Source: Luteibaculum oceani
Lineage (GTDB): Bacteria; Bacteroidota; Bacteroidia; Flavobacteriales_D; Luteibaculaceae
Direction of reading: 5' to 3'
Length of the DNA stretch: 64,000 nt
Assembly (NCBI RefSeq): GCF_007995015.1
Contig: NZ_VORB01000004.1
Coordinates: 124,001 to 188,000 of the forward strand
How positions within the stretch are numbered: the first letter of the stretch is position 1; each line of letters opens with the position of its first letter. A model generated the notes under the pieces. That model was not told the origin of the DNA, did no database searches, and saw only the letters and a list, made by a program, of their open reading frames with translations. Of the stretch, positions 1-64,000 are shown in pieces. The position numbers were made by a program, and so were the translations under genes.

Positions 1-82
1 TTATGCTATAAATTCTTTTGGAAAGATTTCTTGCCAAATTCCAGACTTCAAGTTTTTCAAAAGGGTAGCTGTGACCTTCCAT
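1..82 (-). CDS. four-helix-bundle (23S IVS-type) protein, N-terminal part, runs off the left edge
   Basis: Reading the minus strand from an ATG at 82-80 gives about 27 residues beginning MEGHSYPFEKLEVWNLA. The segment FEKLEVW is shared with the complete four-helix-bundle gene at 2498-2878, which has GFEKLEVWQ at the same place. This is the N-terminus of the family often called 23S rRNA intervening-sequence (S23) proteins; their cellular role is not settled. The rest of the gene lies outside the window. A short tandem repeat (ctcaactcaaca type, 103-131) precedes it, as with the other family members here. Confidence 0.75.
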   Translation of the reverse strand, partial: MEGHSYPFEKLEVWNLARNLSKRIYSI

Positions 83-445
83 TAATTACATTATCAGCGC
101 ACCTCAACTCAACAAATCCTCAACTCAACATGAAACACCCCGCCTTTGGCGTGGATACAGCTTCGCCTCCTCAGTCACATGTGATGCACGGCTAAGCAAG
201 CTTTTAGAATAATGAGTACTTTTTTTACTCAAGTGTATTCCTGGGTACGAATATGTGAAATTTTGTAAAGTGGACAAGGGGTTTGGGCGGATTTGTTTTT
301 TGGTTCGTCGATTATTTAGTTCGTAGGTGGTAGGTCGTAGCTGGTAGTTCGTAGTAAATAGCTCGTAGGTCGTAGGTGGTAGCTGGTAGGTATTAGCTGG
401 TAGGTCGTAGCTAGTAGCTAAACAGACCGATTACGGCAATTGACA
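83..445. repeat. intergenic region with minisatellites, a hairpin and a block shared with 6068-6150
   Basis: No gene is seen. Positions 103-131 hold two copies of a ctcaactcaaca-like unit. Positions 137-154 form a small hairpin (CCCGCC, ttt, GGCGTGG). Positions 153-245 resemble 6068-6150: both carry an acagcttcgcc/cctcagtc segment and then a GAG...CTC hairpin around a T-run. Positions 300-420 are a degenerate tandem repeat built on ggtagctggtaggtcgtag, similar to a short stretch at 6315-6340. Confidence 0.6.
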
Positions 446-622
446 TCAACTGGTTTTTATAGATTTTATCAATCCATTTAGCATTTTAGCTATTTCAATT
501 GCCTCCTGCTCAAGCTGATTTACCTTCTCAGCTGAAATCCAGTTTAATTTTTGTAATACCGTCAATAGTGTTACGGTTTCATATAAAGAACCTCTTGAGA
601 TATATAAAAAGTGAATAAACTC
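446..622 (-). pseudogene. C-terminal remnant of a four-helix-bundle (23S IVS-type) gene
   Basis: An open frame on the minus strand from 622 to a TGA at 448-446 encodes about 58 residues starting EFIHFLYISRGSLYET and ending in a helical tail. This resembles the second half of four-helix-bundle proteins of the S23 family (compare FFQIAFSSLMEVLNQL in the gene at 2498-2878). There is no start codon. An in-frame stop lies directly upstream (623-625), where composite repeat DNA begins. The simplest reading is a gene whose 5' half was lost when the adjacent repeat was inserted or rearranged. Confidence 0.65.
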
Positions 623-629
623 TTATTTC

Positions 630-865
630 TTATTCATTTTTCATTTTTTCCATCGATGAAAAAACGAAACAAAAAAATCTAGGGCTGCACCTCCCTCGCT
701 TATTCATCTTCAGAAATCCTAAGAAAGCCCTAAAAGGATTTCCTCAAGTCAAGGTCTTGAGTCTTCGACCCTGTCAATCTTTTGGTTTTCTAAGGATTTC
801 TTTTGATTCATTGCGCTCATGAGCTGATGCCCAACGTGCTCCGAAGAATGGAAATCGGAAAGGCG
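630..865. repeat. stem-loop repeat, copy A
   Basis: This copy shares with 6560-7910 a left block (T-rich, then gaaaaaacgaaacaaaaaaa and tctagg) and a central imperfect palindrome. The outer arms are 712-727 and 786-801 (agaaatccTaagaaag against ttttctaaggatttct). The middle arms pair ccTAAAAGGATT with AATCTTTTGG. The inner arms are ctcaag and cttgag. The loop holds gtcttcgaccctgtc, which is also present in copies C and D. No protein-coding signal is visible. Confidence 0.7.
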
Positions 866-1092
866 AATTTATTTTTCACTAAAAAGTACAAAGAGGTGCT
901 CCGAGTTTATTTTGAATTAGGGATGAGGAGATCAATGATGAAGCAATGAAGGACGGAATTTTTCTTTTCATCTATTTATCAATTCATCCTTTCATCAATT
1001 CATCTATTCATCAATTCATCTATTCATCTCGTTTAAAAAGTGTTTCAAGATCCACCCTAGATAAACACTAAACCAGTGAAGTTAGCTTGTGG
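866..1092. repeat. intergenic tail with a catc-type minisatellite
   Basis: No gene is seen. Positions 965-1030 are a degenerate tandem repeat of catctattcatcaattcatc units. This lies downstream of the cysN stop codon on the minus strand, and no clear terminator hairpin was found. Confidence 0.5.
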
Positions 1093-2361
1093 TTAACGGA
1101 TCATCCCCGCCGCTACTGTAGCATTACTACCCTCTTCTACTATAATGAAAGAGCCTGTATTTCGGTTTTTACTATACGGGTCGGCAGCGATGGGTTTGGC
1201 GAGGCGTAAGTTTACACGGCCAATTCCATTCTTTTCCAGCTTGCTACTTTCTTCGTTTACGTGGAAGGTGTTTACGTCAATTTCATGAACCAGACGCTTT
1301 ACCTTGCACATCACTTCGTTTCCGTTGTACATGAGGGTGTATTTCTTAGCTGGATTCATAGGACTATCTCCCATCCAACACAACATGGCATCTACATCTT
1401 GTATGCTCTCTGGCGTATTTTCTACCTTGGCTATAACATCTCCCCTGCCTATATCTATGTCGTCTTCTAATTCTATCGCAACCGACTGACCTGCAAATGC
1501 TTCTTCTACCTCCTGATCTAACAAGTGGATTTTTGCCACTATTGATTCCATTCCCGATGGTAACACTTTTACCTCATCTCCTTTTCGGATTACCCCACCA
1601 GCTATCCTTCCAGCATAACCACGGAAATCGTGATATTCGGTCTTGTGTGGTCGGATTACCGTTTGAACAGGAAGTCGGAAATCCCTTAAATTTTGATAAT
1701 TACTTACCGGCAAACTCTCTAAGGTATGCAAGAGCGTAGAGCCTTGATACCAGGTCATATTCTCTCCCCTTTCGACTACATTGTCTCCAACTAATGCTGA
1801 TATGGGTATAAAGCGGATATCTTGTATGGTCAGTTTGGATTCTAGCTCCTTAAATTGAGCAATAATGTTTTCATAAGCTTCCTCCTTATAATCCACAAGA
1901 TCCATCTTGTTTACACAAACAATAAGGTGAGGAATATTCAACAAAGAGGCTATAAAGGTGTGTCTTTTGGTTTGCTCCACTACCCCATTTCTAGCGTCGA
2001 TTAATATTATTGCCGCATTGGCTGTACTGGCTCCTGTAACCATATTACGGGTATACTGGATATGCCCAGGCGTATCGGCAATGATAAACTTGCGCTTAGG
2101 GGTGGAGAAATAACGGTAAGCAACGTCTATAGTAATTCCTTGCTCACGTTCATCTTTTAACCCGTCGGTTAACAAAGAAAGATCAATATGCTCCAAGCCT
2201 TTCTTCTTCGAGGTATTTTCTATAGAATCTAATTGATCCTGGAAGATGGATTTAGAATCGAATAGTAATCTACCGATTAGGGTTGATTTTCCGTCGTCGA
2301 CGGAGCCGGCGGTGGAAAAGCGAAGGAGATCGCGGTTTAGGTATGTGTTTACTTGTGACAT
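1093..2361 (-). CDS. cysN: sulfate adenylyltransferase, GTPase subunit
   Basis: CysN is the regulatory GTPase of ATP sulfurylase. It couples GTP hydrolysis to the formation of APS from ATP and sulfate by CysD. The 422 residues show the EF-Tu-like G domain: P-loop GSVDDGKST (19-27), DTPGH (96-100) and NKMD (151-154), followed by beta-barrel domains. The length fits a stand-alone CysN with no fused APS kinase. An ATG start sits at 2361. The partner cysD lies upstream on the same strand, but a four-helix-bundle gene and tandem repeats now separate the two, so co-transcription would have to cross about 760 bp. Cytoplasmic. Confidence 0.95.
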   Translation of the reverse strand: MSQVNTYLNRDLLRFSTAGSVDDGKSTLIGRLLFDSKSIFQDQLDSIENTSKKKGLEHIDLSLLTDGLKDEREQGITIDVAYRYFSTPKRKFIIADTPGHIQYTRNMVTGASTANAAIILIDARNGVVEQTKRHTFIASLLNIPHLIVCVNKMDLVDYKEEAYENIIAQFKELESKLTIQDIRFIPISALVGDNVVERGENMTWYQGSTLLHTLESLPVSNYQNLRDFRLPVQTVIRPHKTEYHDFRGYAGRIAGGVIRKGDEVKVLPSGMESIVAKIHLLDQEVEEAFAGQSVAIELEDDIDIGRGDVIAKVENTPESIQDVDAMLCWMGDSPMNPAKKYTLMYNGNEVMCKVKRLVHEIDVNTFHVNEESSKLEKNGIGRVNLRLAKPIAADPYSKNRNTGSFIIVEEGSNATVAAGMIR

Positions 2362-2375
2362 TTTAAATATTGTTT

Positions 2376-2466
2376 AGTGCTGATGATTGGTTGACGAATT
2401 GAGGGATTGACGAATTGAGGGATTGATGAATTGACGAATTGAGGAATTGACGAATTGAGGAATTGA
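2376..2466. repeat. minisatellite, ttgacgaattgagg units
   Basis: About six degenerate units of ttgacgaattgagg lie between cysN and the four-helix-bundle gene. The reverse complement of the core (caattcgtcag) recurs on the other side of that gene at 2985-3020, so the gene is bracketed by short inverted tandem repeats. Confidence 0.7.
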
Positions 2467-2497
2467 GTATGCTACGTTTTGATGCATTTCGGTATTC

Positions 2498-2878
2498 CTA
2501 CGATTTACTTTTGGCATAGCGATGTAAGGCATTTAATTTATTGGCTATTTCGTCAATAGTTGTTCTAATCTCGTACAATCTTTCGCCCTCTATATATTTT
2601 AATTTACTTGCTATTATTAATTGATTGAGAACTTCCATTAAACTAGAAAAGGCTATTTGAAAGAATCTAGCTTTATCTTTCCCCTCTCTACCATTTCCTT
2701 CAGCGATATTTGAAGAAATACTTACTGCAGCTCTTCGCAATTGTGAAACAAGTCCAAATTTCTCCGCATCTGGAAAGCTCCCTGTGACAGTATATATTTC
2801 AGTTACCAATTGAATACTTATCTGCCAAACTTCGAGTTTTTCAAATCCATACTCGTATACTTTTTTGTTGTTACTCAC
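2498..2878 (-). CDS. four-helix-bundle protein of the 23S IVS (S23) family
   Basis: The 126-residue product has the family signature: FEKLEVWQ near the N-terminus, then FPDAEKFGLVSQLRRAAVS and SNIAEGNGR around residues 35-65, then helices 3 and 4. Related proteins are encoded inside 23S rRNA intervening sequences in some bacteria, and the diversity-generating-retroelement protein Avd shares the fold. A cellular function is not established. The likely start is a GTG at 2878. The gene sits between cysN and cysD and is flanked by short tandem repeats whose cores are inverted relative to each other, suggesting insertion into a former cysDN operon. Confidence 0.85.
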   Translation of the reverse strand: MSNNKKVYEYGFEKLEVWQISIQLVTEIYTVTGSFPDAEKFGLVSQLRRAAVSISSNIAEGNGREGKDKARFFQIAFSSLMEVLNQLIIASKLKYIEGERLYEIRTTIDEIANKLNALHRYAKSKS

Positions 2879-2984
2879 TTGTCGATTTTACTATTCAAAG
2901 ACCCGTCAGTTTTTCAACCTCAAAAAAGCTTTACCCAAGGCTTGCATCCAAAACTCCGAAGTTTCACCGCGTAAAATTAACATC

Positions 2985-3118
2985 TCGCAATTCGTCAGTT
3001 TATCAGTTAGTCAATTCGTCAGCTTTCAAAACAGTCTACCAGTAAACCCAAAAATCTGTAAACGCATCGCTTGGACAAACCAATTCGCCAATCAGCCAAT
3101 TCGCTAATTAGCCACTTC
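2985..3118. repeat. minisatellite upstream of the four-helix-bundle gene
   Basis: Degenerate repeats of caattcgtcagtttatcag and caattcgccaatcagc fill the stretch between the four-helix-bundle gene and the cysD stop codon. The first type is the inverted complement of the 2376-2466 array. Confidence 0.6.
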
Positions 3119-3119
3119 G

Positions 3120-4019
3120 CTAGAAGTACCCTTCCTTCTTACGCTCTTCCATTGCGGCTTCGGAGCGTTTGTCGTCGGCGCGGCCGCCGCGTTCGGTTTG
3201 GCGGACTGCAGCTACTTCGGCTACGATTTTTTCGAGGGTATCGGCGTCGGATTCTACCGCTCCAGTAATGGTTAGATCACCCAAGGTGCGGAATCGGATT
3301 TTTTTATTTTCTACCTTCTCCCCTTCGCGCAAGGTTAGATATTCGGAATGTGCTAAAAACACCCCGTTTCGGTTCACTACATCGCGGTTGTGCGCAAAAT
3401 ACAAGCTTGGTAATTCTATATTCTCCAGTAGGATGTATTGCCAGATATCCATTTCCGTCCAGTTGGAAATTGGAAATACTCTAAAATGCTCCCCTACTGC
3501 TTTTTTACCGTTGTATATGTGCCAAAGCTCTGGTCGTTGGTTTTTTGGATCCCACTGACCAAACTCGTCGCGATGTGAGAAAAAACGTTCCTTGGCCCTT
3601 GCCTTTTCTTCGTCTCTTCTCCCCCCTCCCATACAGGCGTCGAATTGATTGCCTTCTATGGTTTCTAAAAGAGTTACAGATTGTGCTCTATTTCGGGATG
3701 CGTTAATTCCAGTTTCCTCGGAAACGGAACCGCTTTTGATACTCTCCTCAACGGATCCTACAATAAGATTAGCGGATAATTTCTCAACCAACTTATCTCT
3801 AAACTTCAGGGTTTCTGGGAAATTATGCCCCGTATCTATATGTACCAATGGAAAAGATAGATTCATTGGATACAAGGCTTTGTACGCCAAATGTGTTAGT
3901 ACGATACTGTCTTTTCCACCTGAAAATAGAATACAAGGGTTATCGAATTGAGCGAAGGTTTCTCGGATTACTTGAACTGCTTCGGCTTCTAGTTCGCGGA
4001 GGTGATTGTATTTGTACAT
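3120..4019 (-). CDS. cysD: sulfate adenylyltransferase, catalytic subunit
   Basis: CysD adenylates sulfate to APS with energy supplied through CysN. The 299-residue protein has the PP-loop SGGKDS (33-38) of the PAPS-reductase/ATP-sulfurylase fold, a central GGGRRDEEKARAKER segment and the C-terminal RxxERGGR region typical of CysD. An ATG start sits at 4019. Length and motifs are normal, so it is probably functional. Its downstream partner on this strand is cysN; upstream comes the DUF2061-CysC gene, beyond an oppositely oriented four-helix-bundle gene. Confidence 0.95.
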   Translation of the reverse strand: MYKYNHLRELEAEAVQVIRETFAQFDNPCILFSGGKDSIVLTHLAYKALYPMNLSFPLVHIDTGHNFPETLKFRDKLVEKLSANLIVGSVEESIKSGSVSEETGINASRNRAQSVTLLETIEGNQFDACMGGGRRDEEKARAKERFFSHRDEFGQWDPKNQRPELWHIYNGKKAVGEHFRVFPISNWTEMDIWQYILLENIELPSLYFAHNRDVVNRNGVFLAHSEYLTLREGEKVENKKIRFRTLGDLTITGAVESDADTLEKIVAEVAAVRQTERGGRADDKRSEAAMEERKKEGYF

Positions 4020-4021
4020 TT

Positions 4022-4112
4022 TTTGAGGTTTAGTGGTCAGTGGTTAGTGGTCAGTGGTTAGTAGTTAGTGGTTGAGTGGTTAGTGGTTAGTGGTTGAGTG
4101 GTTTGGTGATAA
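4022..4112. repeat. minisatellite, agtggttagtggtc units
   Basis: A string of degenerate 7-bp-based units (ttagtggtcagtgg, ttagtggttgagtgg) lies directly upstream of cysD. The same word recurs on the far side of the next gene (4515-4570), so these repeats bracket the plus-strand four-helix-bundle gene. Confidence 0.7.
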
Positions 4113-4161
4113 TTAGCATTTAGTTGTAGACGACTTATGCAAATTTTTAATATTTTAAAAT

Positions 4162-4527
4162 ATGAGTTCCCACAAAAACTTACGGGTTTACCAAGAATCC
4201 ATGGATTACGTAACCAAGATTTACGAGATAACTAAAACTTATCCTAACTCAGAGCTGTTCGGATTAACCAGCCAAACTAGGCGTGCCTGTGTCTCTATTC
4301 CACTGAATATTTCCGAAGGAGCAAGTCGAGGATCCACTAAAGATTTTTGCCGGTTTCTACGATATTCTCTTAGTTCTACGTCCGAAATAGATACTGCCCT
4401 AACCATTGCTAAAAACATCGAACTCATAGACGAGAAGCAATTAAATGAATTGATAATTGATCTGGTTTCATTACGAAAGAAGCTCATGGCCTTAATTAAT
4501 AGTCTTGAGAAAAAGTTGAGTGGTTAG
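4162..4527 (+). CDS. four-helix-bundle protein of the 23S IVS (S23) family
   Basis: The 121-residue product carries the family core YPNSELFGLTSQTRRACVSI and the motif LNISEGASRGS (about 30-60), then a long helical second half. It is only a distant paralog of the gene at 2498-2878. It is the one gene on the plus strand inside the minus-strand cys cluster. It is flanked on both sides by agtggttag-type minisatellites; the right-hand array overlaps its last codons. ATG start. Function unknown; a recent insertion is inferred from position and orientation. Confidence 0.85.
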   Translation: MSSHKNLRVYQESMDYVTKIYEITKTYPNSELFGLTSQTRRACVSIPLNISEGASRGSTKDFCRFLRYSLSSTSEIDTALTIAKNIELIDEKQLNELIIDLVSLRKKLMALINSLEKKLSG

Positions 4528-4645
4528 TTGTCAGTAGTTAGTAGTTAGTGGTTAGTAGTTAGTAGTTGGGTGTTATGGGATTATAACCATTGACCATTAA
4601 CCATTGACTATTGACCATTAACTATTGACCATTAACACCAACAAT
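4515..4645. repeat. minisatellite, agtagttagtggttag and attgaccattaacc units
   Basis: Two adjacent degenerate arrays: agtagttag-type units (4515-4570) that begin within the 3' end of the four-helix-bundle gene, and accattgaccattaacc-type units (4585-4645) with roughly the reverse-complement composition. No coding signal. Confidence 0.65.
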
Positions 4646-4659
4646 TCAACATTCAAATC

Positions 4660-5511
4660 CTAACCTTCCTCCGATAGCGCAATCTCTCTCCTAACCACCT
4701 CCAGTATTTCCTCCACACTTTGGTCTATGGATTTACCTTCGGTGTTGATATGAAGTTCTGGATTTTGGGGTCTTTCGAAGGGGGAGTCTATTCCGGTGAA
4801 GTTTTTTAACTCACCTGATCGAGCTTTTTTGTAAAGGCCTTTTACATCTCTTTGCTCACACACTTCTAATGGTGTATCCACAAAGATTTCGAAAAATCTG
4901 TCGTCCCCTACTATTTCGCGAGCCATTTGTCTATCCGCCTCGAAAGGGGAAATGAAACTGCACAACACCACAATTCCGGAGTCGGCAAACAATTTTGCAA
5001 TTTCCGATACCCGACGAATATTTTCTTTTCTACCTGCATCGGTAAAATCCAGGTCTTTATTTATTCCCAAACGGGTATTGTCTCCGTCCAACGCAAAGGT
5101 ATGCACCTTTAGTTCGTACAATTTTTCCTCCAAAGAATTGGCTATGGTAGACTTACCCGATCCACTCAAACCGCAAAACCAAAGTACCATAGACTTGTGC
5201 TTTTTATGGACCTGTCTTTTTTCTTCGTCTATTTTAAATGGGTGGCGAATTACGTTGTCTACCATGGTTTGAAATCTTCTTTTCTTAACTCCAAAATTAG
5301 TTCGGTACCAAATCCTTTCGTGAAAAAAATAGAGAATGATTTTGGTAAAAACTTCGAGGCCACCAATTTTCACTCCCGACATGGGGTTTCCGGTAACTAT
5401 CCATCCTAAAACCATAGTATCTATGGTTCCCACCACACGCCATGAAATGGTCTTGGCTATATGTCGTTTTAAGGACGGATCCTTTTTGAACTTTACAAAT
5501 AAATCGATCAT
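4660..5511 (-). CDS. cysC: DUF2061 domain fused to adenylyl-sulfate kinase
   Basis: The C-terminal two thirds is APS kinase, which phosphorylates APS to PAPS: Walker A GLSGSGKST (114-122), DGDNTR (142-147), and the FISPF segment whose Ser188 aligns with the active-site serine. Residues 13-75 form a DUF2061 domain (start RHIAKTISWRVVGTIDT, end FFHERIWYR), a small predicted two-helix membrane domain often found beside sulfate-assimilation genes. The fusion would tether PAPS synthesis to the inner membrane (inference). The start ATG overlaps the upstream regulator's stop codon as ATGA, so translation of the two is coupled. Confidence 0.92.
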   Translation of the reverse strand: MIDLFVKFKKDPSLKRHIAKTISWRVVGTIDTMVLGWIVTGNPMSGVKIGGLEVFTKIILYFFHERIWYRTNFGVKKRRFQTMVDNVIRHPFKIDEEKRQVHKKHKSMVLWFCGLSGSGKSTIANSLEEKLYELKVHTFALDGDNTRLGINKDLDFTDAGRKENIRRVSEIAKLFADSGIVVLCSFISPFEADRQMAREIVGDDRFFEIFVDTPLEVCEQRDVKGLYKKARSGELKNFTGIDSPFERPQNPELHINTEGKSIDQSVEEILEVVRREIALSEEG

Positions 5512-6035
5512 TCCTTATGCCAGAGCAATAAGTTAGCTTCACTTTTAAGTATGGGTTGTGCATCGTATATGGATGCATACACCGTGTAGGAAATGGTTTT
5601 ATTAAGCAGATGTTGAGCTGTTTTAATCAACTTCGTGAGTTCGGTCTCTATAACATCTCCAATTACTGCTATTTCCACCTCATCGCAATCAATACCATCT
5701 GCGAGTTTCCCGAGGAGGAATACACTTTCCAATCCGCCCAGCTTACTGGTTACCTTTTCTACCAACACATCTAAACCAACATGTTTGCGCACCAGCTGAT
5801 TAATCTCGTTATACAACGGATGTTGGGTATTTACAGTGTAGAATTTCTTGTTTCCATCGAGCTCTGAGGACAACATTTTGGCCTCTTCCAAACGATTTAA
5901 CTCCTTGCGTATGCCATTAGTACTTTCTTCAAACTCATTCTCGAGGGAGCGCAAGTACGCTTTGTTCCCAGGGTTGAGAAAGAACTTAAGCAGAATTTTA
6001 AGTCGGGTTTTAGAAGTAATAAGTGCCTCGATCAC
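5508..6035 (-). CDS. winged-helix DNA-binding protein with a C-terminal nucleotidyltransferase-like half
   Basis: The N-terminal part (IEALITSKTRLKILLKFF, then YLRSLENEFEESTNGIRKE) reads as an ArsR-like winged helix. The C-terminal half has a beta-alpha pattern (VFLLGKLADGIDCDEVEIA) resembling the degenerate nucleotidyltransferase-like domain seen in Bacteroidota regulators near polysaccharide genes. The open frame extends to a GTG at 6071, but similarity to such regulators suggests starting at the GTG at 6035 (175 residues). It overlaps cysC by four bases (ATGA), so it may regulate the sulfate-activation operon; no operator was identified. Confidence 0.7.
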   Translation of the reverse strand: MIEALITSKTRLKILLKFFLNPGNKAYLRSLENEFEESTNGIRKELNRLEEAKMLSSELDGNKKFYTVNTQHPLYNEINQLVRKHVGLDVLVEKVTSKLGGLESVFLLGKLADGIDCDEVEIAVIGDVIETELTKLIKTAQHLLNKTISYTVYASIYDAQPILKSEANLLLWHKE

Positions 6036-6067
6036 AGCGAGTAAGCAAGAAATCAACTGGTTGTAAG

Positions 6068-6150
6068 GCACAGCTTCGCCACCTCAGTCCCAAGCTGAAT
6101 TATCGGATAAAGGACAAATATGAGTATTTTTTTTGCTCGATTTGTGTAGG
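6068..6150. promoter_or_regulatory. block shared with 153-245, upstream of the sulfate operon
   Basis: On the minus strand this stretch leads into the wHTH-cysC genes. It shares with 153-245 the cacagcttcgcc/cctcagtc segment and a hairpin with GAG and CTC arms around a T-run (6130-6147). On the minus strand catatttg at 6115-6122 differs from the Bacteroidota -7 consensus TAnnTTTG by one base, but no matching -33 box was found. It could be a leader/promoter block or another repeat family. Confidence 0.35.
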
Positions 6151-6175
6151 GCGAGATGATTTTAATTTGGGTTGA

Positions 6176-6345
6176 GGAGGGGATGAGGGGATGAAGGGGT
6201 TAAGAGTTAAGTGTGAAGGGTTAGCGGTTAGTGGTTTAGTAGTCAATGGTTTACGGGTTTATGGGTTTATGGGGTGATGGGGTTATCAGTTGAAGGGGGG
6301 GGGGTAGCAATTAGTTCGTAGCTGGTAGGTGGTAGGAGGTATCGC
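6176..6345. repeat. degenerate G-rich tandem repeats with a G10 tract
   Basis: The stretch contains tggttagcggttag-type and gggtttatgggg-type repeats, a run of ten G at 6295-6304, and the tagctggtaggtggtagg word also found at 300-420. No gene is visible. Homopolymer G tracts of this length are prone to slippage. Confidence 0.55.
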
Positions 6346-6401
6346 CATGTTGTTAACGAAATCTCGCCAAATTCCGGGATTACTGCTACGGGTTTTTCGC
6401 G

Positions 6402-6445
6402 GTTATCGAGTGGTCACGCCATTTGCGTGGGTGTATCGAGATAAC
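6402..6445 (+). repeat. double-stem hairpin element, copy 1
   Basis: Outer stem GTTATC (6402-6407) pairs with GATAAC (6440-6445). The conserved GAGTG and TGTATCGA strands lie between the outer and inner stems. The inner stem is CACGC (6415-6419) with GCGTG (6425-6429). Confidence 0.75.
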
Positions 6446-6565
6446 ATAAGCGAAGTACTCTGCCATACTCCAGAACTGTCATTTCGAACGTAACGGAGTG
6501 AAGAGAGAAATCCCGTAAGAGCAGAACACTGCTCAATCACCATTGTAGGTACTCATCTATTTCTC

Positions 6566-6745
6566 TCATTTTCATTTTTTTCATTGATAAAAAAACGAAA
6601 CAAAAAAATCTAGGCCTAGACATTTCTTTTGTCATAGCTGGACGATAAACATAAGTGCGGCCAGGCGAGCTATCGCTTCCTGGTCTTACTAATGTTTATT
6701 CTACATCTATTTCCTCAGAAATCTATGGCCAAAGGGACGCACGGA
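6566..6745. repeat. stem-loop repeat, copy B (divergent stem)
   Basis: It has the same flanks as copies A, C and D, but the palindrome sequence is different: ATAAACAT...AGT...GGCCAGG pairs with CCTGGTC...ACT...ATGTTTAT (about 6645-6699), capped by GCGA/TCGC. It lacks the gtcttcgacc loop of the other copies and ends near a G9 tract (6754-6762). Confidence 0.7.
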
Positions 6746-6822
6746 CGGTTGTCGGGGGGGGGCTCGCTTTGTGGCTAACGGGATCCCGCTAATTGCGGGA
6801 TGACTGCTACCGGTTTTAAACG

Positions 6823-6869
6823 GTTATCGAGTGCCCAGGCGTAAAAAAGCCTAGGTGTATCGAGATAAC
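6823..6869 (+). repeat. double-stem hairpin element, copy 2
   Basis: Outer stem GTTATC (6823-6828) with GATAAC (6864-6869). Conserved GAGTG (6829-6833) and TGTATCGA (6856-6863). The inner stem is changed to CCAGGC (6835-6840) with GCCTAGG (6849-6855, one bulged A). Confidence 0.75.
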
Positions 6870-6984
6870 ATAAGCGAAGTACTCTGCCATACTCCAGAAC
6901 TGTCATTTCGAACGTAACGAAGTGAAGAGAGAAATCCCGTATGGGAGGTGCATTGCCCAATAATCTTTTTAGGTATCCTTATGT

Positions 6985-7200
6985 TTTTCTCACTTTACTT
7001 TTTTCATTACCAAAAAAGTAAACAAAAAGGCTAGGACTGCCTTTCTTCAGCTTGACTCACTTTTGAAGCATTAAGAAAATCTAAAAGGAACTCCAACAAC
7101 CTCGGTTTGTTGTCTTCGACCATGTCGTTCTTTTGATTTTCTAAATGCTTCTTCAGTTTATCTGCACCTCAGAAAGGATGTCCGCCAAGGACGCACGAAT
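6985..7200. repeat. stem-loop repeat, copy C
   Basis: A TACTTTTTT/AAAAAAGTA hairpin is followed by ctagg and a long palindrome. The left arm at 7065-7091 (gaagcattaagaaaat...) pairs with the right arm at 7127-7151 (gttcttttgattttct...) through about 24 positions. The inner stem is CAACAA/TTGTTG. The loop carries gtcttcgaccatgtc. Compared with copies A and D the paired bases have changed on both sides. Confidence 0.75.
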
Positions 7201-7384
7201 AGTAATCGAAGGGAGGAGTCGAAATGGTTAACGGGATCTCTCCTATCGTCGAGATGACAGGGTTGCTCAAAGGCGGAGGAAGAAGCCAAGCTACAAAGCT
7301 GTCATTTCGAACGGAACGGAGTGTAGAGAGAAATCCCGAATGGGAGGGGCATTGCCCATAAACATTTCTGTAATCTTTAGTTTT

Positions 7385-7600
7385 TCTCACTTTACTTTTT
7401 TCATTACCAAAAAAGTAAACAAAAAGTCTAGGGCTGCAGATCCCTCTCTCATTCATCTTCAGAAATCCTTAGAAAGACCTAAAAGGATTTCCCCAAGCCT
7501 GGGTCTTGTGTCTTCGACCCTGTCAATCTTTTGGTTTTCTATGGATTTCTTTTGATTCATTTCGATCTTGATCTGATGCCCAGAAGGACGCACGAACGAT
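7385..7600. repeat. stem-loop repeat, copy D
   Basis: Arms 7461-7476 and 7535-7550 (agaaatccttagaaag with ttttctatggatttct), middle stem ctaaaaggatt/aatcttttgg, inner CAAG/CTTG, loop gtcttcgaccctgtc. The T-rich hairpin at the left matches copy C (TACTTTTTT type) while the palindrome matches copy A, so copies appear mosaic. Confidence 0.75.
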
Positions 7601-7674
7601 TGGAGGAGGGGTGAATCGCGGTGTTGTGTACGGGATCCTGCCTAATACGGGATGACAGCTGCGGGTTTAATACG

Positions 7675-7718
7675 GTTATCGAGTGCACACGCCACAAGCG
7701 TGGGTGTATCGAGATAAC
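7675..7718 (+). repeat. double-stem hairpin element, copy 3
   Basis: Outer stem GTTATC (7675-7680) with GATAAC (7713-7718). GAGTG and TGTATCGA are conserved. The inner stem is CACGC (7688-7692) with GCGTG (7698-7702). Confidence 0.75.
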
Positions 7719-7897
7719 ATAGGCAGAGGATTTATCCTTGTTACAAAGCTGTCATTCCGAGCGTAACGGAGTGAAGAGAGAAATCCCGTATGAGAGACAC
7801 ATTGCCCATAAACATTTCTGTAATCTTTAGTTTTTCTCATTTTCATTTTTTTCATTGATAAAAAAACGAAACAAAAAAATCTAGGCCTAGACATTTC

Positions 7898-7930
7898 TTT
7901 GCTCAAAACCCAGTTGGCTTTCTATTTTTG
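7898..7930 (+). promoter_or_regulatory. Bacteroidota-type promoter of the polysaccharide operon
   Basis: A -33 box TTTG (7898-7901) is followed after 21 bases by a perfect -7 box TATTTTTG (7923-7930, consensus TAnnTTTG). The upxY ATG lies 38 bp further on. The -33 box is located at the truncated end of the last repeat unit (acatttctttg), so the repeat supplies part of this promoter. Confidence 0.65.
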
Positions 7931-7968
7931 CTAATTATTCCCGAACCTACAATACCGACAATTTGGTA

Positions 7969-8469
7969 ATGAGTAACCCGAGTCAGAATGATAACAAGCA
8001 ATGGATGGCGGTGTATGTACGCTCTCGAAATGAGAAAAAAGTACAGCTTCGATTAGAGATGCAAGGTATAGAAGCCTATGCTCCCGTACAAGAAGTAAAA
8101 CGCCAGTGGAGCGATCGAGTTAAAAAGGTAAAGATCCCAGTAATTCCATCTTATGTTTTTGTTCGGACAGATGAGCGAGAGCGCCAAAAAATATTGCAGG
8201 ACCCGGCCGTTATGAATTTCGTTTTTTGGCTGGGAAAACCAGCCATTATTCGTGATGAAGAAATAAATAGAATCAAGTTTATTTTAAAGGAAAAGGACTT
8301 AGACGAGGAAATAAAATTTGAGCAACTCCAAGCTGGGGATAACGTTGAAATTAAATCCGGGGCTTTTTCAGGTGAAATTGCGGAGGTATTGGAAGACCGA
8401 AAAAGTGAAGTAACAGTGATCCTAAAGAGCCTGGGTGTAAAATTGACTGTATCTAAAATTGTTTTATAA
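7969..8469 (+). CDS. UpxY/NusG-type transcription antiterminator
   Basis: The 166-residue protein has an N-terminal NGN domain (WMAVYVRSRNEKKV at the start, then a VIPSYVFVRTDE segment) and a C-terminal KOW domain (LQAGDNVEIKSGAFSGEIAE). It resembles UpxY-type NusG paralogs, which in Bacteroides act as first genes of capsule loci and prevent premature termination in that operon. It is followed by polysaccharide genes on the same strand, which supports that role. ATG 7969 was preferred over the in-frame TTG at 7963. Not the housekeeping NusG, since it starts a polysaccharide operon and lacks secE or ribosomal-protein neighbours. Confidence 0.85.
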   Translation: MSNPSQNDNKQWMAVYVRSRNEKKVQLRLEMQGIEAYAPVQEVKRQWSDRVKKVKIPVIPSYVFVRTDERERQKILQDPAVMNFVFWLGKPAIIRDEEINRIKFILKEKDLDEEIKFEQLQAGDNVEIKSGAFSGEIAEVLEDRKSEVTVILKSLGVKLTVSKIVL

Positions 8470-8530
8470 CCCCCTAAAGCTACATTTCCCACTTTTTACC
8501 TGTCCACCTTTAACTTTCCACTATAAAATC

Positions 8531-9286
8531 ATGACAAACATTCAACTAATAGAAATTGCTAAAAAGGCCGCAAAGGCAGCAGGTAAAGAAATCATAGAAA
8601 TCTATGAAACTGGTGACTTTTCTATAGAAGCAAAGGAAGATAACTCTCCATTAACCATCGCAGATCAGGCCGCGCACAATATTATTATTCAACATTTAAA
8701 AGAAACAAATCTTCCCGTTTTAAGTGAGGAGGGTCGTGATATTCCGTATTCAGAGCGAAGTGCATGGAATAAATTTTGGATGGTAGATCCTTTGGATGGA
8801 ACAAAAGAGTTTATAAAAAAGAATGGTGAGTTTACGGTAAACATTGCCTTAATCGAAAATCAAAAGCCGATTCACGGAGTGGTTTACGCACCGGTGTTGG
8901 ATAAAATGTATTTCACTACCGATGGTGGCGCATCTATGCTAGAAGGAGAGGTTGAGACTAAATTGAACTCGAATCCGTATGAAGAAATTAAAAACATCGT
9001 AGCCTCTCGTTCACACAAATCTCCAGAAACAGAGGAAGTTTTGGCAAAATACCCCAATGCCAAGGTGCTTTCAATGGGCTCCTCCCTAAAGTTTATGCTA
9101 CTCGCTGAAGGAAAAGCGCAGTTATATCCCCGATTTGCCCCTACCATGGAATGGGATACTGCTGCTGCTCATGCTGTTTTGAGTGCTTTAAATTACTCCG
9201 TTAAAAATCCAGAAGGCCAAGAATTACGATACAACAAAGAAAACTTGTTGAATCCATTTTTTGTGGCGAAAGGGATGAAGGGATGA
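8531..9286 (+). CDS. cysQ: 3'(2'),5'-bisphosphate nucleotidase (PAP phosphatase)
   Basis: CysQ dephosphorylates PAP, the by-product of PAPS use, to AMP. The 251-residue protein belongs to the inositol-monophosphatase fold: EEG (66-68), DPLDGT (86-91) and EWDTAAA (from 207) are the Mg2+/Li+-site motifs. The start is ATG 8531, 61 bp after upxY; the longer open frame to 8459 has no family counterpart. Being placed in a polysaccharide operon beside cysC/cysD/cysN, and with no PAPS reductase in view, it most likely clears PAP made by sulfotransferases. Cytoplasmic. Confidence 0.92.
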   Translation: MTNIQLIEIAKKAAKAAGKEIIEIYETGDFSIEAKEDNSPLTIADQAAHNIIIQHLKETNLPVLSEEGRDIPYSERSAWNKFWMVDPLDGTKEFIKKNGEFTVNIALIENQKPIHGVVYAPVLDKMYFTTDGGASMLEGEVETKLNSNPYEEIKNIVASRSHKSPETEEVLAKYPNAKVLSMGSSLKFMLLAEGKAQLYPRFAPTMEWDTAAAHAVLSALNYSVKNPEGQELRYNKENLLNPFFVAKGMKG

Positions 9287-9306
9287 AGGGATGAAGGGAT
9301 GAAGGG
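9276..9306. repeat. minisatellite, gatgaag units
   Basis: A four-unit gggatgaa repeat overlaps the last codons of cysQ (stop TGA is inside the repeat). The reverse-complement word ttcatccc forms the array at 47551-47612. Confidence 0.7.
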
Positions 9307-9417
9307 AAAATCGGAAATCTGCAATTCAACGCAAATTATCCCTCATCTTTTCATTAATTAATCTCACTTGACTGAAACTGTAATTTCAAGATCCCCGATG
9401 ATTTCAAACTAAAACAT

Positions 9418-10074
9418 ATGCATATCTCAGTAGTAATACCTGTATTTAAAGCAAAGCCATACCTGAAAGAATTGGTTTTCCGTTTGGAAAAGGCGCTTAG
9501 GGGGTTATGGGTTGATTACGAACTGATTTTTATTGAGGATTGCAGTGAGGATGGAACTTTAGAATTGGCAAGTGATTTGGCATTAAATATTCCCGAACTG
9601 CAAATCCATCCCAATGAAGAAAATATAGGTCAGCACCCTTCTATTTTAAAAGGTTTAAAACTAGCCAAGGGGGATTGGGTGGTAGTAATGGATTGTGATT
9701 TACAAGAACACCCAGAAGATATTTCCCGCTTACTTAAAAAGGCCTTGGAAGGATTTGAAATTGTCTTAGCCCAAAGAAAGCGACTTGCTTCCAACCGTAA
9801 AAAAGCGATAAGCTCAGCCCTTTTTTATAGATTAATGAGAGGGTTTGGATATATCCATAATCCTGAAATAGCCAATTTTGGTATTTATTCTAACGAGGTG
9901 ATTTCGGAAGTTTTGAAAATGACAAAACCTGATTTTTTCCCTTTACGAATAGCAAAGTCCACCAGAAAAAAAACAGCTATATATGTGGATTATACCGAGA
10001 CAAAAACATCAACATATACTTTAGCAAAGCGTTTTAAATTGGGCGCTTCTATTTTTTGGCAGCAATGGAGGTAA
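9418..10074 (+). CDS. family 2 glycosyltransferase
   Basis: The 218-residue GT-A fold protein has the N-terminal VVIPVFKAKPYL strand, IEDCSEDGT (39-47) and the metal-binding DCD (92-94) followed by LQEHPED, a DPM1/GtrB-like pattern. Unlike GtrB it ends without C-terminal membrane helices. It should transfer a sugar from a nucleotide donor, possibly to a lipid carrier, in surface polysaccharide synthesis; donor and acceptor cannot be told. Its last 10 bp overlap the next gene. Confidence 0.85.
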   Translation: MHISVVIPVFKAKPYLKELVFRLEKALRGLWVDYELIFIEDCSEDGTLELASDLALNIPELQIHPNEENIGQHPSILKGLKLAKGDWVVVMDCDLQEHPEDISRLLKKALEGFEIVLAQRKRLASNRKKAISSALFYRLMRGFGYIHNPEIANFGIYSNEVISEVLKMTKPDFFPLRIAKSTRKKTAIYVDYTETKTSTYTLAKRFKLGASIFWQQWR

Positions 10075-10772
10075 AAGCATTAGCTTGGGATAGTGTTTTT
10101 TTTGGTTTTCCGGTTGGAATGGTTGATTATTCAAATCTACCTGTCAACATTGGCAATGGTAAATCTACCAAAGAGTTTCAATTAATTTATAATACCCACC
10201 CTCATATTAGTCCTCCATTTGGTTATACTGAAAGCTACCAAGGGGGTAAAGTCACTTTCCAAAAGGAAATACATCACCCCTCCTTACCTATCTTACATAA
10301 AGATTTTTGTTTAAGTACACGAAAACCTAGTACGCAAGATTATAATTTAAAAAGATCACTTCAGGAACTTTACTTTTTAGCTGGACACCGCAGTCGTTTT
10401 AAACTGGACCAAGAAATTGGCGATTTAAATTTTAAGCGCCTATACACCCATTGGTTAAATGAGTCTTTCAGTGGAAAAATGGGCGATACCGTATATCAGT
10501 TAATTTATAAGGAGAAATTAGTGGGTGTGCTTTCCCTTAAAAAAACAGCTAACACAACAAGTATTAGCATAATTGCCGTCCATCCGAAATTCCAAGGCCA
10601 GGAAATTGGTACCACGCTTATTAGATTTGCAGAAATTTGGGGAGAAATTCAAGGATGCACGTCATTGGAAGTGAACACCCAAACTTGCAATACTAAATCG
10701 ATTGCACTATATAAAAAGTGTGGTTTCAGCATTAAAAATCAAATAAACGTTCAACACTTTTGGAAGAAATAG
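10065..10772 (+). CDS. GNAT acetyltransferase, WecD-like
   Basis: About 235 residues. The C-terminal half is a GNAT domain (VYQLIYKEKLVGVLSLKK, then IIAVHPKFQGQEIGTTLIRF, the acetyl-CoA-binding Q/RxxGxG/A-like loop, and SIALYKKCGFS). N-terminal LAWDSVFFGFPVG matches dTDP-fucosamine acetyltransferase WecD. The next gene is a WecE-like transaminase, so the two would make a 4-acetamido-4,6-dideoxy-hexose such as dTDP-Fuc4NAc (inference). ATG 10065 was chosen over the in-frame TTG at 10056; the gene overlaps the GT2 gene by 10 bp. Confidence 0.8.
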   Translation: MEVKALAWDSVFFGFPVGMVDYSNLPVNIGNGKSTKEFQLIYNTHPHISPPFGYTESYQGGKVTFQKEIHHPSLPILHKDFCLSTRKPSTQDYNLKRSLQELYFLAGHRSRFKLDQEIGDLNFKRLYTHWLNESFSGKMGDTVYQLIYKEKLVGVLSLKKTANTTSISIIAVHPKFQGQEIGTTLIRFAEIWGEIQGCTSLEVNTQTCNTKSIALYKKCGFSIKNQINVQHFWKK

Positions 10773-11923
10773 GCCTCAGTAAATATTCACCTATACCACT
10801 AACAAAAAGCTATACCCCCAAAAATGGCTTGAAATATGTTAGCAGGGTTTTAGGGTCTGGACATACTGGAGGAAACGGATTTTACACTCAAAAGTGTCAT
10901 AATTGGTTTAAGGAAAATTTTGGCTTTAAAAACTGCTGGCTTACCAGCTCTTGTACCGATGCCCTTGAGATGTCGGCCCTTTTATTGGAAATAAAGGCTG
11001 GGGATGAAGTTATTATTCCGAGCTACAACTTTCCGAGTGCCGCAAATGCTTTTTTATTAAGAGGTGCAAAGGTGGTTTATATTTCTAGTTCGGCATGTAA
11101 ACCCAATATGGACATAGCAGAATTTAAAGCAGCAATAACGCCAAAAACCAAAGCTGTTATTTTGTTGCACTACGCTGGCTTTGCAGATAATTTAAGTTCG
11201 ATTTTGAGCACAGCGAAAAAACATGGTATTGCGGTGGTAGAAGATGCTGCACATGCCTTAGGTGCACAATATGAAGACCAGTGGCTGGGTAGTTTTGGAG
11301 ATATAGCTTGCTTTTCTTTTCACCAAACCAAAAACATTTCCTGTGGCGAGGGAGGACTAATAGTAGTTAACAAGCCAGAACTGTGTGAAAAGGCCGATGA
11401 AATTTGGCAGATGGGCACCAATAGAGCCGCCTATCAACGTGGAGAGGTTAATAGATATAGTTGGAAAAGAATAGGATCGTCCTTCTTACCCTCGGAGCTA
11501 AATGCTGCGCTTCTACTGGCCAATTTGGAGCATTTCCAAGAAATCCAGAAAAAGCGGCACGAAGTCTGGAACCGATATTATCAAGAATTAAGGGGCCTGC
11601 CTAAGTCGCTAATCGGCTTACCCAGTATCCCCTCCAAAAATATGCACAGTGCCCATATTTTTTACATTATACTGCCAACGGAAAAGCTTAGAAATAAAGC
11701 AATAAAAAAACTAAAGCAAGCAGGTGTACAATCTGCTCCGCACTACTCTTATTTGCACATAGAAGCCCTTCAACAAAAAGAAATAATCGCCTTTAACAAC
11801 AGCCCCGGAATAGATTTTGAGCGGCAGTTGTTGCGTTTACCTATATATCCGGACCTTTCGATTGCAGAGCAAAAAAGAATAATCTCTTGTATTCATGAAT
11901 TCGTTTACGAGATCGAAAATTGA
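10760..11923 (+). CDS. wecE: dTDP-4-amino-4,6-dideoxygalactose transaminase-like enzyme
   Basis: A DegT/DnrJ/EryC1-family PLP aminotransferase of 387 residues. FHQTKN (188-192) carries the PLP lysine K191, followed by GEGGL; the EDAAHALGA segment (161-169) is the cofactor-site motif. WecE/RffA aminates dTDP-4-keto-6-deoxyglucose. The start appears to be a TTG at 10760, overlapping wecD by 13 bp, since no ATG occurs before the conserved region begins. The wecD-wecE pair indicates an amino-deoxysugar in the glycan. Confidence 0.88.
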   Translation: MEEIGLSKYSPIPLTKSYTPKNGLKYVSRVLGSGHTGGNGFYTQKCHNWFKENFGFKNCWLTSSCTDALEMSALLLEIKAGDEVIIPSYNFPSAANAFLLRGAKVVYISSSACKPNMDIAEFKAAITPKTKAVILLHYAGFADNLSSILSTAKKHGIAVVEDAAHALGAQYEDQWLGSFGDIACFSFHQTKNISCGEGGLIVVNKPELCEKADEIWQMGTNRAAYQRGEVNRYSWKRIGSSFLPSELNAALLLANLEHFQEIQKKRHEVWNRYYQELRGLPKSLIGLPSIPSKNMHSAHIFYIILPTEKLRNKAIKKLKQAGVQSAPHYSYLHIEALQQKEIIAFNNSPGIDFERQLLRLPIYPDLSIAEQKRIISCIHEFVYEIEN

Positions 11924-12033
11924 GTGATCTCGATAGAGTTTGTGGGCAGTAAAACAGATATTGAAGTTCCTGGAAAAGGTAACATAATGTTGTACCAAGG
12001 ACCTTGTGAAACCGACTGCTATCTTTACGCTCA

Positions 12034-13464
12034 ATGAAAAACTTCCTTTACCTATTGATTTCTGCTTTGGGCATTTGGCATCTGTATACTCTTAACAGAT
12101 TCCCTACTCCCATGTATGATCAGGTGTTTTTCCAAGATATAACACTCGCTTGGTTACAGGAAGGAAAATTTTTACTGCAGGCCGCACCCAATTTATACGG
12201 TTTTGAGGTAACCTTTTACGGTCCAGTTTATTTTATTTTACAGGGGTGGATAAGCCAATTAATCGGAACCGGAATTTGGGAGTTTAGAACGCTTAATCTT
12301 CTCTGTGGATTTGGCTTGATTCATATCATTTATCGCTTCGCTCGGCAAATGAAAATAAATCAAATCCTGGCGCTGGTTTTAATAGCATTAGTTCTAATAG
12401 AAAATGTTTTTGGTAATCTGTTGCATTCGGGAAGAATGGATTTTGTTGCAGAATTCTTGGTTTTGGTTGGAGCATTTGCCCTTACCAGAGCACCCAACAA
12501 AAATTCCAGAACAACAATTATCCAGACTGCTGGATCTTTATCCATTGGTATGGCATTTGTAACCACACCCAGAGTAATTTTCTTATTTCCATTCATTATT
12601 TATGCTTTTTATTATCTCTACCATAAGCAAGGAATTAAAGCCATATTATTTCCGCTAGGCATTATTATAACTCCTTGTCTAATTTGGGTTTTCGGATATG
12701 TGGGAATGGAAAATTATATATCGCGGATGCAGCACCCCATTGTTAAAGGTCACATTGGGTCTACTTTAAGTTGGAACAGTCTTTTCAGACAAATGTATAA
12801 TGTGCCTCTGGTGGGACTTTTTATCATTAACATCCTAATATGGGTTTGCTCAACAACAAGAAGAAAAGAGGAGATTTTACAATGGAGTAATTCGAGTAAT
12901 AATTTGCGGAACCCTTTGCTATTAAGTATTCTTTCCTCCATTCTCTTATTTTTTGTCCTGGTGGAAGAAAGAGCCCCCTACTCCGGAATGGTATACCCTT
13001 TGATGCTATGGTTAATTATATTTAGTATCGACCGTTTTTTAAAAAAGTATGGCTCCACTAAAAAAAGATTTCGCATACAATTTATTCAGATGGTCTTTAT
13101 GGCAGGAATAGTCATGCATATGCTTGTGAGCATAGGTATTTTCACCGTAAAAAATGTTGCCCTAATTGAAACGTGGTCGTTAAGAGATGAAAGTAACATT
13201 GAAATAAATTTTGGTGAAGCCCCTGTGGTATACTCCTCTCCAATTTTTTATTACCAAATCATAAACGCGGGCAAGGAATTTAGGTTTTACCGGCATATGA
13301 CCAAGGAAGAGCGATTAATGCATCCCGTTTTTTGCAACCGTCTCGTTGTATATAATTCATGGAAAGACCGAGTAAGCAGTTTTAAAAGTTATTATAATGT
13401 TTATCGGCATAATCCAGCAAAGGAAGGGAACCTTGATCTAAACGCAGCCGTTAAACCCAATTGA
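12034..13464 (+). CDS. polytopic membrane glycosyltransferase (GT39/GT83-like)
   Basis: The 476-residue protein has roughly ten hydrophobic segments. The first loop after TM1 contains MYDQVFFQDITLAWLQEG, which fits the acidic catalytic loop of the ArnT/PMT family of polyprenyl-phosphate-dependent glycosyltransferases. The C-terminal ~100 residues are soluble. No close family was recognised, so substrate is open. It closes the polysaccharide operon and is convergent with the exosortase cluster. Another possibility is a polymerase-like protein. Confidence 0.6.
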   Translation: MKNFLYLLISALGIWHLYTLNRFPTPMYDQVFFQDITLAWLQEGKFLLQAAPNLYGFEVTFYGPVYFILQGWISQLIGTGIWEFRTLNLLCGFGLIHIIYRFARQMKINQILALVLIALVLIENVFGNLLHSGRMDFVAEFLVLVGAFALTRAPNKNSRTTIIQTAGSLSIGMAFVTTPRVIFLFPFIIYAFYYLYHKQGIKAILFPLGIIITPCLIWVFGYVGMENYISRMQHPIVKGHIGSTLSWNSLFRQMYNVPLVGLFIINILIWVCSTTRRKEEILQWSNSSNNLRNPLLLSILSSILLFFVLVEERAPYSGMVYPLMLWLIIFSIDRFLKKYGSTKKRFRIQFIQMVFMAGIVMHMLVSIGIFTVKNVALIETWSLRDESNIEINFGEAPVVYSSPIFYYQIINAGKEFRFYRHMTKEERLMHPVFCNRLVVYNSWKDRVSSFKSYYNVYRHNPAKEGNLDLNAAVKPN

Positions 13465-13660
13465 GCAGGAACGCAATTTCTTTGTATTGTACTGTTCACG
13501 CCTCATGGCAAGTCTAAAAAACCACTTACTATCTTGAATTAAGACTTGTTGAAAATTAATGAGCTGTGGCAAAAAGTACGCATTGGTTCTTATTGCTGCG
13601 ACGCGGCAGCGGTTCTACCAGAACCGTACTAAACATTAGTAAGGCACTTTTTTAAGCAAA
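13465..13660. terminator. convergent intergenic region with two hairpins
   Basis: Between converging genes lie cggttct-acc-agaaccg (13610-13626, perfect 7-bp stem) and tacta-aacat-tagta (13626-13640), then a T-run at 13647-13653 on the plus strand. It may end transcription of the polysaccharide operon. A gctgc/gcagc stem precedes it. Confidence 0.45.
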
Positions 13661-14116
13661 TTATACTACAGCCCCTCTATGCAATAGATAAAAAACAATT
13701 ACCGGCAATGGGCCCTGGAACTTTACAAAGAAAGTGGATAGAAGACCGGCGTATTGAGATAAATTTAAATGGTTTAACACTAGGGATAGAACGGCACAGG
13801 TTAACGCAAGAGCAAAAAAGATGATTAGAAAAGTTTTTTGTTTGTTGACTCCAATTTTGAGGGCATCGAGCAACACCCATGAAATAAAAGCTGAAATAAG
13901 GAGAAAAAAGATTTGAAAGCCCTTTTCGATGTAGATTAGACTGTCCCCAGCTGCTTGGAAAACCTGAATTACTCCTGTGATGCGCTCCCGTGGGAATTCG
14001 AAAGTTGATTGACCCAACACCACATTGGCATGGAGAATAAGAATATGCCTGAGGTAGCCAAAAACTATGAAAAGTAGAATACAGAGGGTTACGTTAAGCC
14101 ATCTTCCGTTTGGCAT
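13661..14116 (-). CDS. exosortase-associated small membrane protein
   Basis: About 151 residues with four or five predicted membrane segments (VTLCILLFIVFGYL, IFFLLISAFISWVLL, TFLIIFFALALTCAVL, PLPVIVFYLLH) and a polar N-terminal loop. It has no recognised domain. Position directly behind and overlapping the exosortase gene is the pattern of the accessory membrane proteins that accompany Bacteroidota exosortases. ATG 14116 overlaps the exosortase stop by 23 bp; the longer frame to 14164 begins with TTG. Last gene of the operon. Confidence 0.7.
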   Translation of the reverse strand: MPNGRWLNVTLCILLFIVFGYLRHILILHANVVLGQSTFEFPRERITGVIQVFQAAGDSLIYIEKGFQIFFLLISAFISWVLLDALKIGVNKQKTFLIIFFALALTCAVLSLVLNHLNLSQYAGLLSTFFVKFQGPLPVIVFYLLHRGAVV

Positions 14117-14609
14117 GGGGTACAGCGAATTTTTTAATCCAATAGAACCAAAGAACAAAAACAAAACTGTAAACCAAAATAATGAAGGTGTATTTGTGGT
14201 TCCATTTCATGACCTCTATGTTGTAATCGGCAAGAATGGTTAACGCGGCTACTCGGAGAATATTAAACGCGTGCACTAGCAATAAGCCGAGAGGCACATA
14301 CCAGAATTTGTGTTTCCAGGGTCCCGGAAAAGCTATGGCAAAAGCAGCAAAGAGCGCCAATAGATCTACACCATCGCAACCTTCAGCAACAACTAAAATA
14401 CCGGAACGACCCAAATTTATTCCGCTTGTAACGCCCCCCACACAACCTAACAGGGCATCAAATCCTAAAAATTTAAGCAAGCCTACACTTTGTTCGGCAA
14501 CAAGCTCTCTAAAAAAGATATGTATCTCGTTTCCTGATAGATACATGAGAGTTTGGTAGCCGATAAAAAACAAAATCAGCGAGAAAATAAACTTAGTTAC
14601 CCTCAACAA
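14094..14609 (-). CDS. exosortase/archaeosortase family transpeptidase
   Basis: A 171-residue integral membrane protein with about five hydrophobic helices. The catalytic triad of the family is visible: Cys78 in AEGCDGVDLL, Arg119 in NILRVAAL and His138 in WNHKYTF. Exosortases cleave a C-terminal sorting signal (motif, membrane helix, basic tail) from exported proteins and may attach them to a surface glycan; this has been demonstrated for few members. It has the length of the short Bacteroidota classes (XrtF- or XrtX-like; class not assigned). No ATG is available: translation seems to start at TTG inside the last codons of the upstream Cys-rich gene. Confidence 0.88.
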   Translation of the reverse strand: MLRVTKFIFSLILFFIGYQTLMYLSGNEIHIFFRELVAEQSVGLLKFLGFDALLGCVGGVTSGINLGRSGILVVAEGCDGVDLLALFAAFAIAFPGPWKHKFWYVPLGLLLVHAFNILRVAALTILADYNIEVMKWNHKYTFIILVYSFVFVLWFYWIKKFAVPHAKRKMA

Positions 14610-14913
14610 ACCTTATTTTGGTTATAAACATGAACATACCAATTAAAGACATAAAAACATACAACAATACGTTACCAACGGGTATAAATGAATAGCATTG
14701 GGTCTGAGCGTCAGATGGATCTGATGCACAAAATGCATATTCTTCAGCACTACAATTAGCGGGAGCGTTGGTTATGGTACAAGATGAACAGTCCGAAGTA
14801 CAACAATAACATGAAGAACCACACACTCCACAGGCAGCAACAGGTTGAGCAAAAATTGGCACTCCAACACTAAGGGTTATTAGGAGTAAACATAATCTTA
14901 AGGCATTTTTCAT
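14593..14913 (-). CDS. small Cys-rich exported protein with C-terminal membrane helix (candidate exosortase substrate)
   Basis: 106 residues from ATG 14913. There is an N-terminal signal peptide (LRLCLLLITLSVGVPIFAQ), then about 60 residues with ten cysteines (ACGVCGSSCYCC, SDCSSC and others), then PVGN, a hydrophobic helix (VLLYVFMSLIGMFMFI) and a short KIR-containing tail. That tripartite C-terminus is what exosortase targets look like. It overlaps the giant T9SS gene upstream by 44 bp and the exosortase gene downstream by up to 17 bp, so all are translated together. No known family was recognised. That it is the substrate is inferred from shape and position. Confidence 0.7.
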   Translation of the reverse strand: MKNALRLCLLLITLSVGVPIFAQPVAACGVCGSSCYCCTSDCSSCTITNAPANCSAEEYAFCASDPSDAQTQCYSFIPVGNVLLYVFMSLIGMFMFITKIRFVEGN

Positions 14914-17900
14914 CAATACAATAAATGTGGGGTCCTTGTATTAGGTTTATGGCTGAGGTATGGGGTAAGGTTTCAATTAATTTGCCCTCAAATGTAAAAA
15001 TTTGAACTTGCTTCGCCATATCCAACAGCTGTATTTTACCATTCTTTATCTCCAAGCCTTGTAAATTAGCATGGTCCGATAATGATGTGGTGCTCTTAAC
15101 TACGTAAATGGTATCTCGCTCGGTTTTTACACAGTTCTCCCTATTGGTCTCCAATTGCAGTGGTTTAGCTCCTGTATTTTCGAAACTCACTAATAGATCT
15201 TTTACAAAAGATGTTTTCCCATCTACTTTCCATATATAATACTCATTCCCTCTATCTCTCGGTGCCAACGTAATTACCTGCCCTTGGGCTACTGTATCTC
15301 CAGCATTCCAGAAAAAACGAGCATCCACTTCTGCCCCATCAACCACCTCAAAGTCCAGCGATTTAATACCACAAGCTAAATTCCCACTTAAATTGGTCAG
15401 TTTATAGTTGCCTGCAGTCAATTGTAGATTCACCTCATCTTGCAATACGGCAAATTTATCCATCACCATTCCTGCCTTACTTAATTGCCAGTTAGAAGAG
15501 TAGAACATTTCGTTGGTGTTGATGGAAACCAATCCTTGATCACCTGCACAGACTGGATCTTTCACCTCAAATTCAGTAGCGTAATCTCCTCCAAAAACTA
15601 ATACATAGTCGGTTGAAATTCCATCGGTCAAATCCACTGGAATGCGTTTACCTTCGCTTATAAAAAACACTTCGCCCGTACTTTTTCTTTTTAAGGTTAG
15701 GCAATGGTTTTTGGTTAGAGCAGCCATGTTTTCAAAAGTTAAATGATGCTCCCCCGCACTATTACTTTTAATCCCAAGAGGCATCTCAATTTCCTCCGTT
15801 GTATTAATATCCAATGCATTTACCCAAAGGTTTAACCAAGTTGTATCTTCTAATACATCAACCGCAAAGCTTCTGGAGCCAATCGCTCCAAAACGAGGCA
15901 CATCGAAATTGATATCCTTCTCGGGTTTGGCCTTTGGAAAATCCATTAACCATAAGAAATCTTTCCTATTCCCAGATTCCAATCTCACTTTTAGACCCAC
16001 TTCGCTAATATCTCTCGCTTTTTTCCTATTTGAAGATTTGTAGTACGCAGAACTATCTTGACGATATTTATGCGACTCCTTGATCGTTAGGGTGTAGGTT
16101 TCGCTACTGCTAGAAGAGTGGTAAGCCTTTACCCAAAAGCCCTGGTATGCAGGGATAATGCTATCATGAATGTAACTGGTCTCAGTTGCTGCATTATAAA
16201 AACCATAATAACCCGGACTACCTGGATCTTGCCAATATCTATCTACCTGACCAAGAATGTAGGCAGTGCTGGTAATGTACCCATTGGTTTTTAGGGTGGC
16301 ATTGGCAGCATCGTTGTATATATCGTTCCAGTTTATAGGTGCTGCATAAGGGTTCCCAACGTGGTTCCATCCATCGTGATCTGTTCTACTATTGGCATCG
16401 TAGTTAGAATAGTTGAATTTCAATTTAAATGTTTGATCCCCAGTGTAAATTCTCCCCGTATCCTCTAGGGTAATAGCGAAGGTGGTATCTGAATTATTAC
16501 CGTAAAGTACTCTCCAAACTGACCTATCAAATTCACTTCCATCGAATGACGCTACTGCATCATTTATGCTCGTAGCATCCGTAAAACCAACATTTAACTC
16601 ATCTAAAACAGTTTCATCATAATGATGCACCGAGTTTCTTACGGCCCCCGGGACATTTGACCCCGAGAAACCATACATATTTAAGCCTTTATTTTTCCAT
16701 GACGCTAGTGTAGTACCTTGGATAGGAGAACTTAAATCTCTGTATGCGACATAAGGCAAAGGCAAATATTTTTGTATTCCGAATCGTCCACGGGGACTAC
16801 CGCTATAGGTTATCGCACCCGTAGAAGCAATCTCATCGATATATGCCGTGAAAGTTACATTAGAAAGCATTTTAACATAGCTACTTTGATTGAGCACCAA
16901 CTCTATCTCAGTACCTATTTCTAGTCTGTTTGCAACATGAATGGTATCGGAAGCGGGTAAATCTCTGTTTATTGATGAACCAGAAGTTCTTTCGAGCTTT
17001 AAAATTCCATAGGGCTCCCAGGTGCTACCGTCTGAGGTTAACTCATACAAGGTTTGGGTTGCATTTCCGTAATAGTTTACGGTATTATCTCTATCCACAC
17101 TCCAATAAGTATCAAGGGTAGTAAAGTTTCCGTCTATCCGCATGGTGGTAGCGGAATCTAACTGTATTACTTTGGTTCCATAGGAACTATTGAGACTAAT
17201 CTCCTTACCGGAATCTACGCTGAACACACCTTCAGCCAGCCAAATCCTACCTACTCTTGGAGATGTATCATCAATATCTAAGCTAGAGGAACCTAGGCTT
17301 TTGGTTCCAGGTCCTGATAACTTAACAATCGGATAATCCACCGCTTCTTGAATGATATCTTCTGATAGGCCTTGCGTTGGATGATAAAATTCTATGTATC
17401 CTGCGGCATTAGAAGTTAATACACCATTAGGTGGAACTCCATCGGCATAGGCACTTGGAGACAGTTTTAGGGTGCCTCCGGAAAGAATATTGATTTTATC
17501 GGAAGAACCCGAAAGGGCATCTAAATTTTTACCCGCCGCATCCAAATGCAGCTTTGCGCCATTGTCTATGTATAGTTTTCCTTCCACAATGGTGTTGGTC
17601 AGCGAAGTCTCAATATCCACATCTGCAGAGGTATTTTTTACATACAGATGATTGTAAGTAATGTTATCCGTTTCTATGGTTTGCGCCGAGGTTCCATCCC
17701 ACCAAAACTCGTAAGAGGTATTGCTATTTGCATCTACCACCGTTATGCTTCCTTCATCATTACAATCTATACTGTTTCCACCGTACTTAAAAGTTTTGGA
17801 TTTAGAATCGAATGATCCATCGTCGTTCGATTCAATAAAATTTGTGGTACTCAAACTTATCGCACCTGCACTCATAGAAATAGAACCATCAACATCCATG

Positions 17901-18433
17901 GTACCATTTCCAAGGGTAATTTGGTTGGATACACCCAATGCACTTAGCAACGCATTGGACAGGGAAATATCCCCCGTTACATTCATTGTTCCAGCATTAG
18001 TTCCAGAACCAATGGTTACCGCATTAGTACCCGCTATGGTTAAAAGCGTTGAACTTAAAGTTAAATTACCTCCTACCGACAACGTTCCTTCTATATTTAT
18101 AGAAGTGGACCCAGTACTCGCACCACTTATTGTGGTATTGAGTGTAACATTTCCAGTGACTGTGAGCGTATTTCCCGAAGAAATATTCAGTTCAGCATCG
18201 GTAGCACTCGCAATATCGGCCATATTGTTAAGTACCAATCGAGCTATTGTATAGCTGCCGTCCAAAGTAATACTGTGACCACTCTCTATGGTAACCGTAT
18301 CGTTTACTCCCGGGACAACACCTCCAACCCAGGAACTGGTACTACTCCAGTTTCCGTTGGTACTTGAGGTAATAATTCCAGCAAAGAGAAGGTTGGCTGT
18401 AAGAAGTGATAGTAGTGACAGAAAAAACTTCAT
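14870..18433 (-). CDS. giant secreted T9SS protein B (paralog of 18704-22330)
   Basis: 1,187 residues with a signal peptide, then a G8-like start (NGNWSSTSSWVGGVVPGVNDTV and later), long Ser/Thr/Gly-rich beta-repeat regions to about 420, and a central block (LPLPYVAYRDLSSPI ... GNPYAAPINW ... PGYYGFYNAAT ... YQGFWVKAY) shared with the neighbouring paralog. The last ~75 residues resemble a diverged T9SS type A domain (LEIKNGKIQLLD, FEGKLIETL) but end in an atypical MFTPNNP. There is no PKD domain, unlike the paralog. Its 3' end overlaps the Cys-rich gene by 44 bp. Probably a cell-surface structural or adhesive protein. Confidence 0.85.
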   Translation of the reverse strand: MKFFLSLLSLLTANLLFAGIITSSTNGNWSSTSSWVGGVVPGVNDTVTIESGHSITLDGSYTIARLVLNNMADIASATDAELNISSGNTLTVTGNVTLNTTISGASTGSTSINIEGTLSVGGNLTLSSTLLTIAGTNAVTIGSGTNAGTMNVTGDISLSNALLSALGVSNQITLGNGTMDVDGSISMSAGAISLSTTNFIESNDDGSFDSKSKTFKYGGNSIDCNDEGSITVVDANSNTSYEFWWDGTSAQTIETDNITYNHLYVKNTSADVDIETSLTNTIVEGKLYIDNGAKLHLDAAGKNLDALSGSSDKINILSGGTLKLSPSAYADGVPPNGVLTSNAAGYIEFYHPTQGLSEDIIQEAVDYPIVKLSGPGTKSLGSSSLDIDDTSPRVGRIWLAEGVFSVDSGKEISLNSSYGTKVIQLDSATTMRIDGNFTTLDTYWSVDRDNTVNYYGNATQTLYELTSDGSTWEPYGILKLERTSGSSINRDLPASDTIHVANRLEIGTEIELVLNQSSYVKMLSNVTFTAYIDEIASTGAITYSGSPRGRFGIQKYLPLPYVAYRDLSSPIQGTTLASWKNKGLNMYGFSGSNVPGAVRNSVHHYDETVLDELNVGFTDATSINDAVASFDGSEFDRSVWRVLYGNNSDTTFAITLEDTGRIYTGDQTFKLKFNYSNYDANSRTDHDGWNHVGNPYAAPINWNDIYNDAANATLKTNGYITSTAYILGQVDRYWQDPGSPGYYGFYNAATETSYIHDSIIPAYQGFWVKAYHSSSSSETYTLTIKESHKYRQDSSAYYKSSNRKKARDISEVGLKVRLESGNRKDFLWLMDFPKAKPEKDINFDVPRFGAIGSRSFAVDVLEDTTWLNLWVNALDINTTEEIEMPLGIKSNSAGEHHLTFENMAALTKNHCLTLKRKSTGEVFFISEGKRIPVDLTDGISTDYVLVFGGDYATEFEVKDPVCAGDQGLVSINTNEMFYSSNWQLSKAGMVMDKFAVLQDEVNLQLTAGNYKLTNLSGNLACGIKSLDFEVVDGAEVDARFFWNAGDTVAQGQVITLAPRDRGNEYYIWKVDGKTSFVKDLLVSFENTGAKPLQLETNRENCVKTERDTIYVVKSTTSLSDHANLQGLEIKNGKIQLLDMAKQVQIFTFEGKLIETLPHTSAINLIQGPHIYCIDEKCLKIMFTPNNP

Positions 18434-18703
18434 GAGCTGTGGTCTTTACACTAAAAATAACCATCAATCCCACGGTTAACCCTATATTTTCGACTGCCAG
18501 AATTGCTTATCGGATGAATTGGTTATATAGGCTCCTAATTCGATAAAATTAGTTAGACCTCCCGGTTTAAAGGAGGAGGGAAAGGCTAGAAAACACATTA
18601 ACCAACTAAGCAACAAGCTCTTACAACCCTATTTACCATGGTATTAAAACAAAAAAACCTCCCGCAAAACGGGAGGTTTCCTTTGGTGGGAACTACACCT
18701 TAA
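18434..18703. other. intergenic region between the giant paralogs
   Basis: It holds the promoter side of gene B and, near 18655-18679, the terminator of gene A. An additional cctcc/ggagg hairpin is at 18560-18585. No gene is seen, and no clear TAnnTTTG box was found. Confidence 0.5.
18651..18681 (-). terminator. intrinsic terminator of giant gene A
   Basis: A perfect 10-bp stem (aaacctcccg at 18655-18664 with cgggaggttt at 18670-18679) with a 5-base loop. On the minus strand it is followed by a run of T. It lies just after the stop of the gene ending at 18704 and separates it from gene B. Confidence 0.85.
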
Positions 18704-21700
18704 CTACAAAGCTAATTTATAGGTCCAAAGCCCTTTATCGCTTTGCACTTTGACAATGATCACCTGATTTTTATTCAACTGAATAGACTTTCCAGTATAA
18801 TTATCATCTCTATACAACTGCTGCCCAGTTAAATTGTATATGGTTATGGCACAAGGGCCCATATCTTGAAACCCATTCACTTGAAGCAGCCCATTGGTAG
18901 AACTAAAACTCAATTTGGTATTATTAAACTCAGCTATACCTGTGGTAAAAGCAACCGTAACTTCTTTACTCACCTCATCAGCACATTCTGGATTATTTCC
19001 CCTCGTTAACAGTGAAACCAAGAAAGTACCCGGGGTTTCGAATATATGTACCGGGTTCTTCTCGGTACTAATTTGTCCATCATCAAAATTCCAAACATAG
19101 GTAAGGCCATTACTACTTTGGTTTGTAAATGAAACTGGACTTCCCACTTCCACATTAAAATTATCTGCCGTAAAATCGGCAGATACTTGAAGGGGTTGGT
19201 TGATATCTATTCTTAGGGTGTTACTGTAACAAGTTAATAGCCCTTTATTATTTCTCACTAGATACTGCCCAGCAGGATATTCACGTGTTACAACCCCAAG
19301 ATTTTGCCCTTTAATTTGATCGATAAACTGACCAGTCTGTACATTATTTACACTGTAATCGATTTCGCCGTCTATATCCGATAGATCAAAAATCATTTTC
19401 CCTTTTTCGGCAAAACACGCGGCATTTTCTTTAGAGATTTTTGATGCGATATTCTGATTGAAATACATTAAAAATCTATTTCCAACATAGCTATCAGTTA
19501 CGGTAAACTCATATAGTGTATCCACCGCTAAATCCATTGTTTTACCTGTTACCACATCCAATAAATATGCACAGGGGAATCTGTCTGTGAAAACGTGTAG
19601 ATTACTAAAACTAACTGCGTAATTCCCAGGTCTTGGTGCTTGCACGTAGATAGGCATTTCGTAACGCGAGGCCTTTTCGGGCAAGGCATTTACCCATACA
19701 TTCATGGGGTCACCATTTTCCACAAAATCTATAGCCACAGCATTTGGCGAAGGCTGTCCAAACTTAGAAACATCATACAAGGTATCTGCTCCAACTTTTG
19801 CTCCAGGCCAGTAGTGGAACCAAACCTTTTCTCTTCCTTTACCCTCTTGCATGATGGTCATTGCCACCGCATCCTCATCGGGATTAATTGCGTTTTTCGC
19901 CCTCAGGTTATTCTTGTTGGATTTGTAATATCTACTATTCTGTAGCGTGGCTTTATGCTCCTCCTTAACCTTTAGCGTAAATTCCACATTTTGCTTGTTG
20001 TTTTCGTAAGTTTTCACCCAAAAACCTTGGTAAGATGGAATGATATCATCATGAACAATGCTGAATCCGGTAGCTGAATTGTAAAAACCATAATAACCGG
20101 GGTTATTTGGATCGTTTTGAAATCTATCCACCTGAGCTATAATATATACAGTGGGATCCAAAACATTACTTTGCACCCAACTTATATTTTCAGGGTCATT
20201 TACCACCAAATCCCAATCTAACGGCGCTGCATAGGGGTTCCCCAATTGATTCCAGCCATCATTGGCCTTTTTAAATTGAGTTTGCTCCCCTTCTGTTATG
20301 GAATAGGTAATTTTAAAATTTTGTTCACCCGTTCTTAACTCACCCCTATCTTTAAGGGTTACAAAGTAATCTAGATTGGCATTATTCCCATCCAACACTC
20401 TAAAAACCGATTTCTCGATAACATTCCCCGCGCCAAACTCAAAAATTGGGTTGGAAATATCCGTCGCATTATAAAATCCAATATTTAAATTTCCCTGAAC
20501 CGTTTCATCGTATCTTGTAGCACTTACCCTAACTGCATTTGGGTTAACACTACCAGGAAATCCTACTAGTCGTATACCAGCATTTTGCCAACTTGACAAT
20601 TTGGTGTTTTTAATTGGAGAAGAAACATCTCTATACGCAACATATGGCAATGGAAGATATTTTTCTACTTCGAAAGCAGCATTAGACCCGTAAATAATCT
20701 CTGCTGTGGGAGCAACCGGCGCTACAAATGCCGTGAAGTTAATATCAGACTTTAAAGTAATAAGGGCATTATCCTCTAACTGGGTTGTGGTTAAATCACC
20801 CAGACGCAATTCATTTGCAATCCAGATATTTTTGTTTGGTTCTACCACACGAACTACGGACTCTCCCGGAGAAACAAAAGCCAATATTCCGTACGGCATT
20901 TTATCTCCATTTTCATCATAAAGATCGTAAACCACCTGAGGACTTACCCCTGCATATCTGAAAGTGTTCTCTCTATCAATATTCCAATGCGCTTGTATAT
21001 CTTGAAAATCTCCAAGTAAGTCGAGGGTTGTTGATGCCTCCAGTGAAATTCCACCACTACCAACTTCATCAATAAGCTTTAGTGATTTCCCACCTGCAAT
21101 GCTCCATGTACCTTCAATCAATGAAATATTTCTCACCGTTGTTCCGGCTCCATTTACATTTTGCGATGATGCTGAATACAATTTGGTTCCCATTCCAGTT
21201 AATTCAACCTGAGGGTAATCGAAACTTTCCTTAAAAATTTCTCCAGATGCTTCGGCGCTTGGAACCGAGTACTCAACAATTGCTTGCTGATCAAAATTAC
21301 ATACAGACTTACTGGGTAAAGCGGTAGCAAAAGCTTCGCCGGTAATGATTATTCTACCATTTGCCTCAACAATAAAACTGTTAGCTTCTTCAAGTGCATC
21401 AAAATTTGCATCAGACTTATAAAAAGTAACCGACGATCCACCTTTCACTGTGATACTGTTTAAAAAACTAGCACTTGGCAGGTTATTTTCAATATTTAGT
21501 GTACCACCTGTTTTATCTACAATTACGTGGGTATATAAAACATTGTCTACAAGAAAATCTTGCTCTAAATCTCCTGTGTACACAAACTGATAGTTAGAGT
21601 TTTCCGTAACGCTTATACCAGAAATCGCACCCTGACTAATCCCCAAACCATTCTGACCAGCATATCTAATTTGCTTTTGTAAACCAGCATAAATTCCAGA

Positions 21701-22330
21701 ATCGTCTAGGTAAAGTTTGTTATAGAATGCATTAAGTGGTGCACTTGCATCACCAAGAGAAAATTCCCCGTTAATGGCAAGGACTCCATTTCTTAAGTTG
21801 ACAATGTTAACGTCTGCAGGATTTCCTAAAAGGGTATTAACGTTTATAGCTGAAAACGAGGTAGTGTTTATAGTTCCACCGAAATTGTTAGATCCAATAT
21901 TGATAGTATTGGTAGATCCTAATATCAATCCAACTACTTGAGAACTTTGGTTGTTTATACTAATTCCTCCATTGGCATTTAAAGTCCCAAATACATTTAG
22001 GACCGTCCCGGAAGAACCTGCTCCCTCATCGGTTTTTAACTCTACCAAGCCGGTACAAGTAATACTGCTTCCAAAAGCTATGGTGAGGCTTGAAGGATTT
22101 AGGACGTTATCATCGTCTATGCTTAGTGATTTGATGGTGTAGTTACCATTAAGGGTTACTTGAAATCCATTGATTTCTACATCGTCAGAACTGGTGGGAA
22201 CTTTTCCACCTTTCCAAGTTGATCCATCATTCCAGTTACCGCTTGCATTTGCCTGTATAGTTTTGGCAGCGAGTTGTGAGGGAATTACAAAAAATAAGGG
22301 GAGTAAAACAAGAAGTTGAACTATTCTCAT
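18704..22330 (-). CDS. giant secreted T9SS protein A with PKD domain
   Basis: 1,208 residues: signal peptide (LLVLLPLFFVIPSQLAA), G8-like N-terminus (SGNWNDGSTWKGGKVPTSSD), extended beta-rich region, the same central block as protein B (LPLPYVAYRDVSSPI, GNPYAAPLDW, PGYYGFYNSATG), a PKD domain near 1,090-1,165 (NQSSNGLTYVWNFDDG) and a C-terminal T9SS type A sorting domain (NGLLQVNGFQ ... LWTYKLAL). It should be exported by Sec and then by the type IX system to the cell surface. Its paralog B follows on the same strand beyond a terminator, so the pair looks like a tandem duplication with divergence of the C-terminal ends. Confidence 0.88.
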   Translation of the reverse strand: MRIVQLLVLLPLFFVIPSQLAAKTIQANASGNWNDGSTWKGGKVPTSSDDVEINGFQVTLNGNYTIKSLSIDDDNVLNPSSLTIAFGSSITCTGLVELKTDEGAGSSGTVLNVFGTLNANGGISINNQSSQVVGLILGSTNTINIGSNNFGGTINTTSFSAINVNTLLGNPADVNIVNLRNGVLAINGEFSLGDASAPLNAFYNKLYLDDSGIYAGLQKQIRYAGQNGLGISQGAISGISVTENSNYQFVYTGDLEQDFLVDNVLYTHVIVDKTGGTLNIENNLPSASFLNSITVKGGSSVTFYKSDANFDALEEANSFIVEANGRIIITGEAFATALPSKSVCNFDQQAIVEYSVPSAEASGEIFKESFDYPQVELTGMGTKLYSASSQNVNGAGTTVRNISLIEGTWSIAGGKSLKLIDEVGSGGISLEASTTLDLLGDFQDIQAHWNIDRENTFRYAGVSPQVVYDLYDENGDKMPYGILAFVSPGESVVRVVEPNKNIWIANELRLGDLTTTQLEDNALITLKSDINFTAFVAPVAPTAEIIYGSNAAFEVEKYLPLPYVAYRDVSSPIKNTKLSSWQNAGIRLVGFPGSVNPNAVRVSATRYDETVQGNLNIGFYNATDISNPIFEFGAGNVIEKSVFRVLDGNNANLDYFVTLKDRGELRTGEQNFKITYSITEGEQTQFKKANDGWNQLGNPYAAPLDWDLVVNDPENISWVQSNVLDPTVYIIAQVDRFQNDPNNPGYYGFYNSATGFSIVHDDIIPSYQGFWVKTYENNKQNVEFTLKVKEEHKATLQNSRYYKSNKNNLRAKNAINPDEDAVAMTIMQEGKGREKVWFHYWPGAKVGADTLYDVSKFGQPSPNAVAIDFVENGDPMNVWVNALPEKASRYEMPIYVQAPRPGNYAVSFSNLHVFTDRFPCAYLLDVVTGKTMDLAVDTLYEFTVTDSYVGNRFLMYFNQNIASKISKENAACFAEKGKMIFDLSDIDGEIDYSVNNVQTGQFIDQIKGQNLGVVTREYPAGQYLVRNNKGLLTCYSNTLRIDINQPLQVSADFTADNFNVEVGSPVSFTNQSSNGLTYVWNFDDGQISTEKNPVHIFETPGTFLVSLLTRGNNPECADEVSKEVTVAFTTGIAEFNNTKLSFSSTNGLLQVNGFQDMGPCAITIYNLTGQQLYRDDNYTGKSIQLNKNQVIIVKVQSDKGLWTYKLAL

Positions 22331-22580
22331 GTATTCAAAATTAAACAGGACAAAACTGCATTGATTTTTTCTACTACTGGTAAAGATACTCGATAAAGCG
22401 ACAAAATTAATCGAATAATGGGTTTTTAACTATTTGAAAATGAGGGAAAACTAATGGAAAACAGTTGTTTTTCTGATGGGGAACTTTTGTTTTTCACGGT
22501 GGATATACTAAATGAAAAGAGGCCTCGTTTGTAGCTAGCGCAATAGAAAACCACCAAGCCAACTATTTGTTTATTTTCGC

Positions 22581-24962
22581 GTGCAAACACAACCCCTTGT
22601 GAAGTACCAAATTATTCCACCACAGCAGCAACGATTAGTTTTAAAGCTGCTCAGAAAGAATTTATTATTCCTATTACTTATCCCAGCAGCTGGGGCCTTT
22701 TTTGGATTCTATAAGGCTTATAGAATACCCAATGTTTACAAGGCGCAATCGCAATTTTTATATAAAGGCGACCAAAGCGACATGTTGGGAGGTAAATACG
22801 GTGGAAACCCGTACGCCATGTACAGGGGGTTTACCGATGGCGAAAACCAAAAAAGAATTCTTAAGTCTCACGATTTAATCGGGGATGTTATCGACAGATT
22901 GGATTTTCAGGTTACCTATTATTTGGTGGGTAGGATTAGGAAAACCATACAGTATCCAGATGCTCGGGCATTTAAAATTGAGGTGGATAGTATATTCCCT
23001 GAAATGGTGGGTAGACCTATTGGTATTGAATTTGGGGAACAAAACATAAACATTTCTTACACCTGGGATAGAGAAGAAGTTATTGAACAATTTCCCTACA
23101 ATGAATACATTCAATCTAAACGCTTTATTTTTAGCATAACACCGTATGGATCTCGATCTATTTCTGAGTTTAAAAATTGGCCGAGTAAATACGAAGTGGT
23201 TATTAACTCCAGAGAGCGTTTAATCAACCAGTTTCGCTCAAAACTTCAGGTGGATATCGATAATAAAACCACCATCATCACTCCATCCATTAGCGACCAA
23301 AGCGTGGATAGAGCAGTTGATTTCCTAGATACCCTAGCCGTTGTTTACGCTAAGTTTACTACACGTCAAAAAAGAGAGGAAAACAAGCGAAGCCTGGAGT
23401 TTATAGAAAGTCAAATTGCCTCGGTAACCGAATCCATTAACCAATCGGAATACGAGGTAGAGGGGGTTAAGAATAGTAATTCTATTATCAATCTTTCAGC
23501 CGAGCAATCCAGGTACAACGAAAAACTGGTGGAATACCAGGATGAGGTTCTTCGCTTGGATATGGAATTAAATAAGCTGAAACAGCTTAAAAACTACCTA
23601 GACGAAGCTTCGGAAAAGAACTTCATGCCTCCATCGGTGTACATTCCAGAACAAGACGCATTCTTGCAGGAGAAATTATCTCAATTGTACGAGGTAATCC
23701 AGCAACGTGAAACCGATTTACTTAGTGCAACAACCGAGAATCCACGTGTTAAGCAAAACGAGCAGATTTTCCAGAAAATTAGAGCTGAATTACTGGAATA
23801 TATCAACAAATCTGAGAAAGCACTCAAAGAAAGTCGTAACCAAATTCAGCGAATGATTCGTCGCTATGAGGGCAACCTTAAAGCACTTCCTCAAAGCCAG
23901 CGAGAAATCTTAAATATTGAACGTAGAATTGCGGTTAACGAGAAACTCTATAATTACCTGCTCGAGCAAAGAGCCACAAAAATCATTGAAGGGGCGAGCA
24001 TTTCTCCAGAATTTGAGATTTTAGATAGTGCAAGATCATACGGAATTATAGGCCCGAATAGGAAAAAGATGATTCAGGACAACTTCCTGATTGGACTGGG
24101 GATAGTAATTGCCATCGGCGCCATTCGCTTTTTCTTCTTGGATAGAATAGAATCTGTGCAAGAGTTAAAAGACAATACTAACAAGAATGTTATTGTGGGG
24201 ATTCCTAAGTTCACTGAAATGAAGGATTTTAATGACCCAGAATACTTAAATAGCGATCAAGCTTTTGCCTTAAGGAAATTGCGTACCGGAATTCAGTTTA
24301 TGGCCAGTTCTAGTAATCGAGATCAAAAACTGCTACTAGTTACTTCCATGTACCCCTCTGAGGGTAAAACTTTCGTATCCTCTTCGCTGGGAAATCTTCA
24401 CAGTTTATCAGGTAAAAGGGTGGTTATTGTCGATTTCGATTTGCACAAACCGAACTTACACAAGCAGTTTGGGCTGGATAAAAATATCGCTGGACTATCT
24501 ATGGTTTTAACGGGACACTCGTCCTATGAGGAATCATATCAAGAGATAAACGAAAACCTCCACATTCTAACGTCTGGACCGCTTCCACCTAACCCTTCGG
24601 AATTGGTAATTAGGGAAGAAACAATTGCCCTTATTGAAAAACTGAAGGGCTTGTACGATGTGGTTATTTTGGATACTCCACCTGTAGCACCCGTAACCGA
24701 TGCCAAGGTGTTAATGAAAATTGCTGACATTAATATGGTTGTAATGAACGGGAAGCACGCTACCCGAAGAAACCTAGGATTGGTGGAAGACCTTGTAGAG
24801 GAAGTAGGCTCTGGACATACTGGTATTGTGTTTAACGCCATTAGAACGCCTATGTTAATGGCATTGTACGGAAAATACGCGTACAAGTACGGATACAATT
24901 ACGGATATAACTACGGTTACGCCTACGAATACCAATACCGTTACGGAAAAACAAAAAAATAA
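22581..24962 (+). CDS. Wzc/ExoP-type polysaccharide co-polymerase and tyrosine autokinase
   Basis: 793 residues: an N-terminal Wzz-like membrane and periplasmic part (TM about 27-44), long coiled coil (about 250-450), second TM near 505-520, then a BY-kinase domain with Walker A SMYPSEGKT (589-597), Walker A' VVIVDFDLHKPN (about 614-625) and Walker B VVILDTPPV. The tail (last ~35 residues) has 13 tyrosines spaced every second residue, the presumed autophosphorylation cluster. It controls chain length and export of exopolysaccharide at the inner membrane. The start is GTG 22581. Two genes follow closely in an operon. Confidence 0.92.
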   Translation: MQTQPLVKYQIIPPQQQRLVLKLLRKNLLFLLLIPAAGAFFGFYKAYRIPNVYKAQSQFLYKGDQSDMLGGKYGGNPYAMYRGFTDGENQKRILKSHDLIGDVIDRLDFQVTYYLVGRIRKTIQYPDARAFKIEVDSIFPEMVGRPIGIEFGEQNINISYTWDREEVIEQFPYNEYIQSKRFIFSITPYGSRSISEFKNWPSKYEVVINSRERLINQFRSKLQVDIDNKTTIITPSISDQSVDRAVDFLDTLAVVYAKFTTRQKREENKRSLEFIESQIASVTESINQSEYEVEGVKNSNSIINLSAEQSRYNEKLVEYQDEVLRLDMELNKLKQLKNYLDEASEKNFMPPSVYIPEQDAFLQEKLSQLYEVIQQRETDLLSATTENPRVKQNEQIFQKIRAELLEYINKSEKALKESRNQIQRMIRRYEGNLKALPQSQREILNIERRIAVNEKLYNYLLEQRATKIIEGASISPEFEILDSARSYGIIGPNRKKMIQDNFLIGLGIVIAIGAIRFFFLDRIESVQELKDNTNKNVIVGIPKFTEMKDFNDPEYLNSDQAFALRKLRTGIQFMASSSNRDQKLLLVTSMYPSEGKTFVSSSLGNLHSLSGKRVVIVDFDLHKPNLHKQFGLDKNIAGLSMVLTGHSSYEESYQEINENLHILTSGPLPPNPSELVIREETIALIEKLKGLYDVVILDTPPVAPVTDAKVLMKIADINMVVMNGKHATRRNLGLVEDLVEEVGSGHTGIVFNAIRTPMLMALYGKYAYKYGYNYGYNYGYAYEYQYRYGKTKK

Positions 24963-24974
24963 ATACCTGGATTA

Positions 24975-25562
24975 ATGAACCCAAAAGTTAACAGTGCCCT
25001 GCACATCATTTCCTTTGTACTCATAAGTTTACTCGTATTAGATCGCGTAGGTGTTTTTGGTGAAAAGGAGAAAAAAGCAAAGCCCGTAAGCCAACAGGGC
25101 GAAGGCTTTAATTTCGCTTACATCCACTCCGATTCGCTTTCTGCCAACTACAAGTTTATTGCCGAAAGAGCAAAAGAATTGGCTGAAAAGGAGCAGAAAC
25201 TAACCGAGAAACTGAACATAAAAGTTAAGAAGTTAGAAACCCGATTTGCACAGTTACAGAGTAAGGCAGACATAATGACTAGGGCCGAACTTGAGGCGGC
25301 TCAAGCAGAAGTTCAATCCATGGAAATGGAAATTAACCAACTGCGTATGCAATTGGCTCAAGAGCTGGACCAAGAGCGTATTAAAATGCAAATGGAGTTA
25401 TACAAACGCGTTGAGGATGTTTTAAAAGATAAAGCTGCGGAACACGGTTACCAAACCATTTATAGCTATACACAAGGTGGGCAGGTTTTATACATAAACC
25501 CAGACCGCAATATAACCGACGAAGTTCTTGAAGTGTTAAACGCCGAGAAATCAGAGGAGTAA
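24975..25562 (+). CDS. OmpH/Skp-like periplasmic chaperone family protein
   Basis: 195 residues with a signal anchor (IISFVLISLLVLDRVG), then FAYIHSDSLSANYKF and a long Lys/Glu/Gln-rich coiled coil (about 60-145), the Skp/OmpH layout. The C-terminal sheet (VLYINPDRNITDEVLEVLN) matches the family. It should hold outer-membrane proteins in the periplasm. Here it lies 12 bp after the Wzc gene, so it may serve the polysaccharide secretion machinery; that is inferred from context. Confidence 0.82.
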   Translation: MNPKVNSALHIISFVLISLLVLDRVGVFGEKEKKAKPVSQQGEGFNFAYIHSDSLSANYKFIAERAKELAEKEQKLTEKLNIKVKKLETRFAQLQSKADIMTRAELEAAQAEVQSMEMEINQLRMQLAQELDQERIKMQMELYKRVEDVLKDKAAEHGYQTIYSYTQGGQVLYINPDRNITDEVLEVLNAEKSEE

Positions 25563-25566
25563 AAGC

Positions 25567-26103
25567 ATGAGTTTAAAATCTTCAATTCAGAGCAATTTAG
25601 CTGAACACATATTATTCCTGTGGCAAACCGAGGATTTACTGAGAGCCTTATCTCTGGATTTCGCCATGGTTAAAAAGCATCTTTTTAAAGAGGATGAAGA
25701 TGTAAATGAGAATCCACAGTTAAGACGCGATATGAACATGTATCAAGTTTTAATTGAGGAAATGAAACAAGAAGGTATTGAGCAAACCGGACATTTAAGA
25801 AGAACATTGGTTTTAATGTCGGAATTAGAGGGTATGCACAAAATACTTTCAGAGGAAGTGCAGGATGCTAATTACCTTGAAATTGTTGCGCGTGCTAATG
25901 AGACTGTTGGTGAATTTGTAAGCAAAAAAGCCAGCAGAAAAAACCTATTATTTACCGAAGCCTGCCTTAATGCCATGTATGGAATTTTGGTACTCAGACT
26001 CCAGGGGAAAGACATCAGTCAAGAAACTGAAAAAGCCAGCGAGGCGATGAAAGAAGTGTTGAGGTACCTTTCTAAAAAATACAATGAATTCAAAGCTAAT
26101 TAG
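25567..26103 (+). CDS. DUF4924 family protein
   Basis: 178 residues, helical, starting with NLAEHILFLWQTEDLLRAL, which matches the Bacteroidota-restricted DUF4924 family. It has no signal peptide or membrane segment. Function unknown. It starts 4 bp after the OmpH-like gene, so it is co-translated with the wzc operon. Confidence 0.75.
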   Translation: MSLKSSIQSNLAEHILFLWQTEDLLRALSLDFAMVKKHLFKEDEDVNENPQLRRDMNMYQVLIEEMKQEGIEQTGHLRRTLVLMSELEGMHKILSEEVQDANYLEIVARANETVGEFVSKKASRKNLLFTEACLNAMYGILVLRLQGKDISQETEKASEAMKEVLRYLSKKYNEFKAN

Positions 26104-26131
26104 CTTATTGGCTAATTGGCTAATTAGCCGA
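26101..26131. repeat. short tandem repeat, gctaattg units
   Basis: About three units of gctaattggctaattagc begin at the stop codon of the DUF4924 gene. The same word occurs near 3096-3115. Confidence 0.55.
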
Positions 26132-26133
26132 AA

Positions 26134-26799
26134 ATGATATTAAAAAAAACCGCCGATGGGTCATACACCTTGTACCGACCCGATATAGACGAGCACTACC
26201 ATTCCTTTCATGGAGCTCGACAAGAAAGCGAGCATGTTTTTATTCATTCGGGATTAAAGCACAAATTGGAGGCAAAACCAAGTGAGCTAAACATTTTAGA
26301 AATTGGCTATGGAACGGGGTACAATGCTCTCCTTAGTCTGTTAAACAACCAAACTTCTTGTTACATAAACTACACCGGTTTAGAACTGTACCCCGTTCCA
26401 ACACCATTGATTCAGGAGCTCTCAGAAAAGGATGAATTCATCCACCAGCACAAAGCGATCTATCTAAAAATGATGAACGCAGCCTGGGACCAATCGGTTG
26501 AAATAACTGAGCATTTCGCAATTTCTAAGTTAGAAGTAGACTTCTTTAAATACGAGACTCCCCAACAATTCAACCTCATTTATTACGATGCTTTTGGATT
26601 TAGAGCCCAAGAGGAAATGTGGCAAGAAAAATTGTATGCCAAAACATTCAACCTAGCAAAACCGGGGGCCAACCTTGTTACCTACGCAGCCAAAGGAGTA
26701 ATAAGAAGAGGGTTAGAGGCTGCAGGCTGGAAAGTAGAAAGACTTCCCGGGCCACCAGGAAAAAGAGAAATGCTAAGGGCACAAAAACCAAAAGAATAA
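26134..26799 (+). CDS. mnmD: tRNA 5-methylaminomethyl-2-thiouridine methyltransferase
   Basis: The 221-residue SAM-dependent methyltransferase contains EIGYGTGYNA (56-65), the SAM loop, and YYDAFGFRAQEEMW further on, the MnmD signature. It performs the last methylation in making mnm5s2U34 of tRNAs. It is the stand-alone MnmD without the MnmC oxidase half, as is usual in this phylum. ATG start, 30 bp after the DUF4924 gene. Confidence 0.88.
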   Translation: MILKKTADGSYTLYRPDIDEHYHSFHGARQESEHVFIHSGLKHKLEAKPSELNILEIGYGTGYNALLSLLNNQTSCYINYTGLELYPVPTPLIQELSEKDEFIHQHKAIYLKMMNAAWDQSVEITEHFAISKLEVDFFKYETPQQFNLIYYDAFGFRAQEEMWQEKLYAKTFNLAKPGANLVTYAAKGVIRRGLEAAGWKVERLPGPPGKREMLRAQKPKE

Positions 26800-26910
26800 G
26801 CAGCCGTTGTACGATTGACGTTGAGTCATTTTATAAACCTTAAATCAAAATCCACAGAATTTATTGGCGAATACGGAACAAGCCGTAAATTCGGGGCATT
26901 ATTTGAAAAT

Positions 26911-28182
26911 ATGCAAGCAGATAGCACCATCTTTTCTCTAATTGCAAAGGAGAAAGAACGTCAACTAAAAGGGGTGGAATTAATCGCCTCTGAAAACTTC
27001 GTTTCCCAACAGGTAATGGATGCCATGGGATCTGTACTTACCAATAAATATGCCGAAGGACTTCCCGCCAAAAGATATTATGGAGGATGTGAAGTTGTAG
27101 ACGAGGTAGAAAACCTGGCCATAGATCGTTTAAAGGAACTTTTTGGAGCTACTTGGGCGAATGTTCAGCCGCACTCTGGAGCACAAGCCAATGCAGCTGT
27201 TATGCTTGCTTGTTTAAATCCCGGAGATAACATTCTTGGTTTTGACCTTTCCCACGGTGGTCATCTTACCCATGGATCTACCGTTAACTTTAGTGGAAAA
27301 CTATACAAGCCTCATTTTTACGGGGTAGAAAAGGAATCTGGACTTATCGATTTTAATAAAATCGTTGATACTGCCAGAAAGGTAAAACCCAAAATGATTA
27401 TTTGTGGAGCTAGCGCTTATTCAAGAGACTGGGATTACAAAACGTTAAGAGAAACTGCAGATGAAATTGGGGCAATTTTATTGGCAGATATTTCGCATCC
27501 AGCTGGATTAATTGCCAACAAACACCTCAACGATCCACTAGAATATTGCCACATCATAACCAGTACCACCCATAAAACCTTAAGAGGACCAAGAGGTGGA
27601 ATTATTATGATGGGAAAAAACTTCGATAACCCATTTGGATTAACCACCCCAAAAGGAACCATCAAGAAAATGTCTGCATTGCTAGACTCGGCGGTTTTTC
27701 CAGGAACGCAAGGCGGGCCATTAGAGCACGTAATTGCAGCGAAAGCAGTGGCTTTTGGAGAGGCATTACAACCTGAATATAAAGCGTATACCCAACAGGT
27801 TATTTCCAATGCCCAAGCTTTAGCTAAAGCGATGGTTGCAAAAGGTTACGAGATTATTTCCAAGGGAACAGACAACCATTTAATGCTTATCGACCTTAGA
27901 AATAAAAATGTAACGGGTAAAGAAGCTGAAGCCGTTTTAGGAGAGGTGGACATTACGGTAAACAAAAACATGGTACCATTTGATACGCAATCTCCATTTG
28001 TAACGTCTGGATTAAGGCTGGGCACCGCCGCTGTAACCACTCGTGGTTTAACAGAAAACCACATGGACCAAATAGCCAACTGGATTGATGGAGCTATCTT
28101 AGCAAAAGACGATAACAACGAGCTAAATAAAATAAGAACTGAGGTAAATGAACTAATGAGTTCTTTCCCTCTTTTTAAATAG
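26911..28182 (+). CDS. glyA: serine hydroxymethyltransferase
   Basis: GlyA interconverts serine and glycine with tetrahydrofolate. The 423-residue protein (from ATG 26911) has [23 protein letters not shown], and [13 protein letters not shown] with the PLP lysine K222. The frame open to 26815 adds a tail with no family counterpart, so the shorter start was chosen. Cytoplasmic. Confidence 0.97.
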
Positions 28183-28193
28183 AAGATTACATT

Positions 28194-29465
28194 ATGATTA
28201 GAGCAAACGACCCGAAAAGAAAATCTTGGGTGGAAATTCCAGAAAACTCTGATTTTCCAATTCAAAATCTACCCTTTGGTGTATTTAAAACCAATTTTTT
28301 CGAGCCGAGAGTTGGTGTTGCTATTGGGGATAAAATCCTCGATTTATATTCTCTTGCAATTTTAGGTTACTTAAAAAATCAACCTTTTGAGTTGGATGCA
28401 TATTTAGCGCCTTCTCTAAATAACCTAATGAGCTATGGTAAGACCGCAGTAAGAGAGCTTAGAAATCACATCTCCGATTTACTGGAAGTAAGTAACGACG
28501 AGCTTCAATCTCAAGAAATTCACATTAACCAGGTATTTTTCGATCAGAAGGATGTGGAAATGCTCATGCCTGTAGAGGTTGGCGATTATACAGATTTTTA
28601 TTCATCGCGCGACCACGCTACCAACGTGGGTACGATGTTTAGAGACCCTAATAACGCTTTACTTCCAAACTGGTTGCACATTCCGGTTGGATACCACGGA
28701 AGATCGAGCTCTATTGTTGTTTCGGGTACACCAGTTAAAAGACCGAAAGGGCAAACTAAACCTAACGAGGATGAACCACCAGTTTTTGGACCATCTCGTC
28801 TCTTAGATTTTGAGCTGGAAATGGCATTCGTAACCTTCGATGGCAAACCACTGGGTAGCACAATTTCTACAGACGAAGCCGAGGACTTTATTTTTGGAAT
28901 GGTGTTGTTTAACGATTGGTCGGCACGTGATATTCAAAAGTGGGAATACGTTCCATTGGGACCATTCCTTGCTAAAAACTTCGCGTCGTCTATAAGCCCT
29001 TGGATTGTTACTTTAGATGCACTAGAGCCATTTAAAATACCGGGACCAAAGCAAGATCCACAGGTTCTTCCTTACTTAGAGTACAAAGGAAATCACCACT
29101 ACGATATTAATCTAGAAGTGTATATCCAACCCGATGGTGGTAATGACAATAAAGTATGTAGCTCTAACTATAAGTACATGTATTGGAACATGGCGCAGCA
29201 ACTCGCTCACCACACTGTAAATGGTTGTAATATTAGATGTGGGGATATGATGGCTTCTGGAACTATTTCTGGTCCAGACAAAAGCTCTTATGGTTCTATG
29301 TTAGAATTGTCTTGGAGAGGGACCCAACCTATTAAGTTAGATGATGGTAGCGAGCGTAAATTCATTCAAGACAACGATACGGTAACCATGAAAGGGTTTG
29401 CCGAAAAAGACGGTGTTAAAATAGGTTTCGGTGAGGTAAGAAGTAAATTACTTCCTGCAGACTAA
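28194..29465 (+). CDS. fahA: fumarylacetoacetase
   Basis: The 423-residue protein matches fumarylacetoacetate hydrolase: an N-terminal SH3-like domain, then DYTDFYSSRDHATNVG (131-146) with metal ligand Asp and catalytic His, GRSSSIVVSG, and FNDWSARDIQKWEYVPLGPF. It splits fumarylacetoacetate into fumarate and acetoacetate at the end of tyrosine breakdown. It starts 11 bp after glyA and ends at a terminator, so the two may be co-transcribed. Confidence 0.96.
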   Translation: MIRANDPKRKSWVEIPENSDFPIQNLPFGVFKTNFFEPRVGVAIGDKILDLYSLAILGYLKNQPFELDAYLAPSLNNLMSYGKTAVRELRNHISDLLEVSNDELQSQEIHINQVFFDQKDVEMLMPVEVGDYTDFYSSRDHATNVGTMFRDPNNALLPNWLHIPVGYHGRSSSIVVSGTPVKRPKGQTKPNEDEPPVFGPSRLLDFELEMAFVTFDGKPLGSTISTDEAEDFIFGMVLFNDWSARDIQKWEYVPLGPFLAKNFASSISPWIVTLDALEPFKIPGPKQDPQVLPYLEYKGNHHYDINLEVYIQPDGGNDNKVCSSNYKYMYWNMAQQLAHHTVNGCNIRCGDMMASGTISGPDKSSYGSMLELSWRGTQPIKLDDGSERKFIQDNDTVTMKGFAEKDGVKIGFGEVRSKLLPAD

Positions 29466-29484
29466 GTTGAAATAATTTAAATTG

Positions 29485-29517
29485 AAACCGCCCTAGGAAA
29501 TTCCAGGGCGGTTTTTT
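29485..29517 (+). terminator. intrinsic terminator after fahA
   Basis: A stem of aaaccgccct (29485-29494) and agggcggttt (29505-29514) with a 10-base loop, followed by a T-run. It ends just before the Nudix gene. Confidence 0.85.
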
Positions 29518-29523
29518 GATTTT

Positions 29524-29940
29524 ATGAATTTAAGTCTAAGATCGTACGGGGTAATTCTGTTTCAAAACAAAGTTTTGCTTTGCAAAGAATGGATAGCGGG
29601 AATGGAAATCATAAAATTACCCGGAGGTGGTATGGAACCTCTTGAAGGCCCCAGGGAATGCATAATAAGAGAAATAAAGGAGGAGTTGGATATCACAATT
29701 AATCCCGAACCACACCCCTTTTATGTTACCCCAAACTTTTTAAAAAGCAAGTTCCTTCCCAACACCCAAATCGTTTTATCATACTACTTATGTAAGTTAG
29801 ACGAGAAACCAAATTCTAATCCCTCCGAAGATTTGGAAGAAATCTTTTGGGAGGATATAAATCAATGCGAAAAGCAGCTTTCTTTAGAAAGCGATAAATA
29901 TGCCATTGCTCAGCTATTGGAGAATGGTAAATTGGTATAA
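29524..29940 (+). CDS. Nudix hydrolase
   Basis: 138 residues with a full Nudix box around residues 34-56: G, five residues, E, seven residues, then REIKEELDI (the usual final G is D). It hydrolyses a nucleoside diphosphate linked to another group; the substrate is not predictable. It starts right after the fahA terminator and lies 32 bp before the RelA/SpoT gene. Confidence 0.85.
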   Translation: MNLSLRSYGVILFQNKVLLCKEWIAGMEIIKLPGGGMEPLEGPRECIIREIKEELDITINPEPHPFYVTPNFLKSKFLPNTQIVLSYYLCKLDEKPNSNPSEDLEEIFWEDINQCEKQLSLESDKYAIAQLLENGKLV

Positions 29941-29972
29941 GTATTTTCGAAAACATTTCAGACGAGGTAAGT

Positions 29973-32180
29973 ATGACTGAGCTACAGCTAGAACAGGAGC
30001 GGACAGAGATAAAAAATGCGTACAGAGGCCTATTAAGAGCCTGTAAAAGGGTGAGATCAAAAGAGGATACTCGGGAAATTAGACGAGCCTTTGACATTGC
30101 CCTTGATGCGCATAAAGACATGCGTAGAAAATCGGGGGAACCATACATTTATCACCCCATTGCTGTTGCTCGAATTACGGCAGAAGAAATTGGTTTGGGC
30201 ACTACAGGTATTATATGTGCTCTGCTGCATGACACGGTTGAAGACACCGAAATTACCCTAGATGATATTGAAAACTGGTTTGGCCCCAAATGCCGCCAAA
30301 TAATCGACGGTCTTACTAAAATCAGTGGAGTCTTCGACCAAACCTCATCCATACAGGCGGAGAATTTTAGAAAAATGCTACTTACCCTATCTGATGATGT
30401 TAGGGTAATTCTCATAAAACTTGCCGATCGTTTGCACAACATGCGTACGCTAGAAAGTATGCGTAAAGACAAGCAACTAAAAATTGCAAACGAAACACTT
30501 TACCTCTATGCCCCTCTGGCCCACAGACTTGGACTCTACGCTATTAAAAGCGAACTAGAGGATTTAGCACTTAAATACACCGAACCAGAAATCTATAATG
30601 AAATAACCACCAAGCTGGAAAAAACTAAGGCGGTTAGAAATAGATTTATTAATCGCTTTACCCTGCCTATAAAAAGAGAGTTGGATAAACTTGGAGTACC
30701 CTATTCTATAAAGGGTAGAACCAAAAGCATCTCGAGTATTTTCAATAAAATAAAGAACAAGAATATTCCTTTTGAGGAGATCTACGACATCTTTGCCATT
30801 CGGATTATTTTAGATTCAGCCCCAAATGCGGAAAAGGCCGATTGCTGGAGAGCTTATTCCATTGTTACAGATTTTTACCAACCAAACCCCGACCGCTTAA
30901 GAGACTGGATTTCAACACCCAAGGGAAATGGATACGAATCTTTACACACCACGGTAATGTCTCCTACTGGTAAGTGGGTGGAGGTGCAAATTAGAACAGA
31001 GCGCATGGATGAAATTGCCGAAAAAGGTTACGCTGCGCACTGGAAATACAAGGAAACGGCAAAGGGAGAAAGTAATTTAGACCTGTGGCTTACAAAAATT
31101 AGGGACCTTATTGAAAACCCCGGTAACGAAGCTCTCGATTTTATCGATGAGTTTAAAATGAATCTTTTTGCCGATGAAATTTTCATATTCACACCTAACG
31201 GCGACCTTAAAACACTTCCAAAAGGAGCTACTGCACTGGATTTCGCTTTTGAAATTCACTCCGAAATAGGAGCGCGTTGTATAGGTGCAAAGGTGAATCA
31301 CAAACTGGTTCCCCTTAGCTACGGGTTAAAAAGTGGTGACCAAATAGAAATCATTACTTCCGACAAACAAAAGCCGAAAGAAGATTGGCTTAAATATGTA
31401 AGCACTGCTCGAGCGAAATCAAAAATCAAACACGAGCTAAAGGAAGAGAAAAAGAGAATTGCCGAAGATGGAAAAGAGCGTTTGCAGCGTAAGCTTAATC
31501 ATCTAAAAATTGAATTTAATTCCGACAACGTTCAAACCCTACAAAACTTCTATGAACAAGAAACCGGCTTAGATTTCTATTACAAAATTGCAAAGGATAA
31601 AATCAATCTATCTCGTATAAAAGAGTTAGAAGTAGTTAAAGGGAACCTAAAACTTCCTAAAGCACCAAGCAATAGAAAGAAATCAGAAACGCCACCTACC
31701 TTATTAACCAGCCCAAAAAATAAGGATCAGGTTATACTAATTGGTGATCAATCTGGAGCATTTGAATATAAACTGGCTCCGTGTTGTAACCCTATCCCCG
31801 GTGATCAGGTATTTGGTTTTATTACCATAAACGATGGTATTAAAATCCACCGTGAAAACTGCCCCAACGCCGTTCAGTTGATGGCCCACTATGCCTACAG
31901 AATTATAAAAGCTAAGTGGAATTCTGACAACGTTGTGGAGTTTTTAGCAGGGGTTCGATTTACGGGTATTGATGATATTGGTCTGGTACATAGCATTACC
32001 CAAACCATCTCTAAACAAATGAATATCAACATGAAAACAATTTCATTTGAAAGTCATGATGGTATTTTTGAAGGTAAAATCATTGTGTATGTAACCGATA
32101 CCGACCACCTCGATAACCTGGTAAAAGAGCTTAAAAGTTTAAAGGGTATAAGTACAATTGAAAGGATTGAGGTAGAATAG
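29973..32180 (+). CDS. RelA/SpoT-type bifunctional (p)ppGpp synthetase/hydrolase
   Basis: 735 residues: an HD hydrolase domain with HPIAVA (61-66) and LHDTVED (85-91), a synthetase domain (about 245-360) with the RLRD motif at 308-311 (the RxKD-type charge pattern of bifunctional Rel) and GNGYESLHT, a TGS domain (about 400-460), a CC/zinc-finger-like segment (APCCNPIPGD) and a C-terminal ACT domain. The hydrolase residues are intact, so both activities are expected. It governs the stringent response. Confidence 0.95.
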   Translation: MTELQLEQERTEIKNAYRGLLRACKRVRSKEDTREIRRAFDIALDAHKDMRRKSGEPYIYHPIAVARITAEEIGLGTTGIICALLHDTVEDTEITLDDIENWFGPKCRQIIDGLTKISGVFDQTSSIQAENFRKMLLTLSDDVRVILIKLADRLHNMRTLESMRKDKQLKIANETLYLYAPLAHRLGLYAIKSELEDLALKYTEPEIYNEITTKLEKTKAVRNRFINRFTLPIKRELDKLGVPYSIKGRTKSISSIFNKIKNKNIPFEEIYDIFAIRIILDSAPNAEKADCWRAYSIVTDFYQPNPDRLRDWISTPKGNGYESLHTTVMSPTGKWVEVQIRTERMDEIAEKGYAAHWKYKETAKGESNLDLWLTKIRDLIENPGNEALDFIDEFKMNLFADEIFIFTPNGDLKTLPKGATALDFAFEIHSEIGARCIGAKVNHKLVPLSYGLKSGDQIEIITSDKQKPKEDWLKYVSTARAKSKIKHELKEEKKRIAEDGKERLQRKLNHLKIEFNSDNVQTLQNFYEQETGLDFYYKIAKDKINLSRIKELEVVKGNLKLPKAPSNRKKSETPPTLLTSPKNKDQVILIGDQSGAFEYKLAPCCNPIPGDQVFGFITINDGIKIHRENCPNAVQLMAHYAYRIIKAKWNSDNVVEFLAGVRFTGIDDIGLVHSITQTISKQMNINMKTISFESHDGIFEGKIIVYVTDTDHLDNLVKELKSLKGISTIERIEVE

Positions 32181-32203
32181 CACTCAGAACCGATTGCTTT
32201 TGC

Positions 32204-32211
32204 TATTTTTG
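32204..32211 (+). promoter_or_regulatory. -7 box of purA
   Basis: TATTTTTG matches the Bacteroidota consensus TAnnTTTG 37 bp before the purA ATG. No TTTG was found at the usual -33 distance, so this is a partial match only. Confidence 0.45.
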
Positions 32212-32247
32212 CACCTTTGTTCCAAGCCCAAAATATTTGGAAAGATT

Positions 32248-33537
32248 ATGACTAAGGTAGATGTACTATTGGGTCTTCAGTGGGGAGACGAAGGAAAGGG
32301 TAAAATCGTAGACGTTCTCACCCCAAAATACGACATTATTGCAAGGTTTCAAGGTGGTCCAAATGCTGGTCACACCCTGGAATTCAACAACATAAAACAC
32401 GTTTTACATACCATTCCGTCTGGAATTTTCCGCCCGAATGCGTTAAACATCATTGGAAATGGTGTGGTTATAGATCCGGTAATTTTTAGAAAAGAATTAA
32501 ACGATCTTAAAAAATTCGATCTAGATTGCTCTGAAACACTTCTTGTTTCTAAAAAAGCGCACCTAATTCTACCTACCCACCGCTTGCTCGATGCAGCCAG
32601 TGAAGCAGATAAGGGTAAAACTAAAATTGGTTCCACCCTTAAAGGTATAGGACCAACCTACATGGATAAAACCGGTAGAAACGGTTTGCGCGTTGGAGAT
32701 ATTTTCAGTGCCAACTTTAAGGAGTTGTACAACAATCTGGTTGACAAGCACAAGAGAATTTTAAGTTTCTACGACTTCGATTACGACCTAAGTTCTTTGG
32801 AACCTGATTTCTTTGATGCTATAGAAGTATTAAAGCAGGTTAAAACAATTGATAGTGTACACGAGGTAAACAAAGCTATTAAGGAAAATAAAAAAGTACT
32901 TGCCGAAGGAGCCCAAGGATCTTTGCTAGATATCGATTTTGGAACCTACCCTTTTGTAACCTCTTCTAACACTACCTGTGCCGGTGCATGTACTGGTTTA
33001 GGAGTTGCTCCTAATAGAATCGGAGAAGTTATCGGAATTTTTAAAGCGTACTGTACTCGTGTAGGTTCAGGCCCGTTTCCAACTGAGTTATTTGATGAAA
33101 CCGGGGAGAAATTAAGAGCAAACGGTCACGAATTTGGCGCCACTACTGGAAGACCTAGAAGATGTGGATGGTTGGATTTACCAGCTCTTAAATATGCCAT
33201 TCAGTTAAACGGGGTTACCCAGCTTTGCATGACAAAAGCCGATGTACTGGACACCTTTGATGAAATTAAGGTTTGTGTAGCATACGACACAGAAGAAGGA
33301 AGAACCGACTTGTTACCCTACGATATTAATGAGGACAAGGTTAAACCGGTTTATAAGTCTTTTAAAGGGTGGGAAACATCTTTAGAAGAGGCCGACAATT
33401 ACGATACGCTTCCACAAGAACTTAAAGACTACATTTCTTACTTGGAAAAAGAAATCGAGTGTCCAATTGTGTACATATCGGTAGGTCCAAATAGAAAGCA
33501 AACTCTTATACGCGAAAACCTTCTTCAAAGCGTTTAG
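32248..33537 (+). CDS. purA: adenylosuccinate synthetase
   Basis: PurA joins IMP and aspartate using GTP, the first step towards AMP. The 429 residues begin with the GTP-binding loop QWGDEGKGK (11-19) and contain GPNAGHT, GVGPTY-like IGPTYMDKTGR and the TTGRPRRCGWLD segment. ATG 32248 was chosen over the upstream frame start at 32194. Confidence 0.97.
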   Translation: MTKVDVLLGLQWGDEGKGKIVDVLTPKYDIIARFQGGPNAGHTLEFNNIKHVLHTIPSGIFRPNALNIIGNGVVIDPVIFRKELNDLKKFDLDCSETLLVSKKAHLILPTHRLLDAASEADKGKTKIGSTLKGIGPTYMDKTGRNGLRVGDIFSANFKELYNNLVDKHKRILSFYDFDYDLSSLEPDFFDAIEVLKQVKTIDSVHEVNKAIKENKKVLAEGAQGSLLDIDFGTYPFVTSSNTTCAGACTGLGVAPNRIGEVIGIFKAYCTRVGSGPFPTELFDETGEKLRANGHEFGATTGRPRRCGWLDLPALKYAIQLNGVTQLCMTKADVLDTFDEIKVCVAYDTEEGRTDLLPYDINEDKVKPVYKSFKGWETSLEEADNYDTLPQELKDYISYLEKEIECPIVYISVGPNRKQTLIRENLLQSV

Positions 33538-33542
33538 TAGTC

Positions 33543-35210
33543 ATGTTTCGCCATGTCGTACTTCTCTTATTGCTTAGCCTGAGTTTCGGGAAAATTTTTG
33601 GGCAAAAGGTAGACAGTACGTCATTGGATAGTACCAAGAGGTACATCCAAATAATATATGCGAAAAAGGCTAAATACGGAAAGGGAAAAGATAGCGCTGC
33701 CCAAAAGCTTATTGGGGAAGTAAAGCTTAAGCACAACGAGGTTATATTAACCTGTGACTCGGCCTACTTTTACCAACGAACCAATAGTATTAAGGCATTT
33801 TCTAATGTAAGGCTTAACCAAGCCGATACCCTTTTCTTAACTGGAAATAGGATAAATTATAGTGGGGAAACCAAAATTGCCGAGGTAATCGGTAATGTTA
33901 AATTAGAAGACCCCACTACCTATTTGGAGTGTAAGCATTTATACTTTTACAGAGAGCAAAATAAGGGCTCATATTACACCGGGGGAAGGCTTTTTTCCAA
34001 GGGAAGTCCGGATACATTATCCAGTACCCAAGCCACATATTACTCAGAGGATAAAATCGCAATTTTCCGTAAGAACGTAGTTCTAAAAAACCCAGAGTAT
34101 GTTATGGAAACCGATACCATGAAGTACTCTACGGAGATTAAGCAGAGCTACTTTTACGGTCCCACCACCATCACCTCCGACAGTAATACTATATACTGCA
34201 ATGCGGGATGGTACAACACCGAAACCAATAAGAGTAGTTTTTACAATAGAGCCATAATATCGAGTCCAGAACAAAAGTTAGAGGGAGACTCGCTTTATTA
34301 CGACCGAAATACAGGATTAGGAAAGGCTTTTGGCAACATTGTTATTACCGATACCATAAATAATTTTATGGTTACGGGAGAAAGGGCATTTTCCTATAAC
34401 GAGGGAGATTCTTCTATAATTCCCTCGCGTCCCTTACTCTATCATTTTATGGGGAAGGATACACTTTTAGTTTCCAGCGATACGGTTTATACCAAGCAGG
34501 TTAACGATAGCAATAAACAGGTATTTGCCTTTCACAATGTACTCTTTCACAAAAGCGATGTACAAGGGAAATGTGACACTATTATATTCGACGAAAGATT
34601 TCAGCGTCTGGATATGATTGATAGCCCCATTTTATGGTCGGATAAAAACCAAATAACCGGGGACAAAATCTCCCTATTCGTAAAAGAAGAAGTAATAGAT
34701 CGTCTATTCATTCCCAAAAATGCTTTTATAGGTGAGCAGGTAGATGGAGAAATTTTTAATCAGATAAAAGGGAAGAATTTAACGGCCTTTTTTAAAGATG
34801 GAGACATCTATAAGGTAGAAATTCGGGGTAATGGGGAATCCATTTATCATGCTCTAGAAGAAGGGGTAGATTCCTTAGGTAAAGCCATAAACATTTTAGC
34901 AGGTGTAAATCAAGCTATTTGTTCGGATATGGATATTCGCATGCAAGACAGCGAAATAACCGAAATAAACTTTATTACCAGTCCCAAATCTACCCTGCAT
35001 CCTCCAACCAAAATTTTGGATGAAAAACTGGTACTAAAAAACTTTACCTGGCATGGAGAAGTTAGACCCGAGAGTAAAAAAGTAGTTAAGGCTCGAGGAA
35101 ACAGAGTGATTAAATTTAACGACCCCATTGTATCGCCACAAATTCCACTGATTATTCCGCAAGAGAAGGCACAGGAGGAAACCGAGGAAAACAAAAAGGG
35201 AGAACAATAA
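33543..35210 (+). CDS. OstA-like (LptA/OstA_2) periplasmic protein
   Basis: 555 residues: a signal peptide (VVLLLLLSLSFGKIFG) then repeated OstA-type beta segments such as GEVKLKHNEVILTCDSAYF, GNVKLEDPTTYLECKH and GNIVITDTINNFMVTGERAF. It resembles LptA/OstA proteins that bridge lipopolysaccharide across the periplasm, in the long form found in Bacteroidota. The C-terminal part is Glu-rich. It starts 5 bp after purA. The LptD-like outer-membrane partner is 5.4 kb downstream. Confidence 0.82.
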   Translation: MFRHVVLLLLLSLSFGKIFGQKVDSTSLDSTKRYIQIIYAKKAKYGKGKDSAAQKLIGEVKLKHNEVILTCDSAYFYQRTNSIKAFSNVRLNQADTLFLTGNRINYSGETKIAEVIGNVKLEDPTTYLECKHLYFYREQNKGSYYTGGRLFSKGSPDTLSSTQATYYSEDKIAIFRKNVVLKNPEYVMETDTMKYSTEIKQSYFYGPTTITSDSNTIYCNAGWYNTETNKSSFYNRAIISSPEQKLEGDSLYYDRNTGLGKAFGNIVITDTINNFMVTGERAFSYNEGDSSIIPSRPLLYHFMGKDTLLVSSDTVYTKQVNDSNKQVFAFHNVLFHKSDVQGKCDTIIFDERFQRLDMIDSPILWSDKNQITGDKISLFVKEEVIDRLFIPKNAFIGEQVDGEIFNQIKGKNLTAFFKDGDIYKVEIRGNGESIYHALEEGVDSLGKAINILAGVNQAICSDMDIRMQDSEITEINFITSPKSTLHPPTKILDEKLVLKNFTWHGEVRPESKKVVKARGNRVIKFNDPIVSPQIPLIIPQEKAQEETEENKKGEQ

Positions 35211-35243
35211 GTCCTCCCCTTCCTATATGAATACATTACTTTT

Positions 35244-35729
35244 TTAAACCGAAACCAAATTCTGGTGCCAGGATTCGCTCAAAGGTTTAATTCCAGTTTT
35301 TCTTAAGTCACCTAATGATTGAATGAGGTGATCCAGAACCTTATCAGTTTGGGCAAACTTTCCATTCTCCAAACCCTTATTCAGTGCATCGAAAGAAATT
35401 ACCTTAAACTTATTGTTGCGATAGAGCGCAAGTAATTGCCTATCGAAGAAGTTAACATCCAACTTACCCCCAAGATCCTGAACGAAACGTACTTGTGAAT
35501 CAATTGAGCACCCTGTTGCATTTTGGTTTTCTTCATCTACTCCAATAATGAGCAGCTGCCCATCCACTATATCAAAATCAGCAACCAAATCGGTTCCATG
35601 GGCTTTCCAATTTTGCATAAACGCAAGCAATTGGTTAGAGGCAAAAGCCAAGTCTTCGCCCTCGAGCTTTTTATCAATTAAATACACCCACAACCTAGAA
35701 CGGTCTGGTAATCCCGGTAAAAATTCCAT
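35244..35729 (-). CDS. conserved protein found beside Fe-S oxidoreductase genes
   Basis: 161 residues, soluble, no signal peptide. Homologs are often labelled 'ABC transporter ATPase' in Bacteroidota databases (from memory), but no Walker A or signature motif is present here, so that label is not supported. It is the last gene of the operon with the CCG-domain, HAD and Fe-S membrane genes. Function unknown. Confidence 0.6.
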   Translation of the reverse strand: MEFLPGLPDRSRLWVYLIDKKLEGEDLAFASNQLLAFMQNWKAHGTDLVADFDIVDGQLLIIGVDEENQNATGCSIDSQVRFVQDLGGKLDVNFFDRQLLALYRNNKFKVISFDALNKGLENGKFAQTDKVLDHLIQSLGDLRKTGIKPLSESWHQNLVSV

Positions 35730-35731
35730 GT

Positions 35732-36532
35732 TTATAAATCTTCGGCCTGAGCAATAAGCTCCGCTATATCCAGAACTTTAATTTCAGACTCCTTCTCGAA
35801 ATGTTTAACGCCATCGGTCATCATGGTGTTGCAGAAAGGACAACCCGTTGCGATAAACTGTGGTTTTGTTTCTATAGCATCCTCGGTTCTCTCGATGTTT
35901 ACCTCCTTATTTCCAGGCTCGGCTTCTTTAAACATTTGAGCACCTCCGGCGCCACAACAAAGGCCCTTTGCCTTACACCTTTTCATTTCAACCAACTCTG
36001 CGTCTAGCTTTTCAATTAAAGCTCTTGGCGCTTCAAATACGTTATTGGCTCTTCCCAGATAACAAGGGTCATGGAAAGTAATTCTTCGTCCCTTAAAGGG
36101 TTTTCCATCCTCTATTTTTAATCTTCCATCGTCTATTAACTGCTGGATAAATTGAGAATGATGTAGCACCTCGTAATCACCACCTAATCCTTTATACTCG
36201 TTTTTAATGGTATTAAAACAATGGGGACAGCCCGTGATAATCTTTTTGATGTTATAGGCATTCAGAATTTCAATATTCTGCAAAGCCATCATTTGGAAAG
36301 TAAATTCATCTCCCGCTCTTTTTGCTGGATCTCCGGTACAACCTTCCTCGGCACCGAGCACTGCAAATGAAACACCAGCTTTATTTAAAATCTTTACAAT
36401 CGCCTTGCTAATCTTTTTGGCCCTGTCGTCGAAACTACCGGCACAACCCACCCAAAATAAAACTTCTGGGGTGGTTCCGTTCGCCATACATTCGGCCATG
36501 GTTGGCACTTTAATTGGTGCTGCAGTGTCCAT
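35732..36532 (-). CDS. CCG-domain Fe-S protein (HdrB/LutA/GlpC-like)
   Basis: 266 residues with two cysteine-rich CCG-type domains: GCAGSFDDR with GAEEGCTGD and ITGCPHC (about 30-110), then DPCYLGR, KAKGLCCGAGG and ATGCPFCNTMM (about 155-250). Such domains bind a noncubane 4Fe-4S cluster and act in thiol/disulfide or lactate-type electron transfer. It pairs with the membrane Fe-S gene at 36974-38332, as in Hdr-like complexes. Confidence 0.85.
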   Translation of the reverse strand: MDTAAPIKVPTMAECMANGTTPEVLFWVGCAGSFDDRAKKISKAIVKILNKAGVSFAVLGAEEGCTGDPAKRAGDEFTFQMMALQNIEILNAYNIKKIITGCPHCFNTIKNEYKGLGGDYEVLHHSQFIQQLIDDGRLKIEDGKPFKGRRITFHDPCYLGRANNVFEAPRALIEKLDAELVEMKRCKAKGLCCGAGGAQMFKEAEPGNKEVNIERTEDAIETKPQFIATGCPFCNTMMTDGVKHFEKESEIKVLDIAELIAQAEDL

Positions 36533-36536
36533 AATA

Positions 36537-36968
36537 TTATCTTTTAAAAACTTGGATTTCTTTTTTCTTTACAACTAAATCGGTGAATTTTCCGTGAAAA
36601 CGCGTCGCTCTCACAATGTGGTTATCTATCCAATGATAATTTCCACCTCTCGGTTTTCCCATGAGAAGACCGTGGTATTTAAACCCATTTTCGGCTAACC
36701 ATTTCTCTGTTACCGCTCTATGTTCTTCGGTTCTGGATGTGAAGAAAGTAATGATATGCCCTTGATCGTACCATTGGTTTAGAGTTTCTAGAGCATCTGG
36801 ATACAATTCGGCAGTTGCCATGCGCTCTGGTTCCTCGTTTGGAATATCGTCGCAAATGGTTCCGTCTATATCCACGAGATAATTTTTTACCTCATCGGGT
36901 AGAACGGGGCTAATTTTCTTCCCATCAACTTCAATTTCCCTTAACTCGTTTCCAGCAACTTTGGTCAT
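36537..36968 (-). CDS. HAD-superfamily phosphatase-like protein
   Basis: 143 residues with the HAD nucleophile motif VDIDGTICDD (about 33-42), FFTSRTEEH as motif II and a C-terminal IDNHIVRA segment. Family members sit between Fe-S genes in many Bacteroidota. The substrate is unknown. Confidence 0.75.
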   Translation of the reverse strand: MTKVAGNELREIEVDGKKISPVLPDEVKNYLVDIDGTICDDIPNEEPERMATAELYPDALETLNQWYDQGHIITFFTSRTEEHRAVTEKWLAENGFKYHGLLMGKPRGGNYHWIDNHIVRATRFHGKFTDLVVKKKEIQVFKR

Positions 36969-36973
36969 AACTA

Positions 36974-38332
36974 TTATTCGTTTATCCAGTTTGCTCTATC
37001 GGCTTGTCCAAAGGCCCAAGGAGCAGCATTATTCTGGATATTATTAACCATACCTGTTAGTTCCGATGGCATAGAACTTGCCTCCATTACCAAGGATCTT
37101 CTTAACTCCACAATAATTTTCAACGGATCGATATTTACAGGACAAGCATCTGTACATGCATTACAAGTAGTACATGCCCATAGTTCTTCGTCACTAATGT
37201 AATCTCCTAATAAAGCCTTACCGTCGTGGTGGTCTTTACCATTTTTATCGATGGCCTTACCTAGTTCCTCAACACGATCTCGGGTATCCATCATCACCTT
37301 TCTTGGCGATAATTTTTTCCCAGTAATGTTTGCTGGACAAACTGAAGTACATCTACCACATTCGGTGCAAGTGTAGGCATCCATTAAACTTTTCCAGCTT
37401 AAATCGGTAACGTCTTTAGCTCCAAAACTTGGAAGTTCTGGTTCAGCTCCATCTGCTGGCGCATCGCCTGCTGCAAAAGGATCTGCATTGGGATCCATCA
37501 TTAATTTCACCTCCTTAGTAACCGCCTCTAGGTTACTAAACTCTCCTTTGTTTTTAAGGTTGGAATACCAAGTATTTGGGAAAGCCAGGATAATGTGAAA
37601 GTGCTTTGATTTTGGTAGGTAGTTAAGGAATAGCAAAATACCTATAATGTGAATCCACCAAGCAGATCTTTCTATCATCGCAAGGCTTCCTAGGTCTGAC
37701 GGCAAAATGCCCGTAAGCAAATTAGACACCCAAAATCTTCCTTGAAGATCGAGGTTATATTTTGCCAAGCCAGCTTCGTTTAAAGCGGCCACATCAGTGG
37801 TCATTAGTACCGTATCTGCCGCATTCATAATTAAGAAAGCCCCCATCAAAATAATCTCGATGTAAAGGATGTAAAGCGCATCTTTTGTCGGCCAACCCTT
37901 CATTTCGGGTTTCCAAAAACGCGGTACCCTTAGCACTAACCTTCGGATTAAGAAAACCACAACTCCAACCACTACCAATACCGCAAAAATTTCGAAGGTA
38001 TTGATCATGAAGTAGTAGAAGTCCCCCAGTATAGCATGAAACACACGGTGTGTTCCCAGTATACCATCCAAAATGATTTCCAGTACCTCAAGGTTTATAA
38101 TCACAAAACCTGCATATACAAAGATGTGCATTAATCCAGCCACCGGTCTTACAACCATTTTGCTTTGCCCTAATGCTACCTTAGCCATGGTTTTCCATCG
38201 CTCCGCTTTGTTATCGGAAATATCTTCGTCTTTCCCTAAGAGAATATTTCTTCTAATTTTCCCAACCTGCTTGGCAAAGAAGAAAATCGCCGCACCGAGA
38301 ATTAATACAAATACAATGTTAGAAAGCCCCAT
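36974..38332 (-). CDS. membrane Fe-S oxidoreductase (HdrE/NarI-like plus 4Fe-4S domain)
   Basis: 452 residues: about five transmembrane helices in the first 250 (heme-b-type membrane anchor), followed by two 4Fe-4S motifs, CTECGRCTSVCPANITG (around 315) and CTTCNACTDACPVNIDP (around 385). With the CCG protein two genes downstream it should form an electron-transfer complex between quinones and a soluble Fe-S/thiol partner; the physiological donor is not known. Confidence 0.85.
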   Translation of the reverse strand: MGLSNIVFVLILGAAIFFFAKQVGKIRRNILLGKDEDISDNKAERWKTMAKVALGQSKMVVRPVAGLMHIFVYAGFVIINLEVLEIILDGILGTHRVFHAILGDFYYFMINTFEIFAVLVVVGVVVFLIRRLVLRVPRFWKPEMKGWPTKDALYILYIEIILMGAFLIMNAADTVLMTTDVAALNEAGLAKYNLDLQGRFWVSNLLTGILPSDLGSLAMIERSAWWIHIIGILLFLNYLPKSKHFHIILAFPNTWYSNLKNKGEFSNLEAVTKEVKLMMDPNADPFAAGDAPADGAEPELPSFGAKDVTDLSWKSLMDAYTCTECGRCTSVCPANITGKKLSPRKVMMDTRDRVEELGKAIDKNGKDHHDGKALLGDYISDEELWACTTCNACTDACPVNIDPLKIIVELRRSLVMEASSMPSELTGMVNNIQNNAAPWAFGQADRANWINE

Positions 38333-38336
38333 AAGC

Positions 38337-39353
38337 TTATTTCATTTTTAATAATTGTTTGAGCCTTTGCTCTTCTTCTTCAGATAATATTAAGCCTTTA
38401 TCTCTTCTTCCAATAAGGCTGAAATTCACGTATCGAGACGGATTAGATCGCATATCCTCAAGCAAACGTTCCAGATCGTTCACCGCCTTTACCATAGAAT
38501 TATGCAGGGTATCAGACTGCATGAGTTTACCCAAGCTTCCATTCCCCTGCTCCACTCGCGTTAGCATGTTGTTTACCTTTTTCATGGAGGCTTCGGCATT
38601 TTTCACCATCTCCCCTACTTCAGCATCGGCTAAATTGTCAGATAAGGTTTTTACATTCTTAATGGTAGCATCTAATTCCTCGGTATTTTCTTTAAAAACC
38701 GTGGATGCCGCATCGATGTTCTCCACCGCAGATGCAATGTGAGACTTCTCTTTCTCTATTAACTCCTCTATATTTTTTGCCGTTTTGTACAGCGACTCAA
38801 AGGTTCCCCGGATTCCGTAAAAACTCTGCCCCAGCTGATCCAGTGAGGATTCGTTTAAAACTGTTCTCAAAACAATGAGTACAGAATCTATGGATCCGAT
38901 AAGGTTTTCGGCTTTAGCTTTTATCGGAGCCAGCTGCTCACTTACCACGTCCTTTAAACCTTCTTCAATGCTTGCTTTAATAGTATCCCCTGCATTTAAT
39001 GGGTTTCCCTGAGGGTTTACCAATAAATCTATCCCTTTAGATCCAAGTAAATCTGCAGATACAATTCTGGCGACAGATTGATCAGTTAATCGCACGTTGG
39101 GATCTGTAATGCGAAGCTCCACCAACAATTTGCTTTGAGAACCAGGAACAAAACTAACCCGCGACACCTGCCCCACCTTAAATCCATTTATCCAAATGGG
39201 ATTGGTGGCGGTTAATCCATCCACTCTGTTGTACACCGCAAAGTAATTGTGCTGCGTGATAAAGATGTTTTTGCCCTTTAAGAAATTAAGACCAAAAACC
39301 GCTATTGCAATACCTCCAAGTACTAAAAGCGCTATTTTAACTTCCTTTTTCAA
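38337..39353 (-). CDS. MCE/MlaD-family lipid-transport protein
   Basis: 338 residues: an N-terminal anchor (IALLVLGGIAIAVFGLNFL), an MCE domain (about 38-115; NRVDGLTATNPIWINGFKVG) and a helical C-terminal part with coiled coil. MlaD-type proteins form periplasmic rings that move phospholipids between membranes. The apparent start is TTG 39353, since no ATG is available. It follows the amidase gene by 9 bp. Confidence 0.85.
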   Translation of the reverse strand: MKKEVKIALLVLGGIAIAVFGLNFLKGKNIFITQHNYFAVYNRVDGLTATNPIWINGFKVGQVSRVSFVPGSQSKLLVELRITDPNVRLTDQSVARIVSADLLGSKGIDLLVNPQGNPLNAGDTIKASIEEGLKDVVSEQLAPIKAKAENLIGSIDSVLIVLRTVLNESSLDQLGQSFYGIRGTFESLYKTAKNIEELIEKEKSHIASAVENIDAASTVFKENTEELDATIKNVKTLSDNLADAEVGEMVKNAEASMKKVNNMLTRVEQGNGSLGKLMQSDTLHNSMVKAVNDLERLLEDMRSNPSRYVNFSLIGRRDKGLILSEEEEQRLKQLLKMK

Positions 39354-39362
39354 ACCTATTTC

Positions 39363-40526
39363 TTAGTTCTTTTCTAGTTCTTTAATTGCATCCTGCACTT
39401 TTAGAGGCTCGGAACCTTTCAAGGCAATTACGAAGGCCGATTCAAAGCCCTTCTTTTTTACTTTCTTCAAAGCTTTTTTGGCTTCATCGTAATTAGGGAA
39501 AGCACCATGAACGTATTTATACCTGCCATCCACGTGCAATTCTTCTATTTCGTCTAGCCCTTGAAGCTCACTACTGCCTTCTTTAATTTTTCGCGTTGAA
39601 GATAACAATTGAATCTTAAAAACAATGCCGTATGGGTTATCGGAATACTCCTTTTCATTAACATTTTCGGCCGGCCCCTGCATTTCGACTTTTGCGGAAG
39701 ATTTAACCGTTAAATCAACACCTTCCCTGTGCTTTTTCCACTCTTTAAAAGCACGATAAATTGCCGATGCCATATATACCTGCCCCAATTCTGAATTGAG
39801 AAAATCTTCTTCCTTGGAATTCGACAAGAACCCTAATTCAATCAATACCGAAGGCATGGTAGAGCGATTTAGCACGTAAAGCACTCCTTGTTTAACACCT
39901 CTTGACCTTCTTCCAACCCTGTTCGCAAATTGTTGCTCCACATAATTTGCAAAAGTGATACTCTGGTCTTGAAACGCGCTTTGATATAAACCAGCAAACA
40001 TCTCAGACTCGGGATTATTGGGGTCGAAATCGGAATAAGTTTCCTTGTAATCGTCCTCCATAAAAATTACCGAGTTTTCCTTTAGCGTTAATTCTCTATT
40101 GTACTCCTCGTATTTAAATCCCATTACAAAGGTTTCCGTTCCGGCTGCCGATTTACTATTTGCAGCGTTACAGTGAATGGAAATAAAAAGATCTGCCTTG
40201 TTCTTATTGGCAATTTCTGCCCTTCCAGCAAGCGTTACAAAAGAATCATCTTTACGCGTAAAAATCACCTTGATATCGGGGAATGCTTCTTTAATGTATT
40301 GCCCTACCTTAAGAGCAACCTCTAGAGCAATATCCTTTTCGCGGGTTTTATATCTACCCGTCCCCATGTTCCCAGGGTCTTTCCCACCGTGGCCAGCGTC
40401 TATCACCACCGTTTTAACTCCGGCAAATTCCTGACCATTTACCCCAGCCGCACAAACCATAAAAACTGCTACAACCACAAGTTTGAGTCTTGTAAACAGA
40501 TTATTGGTATAAATTTTGGACATCAT
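39363..40526 (-). CDS. N-acetylmuramoyl-L-alanine amidase (AmiC-type)
   Basis: 387 residues: a signal peptide, then Amidase_3 with the zinc ligands His46 (DAGHGG), Glu63 and His118 (ISIHCN) and the catalytic Glu in LIELGFLSN; a C-terminal SPOR-like region (about 300-380; IVFKIQLLSSTRKI ... VHGAFPNYDEAKKALKK). It cleaves the peptide stem from peptidoglycan in the periplasm, probably at division. It is divergent from the LptD-like gene. Confidence 0.92.
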   Translation of the reverse strand: MMSKIYTNNLFTRLKLVVVAVFMVCAAGVNGQEFAGVKTVVIDAGHGGKDPGNMGTGRYKTREKDIALEVALKVGQYIKEAFPDIKVIFTRKDDSFVTLAGRAEIANKNKADLFISIHCNAANSKSAAGTETFVMGFKYEEYNRELTLKENSVIFMEDDYKETYSDFDPNNPESEMFAGLYQSAFQDQSITFANYVEQQFANRVGRRSRGVKQGVLYVLNRSTMPSVLIELGFLSNSKEEDFLNSELGQVYMASAIYRAFKEWKKHREGVDLTVKSSAKVEMQGPAENVNEKEYSDNPYGIVFKIQLLSSTRKIKEGSSELQGLDEIEELHVDGRYKYVHGAFPNYDEAKKALKKVKKKGFESAFVIALKGSEPLKVQDAIKELEKN

Positions 40527-40542
40527 TTGAGCGCGAATTGGT

Positions 40543-40570
40543 TAGTTTTGCCGTTCATCAAACAAAAATA
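40543..40570. promoter_or_regulatory. divergent -7 boxes between amidase and LptD-like genes
   Basis: On the plus strand TAGTTTTG (40543-40550) and on the minus strand TATTTTTG (40563-40570) both match TAnnTTTG. Convincing -33 boxes at normal spacing were not found on either strand. Confidence 0.4.
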
Positions 40571-40605
40571 GCAGGAACATCTTGCAAACTGGAGCCTCAA
40601 CACAT

Positions 40606-43182
40606 GTGATTTTCCGCTACCTACTGTTAATAACAATACTAACAGTCAGCGTTAGCCTACAAGGACAAAATCAAGGTTCCAACATCAAAAACGAGACCGT
40701 TTCCGATTCTATTTCCTCCGACAGCTCAAAACTGAGAAAAAGACCCGAGAAAATAGGCAATCTCTTCCTTCCAAAATCACAAACTTTTGAAACTACTGTT
40801 AATTACGACGCCAAAGACAGTATAAAATACAATCTGCGAGATAAGGAAGTGGTGATGTATGGAGATGCAAAGGTGACCTATGGCGACATTGAATTGAAAG
40901 CCGCTAAAATCACCTACGGCTTTACCACCAACGAAGTGCTTGCGGTACCAACAACAGATTCAACCGGTGCTTTAGTTGGAAGACCCGTTTTTGTGGATCA
41001 AGGTCAGAATTATGGCGCCGACACCATACGATACAACTTTAAGACCCAAAAAGGAATTATTAAACAGGTAAATACCAACATTGCCGACGGACATGTTTTT
41101 GGGGCACGAGTAAAGCGAAGCACCAATCAGGTTCTTTACATTCAAGAAGCTGAATTCTGCCCCTGCGAAGATCCTGAAGCGAAGACGCGTATACACGCCA
41201 AAAAACTAAAAGTAATTCCCAACTCCAAAGTCCTTTCCTCATCCTGGGTATTGAAATTGGGAAAAATACCTACTCCCCTAGCCTTCTTTTTTGGATACTT
41301 TCCAAACAGCACCAAAAGGAATGCTGGTATAATTCTTCCTAGATATGGAGACTCTCCTAATCTAGGATTCTTTTTGGCAGATTTTGGATGGTATCAACCC
41401 CTAGGCGAAAAGGCCGATTTAAAATTGATGGGATCGGTGTATACCAAAGGGAGCTGGAACACCTCCTCCGCACTACGATATAAAAACAATTATCGCTACA
41501 GTGGAAATCTAGACTTCTTGTATCAGGTATCTAAATCTGGATTTCCTGAATTACCAAGTACCTTTTCCAAGACAAGCGATTTTAAAATAAACTGGAATCA
41601 CCGCCAAGATCCTAAAGCGCGACCAAATAGCTCCTTTAACTCTTCGGTAAACATTGGTACATCTACGGTAAACCGAAATAACATTGGAAGTAATTCAGAA
41701 GAATTCTTAACGAATACCTTCCGATCCAACATCAATTATTCTAAAACATTTCCTGGGAAGCCCTACAACTTTTCTGCTTCGGCATCTCACTCGCAAAACA
41801 CCAATACGGGAATCGTTAACGTAGACTTACCCCAGTTCAACTTTAACCTCACGCGTTTATACTTACCACTTAGCTGGCTAAAAGCTAGTGACAACGCTAA
41901 AACCATGTGGTACGAAAAAATTGGGGTGAACTATGCAGCCAACTTCTCTAATAGGGTGAGTGCCCAAGAAGAAGAATTTTCACTGGAAAACTGGAATGGA
42001 TTAAGGCGAAAAATGCAAAATGGAATTCGCCATAATGCTAATGTTAGTACTTCCTTAAAGAAGTTTTTCTTCACCATTAACCCCTCATTTAACATTACGA
42101 ACCGAACTTATTTTAGAAAAATAGAACGCAGCTTTTCTAACGAATTACAGGCACCGGTTACCGACACCTTACCTGGTTTTTATAATGTTTTTGACTACGG
42201 ATTTAGCACTTCTGTAACCACCAACGTTTACGGGATGTACACCTTTAAAAAGGGTCCCGTAAAAGCCATTAGGCATTTAATGACACCATCGGCTAGCTTC
42301 TTCTACAGACCCGGGTTCGATTATCGCCAGTATGGATTTGTAGGGACCGATGGCGCTTACACCTCTTACACTCCTTTCGATGGACAGATTTTCGGAGTTC
42401 CCAATCCAAATCATTCTGGCGGGGTAAGCATTAACCTCCAAAACAATGTAGAGGCCAAGGTGATAAACAGAAAAGACACCACAGGAATTGGCACCAAAAA
42501 GATTAAATTATTAGAGGCTTTTAACCTGGGAACCAACCACGATTTTTTACGCGATTCTATAAAATGGAGTAACATTAACCTAAATGCCCGTACCACCATT
42601 TTAAAATCACTAAGCTTAAACTATTCAGCTAATCTGGATCCATACGGATATAACGAGTCTGGTCAAAAAATAGACGAGGCCTTAATTACGCAACGAGGAA
42701 AACTAGTTCGTTTTGCCAACCAAACTTTTGCCCTGAATTATAGCTACCGACCAGGGATGTACAAAGAGGGTAACAGCAGCAAAACAAAAACGGCAAAAAG
42801 CGACACCACTATTCTTGGACTTATTGTAGATGGAATAAAACCAGAAATAACGCTGGGGTACAATTATTCCGTTTCGCAAGTTTTCCAGGACGGAGGGTTT
42901 AATGCCAACAAAACACCTCATACTATTTCTATTTCTGGGTCTTTCGACTTTTTTGAAAAAGTTAAATTGAGATATACTACGGGTTACGACTTCATTCAAA
43001 AGAAAACCTCTTTTACCCAGTTTAACTTATACGTAGATCTTAATTGTTGGGAGTTTAGCGCCAGTTTTGTTCCGTTTGGAAACATAAAGAGTTACTCGGT
43101 GGCCTTAAACATGAAGTCCAATTTGCTGAGAGATCTTAAATTAGAGCGCAACCGTACCTTTAACGAGAATACACAATTTTAA
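40606..43182 (+). CDS. LptD-like outer-membrane LPS assembly protein
   Basis: About 858 residues. A signal peptide (IFRYLLLITILTVSVSLQG) is followed by an OstA-like periplasmic part with GDAKVTYGDIELKAAKITY, and then a long beta-barrel region (SSALRYKNNYRYSGNLDFLYQ etc.) ending at the C-terminus. It matches the Bacteroidota LptD type that places LPS in the outer leaflet. The open frame begins with TTG 40582; GTG 40606 gives a normal signal peptide and was preferred. It ends one base before ridA. Confidence 0.8.
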   Translation: MIFRYLLLITILTVSVSLQGQNQGSNIKNETVSDSISSDSSKLRKRPEKIGNLFLPKSQTFETTVNYDAKDSIKYNLRDKEVVMYGDAKVTYGDIELKAAKITYGFTTNEVLAVPTTDSTGALVGRPVFVDQGQNYGADTIRYNFKTQKGIIKQVNTNIADGHVFGARVKRSTNQVLYIQEAEFCPCEDPEAKTRIHAKKLKVIPNSKVLSSSWVLKLGKIPTPLAFFFGYFPNSTKRNAGIILPRYGDSPNLGFFLADFGWYQPLGEKADLKLMGSVYTKGSWNTSSALRYKNNYRYSGNLDFLYQVSKSGFPELPSTFSKTSDFKINWNHRQDPKARPNSSFNSSVNIGTSTVNRNNIGSNSEEFLTNTFRSNINYSKTFPGKPYNFSASASHSQNTNTGIVNVDLPQFNFNLTRLYLPLSWLKASDNAKTMWYEKIGVNYAANFSNRVSAQEEEFSLENWNGLRRKMQNGIRHNANVSTSLKKFFFTINPSFNITNRTYFRKIERSFSNELQAPVTDTLPGFYNVFDYGFSTSVTTNVYGMYTFKKGPVKAIRHLMTPSASFFYRPGFDYRQYGFVGTDGAYTSYTPFDGQIFGVPNPNHSGGVSINLQNNVEAKVINRKDTTGIGTKKIKLLEAFNLGTNHDFLRDSIKWSNINLNARTTILKSLSLNYSANLDPYGYNESGQKIDEALITQRGKLVRFANQTFALNYSYRPGMYKEGNSSKTKTAKSDTTILGLIVDGIKPEITLGYNYSVSQVFQDGGFNANKTPHTISISGSFDFFEKVKLRYTTGYDFIQKKTSFTQFNLYVDLNCWEFSASFVPFGNIKSYSVALNMKSNLLRDLKLERNRTFNENTQF

Positions 43183-43183
43183 C

Positions 43184-43561
43184 ATGGCAAAAAAGGCATT
43201 TAATAGTCCCAATGCTCCAGCTGCTGTTGGCCCATACAGTCATGCCGCTTGGGCTGGCGACACGCTTTTGATTAGCGGTCAAATTGCATTAGACTTAGAA
43301 GGAAATCTTCACACCTCCGACATAAAAACCGAAACCACCCGGGTTTTAGAAAATGTAAAAACCATTATTGAAACTGCAGGTCTTACCATGGATCACATTG
43401 TAAAATGCAGCATTTTCCTTTCGGATATGGATAATTTCCAATCGGTAAATGAGGTTTACGCTACCTATTTTGGAGAAAATCCACCTGCCAGAGAATGTGT
43501 TGCTGTTAAAACACTACCCAAGCAGGTGAATGTGGAAATATCAGTGATTGCACACCGTTAG
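43184..43561 (+). CDS. ridA: RidA family enamine/imine deaminase
   Basis: 125 residues: APAAVGPYSHA, DTLLISGQI, and PPARECVAV with the conserved arginine of the RidA active site. It removes reactive 2-aminoacrylate-type intermediates. It starts one base after the LptD-like stop and ends exactly where the convergent minus-strand gene ends (no spacer). Confidence 0.93.
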   Translation: MAKKAFNSPNAPAAVGPYSHAAWAGDTLLISGQIALDLEGNLHTSDIKTETTRVLENVKTIIETAGLTMDHIVKCSIFLSDMDNFQSVNEVYATYFGENPPARECVAVKTLPKQVNVEISVIAHR

Positions 43562-44053
43562 TTACTGGTAAACCAAATACTTTTTTTGCGTTGCATAAAG
43601 CCCAACGAAAATTGCATTAATAATTAGGGTTGGCCAGAATAAAATAGGTACCATACCTGCAATAAAAATAGGTACCACCACTTGCAAGGTACAGCCAAAG
43701 GCATAGAGCAAAAATCCTCTACGGTTTAATCGCCACATATAGGCGGCTCCAAATAAAATTATTGCTCCAAAAATGATGTTATTAAGAGCCAATGGTTTTT
43801 GATATGCTATAAGCTTTTCAGCCTGATTAAAATAGCCTTCCATTATGGATGCTGCTGGGCCTTCTTGCTCCTCGATATCTTCGCGAGCCCCATCTAAAAC
43901 TTCCTCGGCAATTTCCTGTTGTTGCTGGGTATCGCCAAAATAGGTGCTTAAATTACTCGCCACCGTCCACCCCGATGAAATAAAGGTGAGTACACAAAGT
44001 ATGGTCAGTAATGTTGGACGCTTTGCTTGTTCAGTGAAATCTATTTCTTCCAT
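43562..44053 (-). CDS. conserved membrane protein of unknown function
   Basis: 163 residues with four predicted membrane segments (LLTILCVLTFISSGW, NIIFGAIILFGAAYM, FLLYAFGCTLQVVVPIF, ILFWPTLIINAIFVGLY) and a Gln/Glu-rich loop after the first. No family was recognised. It lies 2 bp after the M61 peptidase on the same strand, so the two are co-transcribed. Its stop abuts that of ridA. Confidence 0.6.
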   Translation of the reverse strand: MEEIDFTEQAKRPTLLTILCVLTFISSGWTVASNLSTYFGDTQQQQEIAEEVLDGAREDIEEQEGPAASIMEGYFNQAEKLIAYQKPLALNNIIFGAIILFGAAYMWRLNRRGFLLYAFGCTLQVVVPIFIAGMVPILFWPTLIINAIFVGLYATQKKYLVYQ

Positions 44054-44055
44054 GC

Positions 44056-45783
44056 TTATTTCTTATAACTCCATTTATTGTAGGCTTCTCTTTGCGAACG
44101 AGAAGGGTGATCCAATCTTTTTACTTTATAATCTTTATAAAACACTCTTTCCGAGGCTTTTAGCTCTATTAGTTTCACAATAGAATTTCTTCTTAATACA
44201 AACTGGTACTTATCGTCAACAAAATACTCTAGCCATTTTGGAAAATCATCCTCCGCCTCTATATCATTCACCATTAACAATTGATCTCCAACATATAAGC
44301 CCATTGTTTCTGCCGGAGAACCTGGATAAATCGCAATAATATGCCATGGATTTTCCCCCTTACGTTGTACTATTTTCATTCCCAAATGGGCCTCATGAAA
44401 CTCTTTAGCGGGTTTTGCCTCGTACTCCAATCCTAGATAATCAAAGGCCTCATCAACAATAGCGTGGTAATCGCCCGTGCCATGGATGTAATTTTCAAAA
44501 AAGGCTCGAATATCCTCCCCAGCAAAATGCGCAATGGTATCCCAGTATTGCTGCTCCGAAACTCCCAATCCATTTTTGTAAAAGTCCTCATAGAGTTTAT
44601 GCATCACATCGTGGAAAGACTTTTTCCCATCGTGTTTTTTACGAATAATGGTATCCATACAGAAGGTTAAAAGCGCTCCTTCGTTGTAAATAGAAACCTT
44701 TCTATTCGGAATTCCGCGTTCGTATCCATCTAGCCAGGTATCAAAAGAACTCTCAGCTACAGAATGGTTGTAACGTCCAAAATTATTGAAATGTCTATCA
44801 AAAAACTTCTCGAATTCCTGGGCTAAATCTTCAAACTCCCAAACACCGGATTGAAACAGAAGTAGATTCCCCATATAGGTGGTTACCCCCTCACATAAAT
44901 AGCCGAGGTTAGAGTAGCTATCCTCATTATAACGGTAGGGCCATAACTCTATTGGGCGAATGCTTTTTACATTCCACGCATGGTACAGCTCATGGCAAGA
45001 AATGGATAAGAATTCGTTGTAATCCTTTCCTAAAATACTGTGCCCAGGCCCCAATGCAATTACCGTACTTTCTTTGTGCTCTACCCCATGATGAAAATTA
45101 TTGGGTAGCCCTATAAACAAGAAGTGGTAGTCTTTGTATGGATTCTCCGAAAACAAAGCTTCGTTAAGTGTGATGAACTTTTTAAAGTCTCGTGAAATTT
45201 TGGTTTCATCCAACTTAAAGTAACCCCAGAAATGAAGGAAATATGTGCTTCTATCTGTCTTAACCTCTATGGTTTGGGATTTTTTTACGCACATAAAAGG
45301 CGTATCGGCAATGTGGTGGAAATCGGAGAATTGATACTTACCGTCTTTTAATTCGGGCATAGCCCCCAAAACCTTCAGCCCCTCCTCGGTTTTAAGTTCT
45401 AATGTACAAGGCGTAGCTTCTTCACCCACCGGATATAAACATAAGTTTACGGGGTTCACATATAAAATCCCGCGGTCTACATAAGTTGATCCAGCATTTA
45501 AATCAGCCGCATAATAATTGTAGGAAATATGTAACTCCTTAGCTCCTTGGGTTTCAATTTCCCAGGTATGACCTTCTACTTTTCGAAAATTCAGATGCTT
45601 TTTATTCTCATCAAATACGTGAAATTCCTGAATGTTTTTAGCAAATGAGCCTCTTTCGTAACGTCCAGGCCTCCAAAATGGGAGGTTAATCAGCTGAATA
45701 TCAGCTTTGGGATTTTCCATACAAAAATCCACGTGAATGAAATGTCTGGTTGGTATTTCGTAGCTAAGTTTATAGTGTATCAA
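44056..45783 (-). CDS. M61-family glycyl aminopeptidase-like metalloprotease
   Basis: 575 residues with the zinc-binding HELYHAW (HExxH, His264-His268) followed by the downstream Glu-bearing YLCEGVTTYMG region, and a C-terminal PDZ domain (about 465-550). M61 enzymes remove N-terminal glycine or alanine. No signal peptide is seen, so a cytoplasmic site is likely. The start is TTG 45783, since no ATG is near the N-terminal family motif. Confidence 0.9.
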   Translation of the reverse strand: MIHYKLSYEIPTRHFIHVDFCMENPKADIQLINLPFWRPGRYERGSFAKNIQEFHVFDENKKHLNFRKVEGHTWEIETQGAKELHISYNYYAADLNAGSTYVDRGILYVNPVNLCLYPVGEEATPCTLELKTEEGLKVLGAMPELKDGKYQFSDFHHIADTPFMCVKKSQTIEVKTDRSTYFLHFWGYFKLDETKISRDFKKFITLNEALFSENPYKDYHFLFIGLPNNFHHGVEHKESTVIALGPGHSILGKDYNEFLSISCHELYHAWNVKSIRPIELWPYRYNEDSYSNLGYLCEGVTTYMGNLLLFQSGVWEFEDLAQEFEKFFDRHFNNFGRYNHSVAESSFDTWLDGYERGIPNRKVSIYNEGALLTFCMDTIIRKKHDGKKSFHDVMHKLYEDFYKNGLGVSEQQYWDTIAHFAGEDIRAFFENYIHGTGDYHAIVDEAFDYLGLEYEAKPAKEFHEAHLGMKIVQRKGENPWHIIAIYPGSPAETMGLYVGDQLLMVNDIEAEDDFPKWLEYFVDDKYQFVLRRNSIVKLIELKASERVFYKDYKVKRLDHPSRSQREAYNKWSYKK

Positions 45784-45875
45784 ATCGATTTACAGTTAAG
45801 GATTTGCTTAAGAAGGACTAAAATTAGATTTTATTACTTTCGCCTCAAACTTACAAGCTAATTTCTACACGAGAT

Positions 45876-47264
45876 ATGGATTATGACATTATTGTTTTAG
45901 GTAGTGGTCCCGGTGGATACGTTACCGCAATTCGCGCAGCCCAATTGGGAATGAAAACTGCAGTTGTTGAGCGCGAATCTTTAGGTGGAATTTGTCTGAA
46001 TTGGGGCTGTATTCCTACCAAAGCTTTATTAAAAAGTGCATCCGTTTTCGATTATATAAATCACGCAGAGGATTACGGTATTAAAGTAAGCGGCCAGGAA
46101 GCAGATTTTGCCGCTATGGTGAAAAGAAGCCGTGGAGTTGCTGATGGAATGAGCAAGGGGATTCAGTTCTTAATGAAGAAGAACAAAATAGACGTAATTA
46201 TGGGAACTGGAAAGCTGATGAAAGGAAAGCAGCTTGAAGTTACCGACGCCGATGGAAACAAAAAGACCTACAAAGCTAAAAACATCGTAATCGCAACAGG
46301 AGCTAGATCTAGAGAACTTCCTAATCTTAAGCAAGACGGGAAATACGTTTTTGGTTATAGAGAAGCGATGACCCTACCTCAACAACCTAAAAAATTGGTT
46401 GTAGTTGGATCAGGAGCTATTGGAGTTGAATTTGCTTATTTCTACAACTCTATTGGAACCGAAGTAACTATAGTAGAATACTTACCTAACATTGTTCCTT
46501 TAGAAGACAAAGAAGTAAGTAAAGCCTTAGAAAGAAACTTCAAGAAGGCTGGTATCAACATCATGACCAACTCTTCGGTTGAGAAAGTAGATACCAACGG
46601 CGGAAAATGTAAGGTTACCGTTAAAACCAAAAAAGGCGAAGAAATTATAGAAGCCGACGCAGTTTTATCTGCGGTTGGAGTAACAGCGAACATCGAAAAC
46701 ATCGGATTAGAAGATGTAGGTATCGCTACCGACAAAGGAAAAATCCTTACCAACGATTTCTACGAAACTAACATCCCAGGTTACTACGCTATTGGAGATG
46801 TAATTCCAGGACCAGCTTTAGCCCACGTTGCTTCTGCTGAAGGAATTACTTGTGTGGAGAAAATCTCTGGAATGAACGTAGAGAAAATCGACTATAACAA
46901 CATTCCGGGTTGTACTTACTGTTTCCCAGAAGTAGCTTCGGTTGGATATACCGAAGACGCAGCGAAAGAAGCAGGATACGAGATTAAAGTGGGTAAATTC
47001 CCATTCTCAGCTTCTGGAAAGGCAAGTGCGGCCGGACATAAGGACGGATTTGTGAAGTTAATTTTCGATGCTAAGTACGGTGAATTATTAGGAGGACACA
47101 TGATAGGTGCCAACGTAACTGAAATGATTGCCGAAATAGTAGCGATAAGAAAATTAGAAACTACAGGGCACGAAATCATTAAAACCGTACACCCACACCC
47201 AACCCTTTCGGAGGCGGTAATGGAAGCAGCAGCAGCGGCTTACGACGAGGTGATACATATTTAA
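45876..47264 (+). CDS. lpdA: dihydrolipoyl dehydrogenase
   Basis: The E3 enzyme of 2-oxoacid dehydrogenase complexes. 462 residues: FAD-binding GSGPGGY (9-15), redox-active Cys40 and Cys45 in GGICLNWGCIPTK, a NAD-binding GSGAIGVEFA, and the C-terminal HPHPTLSE with the catalytic His-Glu pair. An intrinsic terminator follows. The E1/E2 genes are not in view. Confidence 0.97.
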   Translation: MDYDIIVLGSGPGGYVTAIRAAQLGMKTAVVERESLGGICLNWGCIPTKALLKSASVFDYINHAEDYGIKVSGQEADFAAMVKRSRGVADGMSKGIQFLMKKNKIDVIMGTGKLMKGKQLEVTDADGNKKTYKAKNIVIATGARSRELPNLKQDGKYVFGYREAMTLPQQPKKLVVVGSGAIGVEFAYFYNSIGTEVTIVEYLPNIVPLEDKEVSKALERNFKKAGINIMTNSSVEKVDTNGGKCKVTVKTKKGEEIIEADAVLSAVGVTANIENIGLEDVGIATDKGKILTNDFYETNIPGYYAIGDVIPGPALAHVASAEGITCVEKISGMNVEKIDYNNIPGCTYCFPEVASVGYTEDAAKEAGYEIKVGKFPFSASGKASAAGHKDGFVKLIFDAKYGELLGGHMIGANVTEMIAEIVAIRKLETTGHEIIKTVHPHPTLSEAVMEAAAAAYDEVIHI

Positions 47265-47285
47265 TCTAAAGATTATCGGATAACT

Positions 47286-47310
47286 AAAAGCGGCTTCGGC
47301 CGCTTTTTTT
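47286..47310 (+). terminator. intrinsic terminator after lpdA
   Basis: A 9-bp stem, aaaagcggc (47286-47294) with gccgctttt (47299-47307), a TTCG loop, then a run of T. Confidence 0.9.
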
Positions 47311-47696
47311 GTTTTTGGGTGCACCACAGAAAAGCACGGAGGTTTTTTTTCTTCGAAGCATTCGGTCGCCGAGTGATCCCGCGGTGAGCGGGATTGTATC
47401 GAGGCGCACCACAGATTACACAGATTAACACAGATTATTTTTGATGAGGGATTGGAGATTAAGGATTAACTGGTCGCCCTATTCATTCCTGGTAATACAC
47501 GCAAATCATTCTCCGAAGCTCGTAGTCTGAGCGAAGTTGGAGACAGCTCCCCTTCATCCCTTCATCCCTTCATCCCCTCTTCCTTTCATCCCTTCATCCT
47601 TTCATCCTCCCTTAGGATTCCTTGCTTTTTAAGCGATTCGTAAGCTTGTATTAACGAATTCTTATATCTTGGCGCGGCTTAGAAATCAGGACCTAC
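47311..47696. repeat. intergenic repeat region with hairpin element, copy 4
   Basis: No gene is seen. A stem-loop of the same build as in the 6.4-7.7 kb array is at 47367-47406: outer CGCC/GGCG, conserved GAGTG and TGTATCGA, inner ATCCCGC/GCGGGAT. It lies between two copies of gcaccacaga. Next is cagattacacagattaacacag, a short word seen in many bacteria, and a ttcatccc minisatellite at 47545-47612. No clear promoter for the next gene was found. Confidence 0.7.
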
Positions 47697-49874
47697 ATGA
47701 GAAAATTATCATTGCTTTTTAGCTTGTTGCTGTGTGTTACACTGACGGCGCAAGACAAACAGCTTAGCCTAGAAGATATTTGGGCTTCAGGAAAATTTAG
47801 ATCCCAAGGCATATCGGGTATACTTCCTGCCAACAACGGATCTAACTACACCGCAATAACCATGGGCGACGAAGGGCCTGAAATTGCTACCTTCTCGTAC
47901 AAAACCCAAAAGAAAATTGGTACGGTTATTACTCAAACTCAGGCTCGCTACGAGGGCGAAAATCTTTCCCTTTATGGCTACGAATTCTCTAAAGACGAAA
48001 AGAAATTAATTCTCGGGAAAGATGTGGAAAGCATTTACCGAAGAAGCTCTAAGGGCCACTATTTTGTGGTGGATGTTGCTTCCAAGGAAATCAAGCCCAT
48101 CTCCGATGCCGAAAAAGGAAAAATCAGCCATCCAACTTTTTCTCCAAACGGGAAAAAAATTGCTTTTGTAAGAACGAATAATTTATACATCGTAGACCTT
48201 AACACTGGCGAAGAATCTCAAATAACCACAGACGGTGAATGGAATAAGGTCATTAACGGTATGTGTGATTGGGTTTATGAAGAAGAATTTTCTTTTACCA
48301 AAGCTTTTTTCTGGTCACCTGATAACCAATACCTTGCGTTCTACCGATTTAACGAGGAACAGGTACCAACGTACACCATGCGCTATTACAAGGCGTTATA
48401 TCCGGAGCTTTATTCGTTTAAATACCCAAAAGCAGGAGAGAAAAATGCTATAGTATCGATTCACATTTATAACACGGTAGACAAGCAAATGGTAGATGCC
48501 AAAATTGGGGAAGAGCAAGACCAATACATCCCAAGATTGAAGTGGATACCTGGAATTAACCGCTTGTGTGCATACCGTATGAATCGCTTACAAAACAAGC
48601 TAGAGTTACTTAACATTGATCCAAGCACAGGAGATAGCCGTGTATTCTATAAGGAAGAGTCTGCTACTTACGTAGAAGTAACCGACGACCTTCTATTTAC
48701 AGAAGACGGGCAACGTTTTTATATCACTTCGGAAAAAGAGGGATATAACCAAATATATGCCTACCACACTTCTGGAAAACCCATTAGCAAATTAACCACC
48801 GACAAATGGGATGTTACCAGTGTTTATGGTTTGGACAACAGCGGTTACATTTATTTTCAAGCGGCCGCCATTAAGCCCTACCAAAGGGAAATCTATAAAA
48901 TGAGCACCCGCTCTAAAAAACTAATCCGCTTAACCCCAGAAAATGGATATAGCACAGCAGATTTCTCCAGCGATTTCTCATACATGATTCACCACTACCG
49001 CTCCGCAAACCAACCTGAGAAAGTATTTCTGAAAAACAACAAAGGGAGAAACATCAAACTACTTGAAGGAAATGAAGACTTGGCCAACAAACTGGCTGAA
49101 TATAACTTAAGTCCAAAGGAGTTTTTTACGTTTACCACCGAGCGCAAGCAAGAGCTATATGGCTACATGATAAAGCCTGAAAACTTCGACGAAAATAAGG
49201 AGTATCCAGTATTTATGACCTGCTACAATGGCCCTGGAATAAACCGTGTAAACGACTATTGGGAAGGCGCCAACCAGTTATGGTTACAATACCTAGCCCA
49301 AGAAGGTTATTTAGTGGTATGTGTAGACGGTAGAGGTACAGGTTATCGCGGTGCAGATTTTAAGAAATGTACTTATAAGCAACTTGGAAAATTAGAAACC
49401 GAGGATCAAATTTCTGCAGCGAAATGGGTTGGAAAACTGCCTTATGCCGATGCCAATAGAATTTCAATGCAAGGATGGTCTTACGGCGGTTACATGACCC
49501 TATTGTGTTTAACCAAAGGTGCTGATGTTTTTGCGGCAGGAATATCTGTAGCACCCGTTACCAACTGGAGATTCTATGACACCATCTACACCGAACGCTA
49601 CATGGCCTTACCCCAAGAAAATGGTAAAGGATATGACGACAACAGTCCGCTTTCTCACGCAGAGAAATTAGAGGATCCGTTGTTGCTAGTACATGGGTCT
49701 GGAGATGATAATGTACATGTTCAAAACACCTTTGAAATGGTGGAAGCCTTGGTGCAAGCCAACAAAGACTTCGATCAGTTTATTTACCCAAACAAAAACC
49801 ACGGAATTTATGGTGGAAACACGCGATTGCACCTATTTTCCAAAATGGAAAAATTCTTAAAAGAAAATCTATAA
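47697..49874 (+). CDS. S9 family dipeptidyl peptidase IV-like protein
   Basis: 725 residues with a signal peptide (LSLLFSLLLCVTLTAQ). The N-terminal beta-propeller has VYEEEFSFTKAFFWSPD, the double-Glu substrate site of DPP-IV. The C-terminal alpha/beta hydrolase has the triad Ser595 (GWSYGGY), Asp670 (GSGDDN) and His702 (NHGIYGG). It should remove X-Pro or X-Ala dipeptides in the periplasm or at the surface. Two POT peptide transporters follow directly, which fits uptake of its products. Confidence 0.95.
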   Translation: MRKLSLLFSLLLCVTLTAQDKQLSLEDIWASGKFRSQGISGILPANNGSNYTAITMGDEGPEIATFSYKTQKKIGTVITQTQARYEGENLSLYGYEFSKDEKKLILGKDVESIYRRSSKGHYFVVDVASKEIKPISDAEKGKISHPTFSPNGKKIAFVRTNNLYIVDLNTGEESQITTDGEWNKVINGMCDWVYEEEFSFTKAFFWSPDNQYLAFYRFNEEQVPTYTMRYYKALYPELYSFKYPKAGEKNAIVSIHIYNTVDKQMVDAKIGEEQDQYIPRLKWIPGINRLCAYRMNRLQNKLELLNIDPSTGDSRVFYKEESATYVEVTDDLLFTEDGQRFYITSEKEGYNQIYAYHTSGKPISKLTTDKWDVTSVYGLDNSGYIYFQAAAIKPYQREIYKMSTRSKKLIRLTPENGYSTADFSSDFSYMIHHYRSANQPEKVFLKNNKGRNIKLLEGNEDLANKLAEYNLSPKEFFTFTTERKQELYGYMIKPENFDENKEYPVFMTCYNGPGINRVNDYWEGANQLWLQYLAQEGYLVVCVDGRGTGYRGADFKKCTYKQLGKLETEDQISAAKWVGKLPYADANRISMQGWSYGGYMTLLCLTKGADVFAAGISVAPVTNWRFYDTIYTERYMALPQENGKGYDDNSPLSHAEKLEDPLLLVHGSGDDNVHVQNTFEMVEALVQANKDFDQFIYPNKNHGIYGGNTRLHLFSKMEKFLKENL

Positions 49875-49895
49875 CAAAAACCATAAGCCTAGAAT

Positions 49896-51242
49896 ATGTC
49901 AAACATAACTACCAACAACTCAGGAGAGCTATTTGGACACCCTAAGGGGCTATTCATTCTCTTCTTTACCGAATTATGGGAGCGCTTTTCATACTATGGA
50001 ATGCGTGCAATTCTTGTTCTATTTATTTACTCATCTATATCTGATGGAGGAATGGGTTGGACCAAAGAGGAAGCTCTAGGTCTTTACGGATGGTATACCA
50101 TGCTGGTTTACCTAATGTCTATTCCCGGAGGTTTACTTGCCGACCGATTAGTGGGTCAGAAAAAGGCAGTAATGATAGGTGGAGTATTGTTATGTGCAGG
50201 GCACTTGGTACTGGCGGTACCTGGACAAGCTGCATTCTTCGCAGGTCTTACGCTTATTGTACTGGGTGTAGGTGCGCTTAAGCCCAACATTTCTACCATG
50301 GTTGGAGGCCTTTATAAAAAAGGAGACATCCGCCGCGACAAAGGATTTACCATTTTCTATATCGGAATAAACATTGGTGCTTTCCTTTCGAGTATTTCTG
50401 TGGCTTATGTTGCCGAACTTTACGGTTGGCACTATGGATTTGGTCTGGCTGGAATTGGAATGATAGTTGGGCAAATCGTATACGTTTGGGGGCAAAAATT
50501 CCTAAAGGGAGTTGGAGACTTTATCCCGAAAAAATCTGAATCTGGAGAGGACAACAGAAAAGCCCTTACCAAAGTTGAAAAAGATAGAATGCTGGTGCTA
50601 TTCTTATCCTTCATTATCATTATTGTTTTCTGGGGTGCATTTGAGCAAGCTGGTGGTTTGATGAATATCTACACCAACGAAAAAATTGATAGAACCATTT
50701 TTGGAACCGAAATTCCGGCGGGAGTATTCCAATCGGTTAACTCTTTCTTTATCATGACATTTGGAACCTTGGTTGCAGCTTATTGGGCTAAGAGAAGAAT
50801 AAAAGGACTTGAAGAGTCATCATTATTCAAGATGGCTATTGGTACCATAATTATGGGAACTGGATTTATTATGATGACCGCTGCTGCTGTAGATGCCGAC
50901 GCTTCTACCGACGGAAAAGGAGCATTGATTTGGTTAATACTAGCGTATTTCCTTCATACCATTGGAGAACTTTGCGCCTCTCCGGTAGCGCTTTCCTTTA
51001 TTACTAAACTGGCTCCGGTAAAATATGCTTCATTTATGATGGGAGCTTACTTTGCTGCCACTGGATTGGGGAATAAAGTAGCAGGATTACTAGGAGAATA
51101 CTCAGCAAGCTGGGGGGAACTAGAAACATTTACTGGAATAGCAATATTCGCCATTCTATTTGGTGTGGTATTAATTCTAGCACTTAAACCACTGAAGAGA
51201 TTAACTCACGGTGCCGAAGACGGTGAAGCAGAAGTAGCTTAA
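49896..51242 (+). CDS. POT/PTR-family peptide transporter
   Basis: 448 residues, about 12 helices. The start FFTELWERFSYYGMRAILVLF is the PTR2 signature with the ExxER motif, followed by GGLLADRLVGQKKA. It is a proton-coupled symporter of di- and tripeptides in the inner membrane. It lies 21 bp after the peptidase gene, in one operon with the next transporter. Confidence 0.93.
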   Translation: MSNITTNNSGELFGHPKGLFILFFTELWERFSYYGMRAILVLFIYSSISDGGMGWTKEEALGLYGWYTMLVYLMSIPGGLLADRLVGQKKAVMIGGVLLCAGHLVLAVPGQAAFFAGLTLIVLGVGALKPNISTMVGGLYKKGDIRRDKGFTIFYIGINIGAFLSSISVAYVAELYGWHYGFGLAGIGMIVGQIVYVWGQKFLKGVGDFIPKKSESGEDNRKALTKVEKDRMLVLFLSFIIIIVFWGAFEQAGGLMNIYTNEKIDRTIFGTEIPAGVFQSVNSFFIMTFGTLVAAYWAKRRIKGLEESSLFKMAIGTIIMGTGFIMMTAAAVDADASTDGKGALIWLILAYFLHTIGELCASPVALSFITKLAPVKYASFMMGAYFAATGLGNKVAGLLGEYSASWGELETFTGIAIFAILFGVVLILALKPLKRLTHGAEDGEAEVA

Positions 51243-51256
51243 CGAATCAAAACCCT

Positions 51257-53008
51257 ATGAATAATTTGCGTTTTGGCGGTTCCGATGTTAACCAAAAGTT
51301 GGTTCTCGGACATCCATCTGGATTATTTATCCTGTTCTTTACGGAAATGTGGGAGCGCTTCTCATACTATGGAATGCGCGCCCTCTTCGTACTGTTTCTT
51401 ACCTCCTCATTATTGGACGGCGGTTGGGGTTGGCCACGAGAACACGCGCTAGCCCTTTATGGAACCTACACCTCCCTAGTATATCTTACGCCTATTTTAG
51501 GTGGCTTTATTGCAGATCGATTTACAGGGTATAAATGGGCGGTAATAGCGGGAGCAATTATTATGACCGCTGGGCATGCCTCCATGGCCATAGAAATCCA
51601 CCCTTTCTTTATGTACATGGGGCTTTTCCTCCTTGTGGCTGGAAATGGATTCTTTAAACCCAACATGACCTCCATTATTTCGGAGATGTACAAAGACCAT
51701 GAGGATAAAAAAGATGGCGCCTTCACCATTTATTACATGGGTGTAAATGCCGGTGCCTTCCTTGGAATTATGCTCTGCGGTTATATTGGAGAAAAAGTTG
51801 GCTGGAGCTGGGGCTTTGGTTTAGCAGGTATCTTTATGTTCTTCGGTATGCTACAATTTTATTTAGCACAAAGCATCTTTGGAGAAATAGGCAACAAGCC
51901 ACTGAAAACAAAATCTTCTGAAGTAAAAGTTCCAGAAGGTGACAAACTAAACCCATTTACCAAGCTGGATTTAATCTTTGTTGCCGTATGTTCATTAATT
52001 GGACTGGTTTGGATTATCGACGACCCGGTATCAACCATTAGCGGGTTTACCATTTTTAACTTTGAATTTGCCGGTTATCCCGGTGCCACCGTTGCCATTG
52101 TTTTGGCTGTATTGCTATTCTTTGTGCTAGTGGTTTCCAGGATTATTCGCTATACCCCAAAGGTGAGAGATAGGATGATAGCCGTTGCTATATTTTCCTT
52201 CTTTACAGTATTCTTTTGGGCCGCTTTCGAGCAGGCTGGAGGGTCCATGACCATCTTTGCCCGAGATTATACCAATCGTTTACTCACTGGAAATGGCGCT
52301 GTAATATTCGATGTATTCAATACCCTGCTTACCGTGGTTCCGCTCGGAATTATCACTTGGGTTATTGCTAAGTTATTCCAACAAACATATGGCGCCTACA
52401 AGGGTGCAAGTGCAGCACTGGCCACTAGTTTTATTATTATCTGGGGAATAGTTATATGGATGCTAGTAAAGGAGTTATCCAACCCAGAAACAGAGGTAGC
52501 TGCCTCTTGGTTTGGAATATTAAATTCCTTCTTCATCATATCTTTTGCTCCATTATTCTCAAAAATTTGGGAAAGCAAATACAACCCATCGGCATCAGTT
52601 AAATATGCCTTGGGATTGATATTATTGGGAATTGGATTCGGAGCATTGGCTTTTGGAGCATCAGGAATACCAACGGGAGCGCAAACTGCATCGGTAAGTA
52701 TGATTTGGTTAATTCTTGCCTACTTATTTCACACCCTTGGTGAACTCTGTTTATCTCCTGTTGGATTATCCTACCTGAGTAAACTAGTTCCAGCTAGAAT
52801 GATAGGCTTGATGTTTGGAGTATACTACTTGGCCATAGCCATTGGTAACAAGGTAGCTGGAACCATGGGATCAAAAATCGATGCTTTAACTGAAGAATAC
52901 TCGTTGAGTTTCTTCTTTTTGATTTTCTTAATCGTACCTGCTGCGGGAGGGGTTCTCATGATTATTTTAAACCCTGTGATGAAAAAATTAATGCACGGCG
53001 TTAGATAG
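51257..53008 (+). CDS. POT/PTR-family peptide transporter, longer paralog
   Basis: 583 residues, about 14 helices, with FFTEMWERFSYYGMRALFVLF and GGFIADRFTGYKWA. It is a diverged paralog of the preceding gene with about 135 extra residues, mainly a loop and added helices in the middle (about 215-310). Substrate preference may differ. It ends just before a hairpin at 53024-53054. Confidence 0.92.
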   Translation: MNNLRFGGSDVNQKLVLGHPSGLFILFFTEMWERFSYYGMRALFVLFLTSSLLDGGWGWPREHALALYGTYTSLVYLTPILGGFIADRFTGYKWAVIAGAIIMTAGHASMAIEIHPFFMYMGLFLLVAGNGFFKPNMTSIISEMYKDHEDKKDGAFTIYYMGVNAGAFLGIMLCGYIGEKVGWSWGFGLAGIFMFFGMLQFYLAQSIFGEIGNKPLKTKSSEVKVPEGDKLNPFTKLDLIFVAVCSLIGLVWIIDDPVSTISGFTIFNFEFAGYPGATVAIVLAVLLFFVLVVSRIIRYTPKVRDRMIAVAIFSFFTVFFWAAFEQAGGSMTIFARDYTNRLLTGNGAVIFDVFNTLLTVVPLGIITWVIAKLFQQTYGAYKGASAALATSFIIIWGIVIWMLVKELSNPETEVAASWFGILNSFFIISFAPLFSKIWESKYNPSASVKYALGLILLGIGFGALAFGASGIPTGAQTASVSMIWLILAYLFHTLGELCLSPVGLSYLSKLVPARMIGLMFGVYYLAIAIGNKVAGTMGSKIDALTEEYSLSFFFLIFLIVPAAGGVLMIILNPVMKKLMHGVR

Positions 53009-53023
53009 TCTGTGTTAAATGCA

Positions 53024-53054
53024 GTTAAAGGGAGAACCGCTAACTCCCTTTAAC
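53024..53054 (+). terminator. hairpin after the peptide-transporter genes
   Basis: A perfect 11-bp inverted repeat, gttaaagggag (53024-53034) with ctccctttaac (53044-53054), loop 9 bases. No strong T-run follows, so it may be a pause or mRNA-protecting structure rather than a full terminator. Confidence 0.6.
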
Positions 53055-53092
53055 AAATTGCCACCTTAAATTTGTACCAAATAGTGATGTTC

Positions 53093-53629
53093 ATGAAAAG
53101 TTTATTGTTAACCATCTTCACCTGCCTAATTCTGGGACCTGTTTTTGGACAGATGCAAAATCCAGAGATTAATTGGATTACGATGAATGAGCTAGAGCAA
53201 GCTCAGAAAAAGGCTCCAAAAAAGGTTTTGATAGATGTATACACCTCCTGGTGTGGACCCTGTAAAATGATGTTGAAAAACACCTTTCACAATCCAGAGG
53301 TTGTAGATTACGTAAACGACAACTTCCACGCGGTAAAATTTAACGCAGAAGGTAACCAAGTGGTTAATTTTAAAGGATACGAATTTGCGAACCCGGGTTA
53401 TGACCCAAATCGCCGAGGGCGCAATGCAACCCATGATTTAGCATTGGCCATTGCACCAAGCCAAGGCAGAATTGCTTATCCAACGATTGTATACATGGAT
53501 GAGGATTTGAGCATCATTTTCCCAGTACAGGGATACATGCAGCCTCAACAAATAATGCCACTTCTATCTTACGTAAGCTCCGACGCATACAAATCTCAGA
53601 GCTACGAAGAATACAAGAGTGCAGAGTAG
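53093..53629 (+). CDS. exported thioredoxin-fold protein
   Basis: 178 residues from ATG 53093 (a longer frame uses TTG 53072 or ATG 53087): a signal peptide (LLLTIFTCLILGPVFG), then a thioredoxin domain with DVYTSWCGPCKMM, redox pair Cys54/Cys57. It should act as a periplasmic thiol oxidoreductase. Similar to DUF255/thioredoxin-like proteins that shuttle electrons in the periplasm; the partner is unknown. Confidence 0.85.
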   Translation: MKSLLLTIFTCLILGPVFGQMQNPEINWITMNELEQAQKKAPKKVLIDVYTSWCGPCKMMLKNTFHNPEVVDYVNDNFHAVKFNAEGNQVVNFKGYEFANPGYDPNRRGRNATHDLALAIAPSQGRIAYPTIVYMDEDLSIIFPVQGYMQPQQIMPLLSYVSSDAYKSQSYEEYKSAE

Positions 53630-53661
53630 GTTCAGATAATTTTAACGTTTTTCTATAATTT

Positions 53662-53697
53662 GAGGGGATGGGTGAATACGCCTTATCCCCTTTTCTT
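53662..53697 (+). terminator. probable intrinsic terminator
   Basis: aggggat (53663-53669) pairs with atcccct (53685-53691), followed by ttttcttt. It sits between the thioredoxin-like gene and gltA. Confidence 0.6.
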
Positions 53698-53745
53698 TAT
53701 ATATTTACGCGACTTTTATCCAACCATAGATATAGATAGAAAACA

Positions 53746-55032
53746 ATGAGTGAAATTGCCAAGATCCAATTAGGAGGAAACGAGTATGAATTGCCCGTAA
53801 TTACGGGAACTGAGGATGAGAAAGCCATTGACATTGCCAAGTTAAGAGGGCAAAGTGGCTACATTACATTGGATCCGGGTTTTAAAAACACAGGCTCAAC
53901 TGAGAGTGCAATTACTTTTTTAGATGGTGAGAAAGGAATTCTTCGTTATAGAGGTTATCCTATCGAGCAACTTGCAGAGCATTCGAACTTTATCGAGGTA
54001 GCTTACCTACTTATCAATGGAAAGCTTCCAAACCGTCACGAGCTTGACCAATTCCAGGGAACCATTAACAGACATTCCCTTGTACATGAAAACATGAAGT
54101 TAATGTTGCAAGCATTCCCAGCGCATGCGCACCCAATGGGAGTTCTTTCTTCTTTAATGGCTTCATTAAGTACTTTTTATCCGGAGTCTCAAAATCCACA
54201 TAGAGCACCTGAAATGGTAAACCTTACCATTATTAGATTGCTTTCTAAAATGCCTACGCTAGCAGCTATGGCACACAGAAACAGCAGTGGAGCTCCAATT
54301 ATGTACCCTAAAAACTCTTTAGGTTACCTAGAAAACTTCTTATACATGATGTTCGGTATGCCAACCGAAGAATTCAGTATAGACCCTGTAATCGTTGATG
54401 CTTTAGATAAACTATTAATTCTTCACGCAGACCACGAGCAAAACTGCTCTACTTCTACTGTGAGAATAGTAGGATCTTCTCAAGCCAACCTATATTCATC
54501 TATTTCTGCTGGTGTTTCTGCACTTTGGGGACCACTTCACGGTGGAGCTAACCAAGCGGTTATCGAAATGCTAGAGAATATCAAGGCCGACGGTGGTAAC
54601 ATCGAAAAATGGATTGATAAAGCAAAAGATAAGGATGATTCGTTTAGATTAATGGGCTTCGGTCACCGTGTTTACAAAAACTTCGACCCTAGAGCTAAAA
54701 TCATTAAGAAAGCTGCAGACGACGTTCTCAACAAATTAGGAATTAACGATCCTGTTTTAGAAATCGCGAAGAAACTAGAAGAAATTGCTCTTCAAGATGA
54801 GTATTTCGTGCAGCGTAATCTGTATCCAAACGTAGACTTCTACTCGGGTATCATTTACAGAGCTCTTGGTATTCCAACTGAGATGTTCACAGTAATGTTT
54901 GCTCTTGGTCGTCTTCCAGGTTGGATTGCACAGTGGAAAGAAATGACAGAAAGAAAAGAGCCTATCGGACGTCCACGTCAAGTGTACATCGGAGAAAACG
55001 TAAGAGATTACGTTCACATGGCCGACAGATAG
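53746..55032 (+). CDS. gltA: citrate synthase
   Basis: 428 residues of the type II hexameric citrate synthase: LHGGANQAVIEM with the active-site His, GFGHRVYKNFDPRA and HADHEQNCSTSTVR. It condenses acetyl-CoA and oxaloacetate, the entry to the TCA cycle. ATG 53746. A strong terminator follows. Confidence 0.97.
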   Translation: MSEIAKIQLGGNEYELPVITGTEDEKAIDIAKLRGQSGYITLDPGFKNTGSTESAITFLDGEKGILRYRGYPIEQLAEHSNFIEVAYLLINGKLPNRHELDQFQGTINRHSLVHENMKLMLQAFPAHAHPMGVLSSLMASLSTFYPESQNPHRAPEMVNLTIIRLLSKMPTLAAMAHRNSSGAPIMYPKNSLGYLENFLYMMFGMPTEEFSIDPVIVDALDKLLILHADHEQNCSTSTVRIVGSSQANLYSSISAGVSALWGPLHGGANQAVIEMLENIKADGGNIEKWIDKAKDKDDSFRLMGFGHRVYKNFDPRAKIIKKAADDVLNKLGINDPVLEIAKKLEEIALQDEYFVQRNLYPNVDFYSGIIYRALGIPTEMFTVMFALGRLPGWIAQWKEMTERKEPIGRPRQVYIGENVRDYVHMADR

Positions 55033-55053
55033 TCAAATATTTAAATTCATAAA

Positions 55054-55086
55054 AAAAACCGCTTCGAAATCGAAGCGGTTTTTTTG
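55054..55086. terminator. bidirectional intrinsic terminator
   Basis: aaaaccgcttcg pairs with cgaagcggtttt (about 55055-55082), flanked by A-run and T-run, so it can end both gltA (plus) and the convergent giant protease gene (minus). Confidence 0.88.
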
Positions 55087-55103
55087 TGTCCAGTAAATCT
55101 GTA

Positions 55104-58100
55104 CTACCTACTGATTACTATTCTTCTACTAGATATAAAACCTTTAGTGCTTTCAACTACCAACAAATAAGACCCCATAGCTATTCCGCTTACATCCAAA
55201 GTAGCTTTGTCACCTTCTACCGTGGTACTTTCTATTTCGCGGCCAAGTGCATCCAACAATTTAAATTTAGCAAGCTGGATTTTTGCAGAGATATAAATCT
55301 TGCTTCCAGCAGGGTTGGGAAATATGGATAATCCTGCTATTTTATTTTCTATAATACCCGTAACCTGTTTAACATGGATGGTTTTTTGCGCAGAATCCAC
55401 ACATCCAAAGGCATTTTCAACCAATAAGCGAATAATTATATCCCCCAAATCATTAAAGGTTACTGAAATTTGAGTTCCAGTTTGCTCATCCTGACCATCT
55501 GAAAAGCTCCAATTATGCTCACCCTCCGACGGGAATTGTCCAGAAACATTAAATGACGCACCTAATTCCACCGTATCCGGGGCGTCGATTCCTACATTGG
55601 GGGTTTCACCGATATTCTCCAAAACAAAACTCTCCTGGGCAACCAAACAGTTGTTTTCTAGCCTTACCTCTACCCCATAATTTCCTGGCCCCAAGTTTAT
55701 TAGCGAGTCATTATTTACCGATTGGGCTCCAGTCCATTGATAAGTGTAGTTACCTGCATCCAACATATAAATGGCTATTTGCCCATTATTTTTTTCACAT
55801 CTAGGATGAATAATAACCGTATCGTTCGCTAGCATGGTATTAATTTCCTCAATTTCGAAAGTATCCAACCTTGAACATGGACCGTTCGTAGACTCTAGAA
55901 CATATTGACCAGGAGCTACTCCCTCTAGTTTATTGGTTTGATTGGATTGATCTATCCAATTGAATGAAATTTGATCTGCTCCATTGTGAGTCACCGTTAT
56001 TGAACCATTTTCCTCAGCACAATCACTATCCACAATGGTAGTTGCTAAATCTGGATATTCGTATCCAAATAAACTAACCTGTCTCAATGTATCTCCACCA
56101 CATCTACCTGTAGCGGTAAGCGCAACAGTTTTCTCACCACCTCCGCTAAATGAGACGCTCGGATTCGGATCTACAGATGACTGCGGATTGCCAGTTTGAA
56201 ACTCCCACTGATAACTCGTTATATTGTAGGTACTACTTGCACCAAAGGACAACTCCTCATTGGTACAGAAATCAAACATTTGGTTTTCTTCTTCAATGGA
56301 AAAATCCATTTCGGTGTAGGGAATGGTTGCCAGAGCCATTGAGAAATAGGCAGGATCTGCGAAAACACCCCAACCACCTCCAGATTGGTAGAATACGGTA
56401 TTATATCCATTGTCCCTAAATTGAGAACAGAAAACTGTCATGGTATCCGTAGTTGGCTCAAATTCAAAGCCGACAAAAAAGTTCCCTGTCACTTCTACCG
56501 GAGATGGTAAACTAATTCTGTTAAAGCTATTTTCAGTTAATGCACTTAAGGGCACTGCACCTGAAATCAGCTGGTTTCCTGGTGCACCATTACCAGCTTC
56601 TTCATATACCACGAAATTAACATTAGAGGGAGCACCGTCATCAACTATTAAACCCAGAGCTATAATAAAATCTTGAAACACGTAGTCTCCAGAATTTTGA
56701 AATTTCTCTGCAAACCCTTGGAAGGTTCCACCATTAACTGCCGGCACGTAATCACCTCCTGACACATAATAAGTGAGATTTTCCAACTCACTTTCTGTGT
56801 AATTGCGCAGGGTATCACAAATCCCACCAAGGGTGCCCGAAGCTTCATCATTTACTAAAATGTAGTCGCTTTTAATTTCAACATCAGTATTGGTCCCGTT
56901 AGAAACCGTTAGCGTTACAGTTTTAAATCCACCGCTAGTATAGGAATGGGTCGGATTCTGCTGATCAGAAGTGTTCCCATCACCAAAGTCCCAAGTCCAT
57001 GAATTTAATGCAGGTAAACCCGTACTTATATCTGTAAAAGTTACAGTTTCACCTAGCCCTACCTCTGTTTTGTCGGCTTGGAAATTAGCCGTTGCAAAGG
57101 TACTATTACATCCAACAGAAGAGGTTAGGCTGCTTCTGGAGAACCCCTCGAGTACAGCCCTCATTCTCAATTTTTGCCCCTCGGTAAACATATTGGCACA
57201 ATCCTCACCGGTGTAATCCATGTAATTTTCAACCAATTGGGTTCCAGAACATGCAGGACTATTACAATTGCTATTTAAAGTGGTAGGAGGTGTATCGCAC
57301 ACAAAATCACCTTGGGTACTACAATCTGTTTCGGAACAGCTATCATCATTAAAGGGGTGCAAAAGATTTAAATGGTGCCCCATTTCATGGGTAAGTGTAT
57401 TATTTGTTCTAAAACTGCTGTAGATATTCCAACCTTGTGACATGTTAGGGTCGTTACCAAAAGAAAAGTTAACCACTACAATTCCGTCTCCAGGGTTAAA
57501 TGAAGGATTTGTATTAGGATTTGTAGACGAAGATCCACTCACAGGATAAGCGTACCCTAGTGTTCCACCATTCCACTCGCCAAATTCACCTTGGTCGTTT
57601 ATTTCTCTTACTACCCAAACATTAATATAATCTGCAGTGGGCCATTTGCTAAGTGCTTTTAATTGAAGGCCATTTACATCTTCATCGATTCCAACGTTTT
57701 CATAGTCCCCTGTTCCGGTGGCATTTACCCTAATAATACCGGTTGTTGGGTCTCCATTGGGATCCACCGTTGCCAAACAAAATTCAACTTCTATATCCGG
57801 GCCGGCCCCTTGAGCAATCCCACCATCTGTTGCAAGTCTTCTAAAGTCTCTATTTAAAGCATCAACGGCAGACTGTACCTGAGCATCAGGAATATTGTGC
57901 CCCACCCCGGTATCCTGTCCAGTATGATAAATGTGGAATACAATCGGAATGGTATAAACGTCTGCTTTTTGACCTGTTTTTTGCTTATCACGCAGCAGAT
58001 GCACACGTTTTTGAATCAACCTTTCAAACTTCATCATATCCTCCCTGTATTGAGGATCTTGTAATTTCTGATTACGAAGTTTATCGAACATACAGGGCTC

Positions 58101-58232
58101 GCTATCCTGGTGAATTCTTGCTTCCACTTTCTGGTTGGATAGATATTGGATCCCAGTTGGCATGGGGGATTTTTTCTGAGCCACCACAGAAGTAAAAAAC
58201 AACAAGGTGACCAGCAAATAAGTAAAACGCAT
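55104..58232 (-). CDS. secreted M43-type zinc metalloprotease with PKD and T9SS domains
   Basis: 1,042 residues: a signal peptide, then a pappalysin/M43 catalytic domain with HEMGHHLNLLH (zinc ligands His282, His286 and His292; general base Glu283) and a Met-turn YMDYTGEDC. A PKD domain follows (about 380-460; WTWDFGDGNTSDQQNP), then further beta-sandwich segments (LFGYEYPDLAT etc.) and a C-terminal T9SS type A domain (IFPNPAGSKIYI ... SRRIVIS). It is exported by T9SS to the surface or medium. Role: protein degradation; prey or matrix proteins are possible targets, not known. Confidence 0.93.
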   Translation of the reverse strand: MRFTYLLVTLLFFTSVVAQKKSPMPTGIQYLSNQKVEARIHQDSEPCMFDKLRNQKLQDPQYREDMMKFERLIQKRVHLLRDKQKTGQKADVYTIPIVFHIYHTGQDTGVGHNIPDAQVQSAVDALNRDFRRLATDGGIAQGAGPDIEVEFCLATVDPNGDPTTGIIRVNATGTGDYENVGIDEDVNGLQLKALSKWPTADYINVWVVREINDQGEFGEWNGGTLGYAYPVSGSSSTNPNTNPSFNPGDGIVVVNFSFGNDPNMSQGWNIYSSFRTNNTLTHEMGHHLNLLHPFNDDSCSETDCSTQGDFVCDTPPTTLNSNCNSPACSGTQLVENYMDYTGEDCANMFTEGQKLRMRAVLEGFSRSSLTSSVGCNSTFATANFQADKTEVGLGETVTFTDISTGLPALNSWTWDFGDGNTSDQQNPTHSYTSGGFKTVTLTVSNGTNTDVEIKSDYILVNDEASGTLGGICDTLRNYTESELENLTYYVSGGDYVPAVNGGTFQGFAEKFQNSGDYVFQDFIIALGLIVDDGAPSNVNFVVYEEAGNGAPGNQLISGAVPLSALTENSFNRISLPSPVEVTGNFFVGFEFEPTTDTMTVFCSQFRDNGYNTVFYQSGGGWGVFADPAYFSMALATIPYTEMDFSIEEENQMFDFCTNEELSFGASSTYNITSYQWEFQTGNPQSSVDPNPSVSFSGGGEKTVALTATGRCGGDTLRQVSLFGYEYPDLATTIVDSDCAEENGSITVTHNGADQISFNWIDQSNQTNKLEGVAPGQYVLESTNGPCSRLDTFEIEEINTMLANDTVIIHPRCEKNNGQIAIYMLDAGNYTYQWTGAQSVNNDSLINLGPGNYGVEVRLENNCLVAQESFVLENIGETPNVGIDAPDTVELGASFNVSGQFPSEGEHNWSFSDGQDEQTGTQISVTFNDLGDIIIRLLVENAFGCVDSAQKTIHVKQVTGIIENKIAGLSIFPNPAGSKIYISAKIQLAKFKLLDALGREIESTTVEGDKATLDVSGIAMGSYLLVVESTKGFISSRRIVISR

Positions 58233-58505
58233 GATGACATGATTTGGGCTAAGAACTGTAAGTTAACTCAATTTATCGGTGGAAAGGAAATTGAATTAGA
58301 TGAATATGTACTGCTGGAGGACTAGATTCGGATATCGATTAGTATTAGACACTGGTTTTATAGAGGGCATAATAATCACAATTTTATTATGCCCTTTCCA
58401 ACTTTATTTATTTACTTAAATCAATCCCTATGGTTTAAAGTGCTGGATGCCATTTAGGGATGAACAATTTTTGAAGCCAAAGTCAATCTACAAAGGCTCA
58501 ATTAA
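58233..58505. other. intergenic region between giant genes
   Basis: No gene was seen. A tagagggcataataa word occurs near 58360 and its near-complement (ttattatgccct) at 58384-58395, forming a hairpin ggcataat/attatgcc. It could end the transcript of the gene at 58506 on the minus strand or protect its end. Confidence 0.45.
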
Positions 58506-61500
58506 TTATTTCCTAACTATTTGCCTAGTTCCAACCACCGAGCCCTTTGAAATAATAGCTATTTGATAAATTCCTGATGGTAGATTTCCCACGTTTATTT
58601 CAGTACTTACCGTTTTCTTATTTCCAAAAAACTGGGTGCTTATATCCCTTCCTCCAACATCCAACAATTTAATTTTAACTCCATTACCACGTTTAGGAAG
58701 TTGAAAATCTACATAAAGGATATCTGAATTAGGATTCGGGTAACAGTTAAGGTAATCCAATTCTCCCTCACTTGGTGTTGCCCCCTTTATAATCCCTGTT
58801 GTTAGGGAGTCACAAGCACAAAAATAGATTTCTTCTAGCATTGCGGAAGTGGTATATAAGCTGTCTTCCAATTCAGTTATTCTGCTAGTTAATGCATCAA
58901 TTTTGTTCTGCATATCCTCAAAAAGGAAACCTAAATCTATGGTGTTTCCATTGGTTATTTCTATTTGGGTTCCAGAAAGGGTCAATTGTTGGTTATCATT
59001 GGCTGCAAGTACACCTTTTAAGCTCACTGAATTACCATTTGATACCGACAATGTGGTGCCAGACAAACTCAACTCTTGGTTATCCGTATTATCAAGATAA
59101 CCACTTAAATCAACGGAACCTCCATCCTCTAGTGATAAGGTATTGGTGCTTAAACTTAGAGCCTGGTCATCTGTCCCCGTTCCATCTTTTAATCCTGATA
59201 AATCAACCGAGTTTCCATCCTCTATACTAAGCGTGGTTCCACTTAAACTCAAGTCTTGATCATCGGTATTGTCTAGGTAACCTGCTAAACTTACCGATCC
59301 ACCATCCTCCAGGGATAAGGTATTTAAAATTAAAGAAAGGGATTGATCATCTGTATTATCAAGATAGCTACTTAAATCTACCGAACCGCCGTCTTCTAGG
59401 GTAAGGGTGTTGGTACTTAGGCTAAGTGATTGATCATCTGTTCCTGTTCCATCTTTTAATCCTGATAAATCAACCGAGTTTCCATCCTCTATACTAAGCG
59501 TGGTTCCACTTAAACTCAAGTCTTGATCATCAGTATTGTCTAGGTAACCACTTAAATCTACCGAACCGCCGTCTTCTATGGTTAGGGTGTTAGTACTTAG
59601 ACTTAGCGATTGATCATCTGTTCCTGTTCCATCTTTTAATCCTGATAAGTCAACCGAGTTTCCATCCTCTATGGTAAGCGTGGTTCCACTTAAACTCAAG
59701 TCTTGATCATCGGTATTGTCTAGGTAACCTGCTAAACTTACCGATCCACCATCCTCCAGGGATAAGGTATTTAAAATTAAAGTAAGGGATTGATCATCTG
59801 TTCCTGTTCCATCTTTCAATCCTGATAAATCAACCGAATTCCCATCCTCTATGGTAAGCGTGGTTCCGCTTAAACTCAAGTCTTGATCATCGGTATTGTC
59901 TAGGTAACCTGCTAAATTTACCGATCCACCATCCTCCAGAGATAAGGTATTTAAAATTAAAGTAAGGGATTGATCATCTGTATTATCAAGATAGCTACTT
60001 AAATCTACCGAACCGCCGTCTTCTAGGGTAAGGGTGTTGGTACTTAGGCTAAGTGATTGATCATCTGTTCCTGTTCCATCTTTCAATCCTGATAAATCAA
60101 CCGAATTTCCATCCTCTATGCTAAGCGTGGTTCCGCTTAAACTCAAGTCTTGATCATCGGTATTGTCTAGGTAACCTGCTAAATTTACCGATCCACCATC
60201 CTCCAGAGATAAGGTATTTAAAATTAATGAAAGGGATTGATCATCTGTATTATCAAGATAGCTACTTAAATCTACCGAACCGCCGTCTTCTAGGGTTAGG
60301 ATGTTAGTACTTAGGCTCAGCGATTGATCATCAGTATTGTCTAAGTATCCTGCTAAATTCACCGATCCACCGTCTTCGAGAGATAAGGTATTCGTGCTTA
60401 AGCTTAGAGCCTGATCATCTGTTCCGGTGCCATCCTGCAATGAACTTAGATTAACACTATTTCCATTTAGGATAGATAATGACGTTCCGGTTAATGAAAG
60501 AGTCTGATTATTTGCGACGCCGAGCGTATCAAAATTAGCTCCATCCCAAACCAAAATATTAGTGGCCGAGGAGTCGTATACCATCATACCCTTATCTGCA
60601 TTTCCTAGCGCCCCAGCCATAGTCGTAACTGCAGAAGAACTTAGTCTGCTGGTTAAAAATCCCTTTGTTGAATCGTCCAAATGCAAAGCAGACTTTTCAT
60701 TTGGACTCAGGGTTCCAATTCCCACAGAAACTCGGTTAGAGGCAGAATTCCCTCCTAATAAAAAGCAGTCATCACAATTAGAGATAACGCCATTTCCAAT
60801 TAAAATAGAATTCCCTGACCCCGAATTAATTCTGCTATTTGCCCCAATTACTATTGCATCATCCTGACCAACCTGGGCATCACTACCTATAATAATGGAG
60901 TTATTTCTTTCACCACTGAGATAGGTCGAATAACCTATCAAAATATTGTTCCTATTTTTAGTGTAACCAACATTTCCGAAGTCAGCCTCGGAACCTATTA
61001 CAACATTGTAACTCCCCTCCCGATTAGAGAATCCTGCGTTGAACCCTAGATATGTATTATGACGGGCATCGGAGGTATTGTTAGTGTTGGTTCGATTGTT
61101 ATCCCAACCCGAATTGTATCCAATAAAAGTATTGAAACTAGCATATTCGGTTGCAGCCCCCGCACCAGCACCAATAAAAGTATTTTTTATTCCAATACTA
61201 TTATCTCTGCCAGCCGAATCACCTACAAAAGTGTTTTTTCTCCCGGTGGTATTATCATAACCAGCCTTATTACCTACAAAGGTATTTCGATACCCCGTTG
61301 AATTCGTGCGCCCGGCAGCAGAACCTACAAAGGTATTGTCACTCGCAGTTGTATTGTTAAAACCAGCATCCTCACCAATAAATACATTGTCATCTCCAGT
61401 AGTATGGTTCTCACCTGCTTCTTCCCCGATAAAAACATTATCGCTAGCGGAAGTGGCTAACTTACCTGCCTCGGTACCAATAAAAACATTATCCCCAGTT

Positions 61501-61826
61501 GTTAGATTCTGCCCTGCCCTTGTACCAATTATTACATTATCGAAAATGGAACCACTAGTGCCAGAATACCCTGTGTAAGGACCAATAAAAATATTATCAT
61601 GGCCCGTAGATAGTTGAAAACCAGCATTTGTACCAAAAAATAAATTATAACTCCCCGAGGTTAAATTGGTCCCAGCCGAATCACCATACATTGAGTTATA
61701 ATCTCCAGTAGTTATACTCGCTCCAGCCCCTGTACCTTGGGCTTCATTAAGCGTTTGCCCCACCAATTGATTAGACCCTATCGCTGTGACGATTATAATT
61801 AAACTTAGTTTTAAAAGCGTTTTCAT
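58506..61826 (-). CDS. giant T9SS surface protein with YadA-like beta-roll and 29-31-residue tandem repeats
   Basis: 1,106 residues in four parts. After the signal peptide, residues about 40-380 carry about 15 copies of an NTFVGxxAGxxxTTG-type unit (18-21 residues), reminiscent of YadA-head left-handed beta-rolls. Residues about 430-950 carry about 18 copies of a 29-31-residue unit (DDQSLSLSTNTLTLEDGGSV...). Then comes a coiled coil (about 960-1,000) and a T9SS type A domain (NPNSDILYVDF). The DNA of the middle repeat region (59005-60530) is nearly identical between units, in a three-unit super-repeat. It is probably a fibrous adhesin, not a phage tail fibre, since no phage genes are nearby. 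Confidence 0.85.
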   Translation of the reverse strand: MKTLLKLSLIIIVTAIGSNQLVGQTLNEAQGTGAGASITTGDYNSMYGDSAGTNLTSGSYNLFFGTNAGFQLSTGHDNIFIGPYTGYSGTSGSIFDNVIIGTRAGQNLTTGDNVFIGTEAGKLATSASDNVFIGEEAGENHTTGDDNVFIGEDAGFNNTTASDNTFVGSAAGRTNSTGYRNTFVGNKAGYDNTTGRKNTFVGDSAGRDNSIGIKNTFIGAGAGAATEYASFNTFIGYNSGWDNNRTNTNNTSDARHNTYLGFNAGFSNREGSYNVVIGSEADFGNVGYTKNRNNILIGYSTYLSGERNNSIIIGSDAQVGQDDAIVIGANSRINSGSGNSILIGNGVISNCDDCFLLGGNSASNRVSVGIGTLSPNEKSALHLDDSTKGFLTSRLSSSAVTTMAGALGNADKGMMVYDSSATNILVWDGANFDTLGVANNQTLSLTGTSLSILNGNSVNLSSLQDGTGTDDQALSLSTNTLSLEDGGSVNLAGYLDNTDDQSLSLSTNILTLEDGGSVDLSSYLDNTDDQSLSLILNTLSLEDGGSVNLAGYLDNTDDQDLSLSGTTLSIEDGNSVDLSGLKDGTGTDDQSLSLSTNTLTLEDGGSVDLSSYLDNTDDQSLTLILNTLSLEDGGSVNLAGYLDNTDDQDLSLSGTTLTIEDGNSVDLSGLKDGTGTDDQSLTLILNTLSLEDGGSVSLAGYLDNTDDQDLSLSGTTLTIEDGNSVDLSGLKDGTGTDDQSLSLSTNTLTIEDGGSVDLSGYLDNTDDQDLSLSGTTLSIEDGNSVDLSGLKDGTGTDDQSLSLSTNTLTLEDGGSVDLSSYLDNTDDQSLSLILNTLSLEDGGSVSLAGYLDNTDDQDLSLSGTTLSIEDGNSVDLSGLKDGTGTDDQALSLSTNTLSLEDGGSVDLSGYLDNTDNQELSLSGTTLSVSNGNSVSLKGVLAANDNQQLTLSGTQIEITNGNTIDLGFLFEDMQNKIDALTSRITELEDSLYTTSAMLEEIYFCACDSLTTGIIKGATPSEGELDYLNCYPNPNSDILYVDFQLPKRGNGVKIKLLDVGGRDISTQFFGNKKTVSTEINVGNLPSGIYQIAIISKGSVVGTRQIVRK
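59005..60530 (-). repeat. intragenic tandem repeats of about 87-93 bp in the surface protein gene
   Basis: Units are near-identical DNA copies. The word actcaagtcttgatcatc recurs five times, spaced by about 180-270 bp. Three unit types alternate (SLILNTLSLEDGGS / DLSLSGTTLSIEDGNS / SLSLSTNTLTLEDGGS). Copy number may differ between strains or be collapsed in an assembly. Confidence 0.85.
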
Positions 61827-62189
61827 GATGAATTGAAGTTTGAAATGGGGAGTTAAGTAAACTATAATTATTATGTTTTTTTAATCGACAAGACAGGAGT
61901 CAGGATTCACAAGAGGTTAGTATTATCATATGAGCTGAATCACTAAAACTTTTACGCGTGACATGCCCCAACAAAACAGAAGTTATGCAATAAACAAGGG
62001 TAAAGTATCGAAGTGAAAAATTGAATTAGGTCATAAATACTCCCCTGCAACCCATGAATAACTTTTAATAAGCAATTTGTGGTCATAGGGATTCCACCCC
62101 TCCTTATAAAGTCATCAAACATTGGTAAGAAACTTCGGTGCCTTAGATTTGATCCTTACAATACCTCAGTATACTCCATTTGAGAGATA
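61827..62189. other. intergenic region upstream of the surface protein gene
   Basis: No gene or clear promoter motif is seen; this region should hold the promoter of the 58506-61826 gene. It is AT-rich. It contains no obvious repeat before 62190. Confidence 0.4.
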
Positions 62190-62520
62190 ACTTACAACCA
62201 AAGGTCTGCTAGCGCAGTCCTTATTTTCTATTTCTGGGCCTTACATTACAAAAGCAAGCTATGGATTTTTTCTGAAGCCTTTCAGGGATTGCCTGCGGCC
62301 ATCCAGGGGGGGAGAACCTTACAAACAAAGGTCTGCTAGCGCAGTCCTTATTTTCTATTTCTGGGCCTTACATTACAAAAGCAAGCTCTGGATTTTTTCT
62401 GAAGCCTTTCAGGGATTGCCTGCGGCCATCCCGGGGGGGGGACCTTACAAACAAAGGTCTGCTAGCGCAGTCCTTATTTTCTATTTCTGGACCTTTCCTT
62501 ACAAAAGCAAGCTTTTGACG
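62190..62520. repeat. tandem repeat array, about 127 bp x 2.6
   Basis: The word aaaggtctgctagcgcag occurs at 62200, 62327 and 62453 (spacing 127 and 126). Each unit continues with tccttattttctatttctgg, ttacaaaagcaagct, ggattttttctgaagcctt and ggattgcctgcggccatcc, ending in a G-run of 7-9. The third unit is cut short. The unit's start resembles the tRNA-His terminator sequence read on the minus strand, placed in inverted orientation (see 62520-62568). Confidence 0.8.
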
Positions 62521-62538
62521 GTTAGGTCCAGAAATAGA

Positions 62539-62564
62539 AAAGGCCCTGCTAAAGCAGGGCCTTT
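62539..62564 (-). terminator. intrinsic terminator of tRNA-His
   Basis: The stem aaaggccctgc/gcagggccttt lies directly downstream of the tRNA on the minus strand and is followed by ttttct. It is the likely parent of the adjacent repeat units (aaaggtctgctagcgcagtcc). Confidence 0.85.
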
Positions 62565-62569
62565 GTTTG

Positions 62570-62644
62570 GGTGGAAGATGGGATTCGAACCCACGACCTC
62601 TTGAACCACAATCAAGCGTTCTAACCAACTGAACTACAACCACC
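62570..62644 (-). tRNA. tRNA-His (anticodon GTG)
   Basis: The minus strand folds into a cloverleaf: D-stem GTTC/GAAC, anticodon stem CTTGA/TCAAG around TTGTGGT (anticodon GTG), T-stem GTGGG/CCCAT with TTCGAAT. The extra G(-1) at 62644 opposite C73 is typical of bacterial tRNA-His. CCA is not encoded. The acceptor stem GTGGTTG/CTTCCAC pairs except at positions 5:68 and 6:67, which are both T:T. Confidence 0.9.
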
Positions 62645-62693
62645 GTGTAGGAATCAAGCAAGGCTTAATTCGGAGCGCAAATTTAGAGTTTTC

Positions 62694-64000
62694 TTATGAA
62701 TTGAAAAACATAAATTGAATAAGCAATGAAAAAATTGCCAAACAAATTATTATATAGTTGTTTTTCAGCAACTTAACAGAAGAAGTAGACACGATCTTTG
62801 CACATAAATACCATCCAATGGCACCTGAAATGACCATTCCAACCATAAAAAATGCCATTACCTCGTAAACATCTTGGAAAAAATAAACACCTACTAGCAT
62901 TAATCCCAGCTTTAACACCAAAGCCCAAATGGAATATTTTAAGCTTAAATCCTGCCTATTTCCCAGCTCAAATAAATTAGTTAGCGGTAGTACCAAAAAG
63001 TTTAACCATAAACCTGGTAATAGAATCAGGGTCATTTTTAACGCCATCAACCATTCGGAACCAAATACAAGCTTACCAACCGGAATTAATAGAAAACTAC
63101 CTCCTATTATTACGTAACTAGAAATCCGGAGTAATTTCTGAAGAAGCTCATATGTATGTTGCTGAGATTTACCACTCTCTTTCTTGCATTTGGCAAAATA
63201 TACTTGTCCAAATGAACTGGCTAAAACAAAAACCGGGACTGACCCCAAGCGCATAGCCAAACTATATTGTCCCACCTCGTTCTCTGAAAAAAAATGCGCC
63301 AAAAATGTGAGCGGTAAAAAGTTCGCAAGCGCAAAGAATATGGCTGAAATTAAACCGAATCGTAAAAACGAGCTATATTTTTTAGCCACACTACATACAC
63401 CATTAAAACCCTTTTGAAACTCAGGTTTAAACTGGGTTCCAAATACTATGGACTGGAAAAAGAGACCCGCTACAAAACTGTAAATCAGCCCCCCCGTTAT
63501 TGAAATCGCTTTTACCCCTGCAAAATAGCGAACTACAGACTGCCCTACCGCTTGGGTACTCTTTGATGCAGCATACCTTGTAAAAAGCCCCCCCTGAAGA
63601 ATCCAATGCTGAATAATTTGCACATACCCCCCCAATAATAACCCCAATGGAATCCAAAGAAAATAGGGGTGGAGCATGTTCTCGGGATCAAAAAGGCTTC
63701 TAAAACAGTCTGAATACAACCAAACCAGTGATATAAGTAAGGTGCTAAAAAGCAATAAAATCAGACTTAACCTACTTAATGCAGTTATTTCGTTTTTGTC
63801 GTTCGGTACCGGAATTGCCTGTTGGTAATGCCCGCTTAAGAAGGGCATAAAAATTCCAATTACGGTACTATAAATCCCAAATACCGCAAAGTCGGACACG
63901 GTATAAAGCCGAGAAAATACGGGAAGCAAGAGAGTTGGCAGCGCCAACACCAAAAAGTTTGCTCCGGATAACTGAAGAATCGATTTGTTTTTTGAAATGA
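62694..64000 (-). CDS. Wzx-type oligosaccharide flippase, 5' end beyond the window
   Basis: At least 435 residues with about 12 hydrophobic segments. The open frame continues upstream of the apparent TTG at 63953 as SKNKSILQLSGANFLVLALP, which reads as the normal first helix of a flippase and runs off the right edge, so the true start is outside. LPVFSRLYTVSDFAVFGIY matches the MATE/Wzx-like N-terminus. It should flip lipid-linked glycan units across the inner membrane. Another polysaccharide locus probably continues beyond. Confidence 0.85.
   Translation of the reverse strand, partial: ISKNKSILQLSGANFLVLALPTLLLPVFSRLYTVSDFAVFGIYSTVIGIFMPFLSGHYQQAIPVPNDKNEITALSRLSLILLLFSTLLISLVWLYSDCFRSLFDPENMLHPYFLWIPLGLLLGGYVQIIQHWILQGGLFTRYAASKSTQAVGQSVVRYFAGVKAISITGGLIYSFVAGLFFQSIVFGTQFKPEFQKGFNGVCSVAKKYSSFLRFGLISAIFFALANFLPLTFLAHFFSENEVGQYSLAMRLGSVPVFVLASSFGQVYFAKCKKESGKSQQHTYELLQKLLRISSYVIIGGSFLLIPVGKLVFGSEWLMALKMTLILLPGLWLNFLVLPLTNLFELGNRQDLSLKYSIWALVLKLGLMLVGVYFFQDVYEVMAFFMVGMVISGAIGWYLCAKIVSTSSVKLLKNNYIIICLAIFSLLIQFMFFNS

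Follow-up and report, generated by a model that had tools for sequence, protein, structure and literature searches.

Results

Repeat array and its surroundings

The window analysed here is a stretch of 64,000 nucleotides from Luteibaculum oceani (C4:124001-188000; the genome comprises 2.92 Mb in 42 contigs), and its first 8 kb carry several copies of a composite repeat, each combining a short T-rich hairpin and A-run linker with a long palindrome (Table 1). Among the neighbouring genes are two for 23S rRNA-intervening-sequence-type proteins (PF05635; 2498-2878 on the minus and 4162-4527 on the plus strand), which are surrounded by short minisatellites, e.g., TTAGTGG and GAATTGAG. A NusG-family gene (7963-8469, plus strand; PF02357, 6.5e-19), possibly encoding an RfaH/UpxY-type antiterminator, begins about 50 bp past the end of the array, and the genes downstream of it resemble sugar or glycosyl-transfer functions. 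Degenerate 7-bp repeats of type GTAGCTGGTAG occupy positions 317-433, and a second array in the same genome has them alongside too.

An earlier note on this DNA described three copies (A, C and D) that share one type of palindrome and a fourth (B) with an unrelated one, and all were recovered both by direct reading and by a repeat search. The unit length of 410-440 bp given there needs correcting: a 134-nt repeat family recurs at start-to-start distances of 424, 399 and 450. The palindromes had been drawn too short, at 60-90 bp; in copies A to D their first base is the G of an invariant CTAG and their last a closing C. Variation of the T-rich hairpin was described correctly, with TTTACTTTTTT/AAAAAAGTAAA in copies C and D and TTTCATTTTTTT/AAAAAAACGAAA in copy B.

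Table 1. Positions in the window of the pseudoknot cores, long hairpins and further modules of the array (R1, covariance model of the core)
Feature	Position	Strand	Evidence
Copy A pseudoknot core (T/A stem, loop, A-run linker, CTAG)	637..683	- (fold strand)	R1 match C4:124637-124683, 3.2e-9
Copy A variable long hairpin (GGGC...GCCC)	682..832	-	Sequence; alignment A3 and pair counts
Copy B pseudoknot core (loop CATTGAT vs linker ATCTAG)	6568..6614	-	R1 match 1.9e-9 (one of the sequences used to build R1)
Copy B hairpin, unrelated sequence (GGCC...GGCC)	6613..6730	-	Fold -44.9 (plus) / -39.4 (minus) kcal/mol
Copy C pseudoknot core (loop CATTACC vs linker GGCTAG)	6992..7035	-	R1 match 3.7e-6
Copy C variable long hairpin (GGAC...GTCC)	7034..7183	-	Alignment A3 and pair counts
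Copy D pseudoknot core	7389..7432	-	R1 match 1.3e-6
Copy D variable long hairpin (GGGC...GCCC)	7431..7581	-	Alignment, pair counts, fold energy
Fifth copy, B-type core, hairpin truncated at ~7905	7839..7885	-	R1 match 1.9e-9 and sequence
Array module GTCATTTCGAACG...GAGAAATCCCG	6478..6516; also 6902-6940, 7301-7338, 7751-7789	.	Sequence
Array module GGTTATCGAG...TCGAGATAAC	6401..6446; also 6822-6869, 7674-7719	.	Sequence, repeat search

The note's reading supposed relatives of the array elsewhere in the genome, and these exist, since further copies of its units form the second array at C4:91,844-100,282; yet all copies are confined to one region. A scan of the L. oceani genome with R1, a covariance model of the core built on 25 sequences and 12 pairs, returned ten core copies, on one strand and all within C4:91,988-131,885 (about 40 kb), and the 12-mer GAGAAATCCCGT of one array module occurs nine times in the genome, on both strands and always at C4:93-132 kb. 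The minus-strand genes between the two arrays encode glycosyltransferases, an epimerase, an asparagine synthase and an ABC transporter of the Wzm/Wzt-like type (Pfam matches at 1e-8 for 8 of the 10 proteins scanned there). That the core copies share a single region and orientation points to local duplication and exchange in L. oceani, as opposed to independent insertion: recombination between repeats around this polysaccharide cluster could have amplified them locally, and could likewise have mixed the palindrome types.

Distribution across bacteria

When relatives were searched with unit D, 10 of 100 genomes matched at E <= 0.001, L. oceani included; the other nine matches are weak: several comprise the T-rich flank alone, in places with other palindromes after it, and some lie inside genes. 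A core pattern (TACTTTTTN{3,22}AAAAAGTAAVCAAAAAN{0,3}CTAG) found at least 119 stretches in GTDB genomes. Among the matches listed (80 titles), most are from Bacteroidota of many orders and three from Pseudomonas, the list also including MAGs of Burkholderiales, Oscillospiraceae and Elusimicrobia and one SR1 MAG (MAG names may be wrong). After removal of one overlap, 127 core matches were used, and 119 of them lie clear of any ORF of at least 120 aa. With R1, the core was detected in at least 14 of 247 Bacteroidota genomes, L. oceani among them (24 candidates scored per genome), which indicates a patchy spread. Oceanihabitans has a tandem array of its own, with units of about 565 bp and other palindromic modules, so the mosaic layout recurs.

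Covariation in the long hairpin

If the stem bases of the palindromes change together, as the earlier note proposed, pairing should survive the divergence of the copies. In an alignment of six A/C/D-type copies (A, C and D with D2-D4 of the second array; alignment A3, 154 columns), RNAalifold gave 52 consensus pairs, and for 16 of them at least one copy has both bases replaced with pairing kept; in the closing stem, for example, GGGC/GCCC becomes GGAC/GTCC. Because A, D and D2-D4 are closely related, most of these events come from copy C against the rest, and some pairs of the copy C hairpin are gapped or broken. Independent drift of the two arms was not seen in these copies. The hairpin of copy D with its core folds on the minus strand at -60.2 kcal/mol, as compared with -43.2 (sd 4.2) for 200 shuffles (z -4.0). 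The hairpin of copy B is unrelated in sequence and shares its layout with the others, starting at the G of CTAG and ending in C.

The same dependence between arms extends to other genomes. The first nine nucleotides of the arm after CTAG find a downstream partner matching at 8-9 of 9 positions in 45 of 110 loci, compared with about 9 of 110 when foreign arms are used (17 of the 127 matches were left out for N or short flanks). Duplex energies averaged -14.9 kcal/mol for own arms and -11.2 for foreign arms at 114 loci (13 of 127 left out on the same grounds), and the best duplex nearly always started at the G of CTAG. Since the hairpin arms vary between genomes, the covariation spans a wide range.

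A loop-linker pseudoknot

To judge from its sequences, the T-rich hairpin with the linker CAAAAAnnCTAG is an H-type pseudoknot: the loop is complementary to the linker, which lies 3' of the hairpin, and the two change in a compensatory manner. Full 6-bp pairings occur as CTTGAT/ATCAAG, CTTGAC/GTCAAG and CTTGAA/TTCAAG, and CATTGAT/ATCTAG and CATTGCC/GGCTAG form 3 + 2 pairs around a mismatch. Proteobacterial and viral-contig forms, which were retrieved by a pattern that leaves the loop free, use other letters (GTGGC/GCCAC, CGTG/CACG, CCGC/GCGG, TCGCC/GGCGA, CGGA/TCCG); two of the viral-contig cases, L233 and L235, are weak, with at most three complementary bases. The hairpin stem itself extends beyond the search pattern, in that the bases just before TTAC and just after GTAA are paired with each other in 106 of the 127 matches, in three forms (G-C 37, C-G 35, T-A 34).

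Contiguous loop-linker complementarity of at least 4 nt is present in 17 of 106 distinct combinations (shuffled mean 4.5, maximum 10, 1000 shuffles) and of at least 3 nt in 56 of 106 (shuffled mean 31.9, maximum 45, 300 shuffles); the 50 combinations with fewer than three contiguous complementary bases count against a knot. When the knot is included in the alignment (A4, 25 sequences), 93.9% of cells are paired, and the knot covariation score is 0.271, compared with 0.083 for shuffled (0 of 500) and at most 0.073 for slid alignments, though the core sequences are partly related and p values are therefore overstated. In the commonest class (CATT.../...CTAG), S1 has just 3 + 2 pairs, with a mismatch and a bulge, which likewise counts against the knot; 16 of the 25 aligned core sequences lack the pair at columns 6-28.

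Read 5' to 3' on the minus strand, the element would begin with the long hairpin, variable in sequence and with a fixed closing pair, and continue into the H-type pseudoknot. The order of parts in the knot is the 5' arm of S1, L1 (UUUUUG), the 5' arm of S2, the 3' arm of S1 (in the loop) and the 3' arm of S2, S1 being assigned to CUAGAU with the apical loop AUCAAUG, and S2 to NUUACUUUUU/AAAAAGUAAN.

Co-variation of a third strand

In H-type knots, L1 runs beside and parallel to the purine arm of S2, which is the geometry of a pyrimidine-motif major-groove triple. The U-rich L1 could here lie along the S2 purine arm as the third strand of such a helix, forming U.A-U triples and, at a stem G, C+.G-C. 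From the parallel arrangement it is predicted that a stem G goes with a C in L1, i.e., with a G in the plus-strand linker. Searches with patterns that had N at both places found A with A in 17 of 17 cases, in 7 of 395 Bacteroidota genomes, and G with G in 10 of 10, half of these from 3 of 398 Pseudomonadota genomes (five places) and half from viral contigs (five stretches). No discordant case occurred among these 27 from Bacteroidota, Pseudomonadota and viral contigs; the concordance has a Fisher probability of 1.2e-7 if they are independent, and they are partly dependent (six L. oceani copies, four from genome G832 and three from G742). A reversed control pattern appeared once among the Bacteroidota matches listed and had no match in one search of the Pseudomonadota and viral-contig set. 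In one case (L234), AAAAGAAA in the stem is accompanied by its mirror AAAGAAAA in the linker, an asymmetry that fixes the parallel register. On this third-strand co-variation in parallel register, the knot looks like a three-stranded helix of U.A-U and C+.G-C triples.

Strand of the fold, and RNA or DNA

Mismatches in the knot distinguish the two strands. In 38 distinct stems, those kept for having AAAA arms, there are 14 A.C mismatches on the plus strand (equivalent to G.U on the minus) as against 2 G.T (p = 0.004); because V could be only A, C or G in the core pattern, loci retrieved by it could not show a G.T with V = T at the outermost position, and without that position the counts are 11 and 0. 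S2 is 98.0% paired on the minus and 96.0% on the plus strand, and most copies of the Pseudomonas form retain a TCAC/GTAA pair, a G.U on the minus strand.

That the family lacks a name in standard lists, as the earlier note suspected, agrees with Rfam 15, which has no model covering the fold, and its structured nature with the covariation both within the array and across genomes. Window positions 1-9000 had no Rfam match at E<=1; ten loci with the core gave tRNA only, and five loci gave ncS54 away from the core, Bp1_684 below its cut-off, and no gathering-score match to the core. Bp1_684 (RF02421), a Burkholderia sRNA candidate described as validated by RT-PCR (PMC3521395, in excerpt), aligns at 3 of 3 places of the Burkholderiales form, immediately 3' to the pseudoknot on the minus strand, with scores of 31.7, 27.0 and 21.1 against a cut-off of 44. 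On the strand of the knot, its model reaches from within the 3' arm of S2 out into the 3' flank, and differs in that it does not cover the pseudoknot. Together, the strand bias of the knot and the Bp1_684 match favour the minus strand, which probably acts as RNA.

The long hairpin has no such bias. A symmetric alignment of 37 hairpins (from 56, after removing duplicates by arm and length) contains 10 G.T and 8 A.C mismatches, and on the plus strand two G.U pairs are conserved in alignment A3; the minus strand folds better in 29 of the 37, with base composition as a confounder. T.A-T triples and G.T pairs are open to DNA too, which counts against an RNA reading, and a strand bias of the knot would fit one DNA strand equally. 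The fold might thus act as single-stranded DNA, its shape being recognised by a single-strand transposase or recombinase (HUH or attC-like) that moves the element while the sequence drifts freely; the dispersed copies, the differing hairpin sequences above a fixed CTAG/CTTG/CAAG foot and the unbiased long hairpin are all in keeping with this.

Genomic position, spread and mobiliser

The earlier note had suggested a REP-associated tyrosine transposase (RAYT), but the sole Y1_Tnp match in L. oceani is two pieces of a broken gene (C1:154239-154528; two frames, with the middle of the profile missing), Y1_Tnp is absent from 5 of 20 genomes carrying the core, and the CTAG form of the core (pattern AAVCAAAAA..CTAG) was found at 0 of 32 Y1_Tnp loci with flanks of up to 1.5 kb. 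RAYT was rejected as mobiliser on these grounds; what stands of the note's interpretation is the structured, unnamed family and the dispersed element. A protein encoded beside the element was likewise rejected: around 119 loci, the largest recurrent cluster consists of 15 ORFs at 14 loci, at a median of 2.4 kb from the core, and its displayed ORF reads as an ABC transporter, with no transposase among the 14 ORF clusters listed. A small GIY-YIG nuclease ORF (L011:6519-6806) lies in the second array, and its family was rejected as a partner after a single tblastn match in the 119 loci. With no Y1 transposase linked to the core, no mobiliser-like protein family recurring near it, and arrays in an Oceanihabitans genome without any Y1_Tnp match, action as single-stranded DNA seems to us unlikely, though it deserves serious attention.

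Copies are also spread outside L. oceani. In Pseudomonas, at least six matches were present in 18 of 59 genomes (1,400-base query with one element; 6 candidates scored per genome), and at two element-free sites (L190, L191) the flank matches are about 145 and 152 bp apart as against 778 in the query. The flanks at these two sites are too diverged to have given base-exact ends; 21 Pseudomonas copies all end sharply on the left near ATATCC, and the basic unit corresponds to 465-790 of the query. In one Saprospiraceae genome, the core lies within an element with 20-bp terminal inverted repeats (GTGTGTATAACAAATTGCAC), one copy of which has an apparent 8-9 bp target duplication, AATTCTGA(A). The Pseudomonas copies and element-free sites and this Saprospiraceae element support, for genomes other than L. 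oceani, the proposal of a dispersed and probably non-autonomous element. A TIR/MITE as the general carrier was rejected for most loci: a spanning inverted repeat scoring >=14 was found at just 9 of 103, most of these being other repeats.

One might then suppose that these are ordinary repeats of the REP/BIME/MITE type and that the folds are functionless by-products of palindromic ends, as the mosaic arrays with other palindromic modules in L. oceani, Oceanihabitans and Pseudomonas and the TIR element with its duplication would allow. The rarity of spanning inverted repeats speaks against this, and neutral by-products would not be expected to conserve a loop, a linker and triple-type co-variation across phyla, making it an improbable account.

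Position relative to genes raises a further alternative. Gaps between convergent genes are enriched for the core (26 of 78 vs. 58 of 278; Fisher p = 0.034), as might be expected of a two-way transcription terminator or insulator in which the minus-strand hairpin precedes a U-run, and at the Pseudomonas carrier locus the element follows an intrinsic terminator. However, six bases separate the hairpin from the U-run, a terminator needs neither the conserved loop-linker pairing nor the G-G co-variation, and tolerated insertions also show a convergent bias, as do other Pseudomonas repeats (PMC2718517, in excerpt); we give termination little chance of being the explanation.

Discussion

On the covariation, the conserved fold is real and spread over many bacteria, and in L. 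oceani it is carried by a local array. Our fuller interpretation, to which we assign an even chance, is that each copy in the array belongs to a dispersed, non-autonomous element; its minus strand, probably in the form of RNA, would fold into a hairpin and a triple-helix pseudoknot. By analogy with the triple helices of eukaryotic transposon RNAs, the knot may protect or define the 3' side of transcripts that cross the element, and copies may spread in trans via the machinery of other elements. Certainty falls from the triple helix to the RNA nature, from there to protection, and again to mobilisation; secondary structure and knot rest on covariation.

In the telomerase RNA pseudoknot, as in the ENEs of viral, plant and lncRNA transcripts, a U-rich strand occupies the major groove of an A-U stem. 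The element described here differs in being an H-type knot that belongs to bacterial repeats, follows a variable hairpin in the 5' to 3' direction and involves no poly(A) tail. ENEs are present in plant transposon RNAs, and that of Arabidopsis Evade increases mobility (PMC12501189, in excerpt). A bolder version of our interpretation, which we put forward tentatively and regard as somewhat doubtful, is that these repeats represent an unnamed, phylum-crossing class encoding an RNA with a telomerase- or ENE-like knot and a hairpin of free sequence, the knot stabilising the transcript or marking it for copying. If true, the stability elements of eukaryotic transposons would have a counterpart in bacteria.

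Bacterial intergenic repeats are commonly regarded as simple palindromes. Conservation, all the way from Bacteroidota to Pseudomonas, of a fold that has loop-linker pairing and triple-type co-variation suggests a common function or a common mobiliser, hitherto missed because the sequence of the element is short, AT-rich and free to drift, and the fold offers both a concrete structure for probing and a search motif for further copies. Literature searches with exact core strings returned no relevant paper, and searches on repeat families of bacteria that contain hairpins or triple-helix pseudoknots yielded none either.

Several known systems share single features with the element. Integron attC sites have folds conserved in shape and free in sequence, and the arrays differ from them in lacking gene cassettes; Neisseria NIME arrays are, like those described here, mosaics of repeats. 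A further comparison is with two Pseudomonas fluorescens repeats (PMC2718517, in excerpt), R178, of 101 bp with an internal 11-bp inverted repeat, and R200, whose 320 bp are close to the basic unit; they come from the genus of the Pseudomonas copies and, compared by description only, possibly represent the Pseudomonas form. REP/BIME sequences with their RAYT are also intergenic, palindromic, dispersed and mosaic, and have a short fixed tetranucleotide at the foot of the hairpin, whereas the present element is much larger, possesses a pseudoknot and an A-run linker, and has no linked RAYT. The tags differ as well, CTAG/CTTG/CAAG here versus the GTAG/CGTC that PMC3733652 names in its title for REPs. 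In several Pseudomonas genomes, two elements stand close together in opposite orientation (e.g., G130:C1:1117071-1118340), arranged head-to-head like BIMEs (L199-L201).

Follow-up and report, generated by a model that had tools for sequence, protein, structure and literature searches.

A diverged exosortase X module with a cysteine-rich candidate substrate in Luteibaculum oceani

In Luteibaculum oceani, three genes that overlap head to tail encode a small exported cysteine-rich protein, an exosortase-like enzyme and a small polytopic membrane protein, an arrangement that raises the question of whether the first product is the substrate of the second. We addressed this question in a window of 64,000 nucleotides (the whole stretch analysed, NZ_VORB01000004.1, positions 124,001 to 188,000) and by comparison with related genomes. 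The three are real genes. All lie on the reverse strand, the cysteine-rich protein (106 amino acids, ATG start) at 14593..14913, the exosortase (171 amino acids, TTG start) at 14094..14609 and the membrane protein (151 amino acids from an ATG, with an alternative, longer TTG start at 14164) at 13661..14116. The head-to-tail overlaps described in the earlier note were recovered: the coordinates give 17 bp between the first two genes, 23 bp between the last two, and 44 bp between the cysteine-rich gene and the gene upstream of it, a possible operon partner that encodes an exported surface protein of 1187 amino acids (14870..18433, reverse strand). Codon scores of the cysteine-rich frame are similar to those of the exosortase frame, and its synonymous codon use (z = 4.2 against composition-random codons) supports it as a real gene. 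The further suggestion that the overlaps indicate a fixed stoichiometry of the products was not supported, as the intergenic spacing in the loci of relatives varies from overlap to more than 100 bp.

A triplet of this kind is already catalogued in NCBIfam, as PID-CTERM (NF046080), exosortase X or XrtX (NF046081) and the XrtX-associated membrane protein (NF046082), so that the remark in the earlier note that few exosortase targets have been identified in Bacteroidota is no longer current; PID-CTERM was not mentioned in the literature that we searched. Judged by family scores and alignments, the enzyme of the window is a diverged XrtX with an intact triad. Its best family is NF046081 (132.6 bits, E 1.3e-38), the next-best exosortase subfamily being XrtF (81.6 bits), and it stays under the curated XrtX cutoff of 170, a cutoff also missed in 35 of the 65 further genomes of the order that have a match, most of which show the XrtX gene order. 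It passes the superfamily models TIGR04178 (57.2 bits, cutoff 23) and PF09721 (38.9 bits, cutoff 25.7), and it carries Cys78, Arg119 and His138, the catalytic residues of the exosortase/archaeosortase superfamily, at the places first reported. These three residues are invariant among 38 aligned XrtX-type proteins, and nearly all other invariant residues are kept as well. The enzyme departs from positions conserved at 90-97% beside the triad: G75 is replaced by A close to Cys78, and L134 and F136 by M and W close to His138. In a tree of 132 XrtX-type proteins it forms the longest end branch (3.02 substitutions per column), and with so long a branch we claim no sister group for it. Its AlphaFold2 model has a pLDDT of 91.8; no exosortase was found among the sequences of solved structures, and a fold search of this model and of the third-gene model against the PDB returned nothing significant. 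The genome encodes no second exosortase.

The third gene has no match in NCBIfam, NF046082 included. It is nevertheless found, with E 1.6e-8, by a profile of its counterparts from other XrtX loci that was made without the window protein, the next open reading frame of the window being at 0.25. This homology identifies the third gene, at the level of sequence profiles, as a remote XrtX-associated membrane protein; its AlphaFold2 model has six helices (pLDDT 87.5).

What normally occupies the place of the cysteine-rich gene is clear from the relatives. Among 120 genomes of the order, XrtX is present in 66 and PID-CTERM matches in 59, and 57 of these 59 also have XrtX (Fisher p 5.7e-22), the two exceptions being weak matches. 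There is nearly always a single PID-CTERM gene per XrtX genome, usually adjacent to XrtX, and it lies at a distance in some genomes (loci L033/L176, L099, L124, L164 and L193). A small CTERM gene is found immediately upstream of XrtX in 56 of 65 loci of the order sample, the window included, and the third gene follows XrtX in 62 of the 65; the window has both. PID-CTERM proteins are built from a signal peptide, a short ectodomain, the motif P-[IV]-D-G-G, a helix and a basic tail. The combination of signal peptide, single C-terminal helix and basic tail occurs in 25 of the 37 open reading frames directly upstream of XrtX, and outside that slot in only 4 of 698 frames around XrtX genes, three of these four being PID-CTERM. 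A departure from the usual single cargo was seen in Botryobacter ruber (L146), which has three PID-CTERM proteins near one XrtX.

The cysteine-rich protein has this architecture, with the features previously listed for it. Its signal peptide, which contains Cys8, ends at IFA, followed by QP; the ectodomain of about 55 residues carries ten cysteines (28, 31, 35, 37, 38, 42, 45, 54, 62 and 73), and PVGN (residues 78-81) precedes a helix and the tail KIRFVEGN, which is weakly basic with its two basic residues (K and R). PVGN is not a conserved motif: at this place relatives have P-[IV]-D-G-G, in which D is conserved in 86 of 87 proteins and each G in 84 of 87, and all of D-G-G is absent from the window protein. 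Accordingly, it has no match in NCBIfam at E<=1, PID-CTERM (NF046080) included, it matches no other family, and our own profile of the PID C-termini of relatives did not find it even with filters off. Neither a paralogue nor any PID-CTERM match was found in its own genome. A search of 299 genomes of the order yielded no credible homologue and hence none occurring without an exosortase, the observation that the earlier note had set against its own reading; there were only weak matches (E 3e-4 to 0.009), and those inspected overlap other long frames, contain stops or lack the architecture. With neither a PID profile match nor a homologue, it is the slot and the architecture of the protein, and not its sequence, that mark it as the candidate substrate. 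The proposal that it is the substrate is nevertheless supported by its position and architecture and by the co-occurrence seen in relatives, and from this comparative genomics we consider it probable that the locus is a single-cargo exosortase module in which the cysteine-rich protein is processed by the XrtX-like enzyme.

The trio thus resembles the XrtX/PID-CTERM triplet in the order of cargo, enzyme and partner, in the family and triad of the enzyme, in the architecture of the cargo, in having one cargo per genome and in its exopolysaccharide neighbourhood. It differs in that the enzyme stays below the XrtX cutoff, the cargo has ten cysteines instead of the usual two and lacks D-G-G, and the third gene escapes the NCBIfam model. 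Because two model cutoffs are missed and the cargo has no PID-CTERM motif, we class the trio as a strongly diverged variant of the catalogued pairing, in which the recognition site and the cargo are what is unusual. It is very likely an XrtX module that works like one.

We infer the cleavage, the transfer, the acceptor and the disulfides as follows. The cysteine-rich protein would be exported by Sec and its signal peptide cut after IFA; the C-terminal helix would hold it in the inner membrane during the oxidation of its ten cysteines. The XrtX-like enzyme, with Cys78 as nucleophile together with Arg119 and His138, and aided by the polytopic partner, would then cleave near the junction of PVGN and helix and hand the new C-terminus to an acceptor in the envelope, for which a glycan- or lipid-linked product made by the exopolysaccharide machinery encoded nearby is the likeliest candidate. 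After maturation, a disulfide-rich peptide of about 50-60 residues would remain on the cell surface.

The PEP-CTERM/EpsH (XrtA) system differs from the window module in having typically many targets per genome, another motif and a larger enzyme. It shares the tripartite C-terminal signal, and in that system the exosortase is linked to exopolysaccharide (PMC1569441). This link, together with the exopolysaccharide genes near the trio, makes a saccharide-linked acceptor plausible. A Wzc-type polysaccharide chain-length/tyrosine autokinase (22581..24962, forward strand; TIGR01007, 139.7 bits against a cutoff of 108, with Wzz and AAA_31) lies 8 kb upstream of XrtX in the window, with two large related exported proteins in between; among 80 named loci, such a kinase stands beside XrtX, divergently transcribed, in 59, and within the stretch around XrtX in 65. 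On the other side a polysaccharide gene block (7963..13464, forward strand) converges on the trio, with genes for an UpxY antiterminator, CysQ, a GT2, a WecD-like acetyltransferase, a WecE-like aminotransferase and a PMT-like membrane glycosyltransferase. That the acceptor is a glycan is, however, a tentative assignment, and a lipid is a possible alternative. On this alternative the pairing of enzyme and cargo is the same, and the processed C-terminus, or a nearby cysteine, bears a lipid instead of a glycan, as for archaeosortase A and for MYXO-CTERM and myxosortase. Lipid-anchored archaeosortase substrates are described in PMC7157517, MYXO-CTERM requires a cysteine at its motif (PMC11980579), and most relatives have a cysteine just before P-[IV]-D-G-G, two residues before it in 55 of 87 and one residue before it in 18. 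Yet this cysteine is absent from Cytophagales members (e.g. L157), the nearest one in the window, Cys73, is five residues before Pro78, and the conserved neighbour is the exopolysaccharide kinase, not a lipid enzyme. We regard the lipid, like the glycan, as a possible acceptor to be held with reserve.

Several other genes were noted around these clusters. The two large exported proteins between the trio and the kinase (14870-18433 and 18704-22330, both on the reverse strand; 1187 and 1208 amino acids) are related to each other; the second contains a PKD domain and, with a weak score, a type IX secretion type C signal (19.3 bits, cutoff 40), and in L139, L144 and L168 large proteins with weak similarity are encoded upstream of the cargo gene. 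The UpxY-led polysaccharide cluster is flanked by sulfate-activation genes (CysN-like, CysD-like, adenylyl-sulfate kinase) together with CysQ (1093-5511 on the reverse strand and 8459-9286 on the forward strand), and its product may be a sulfated polysaccharide. A protein of 161 amino acids with no Pfam match is encoded 20 kb from the trio (35244-35729, reverse strand), and in up to 24 of 80 related loci its relatives directly follow the XrtX trio.

Whether the cysteine-rich protein is the cargo at all has also to be considered. It could act within the exosortase complex as a regulator or an accessory subunit, bitopic and retained in the membrane, while the true substrate, lacking a recognisable motif, is encoded elsewhere. 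The missing PID motif would fit this, and so would the distant PID-CTERM genes mentioned above, which indicate that adjacency is dispensable. The equivalent slot in relatives, however, holds proteins with a conserved sorting signal, and no PID-CTERM protein was found elsewhere in the window genome, and we consider this explanation improbable. Less probable still is that the cargo is an ordinary cysteine-rich protein, held in the inner membrane or lipid-anchored and unrelated to the enzyme, which has replaced the PID-CTERM gene beside a relictual exosortase, for which the length of the enzyme branch and, on inspection of the sequence, a lipobox-like VAAC at residues 25-28 might speak, since the triad, nearly all invariant residues and the gene order are kept and the IFA-QP boundary is similar to the signal-peptidase I site of the cargo of relatives.

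On the preferred reading, in which the cysteine-rich protein is the substrate, both the active-site segments of the enzyme and the motif of the substrate have drifted relative to relatives. We suggest, with less than even confidence, that the active site and the single cargo have diverged together towards a new recognition signal, with PVGN replacing P-[IV]-D-G-G, and that the system now displays a disulfide-rich peptide with ten cysteines. The window pair offers a test of whether an exosortase follows a changed recognition motif.

Cysteine-rich cargo is also found in other XrtX lineages. A supported XrtX clade (L024, L027, L032, L033/L176, L035, L132, L134, L169 and L174) and, separately, L164 have PID-CTERM proteins whose ectodomain contains 6-12 cysteines, and the cargo of L124 has four; on the tree, cysteine-rich cargo amounts to three changes of state with the window included, the window branch being long and insecure. 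The cysteine-rich PID-CTERM proteins of Flavobacteriales MAGs (L027, L032, L132, L134, L169 and L174, and the unlinked L176) resemble the window cargo in being exported, in having a C-terminal sorting helix and in coming from an XrtX genome. In contrast with it, they keep P-[IVL]-D-[GS], they belong to a separate part of the XrtX tree, and their ectodomains are similar to that of the window in composition only, the similarity being no greater than that of shuffled sequence (p 0.06-0.84). We do not claim a common origin on this basis, and independent enrichment in cysteine is the simplest reading of these sequences. If the co-divergence proposed above is correct, then, taken with the PID-CTERM proteins that are separately rich in cysteine, it would mean that XrtX systems have repeatedly made a tiny linker peptide into a surface module built on disulfides.

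Exosortase targets in Bacteroidota have barely been studied. The enzyme and partner of the window are also like XrtF and its associated protein (TIGR04128/TIGR04127; Fjoh_1448/1449), a Bacteroidota exosortase with a small polytopic partner that is needed for biofilm formation: in Flavobacterium johnsoniae, deletion of Fjoh_1448 or Fjoh_1449 strongly lowers biofilm and colonization (PMC10936215). The targets of XrtF are unknown (PMC12188702), and at the loci examined we saw no small CTERM cargo beside XrtF-like enzymes except in L185, whose XrtF-like enzyme is accompanied by a PID-CTERM gene and in this respect behaves like an XrtX. With, in essence, a single enzyme and a single small cargo per genome, the cargo having 60-140 residues as a rule, XrtX is well suited to identifying the structure to which exosortase cargo becomes attached.

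Some observations concern the relatives themselves. The clade with cysteine-rich cargo consists of XrtX owners among uncultured Flavobacteriales; in the genus of L033/L176 the gene for the cysteine-rich cargo lies apart from xrtX, and xrtX itself is preceded there by an adenosylhomocysteinase-like gene. In L115, a large open reading frame located downstream of the gene for the XrtX-associated protein (about 6550-10309) encodes 1253 amino acids with 84 cysteines and CDFSSCSGC-like stretches.
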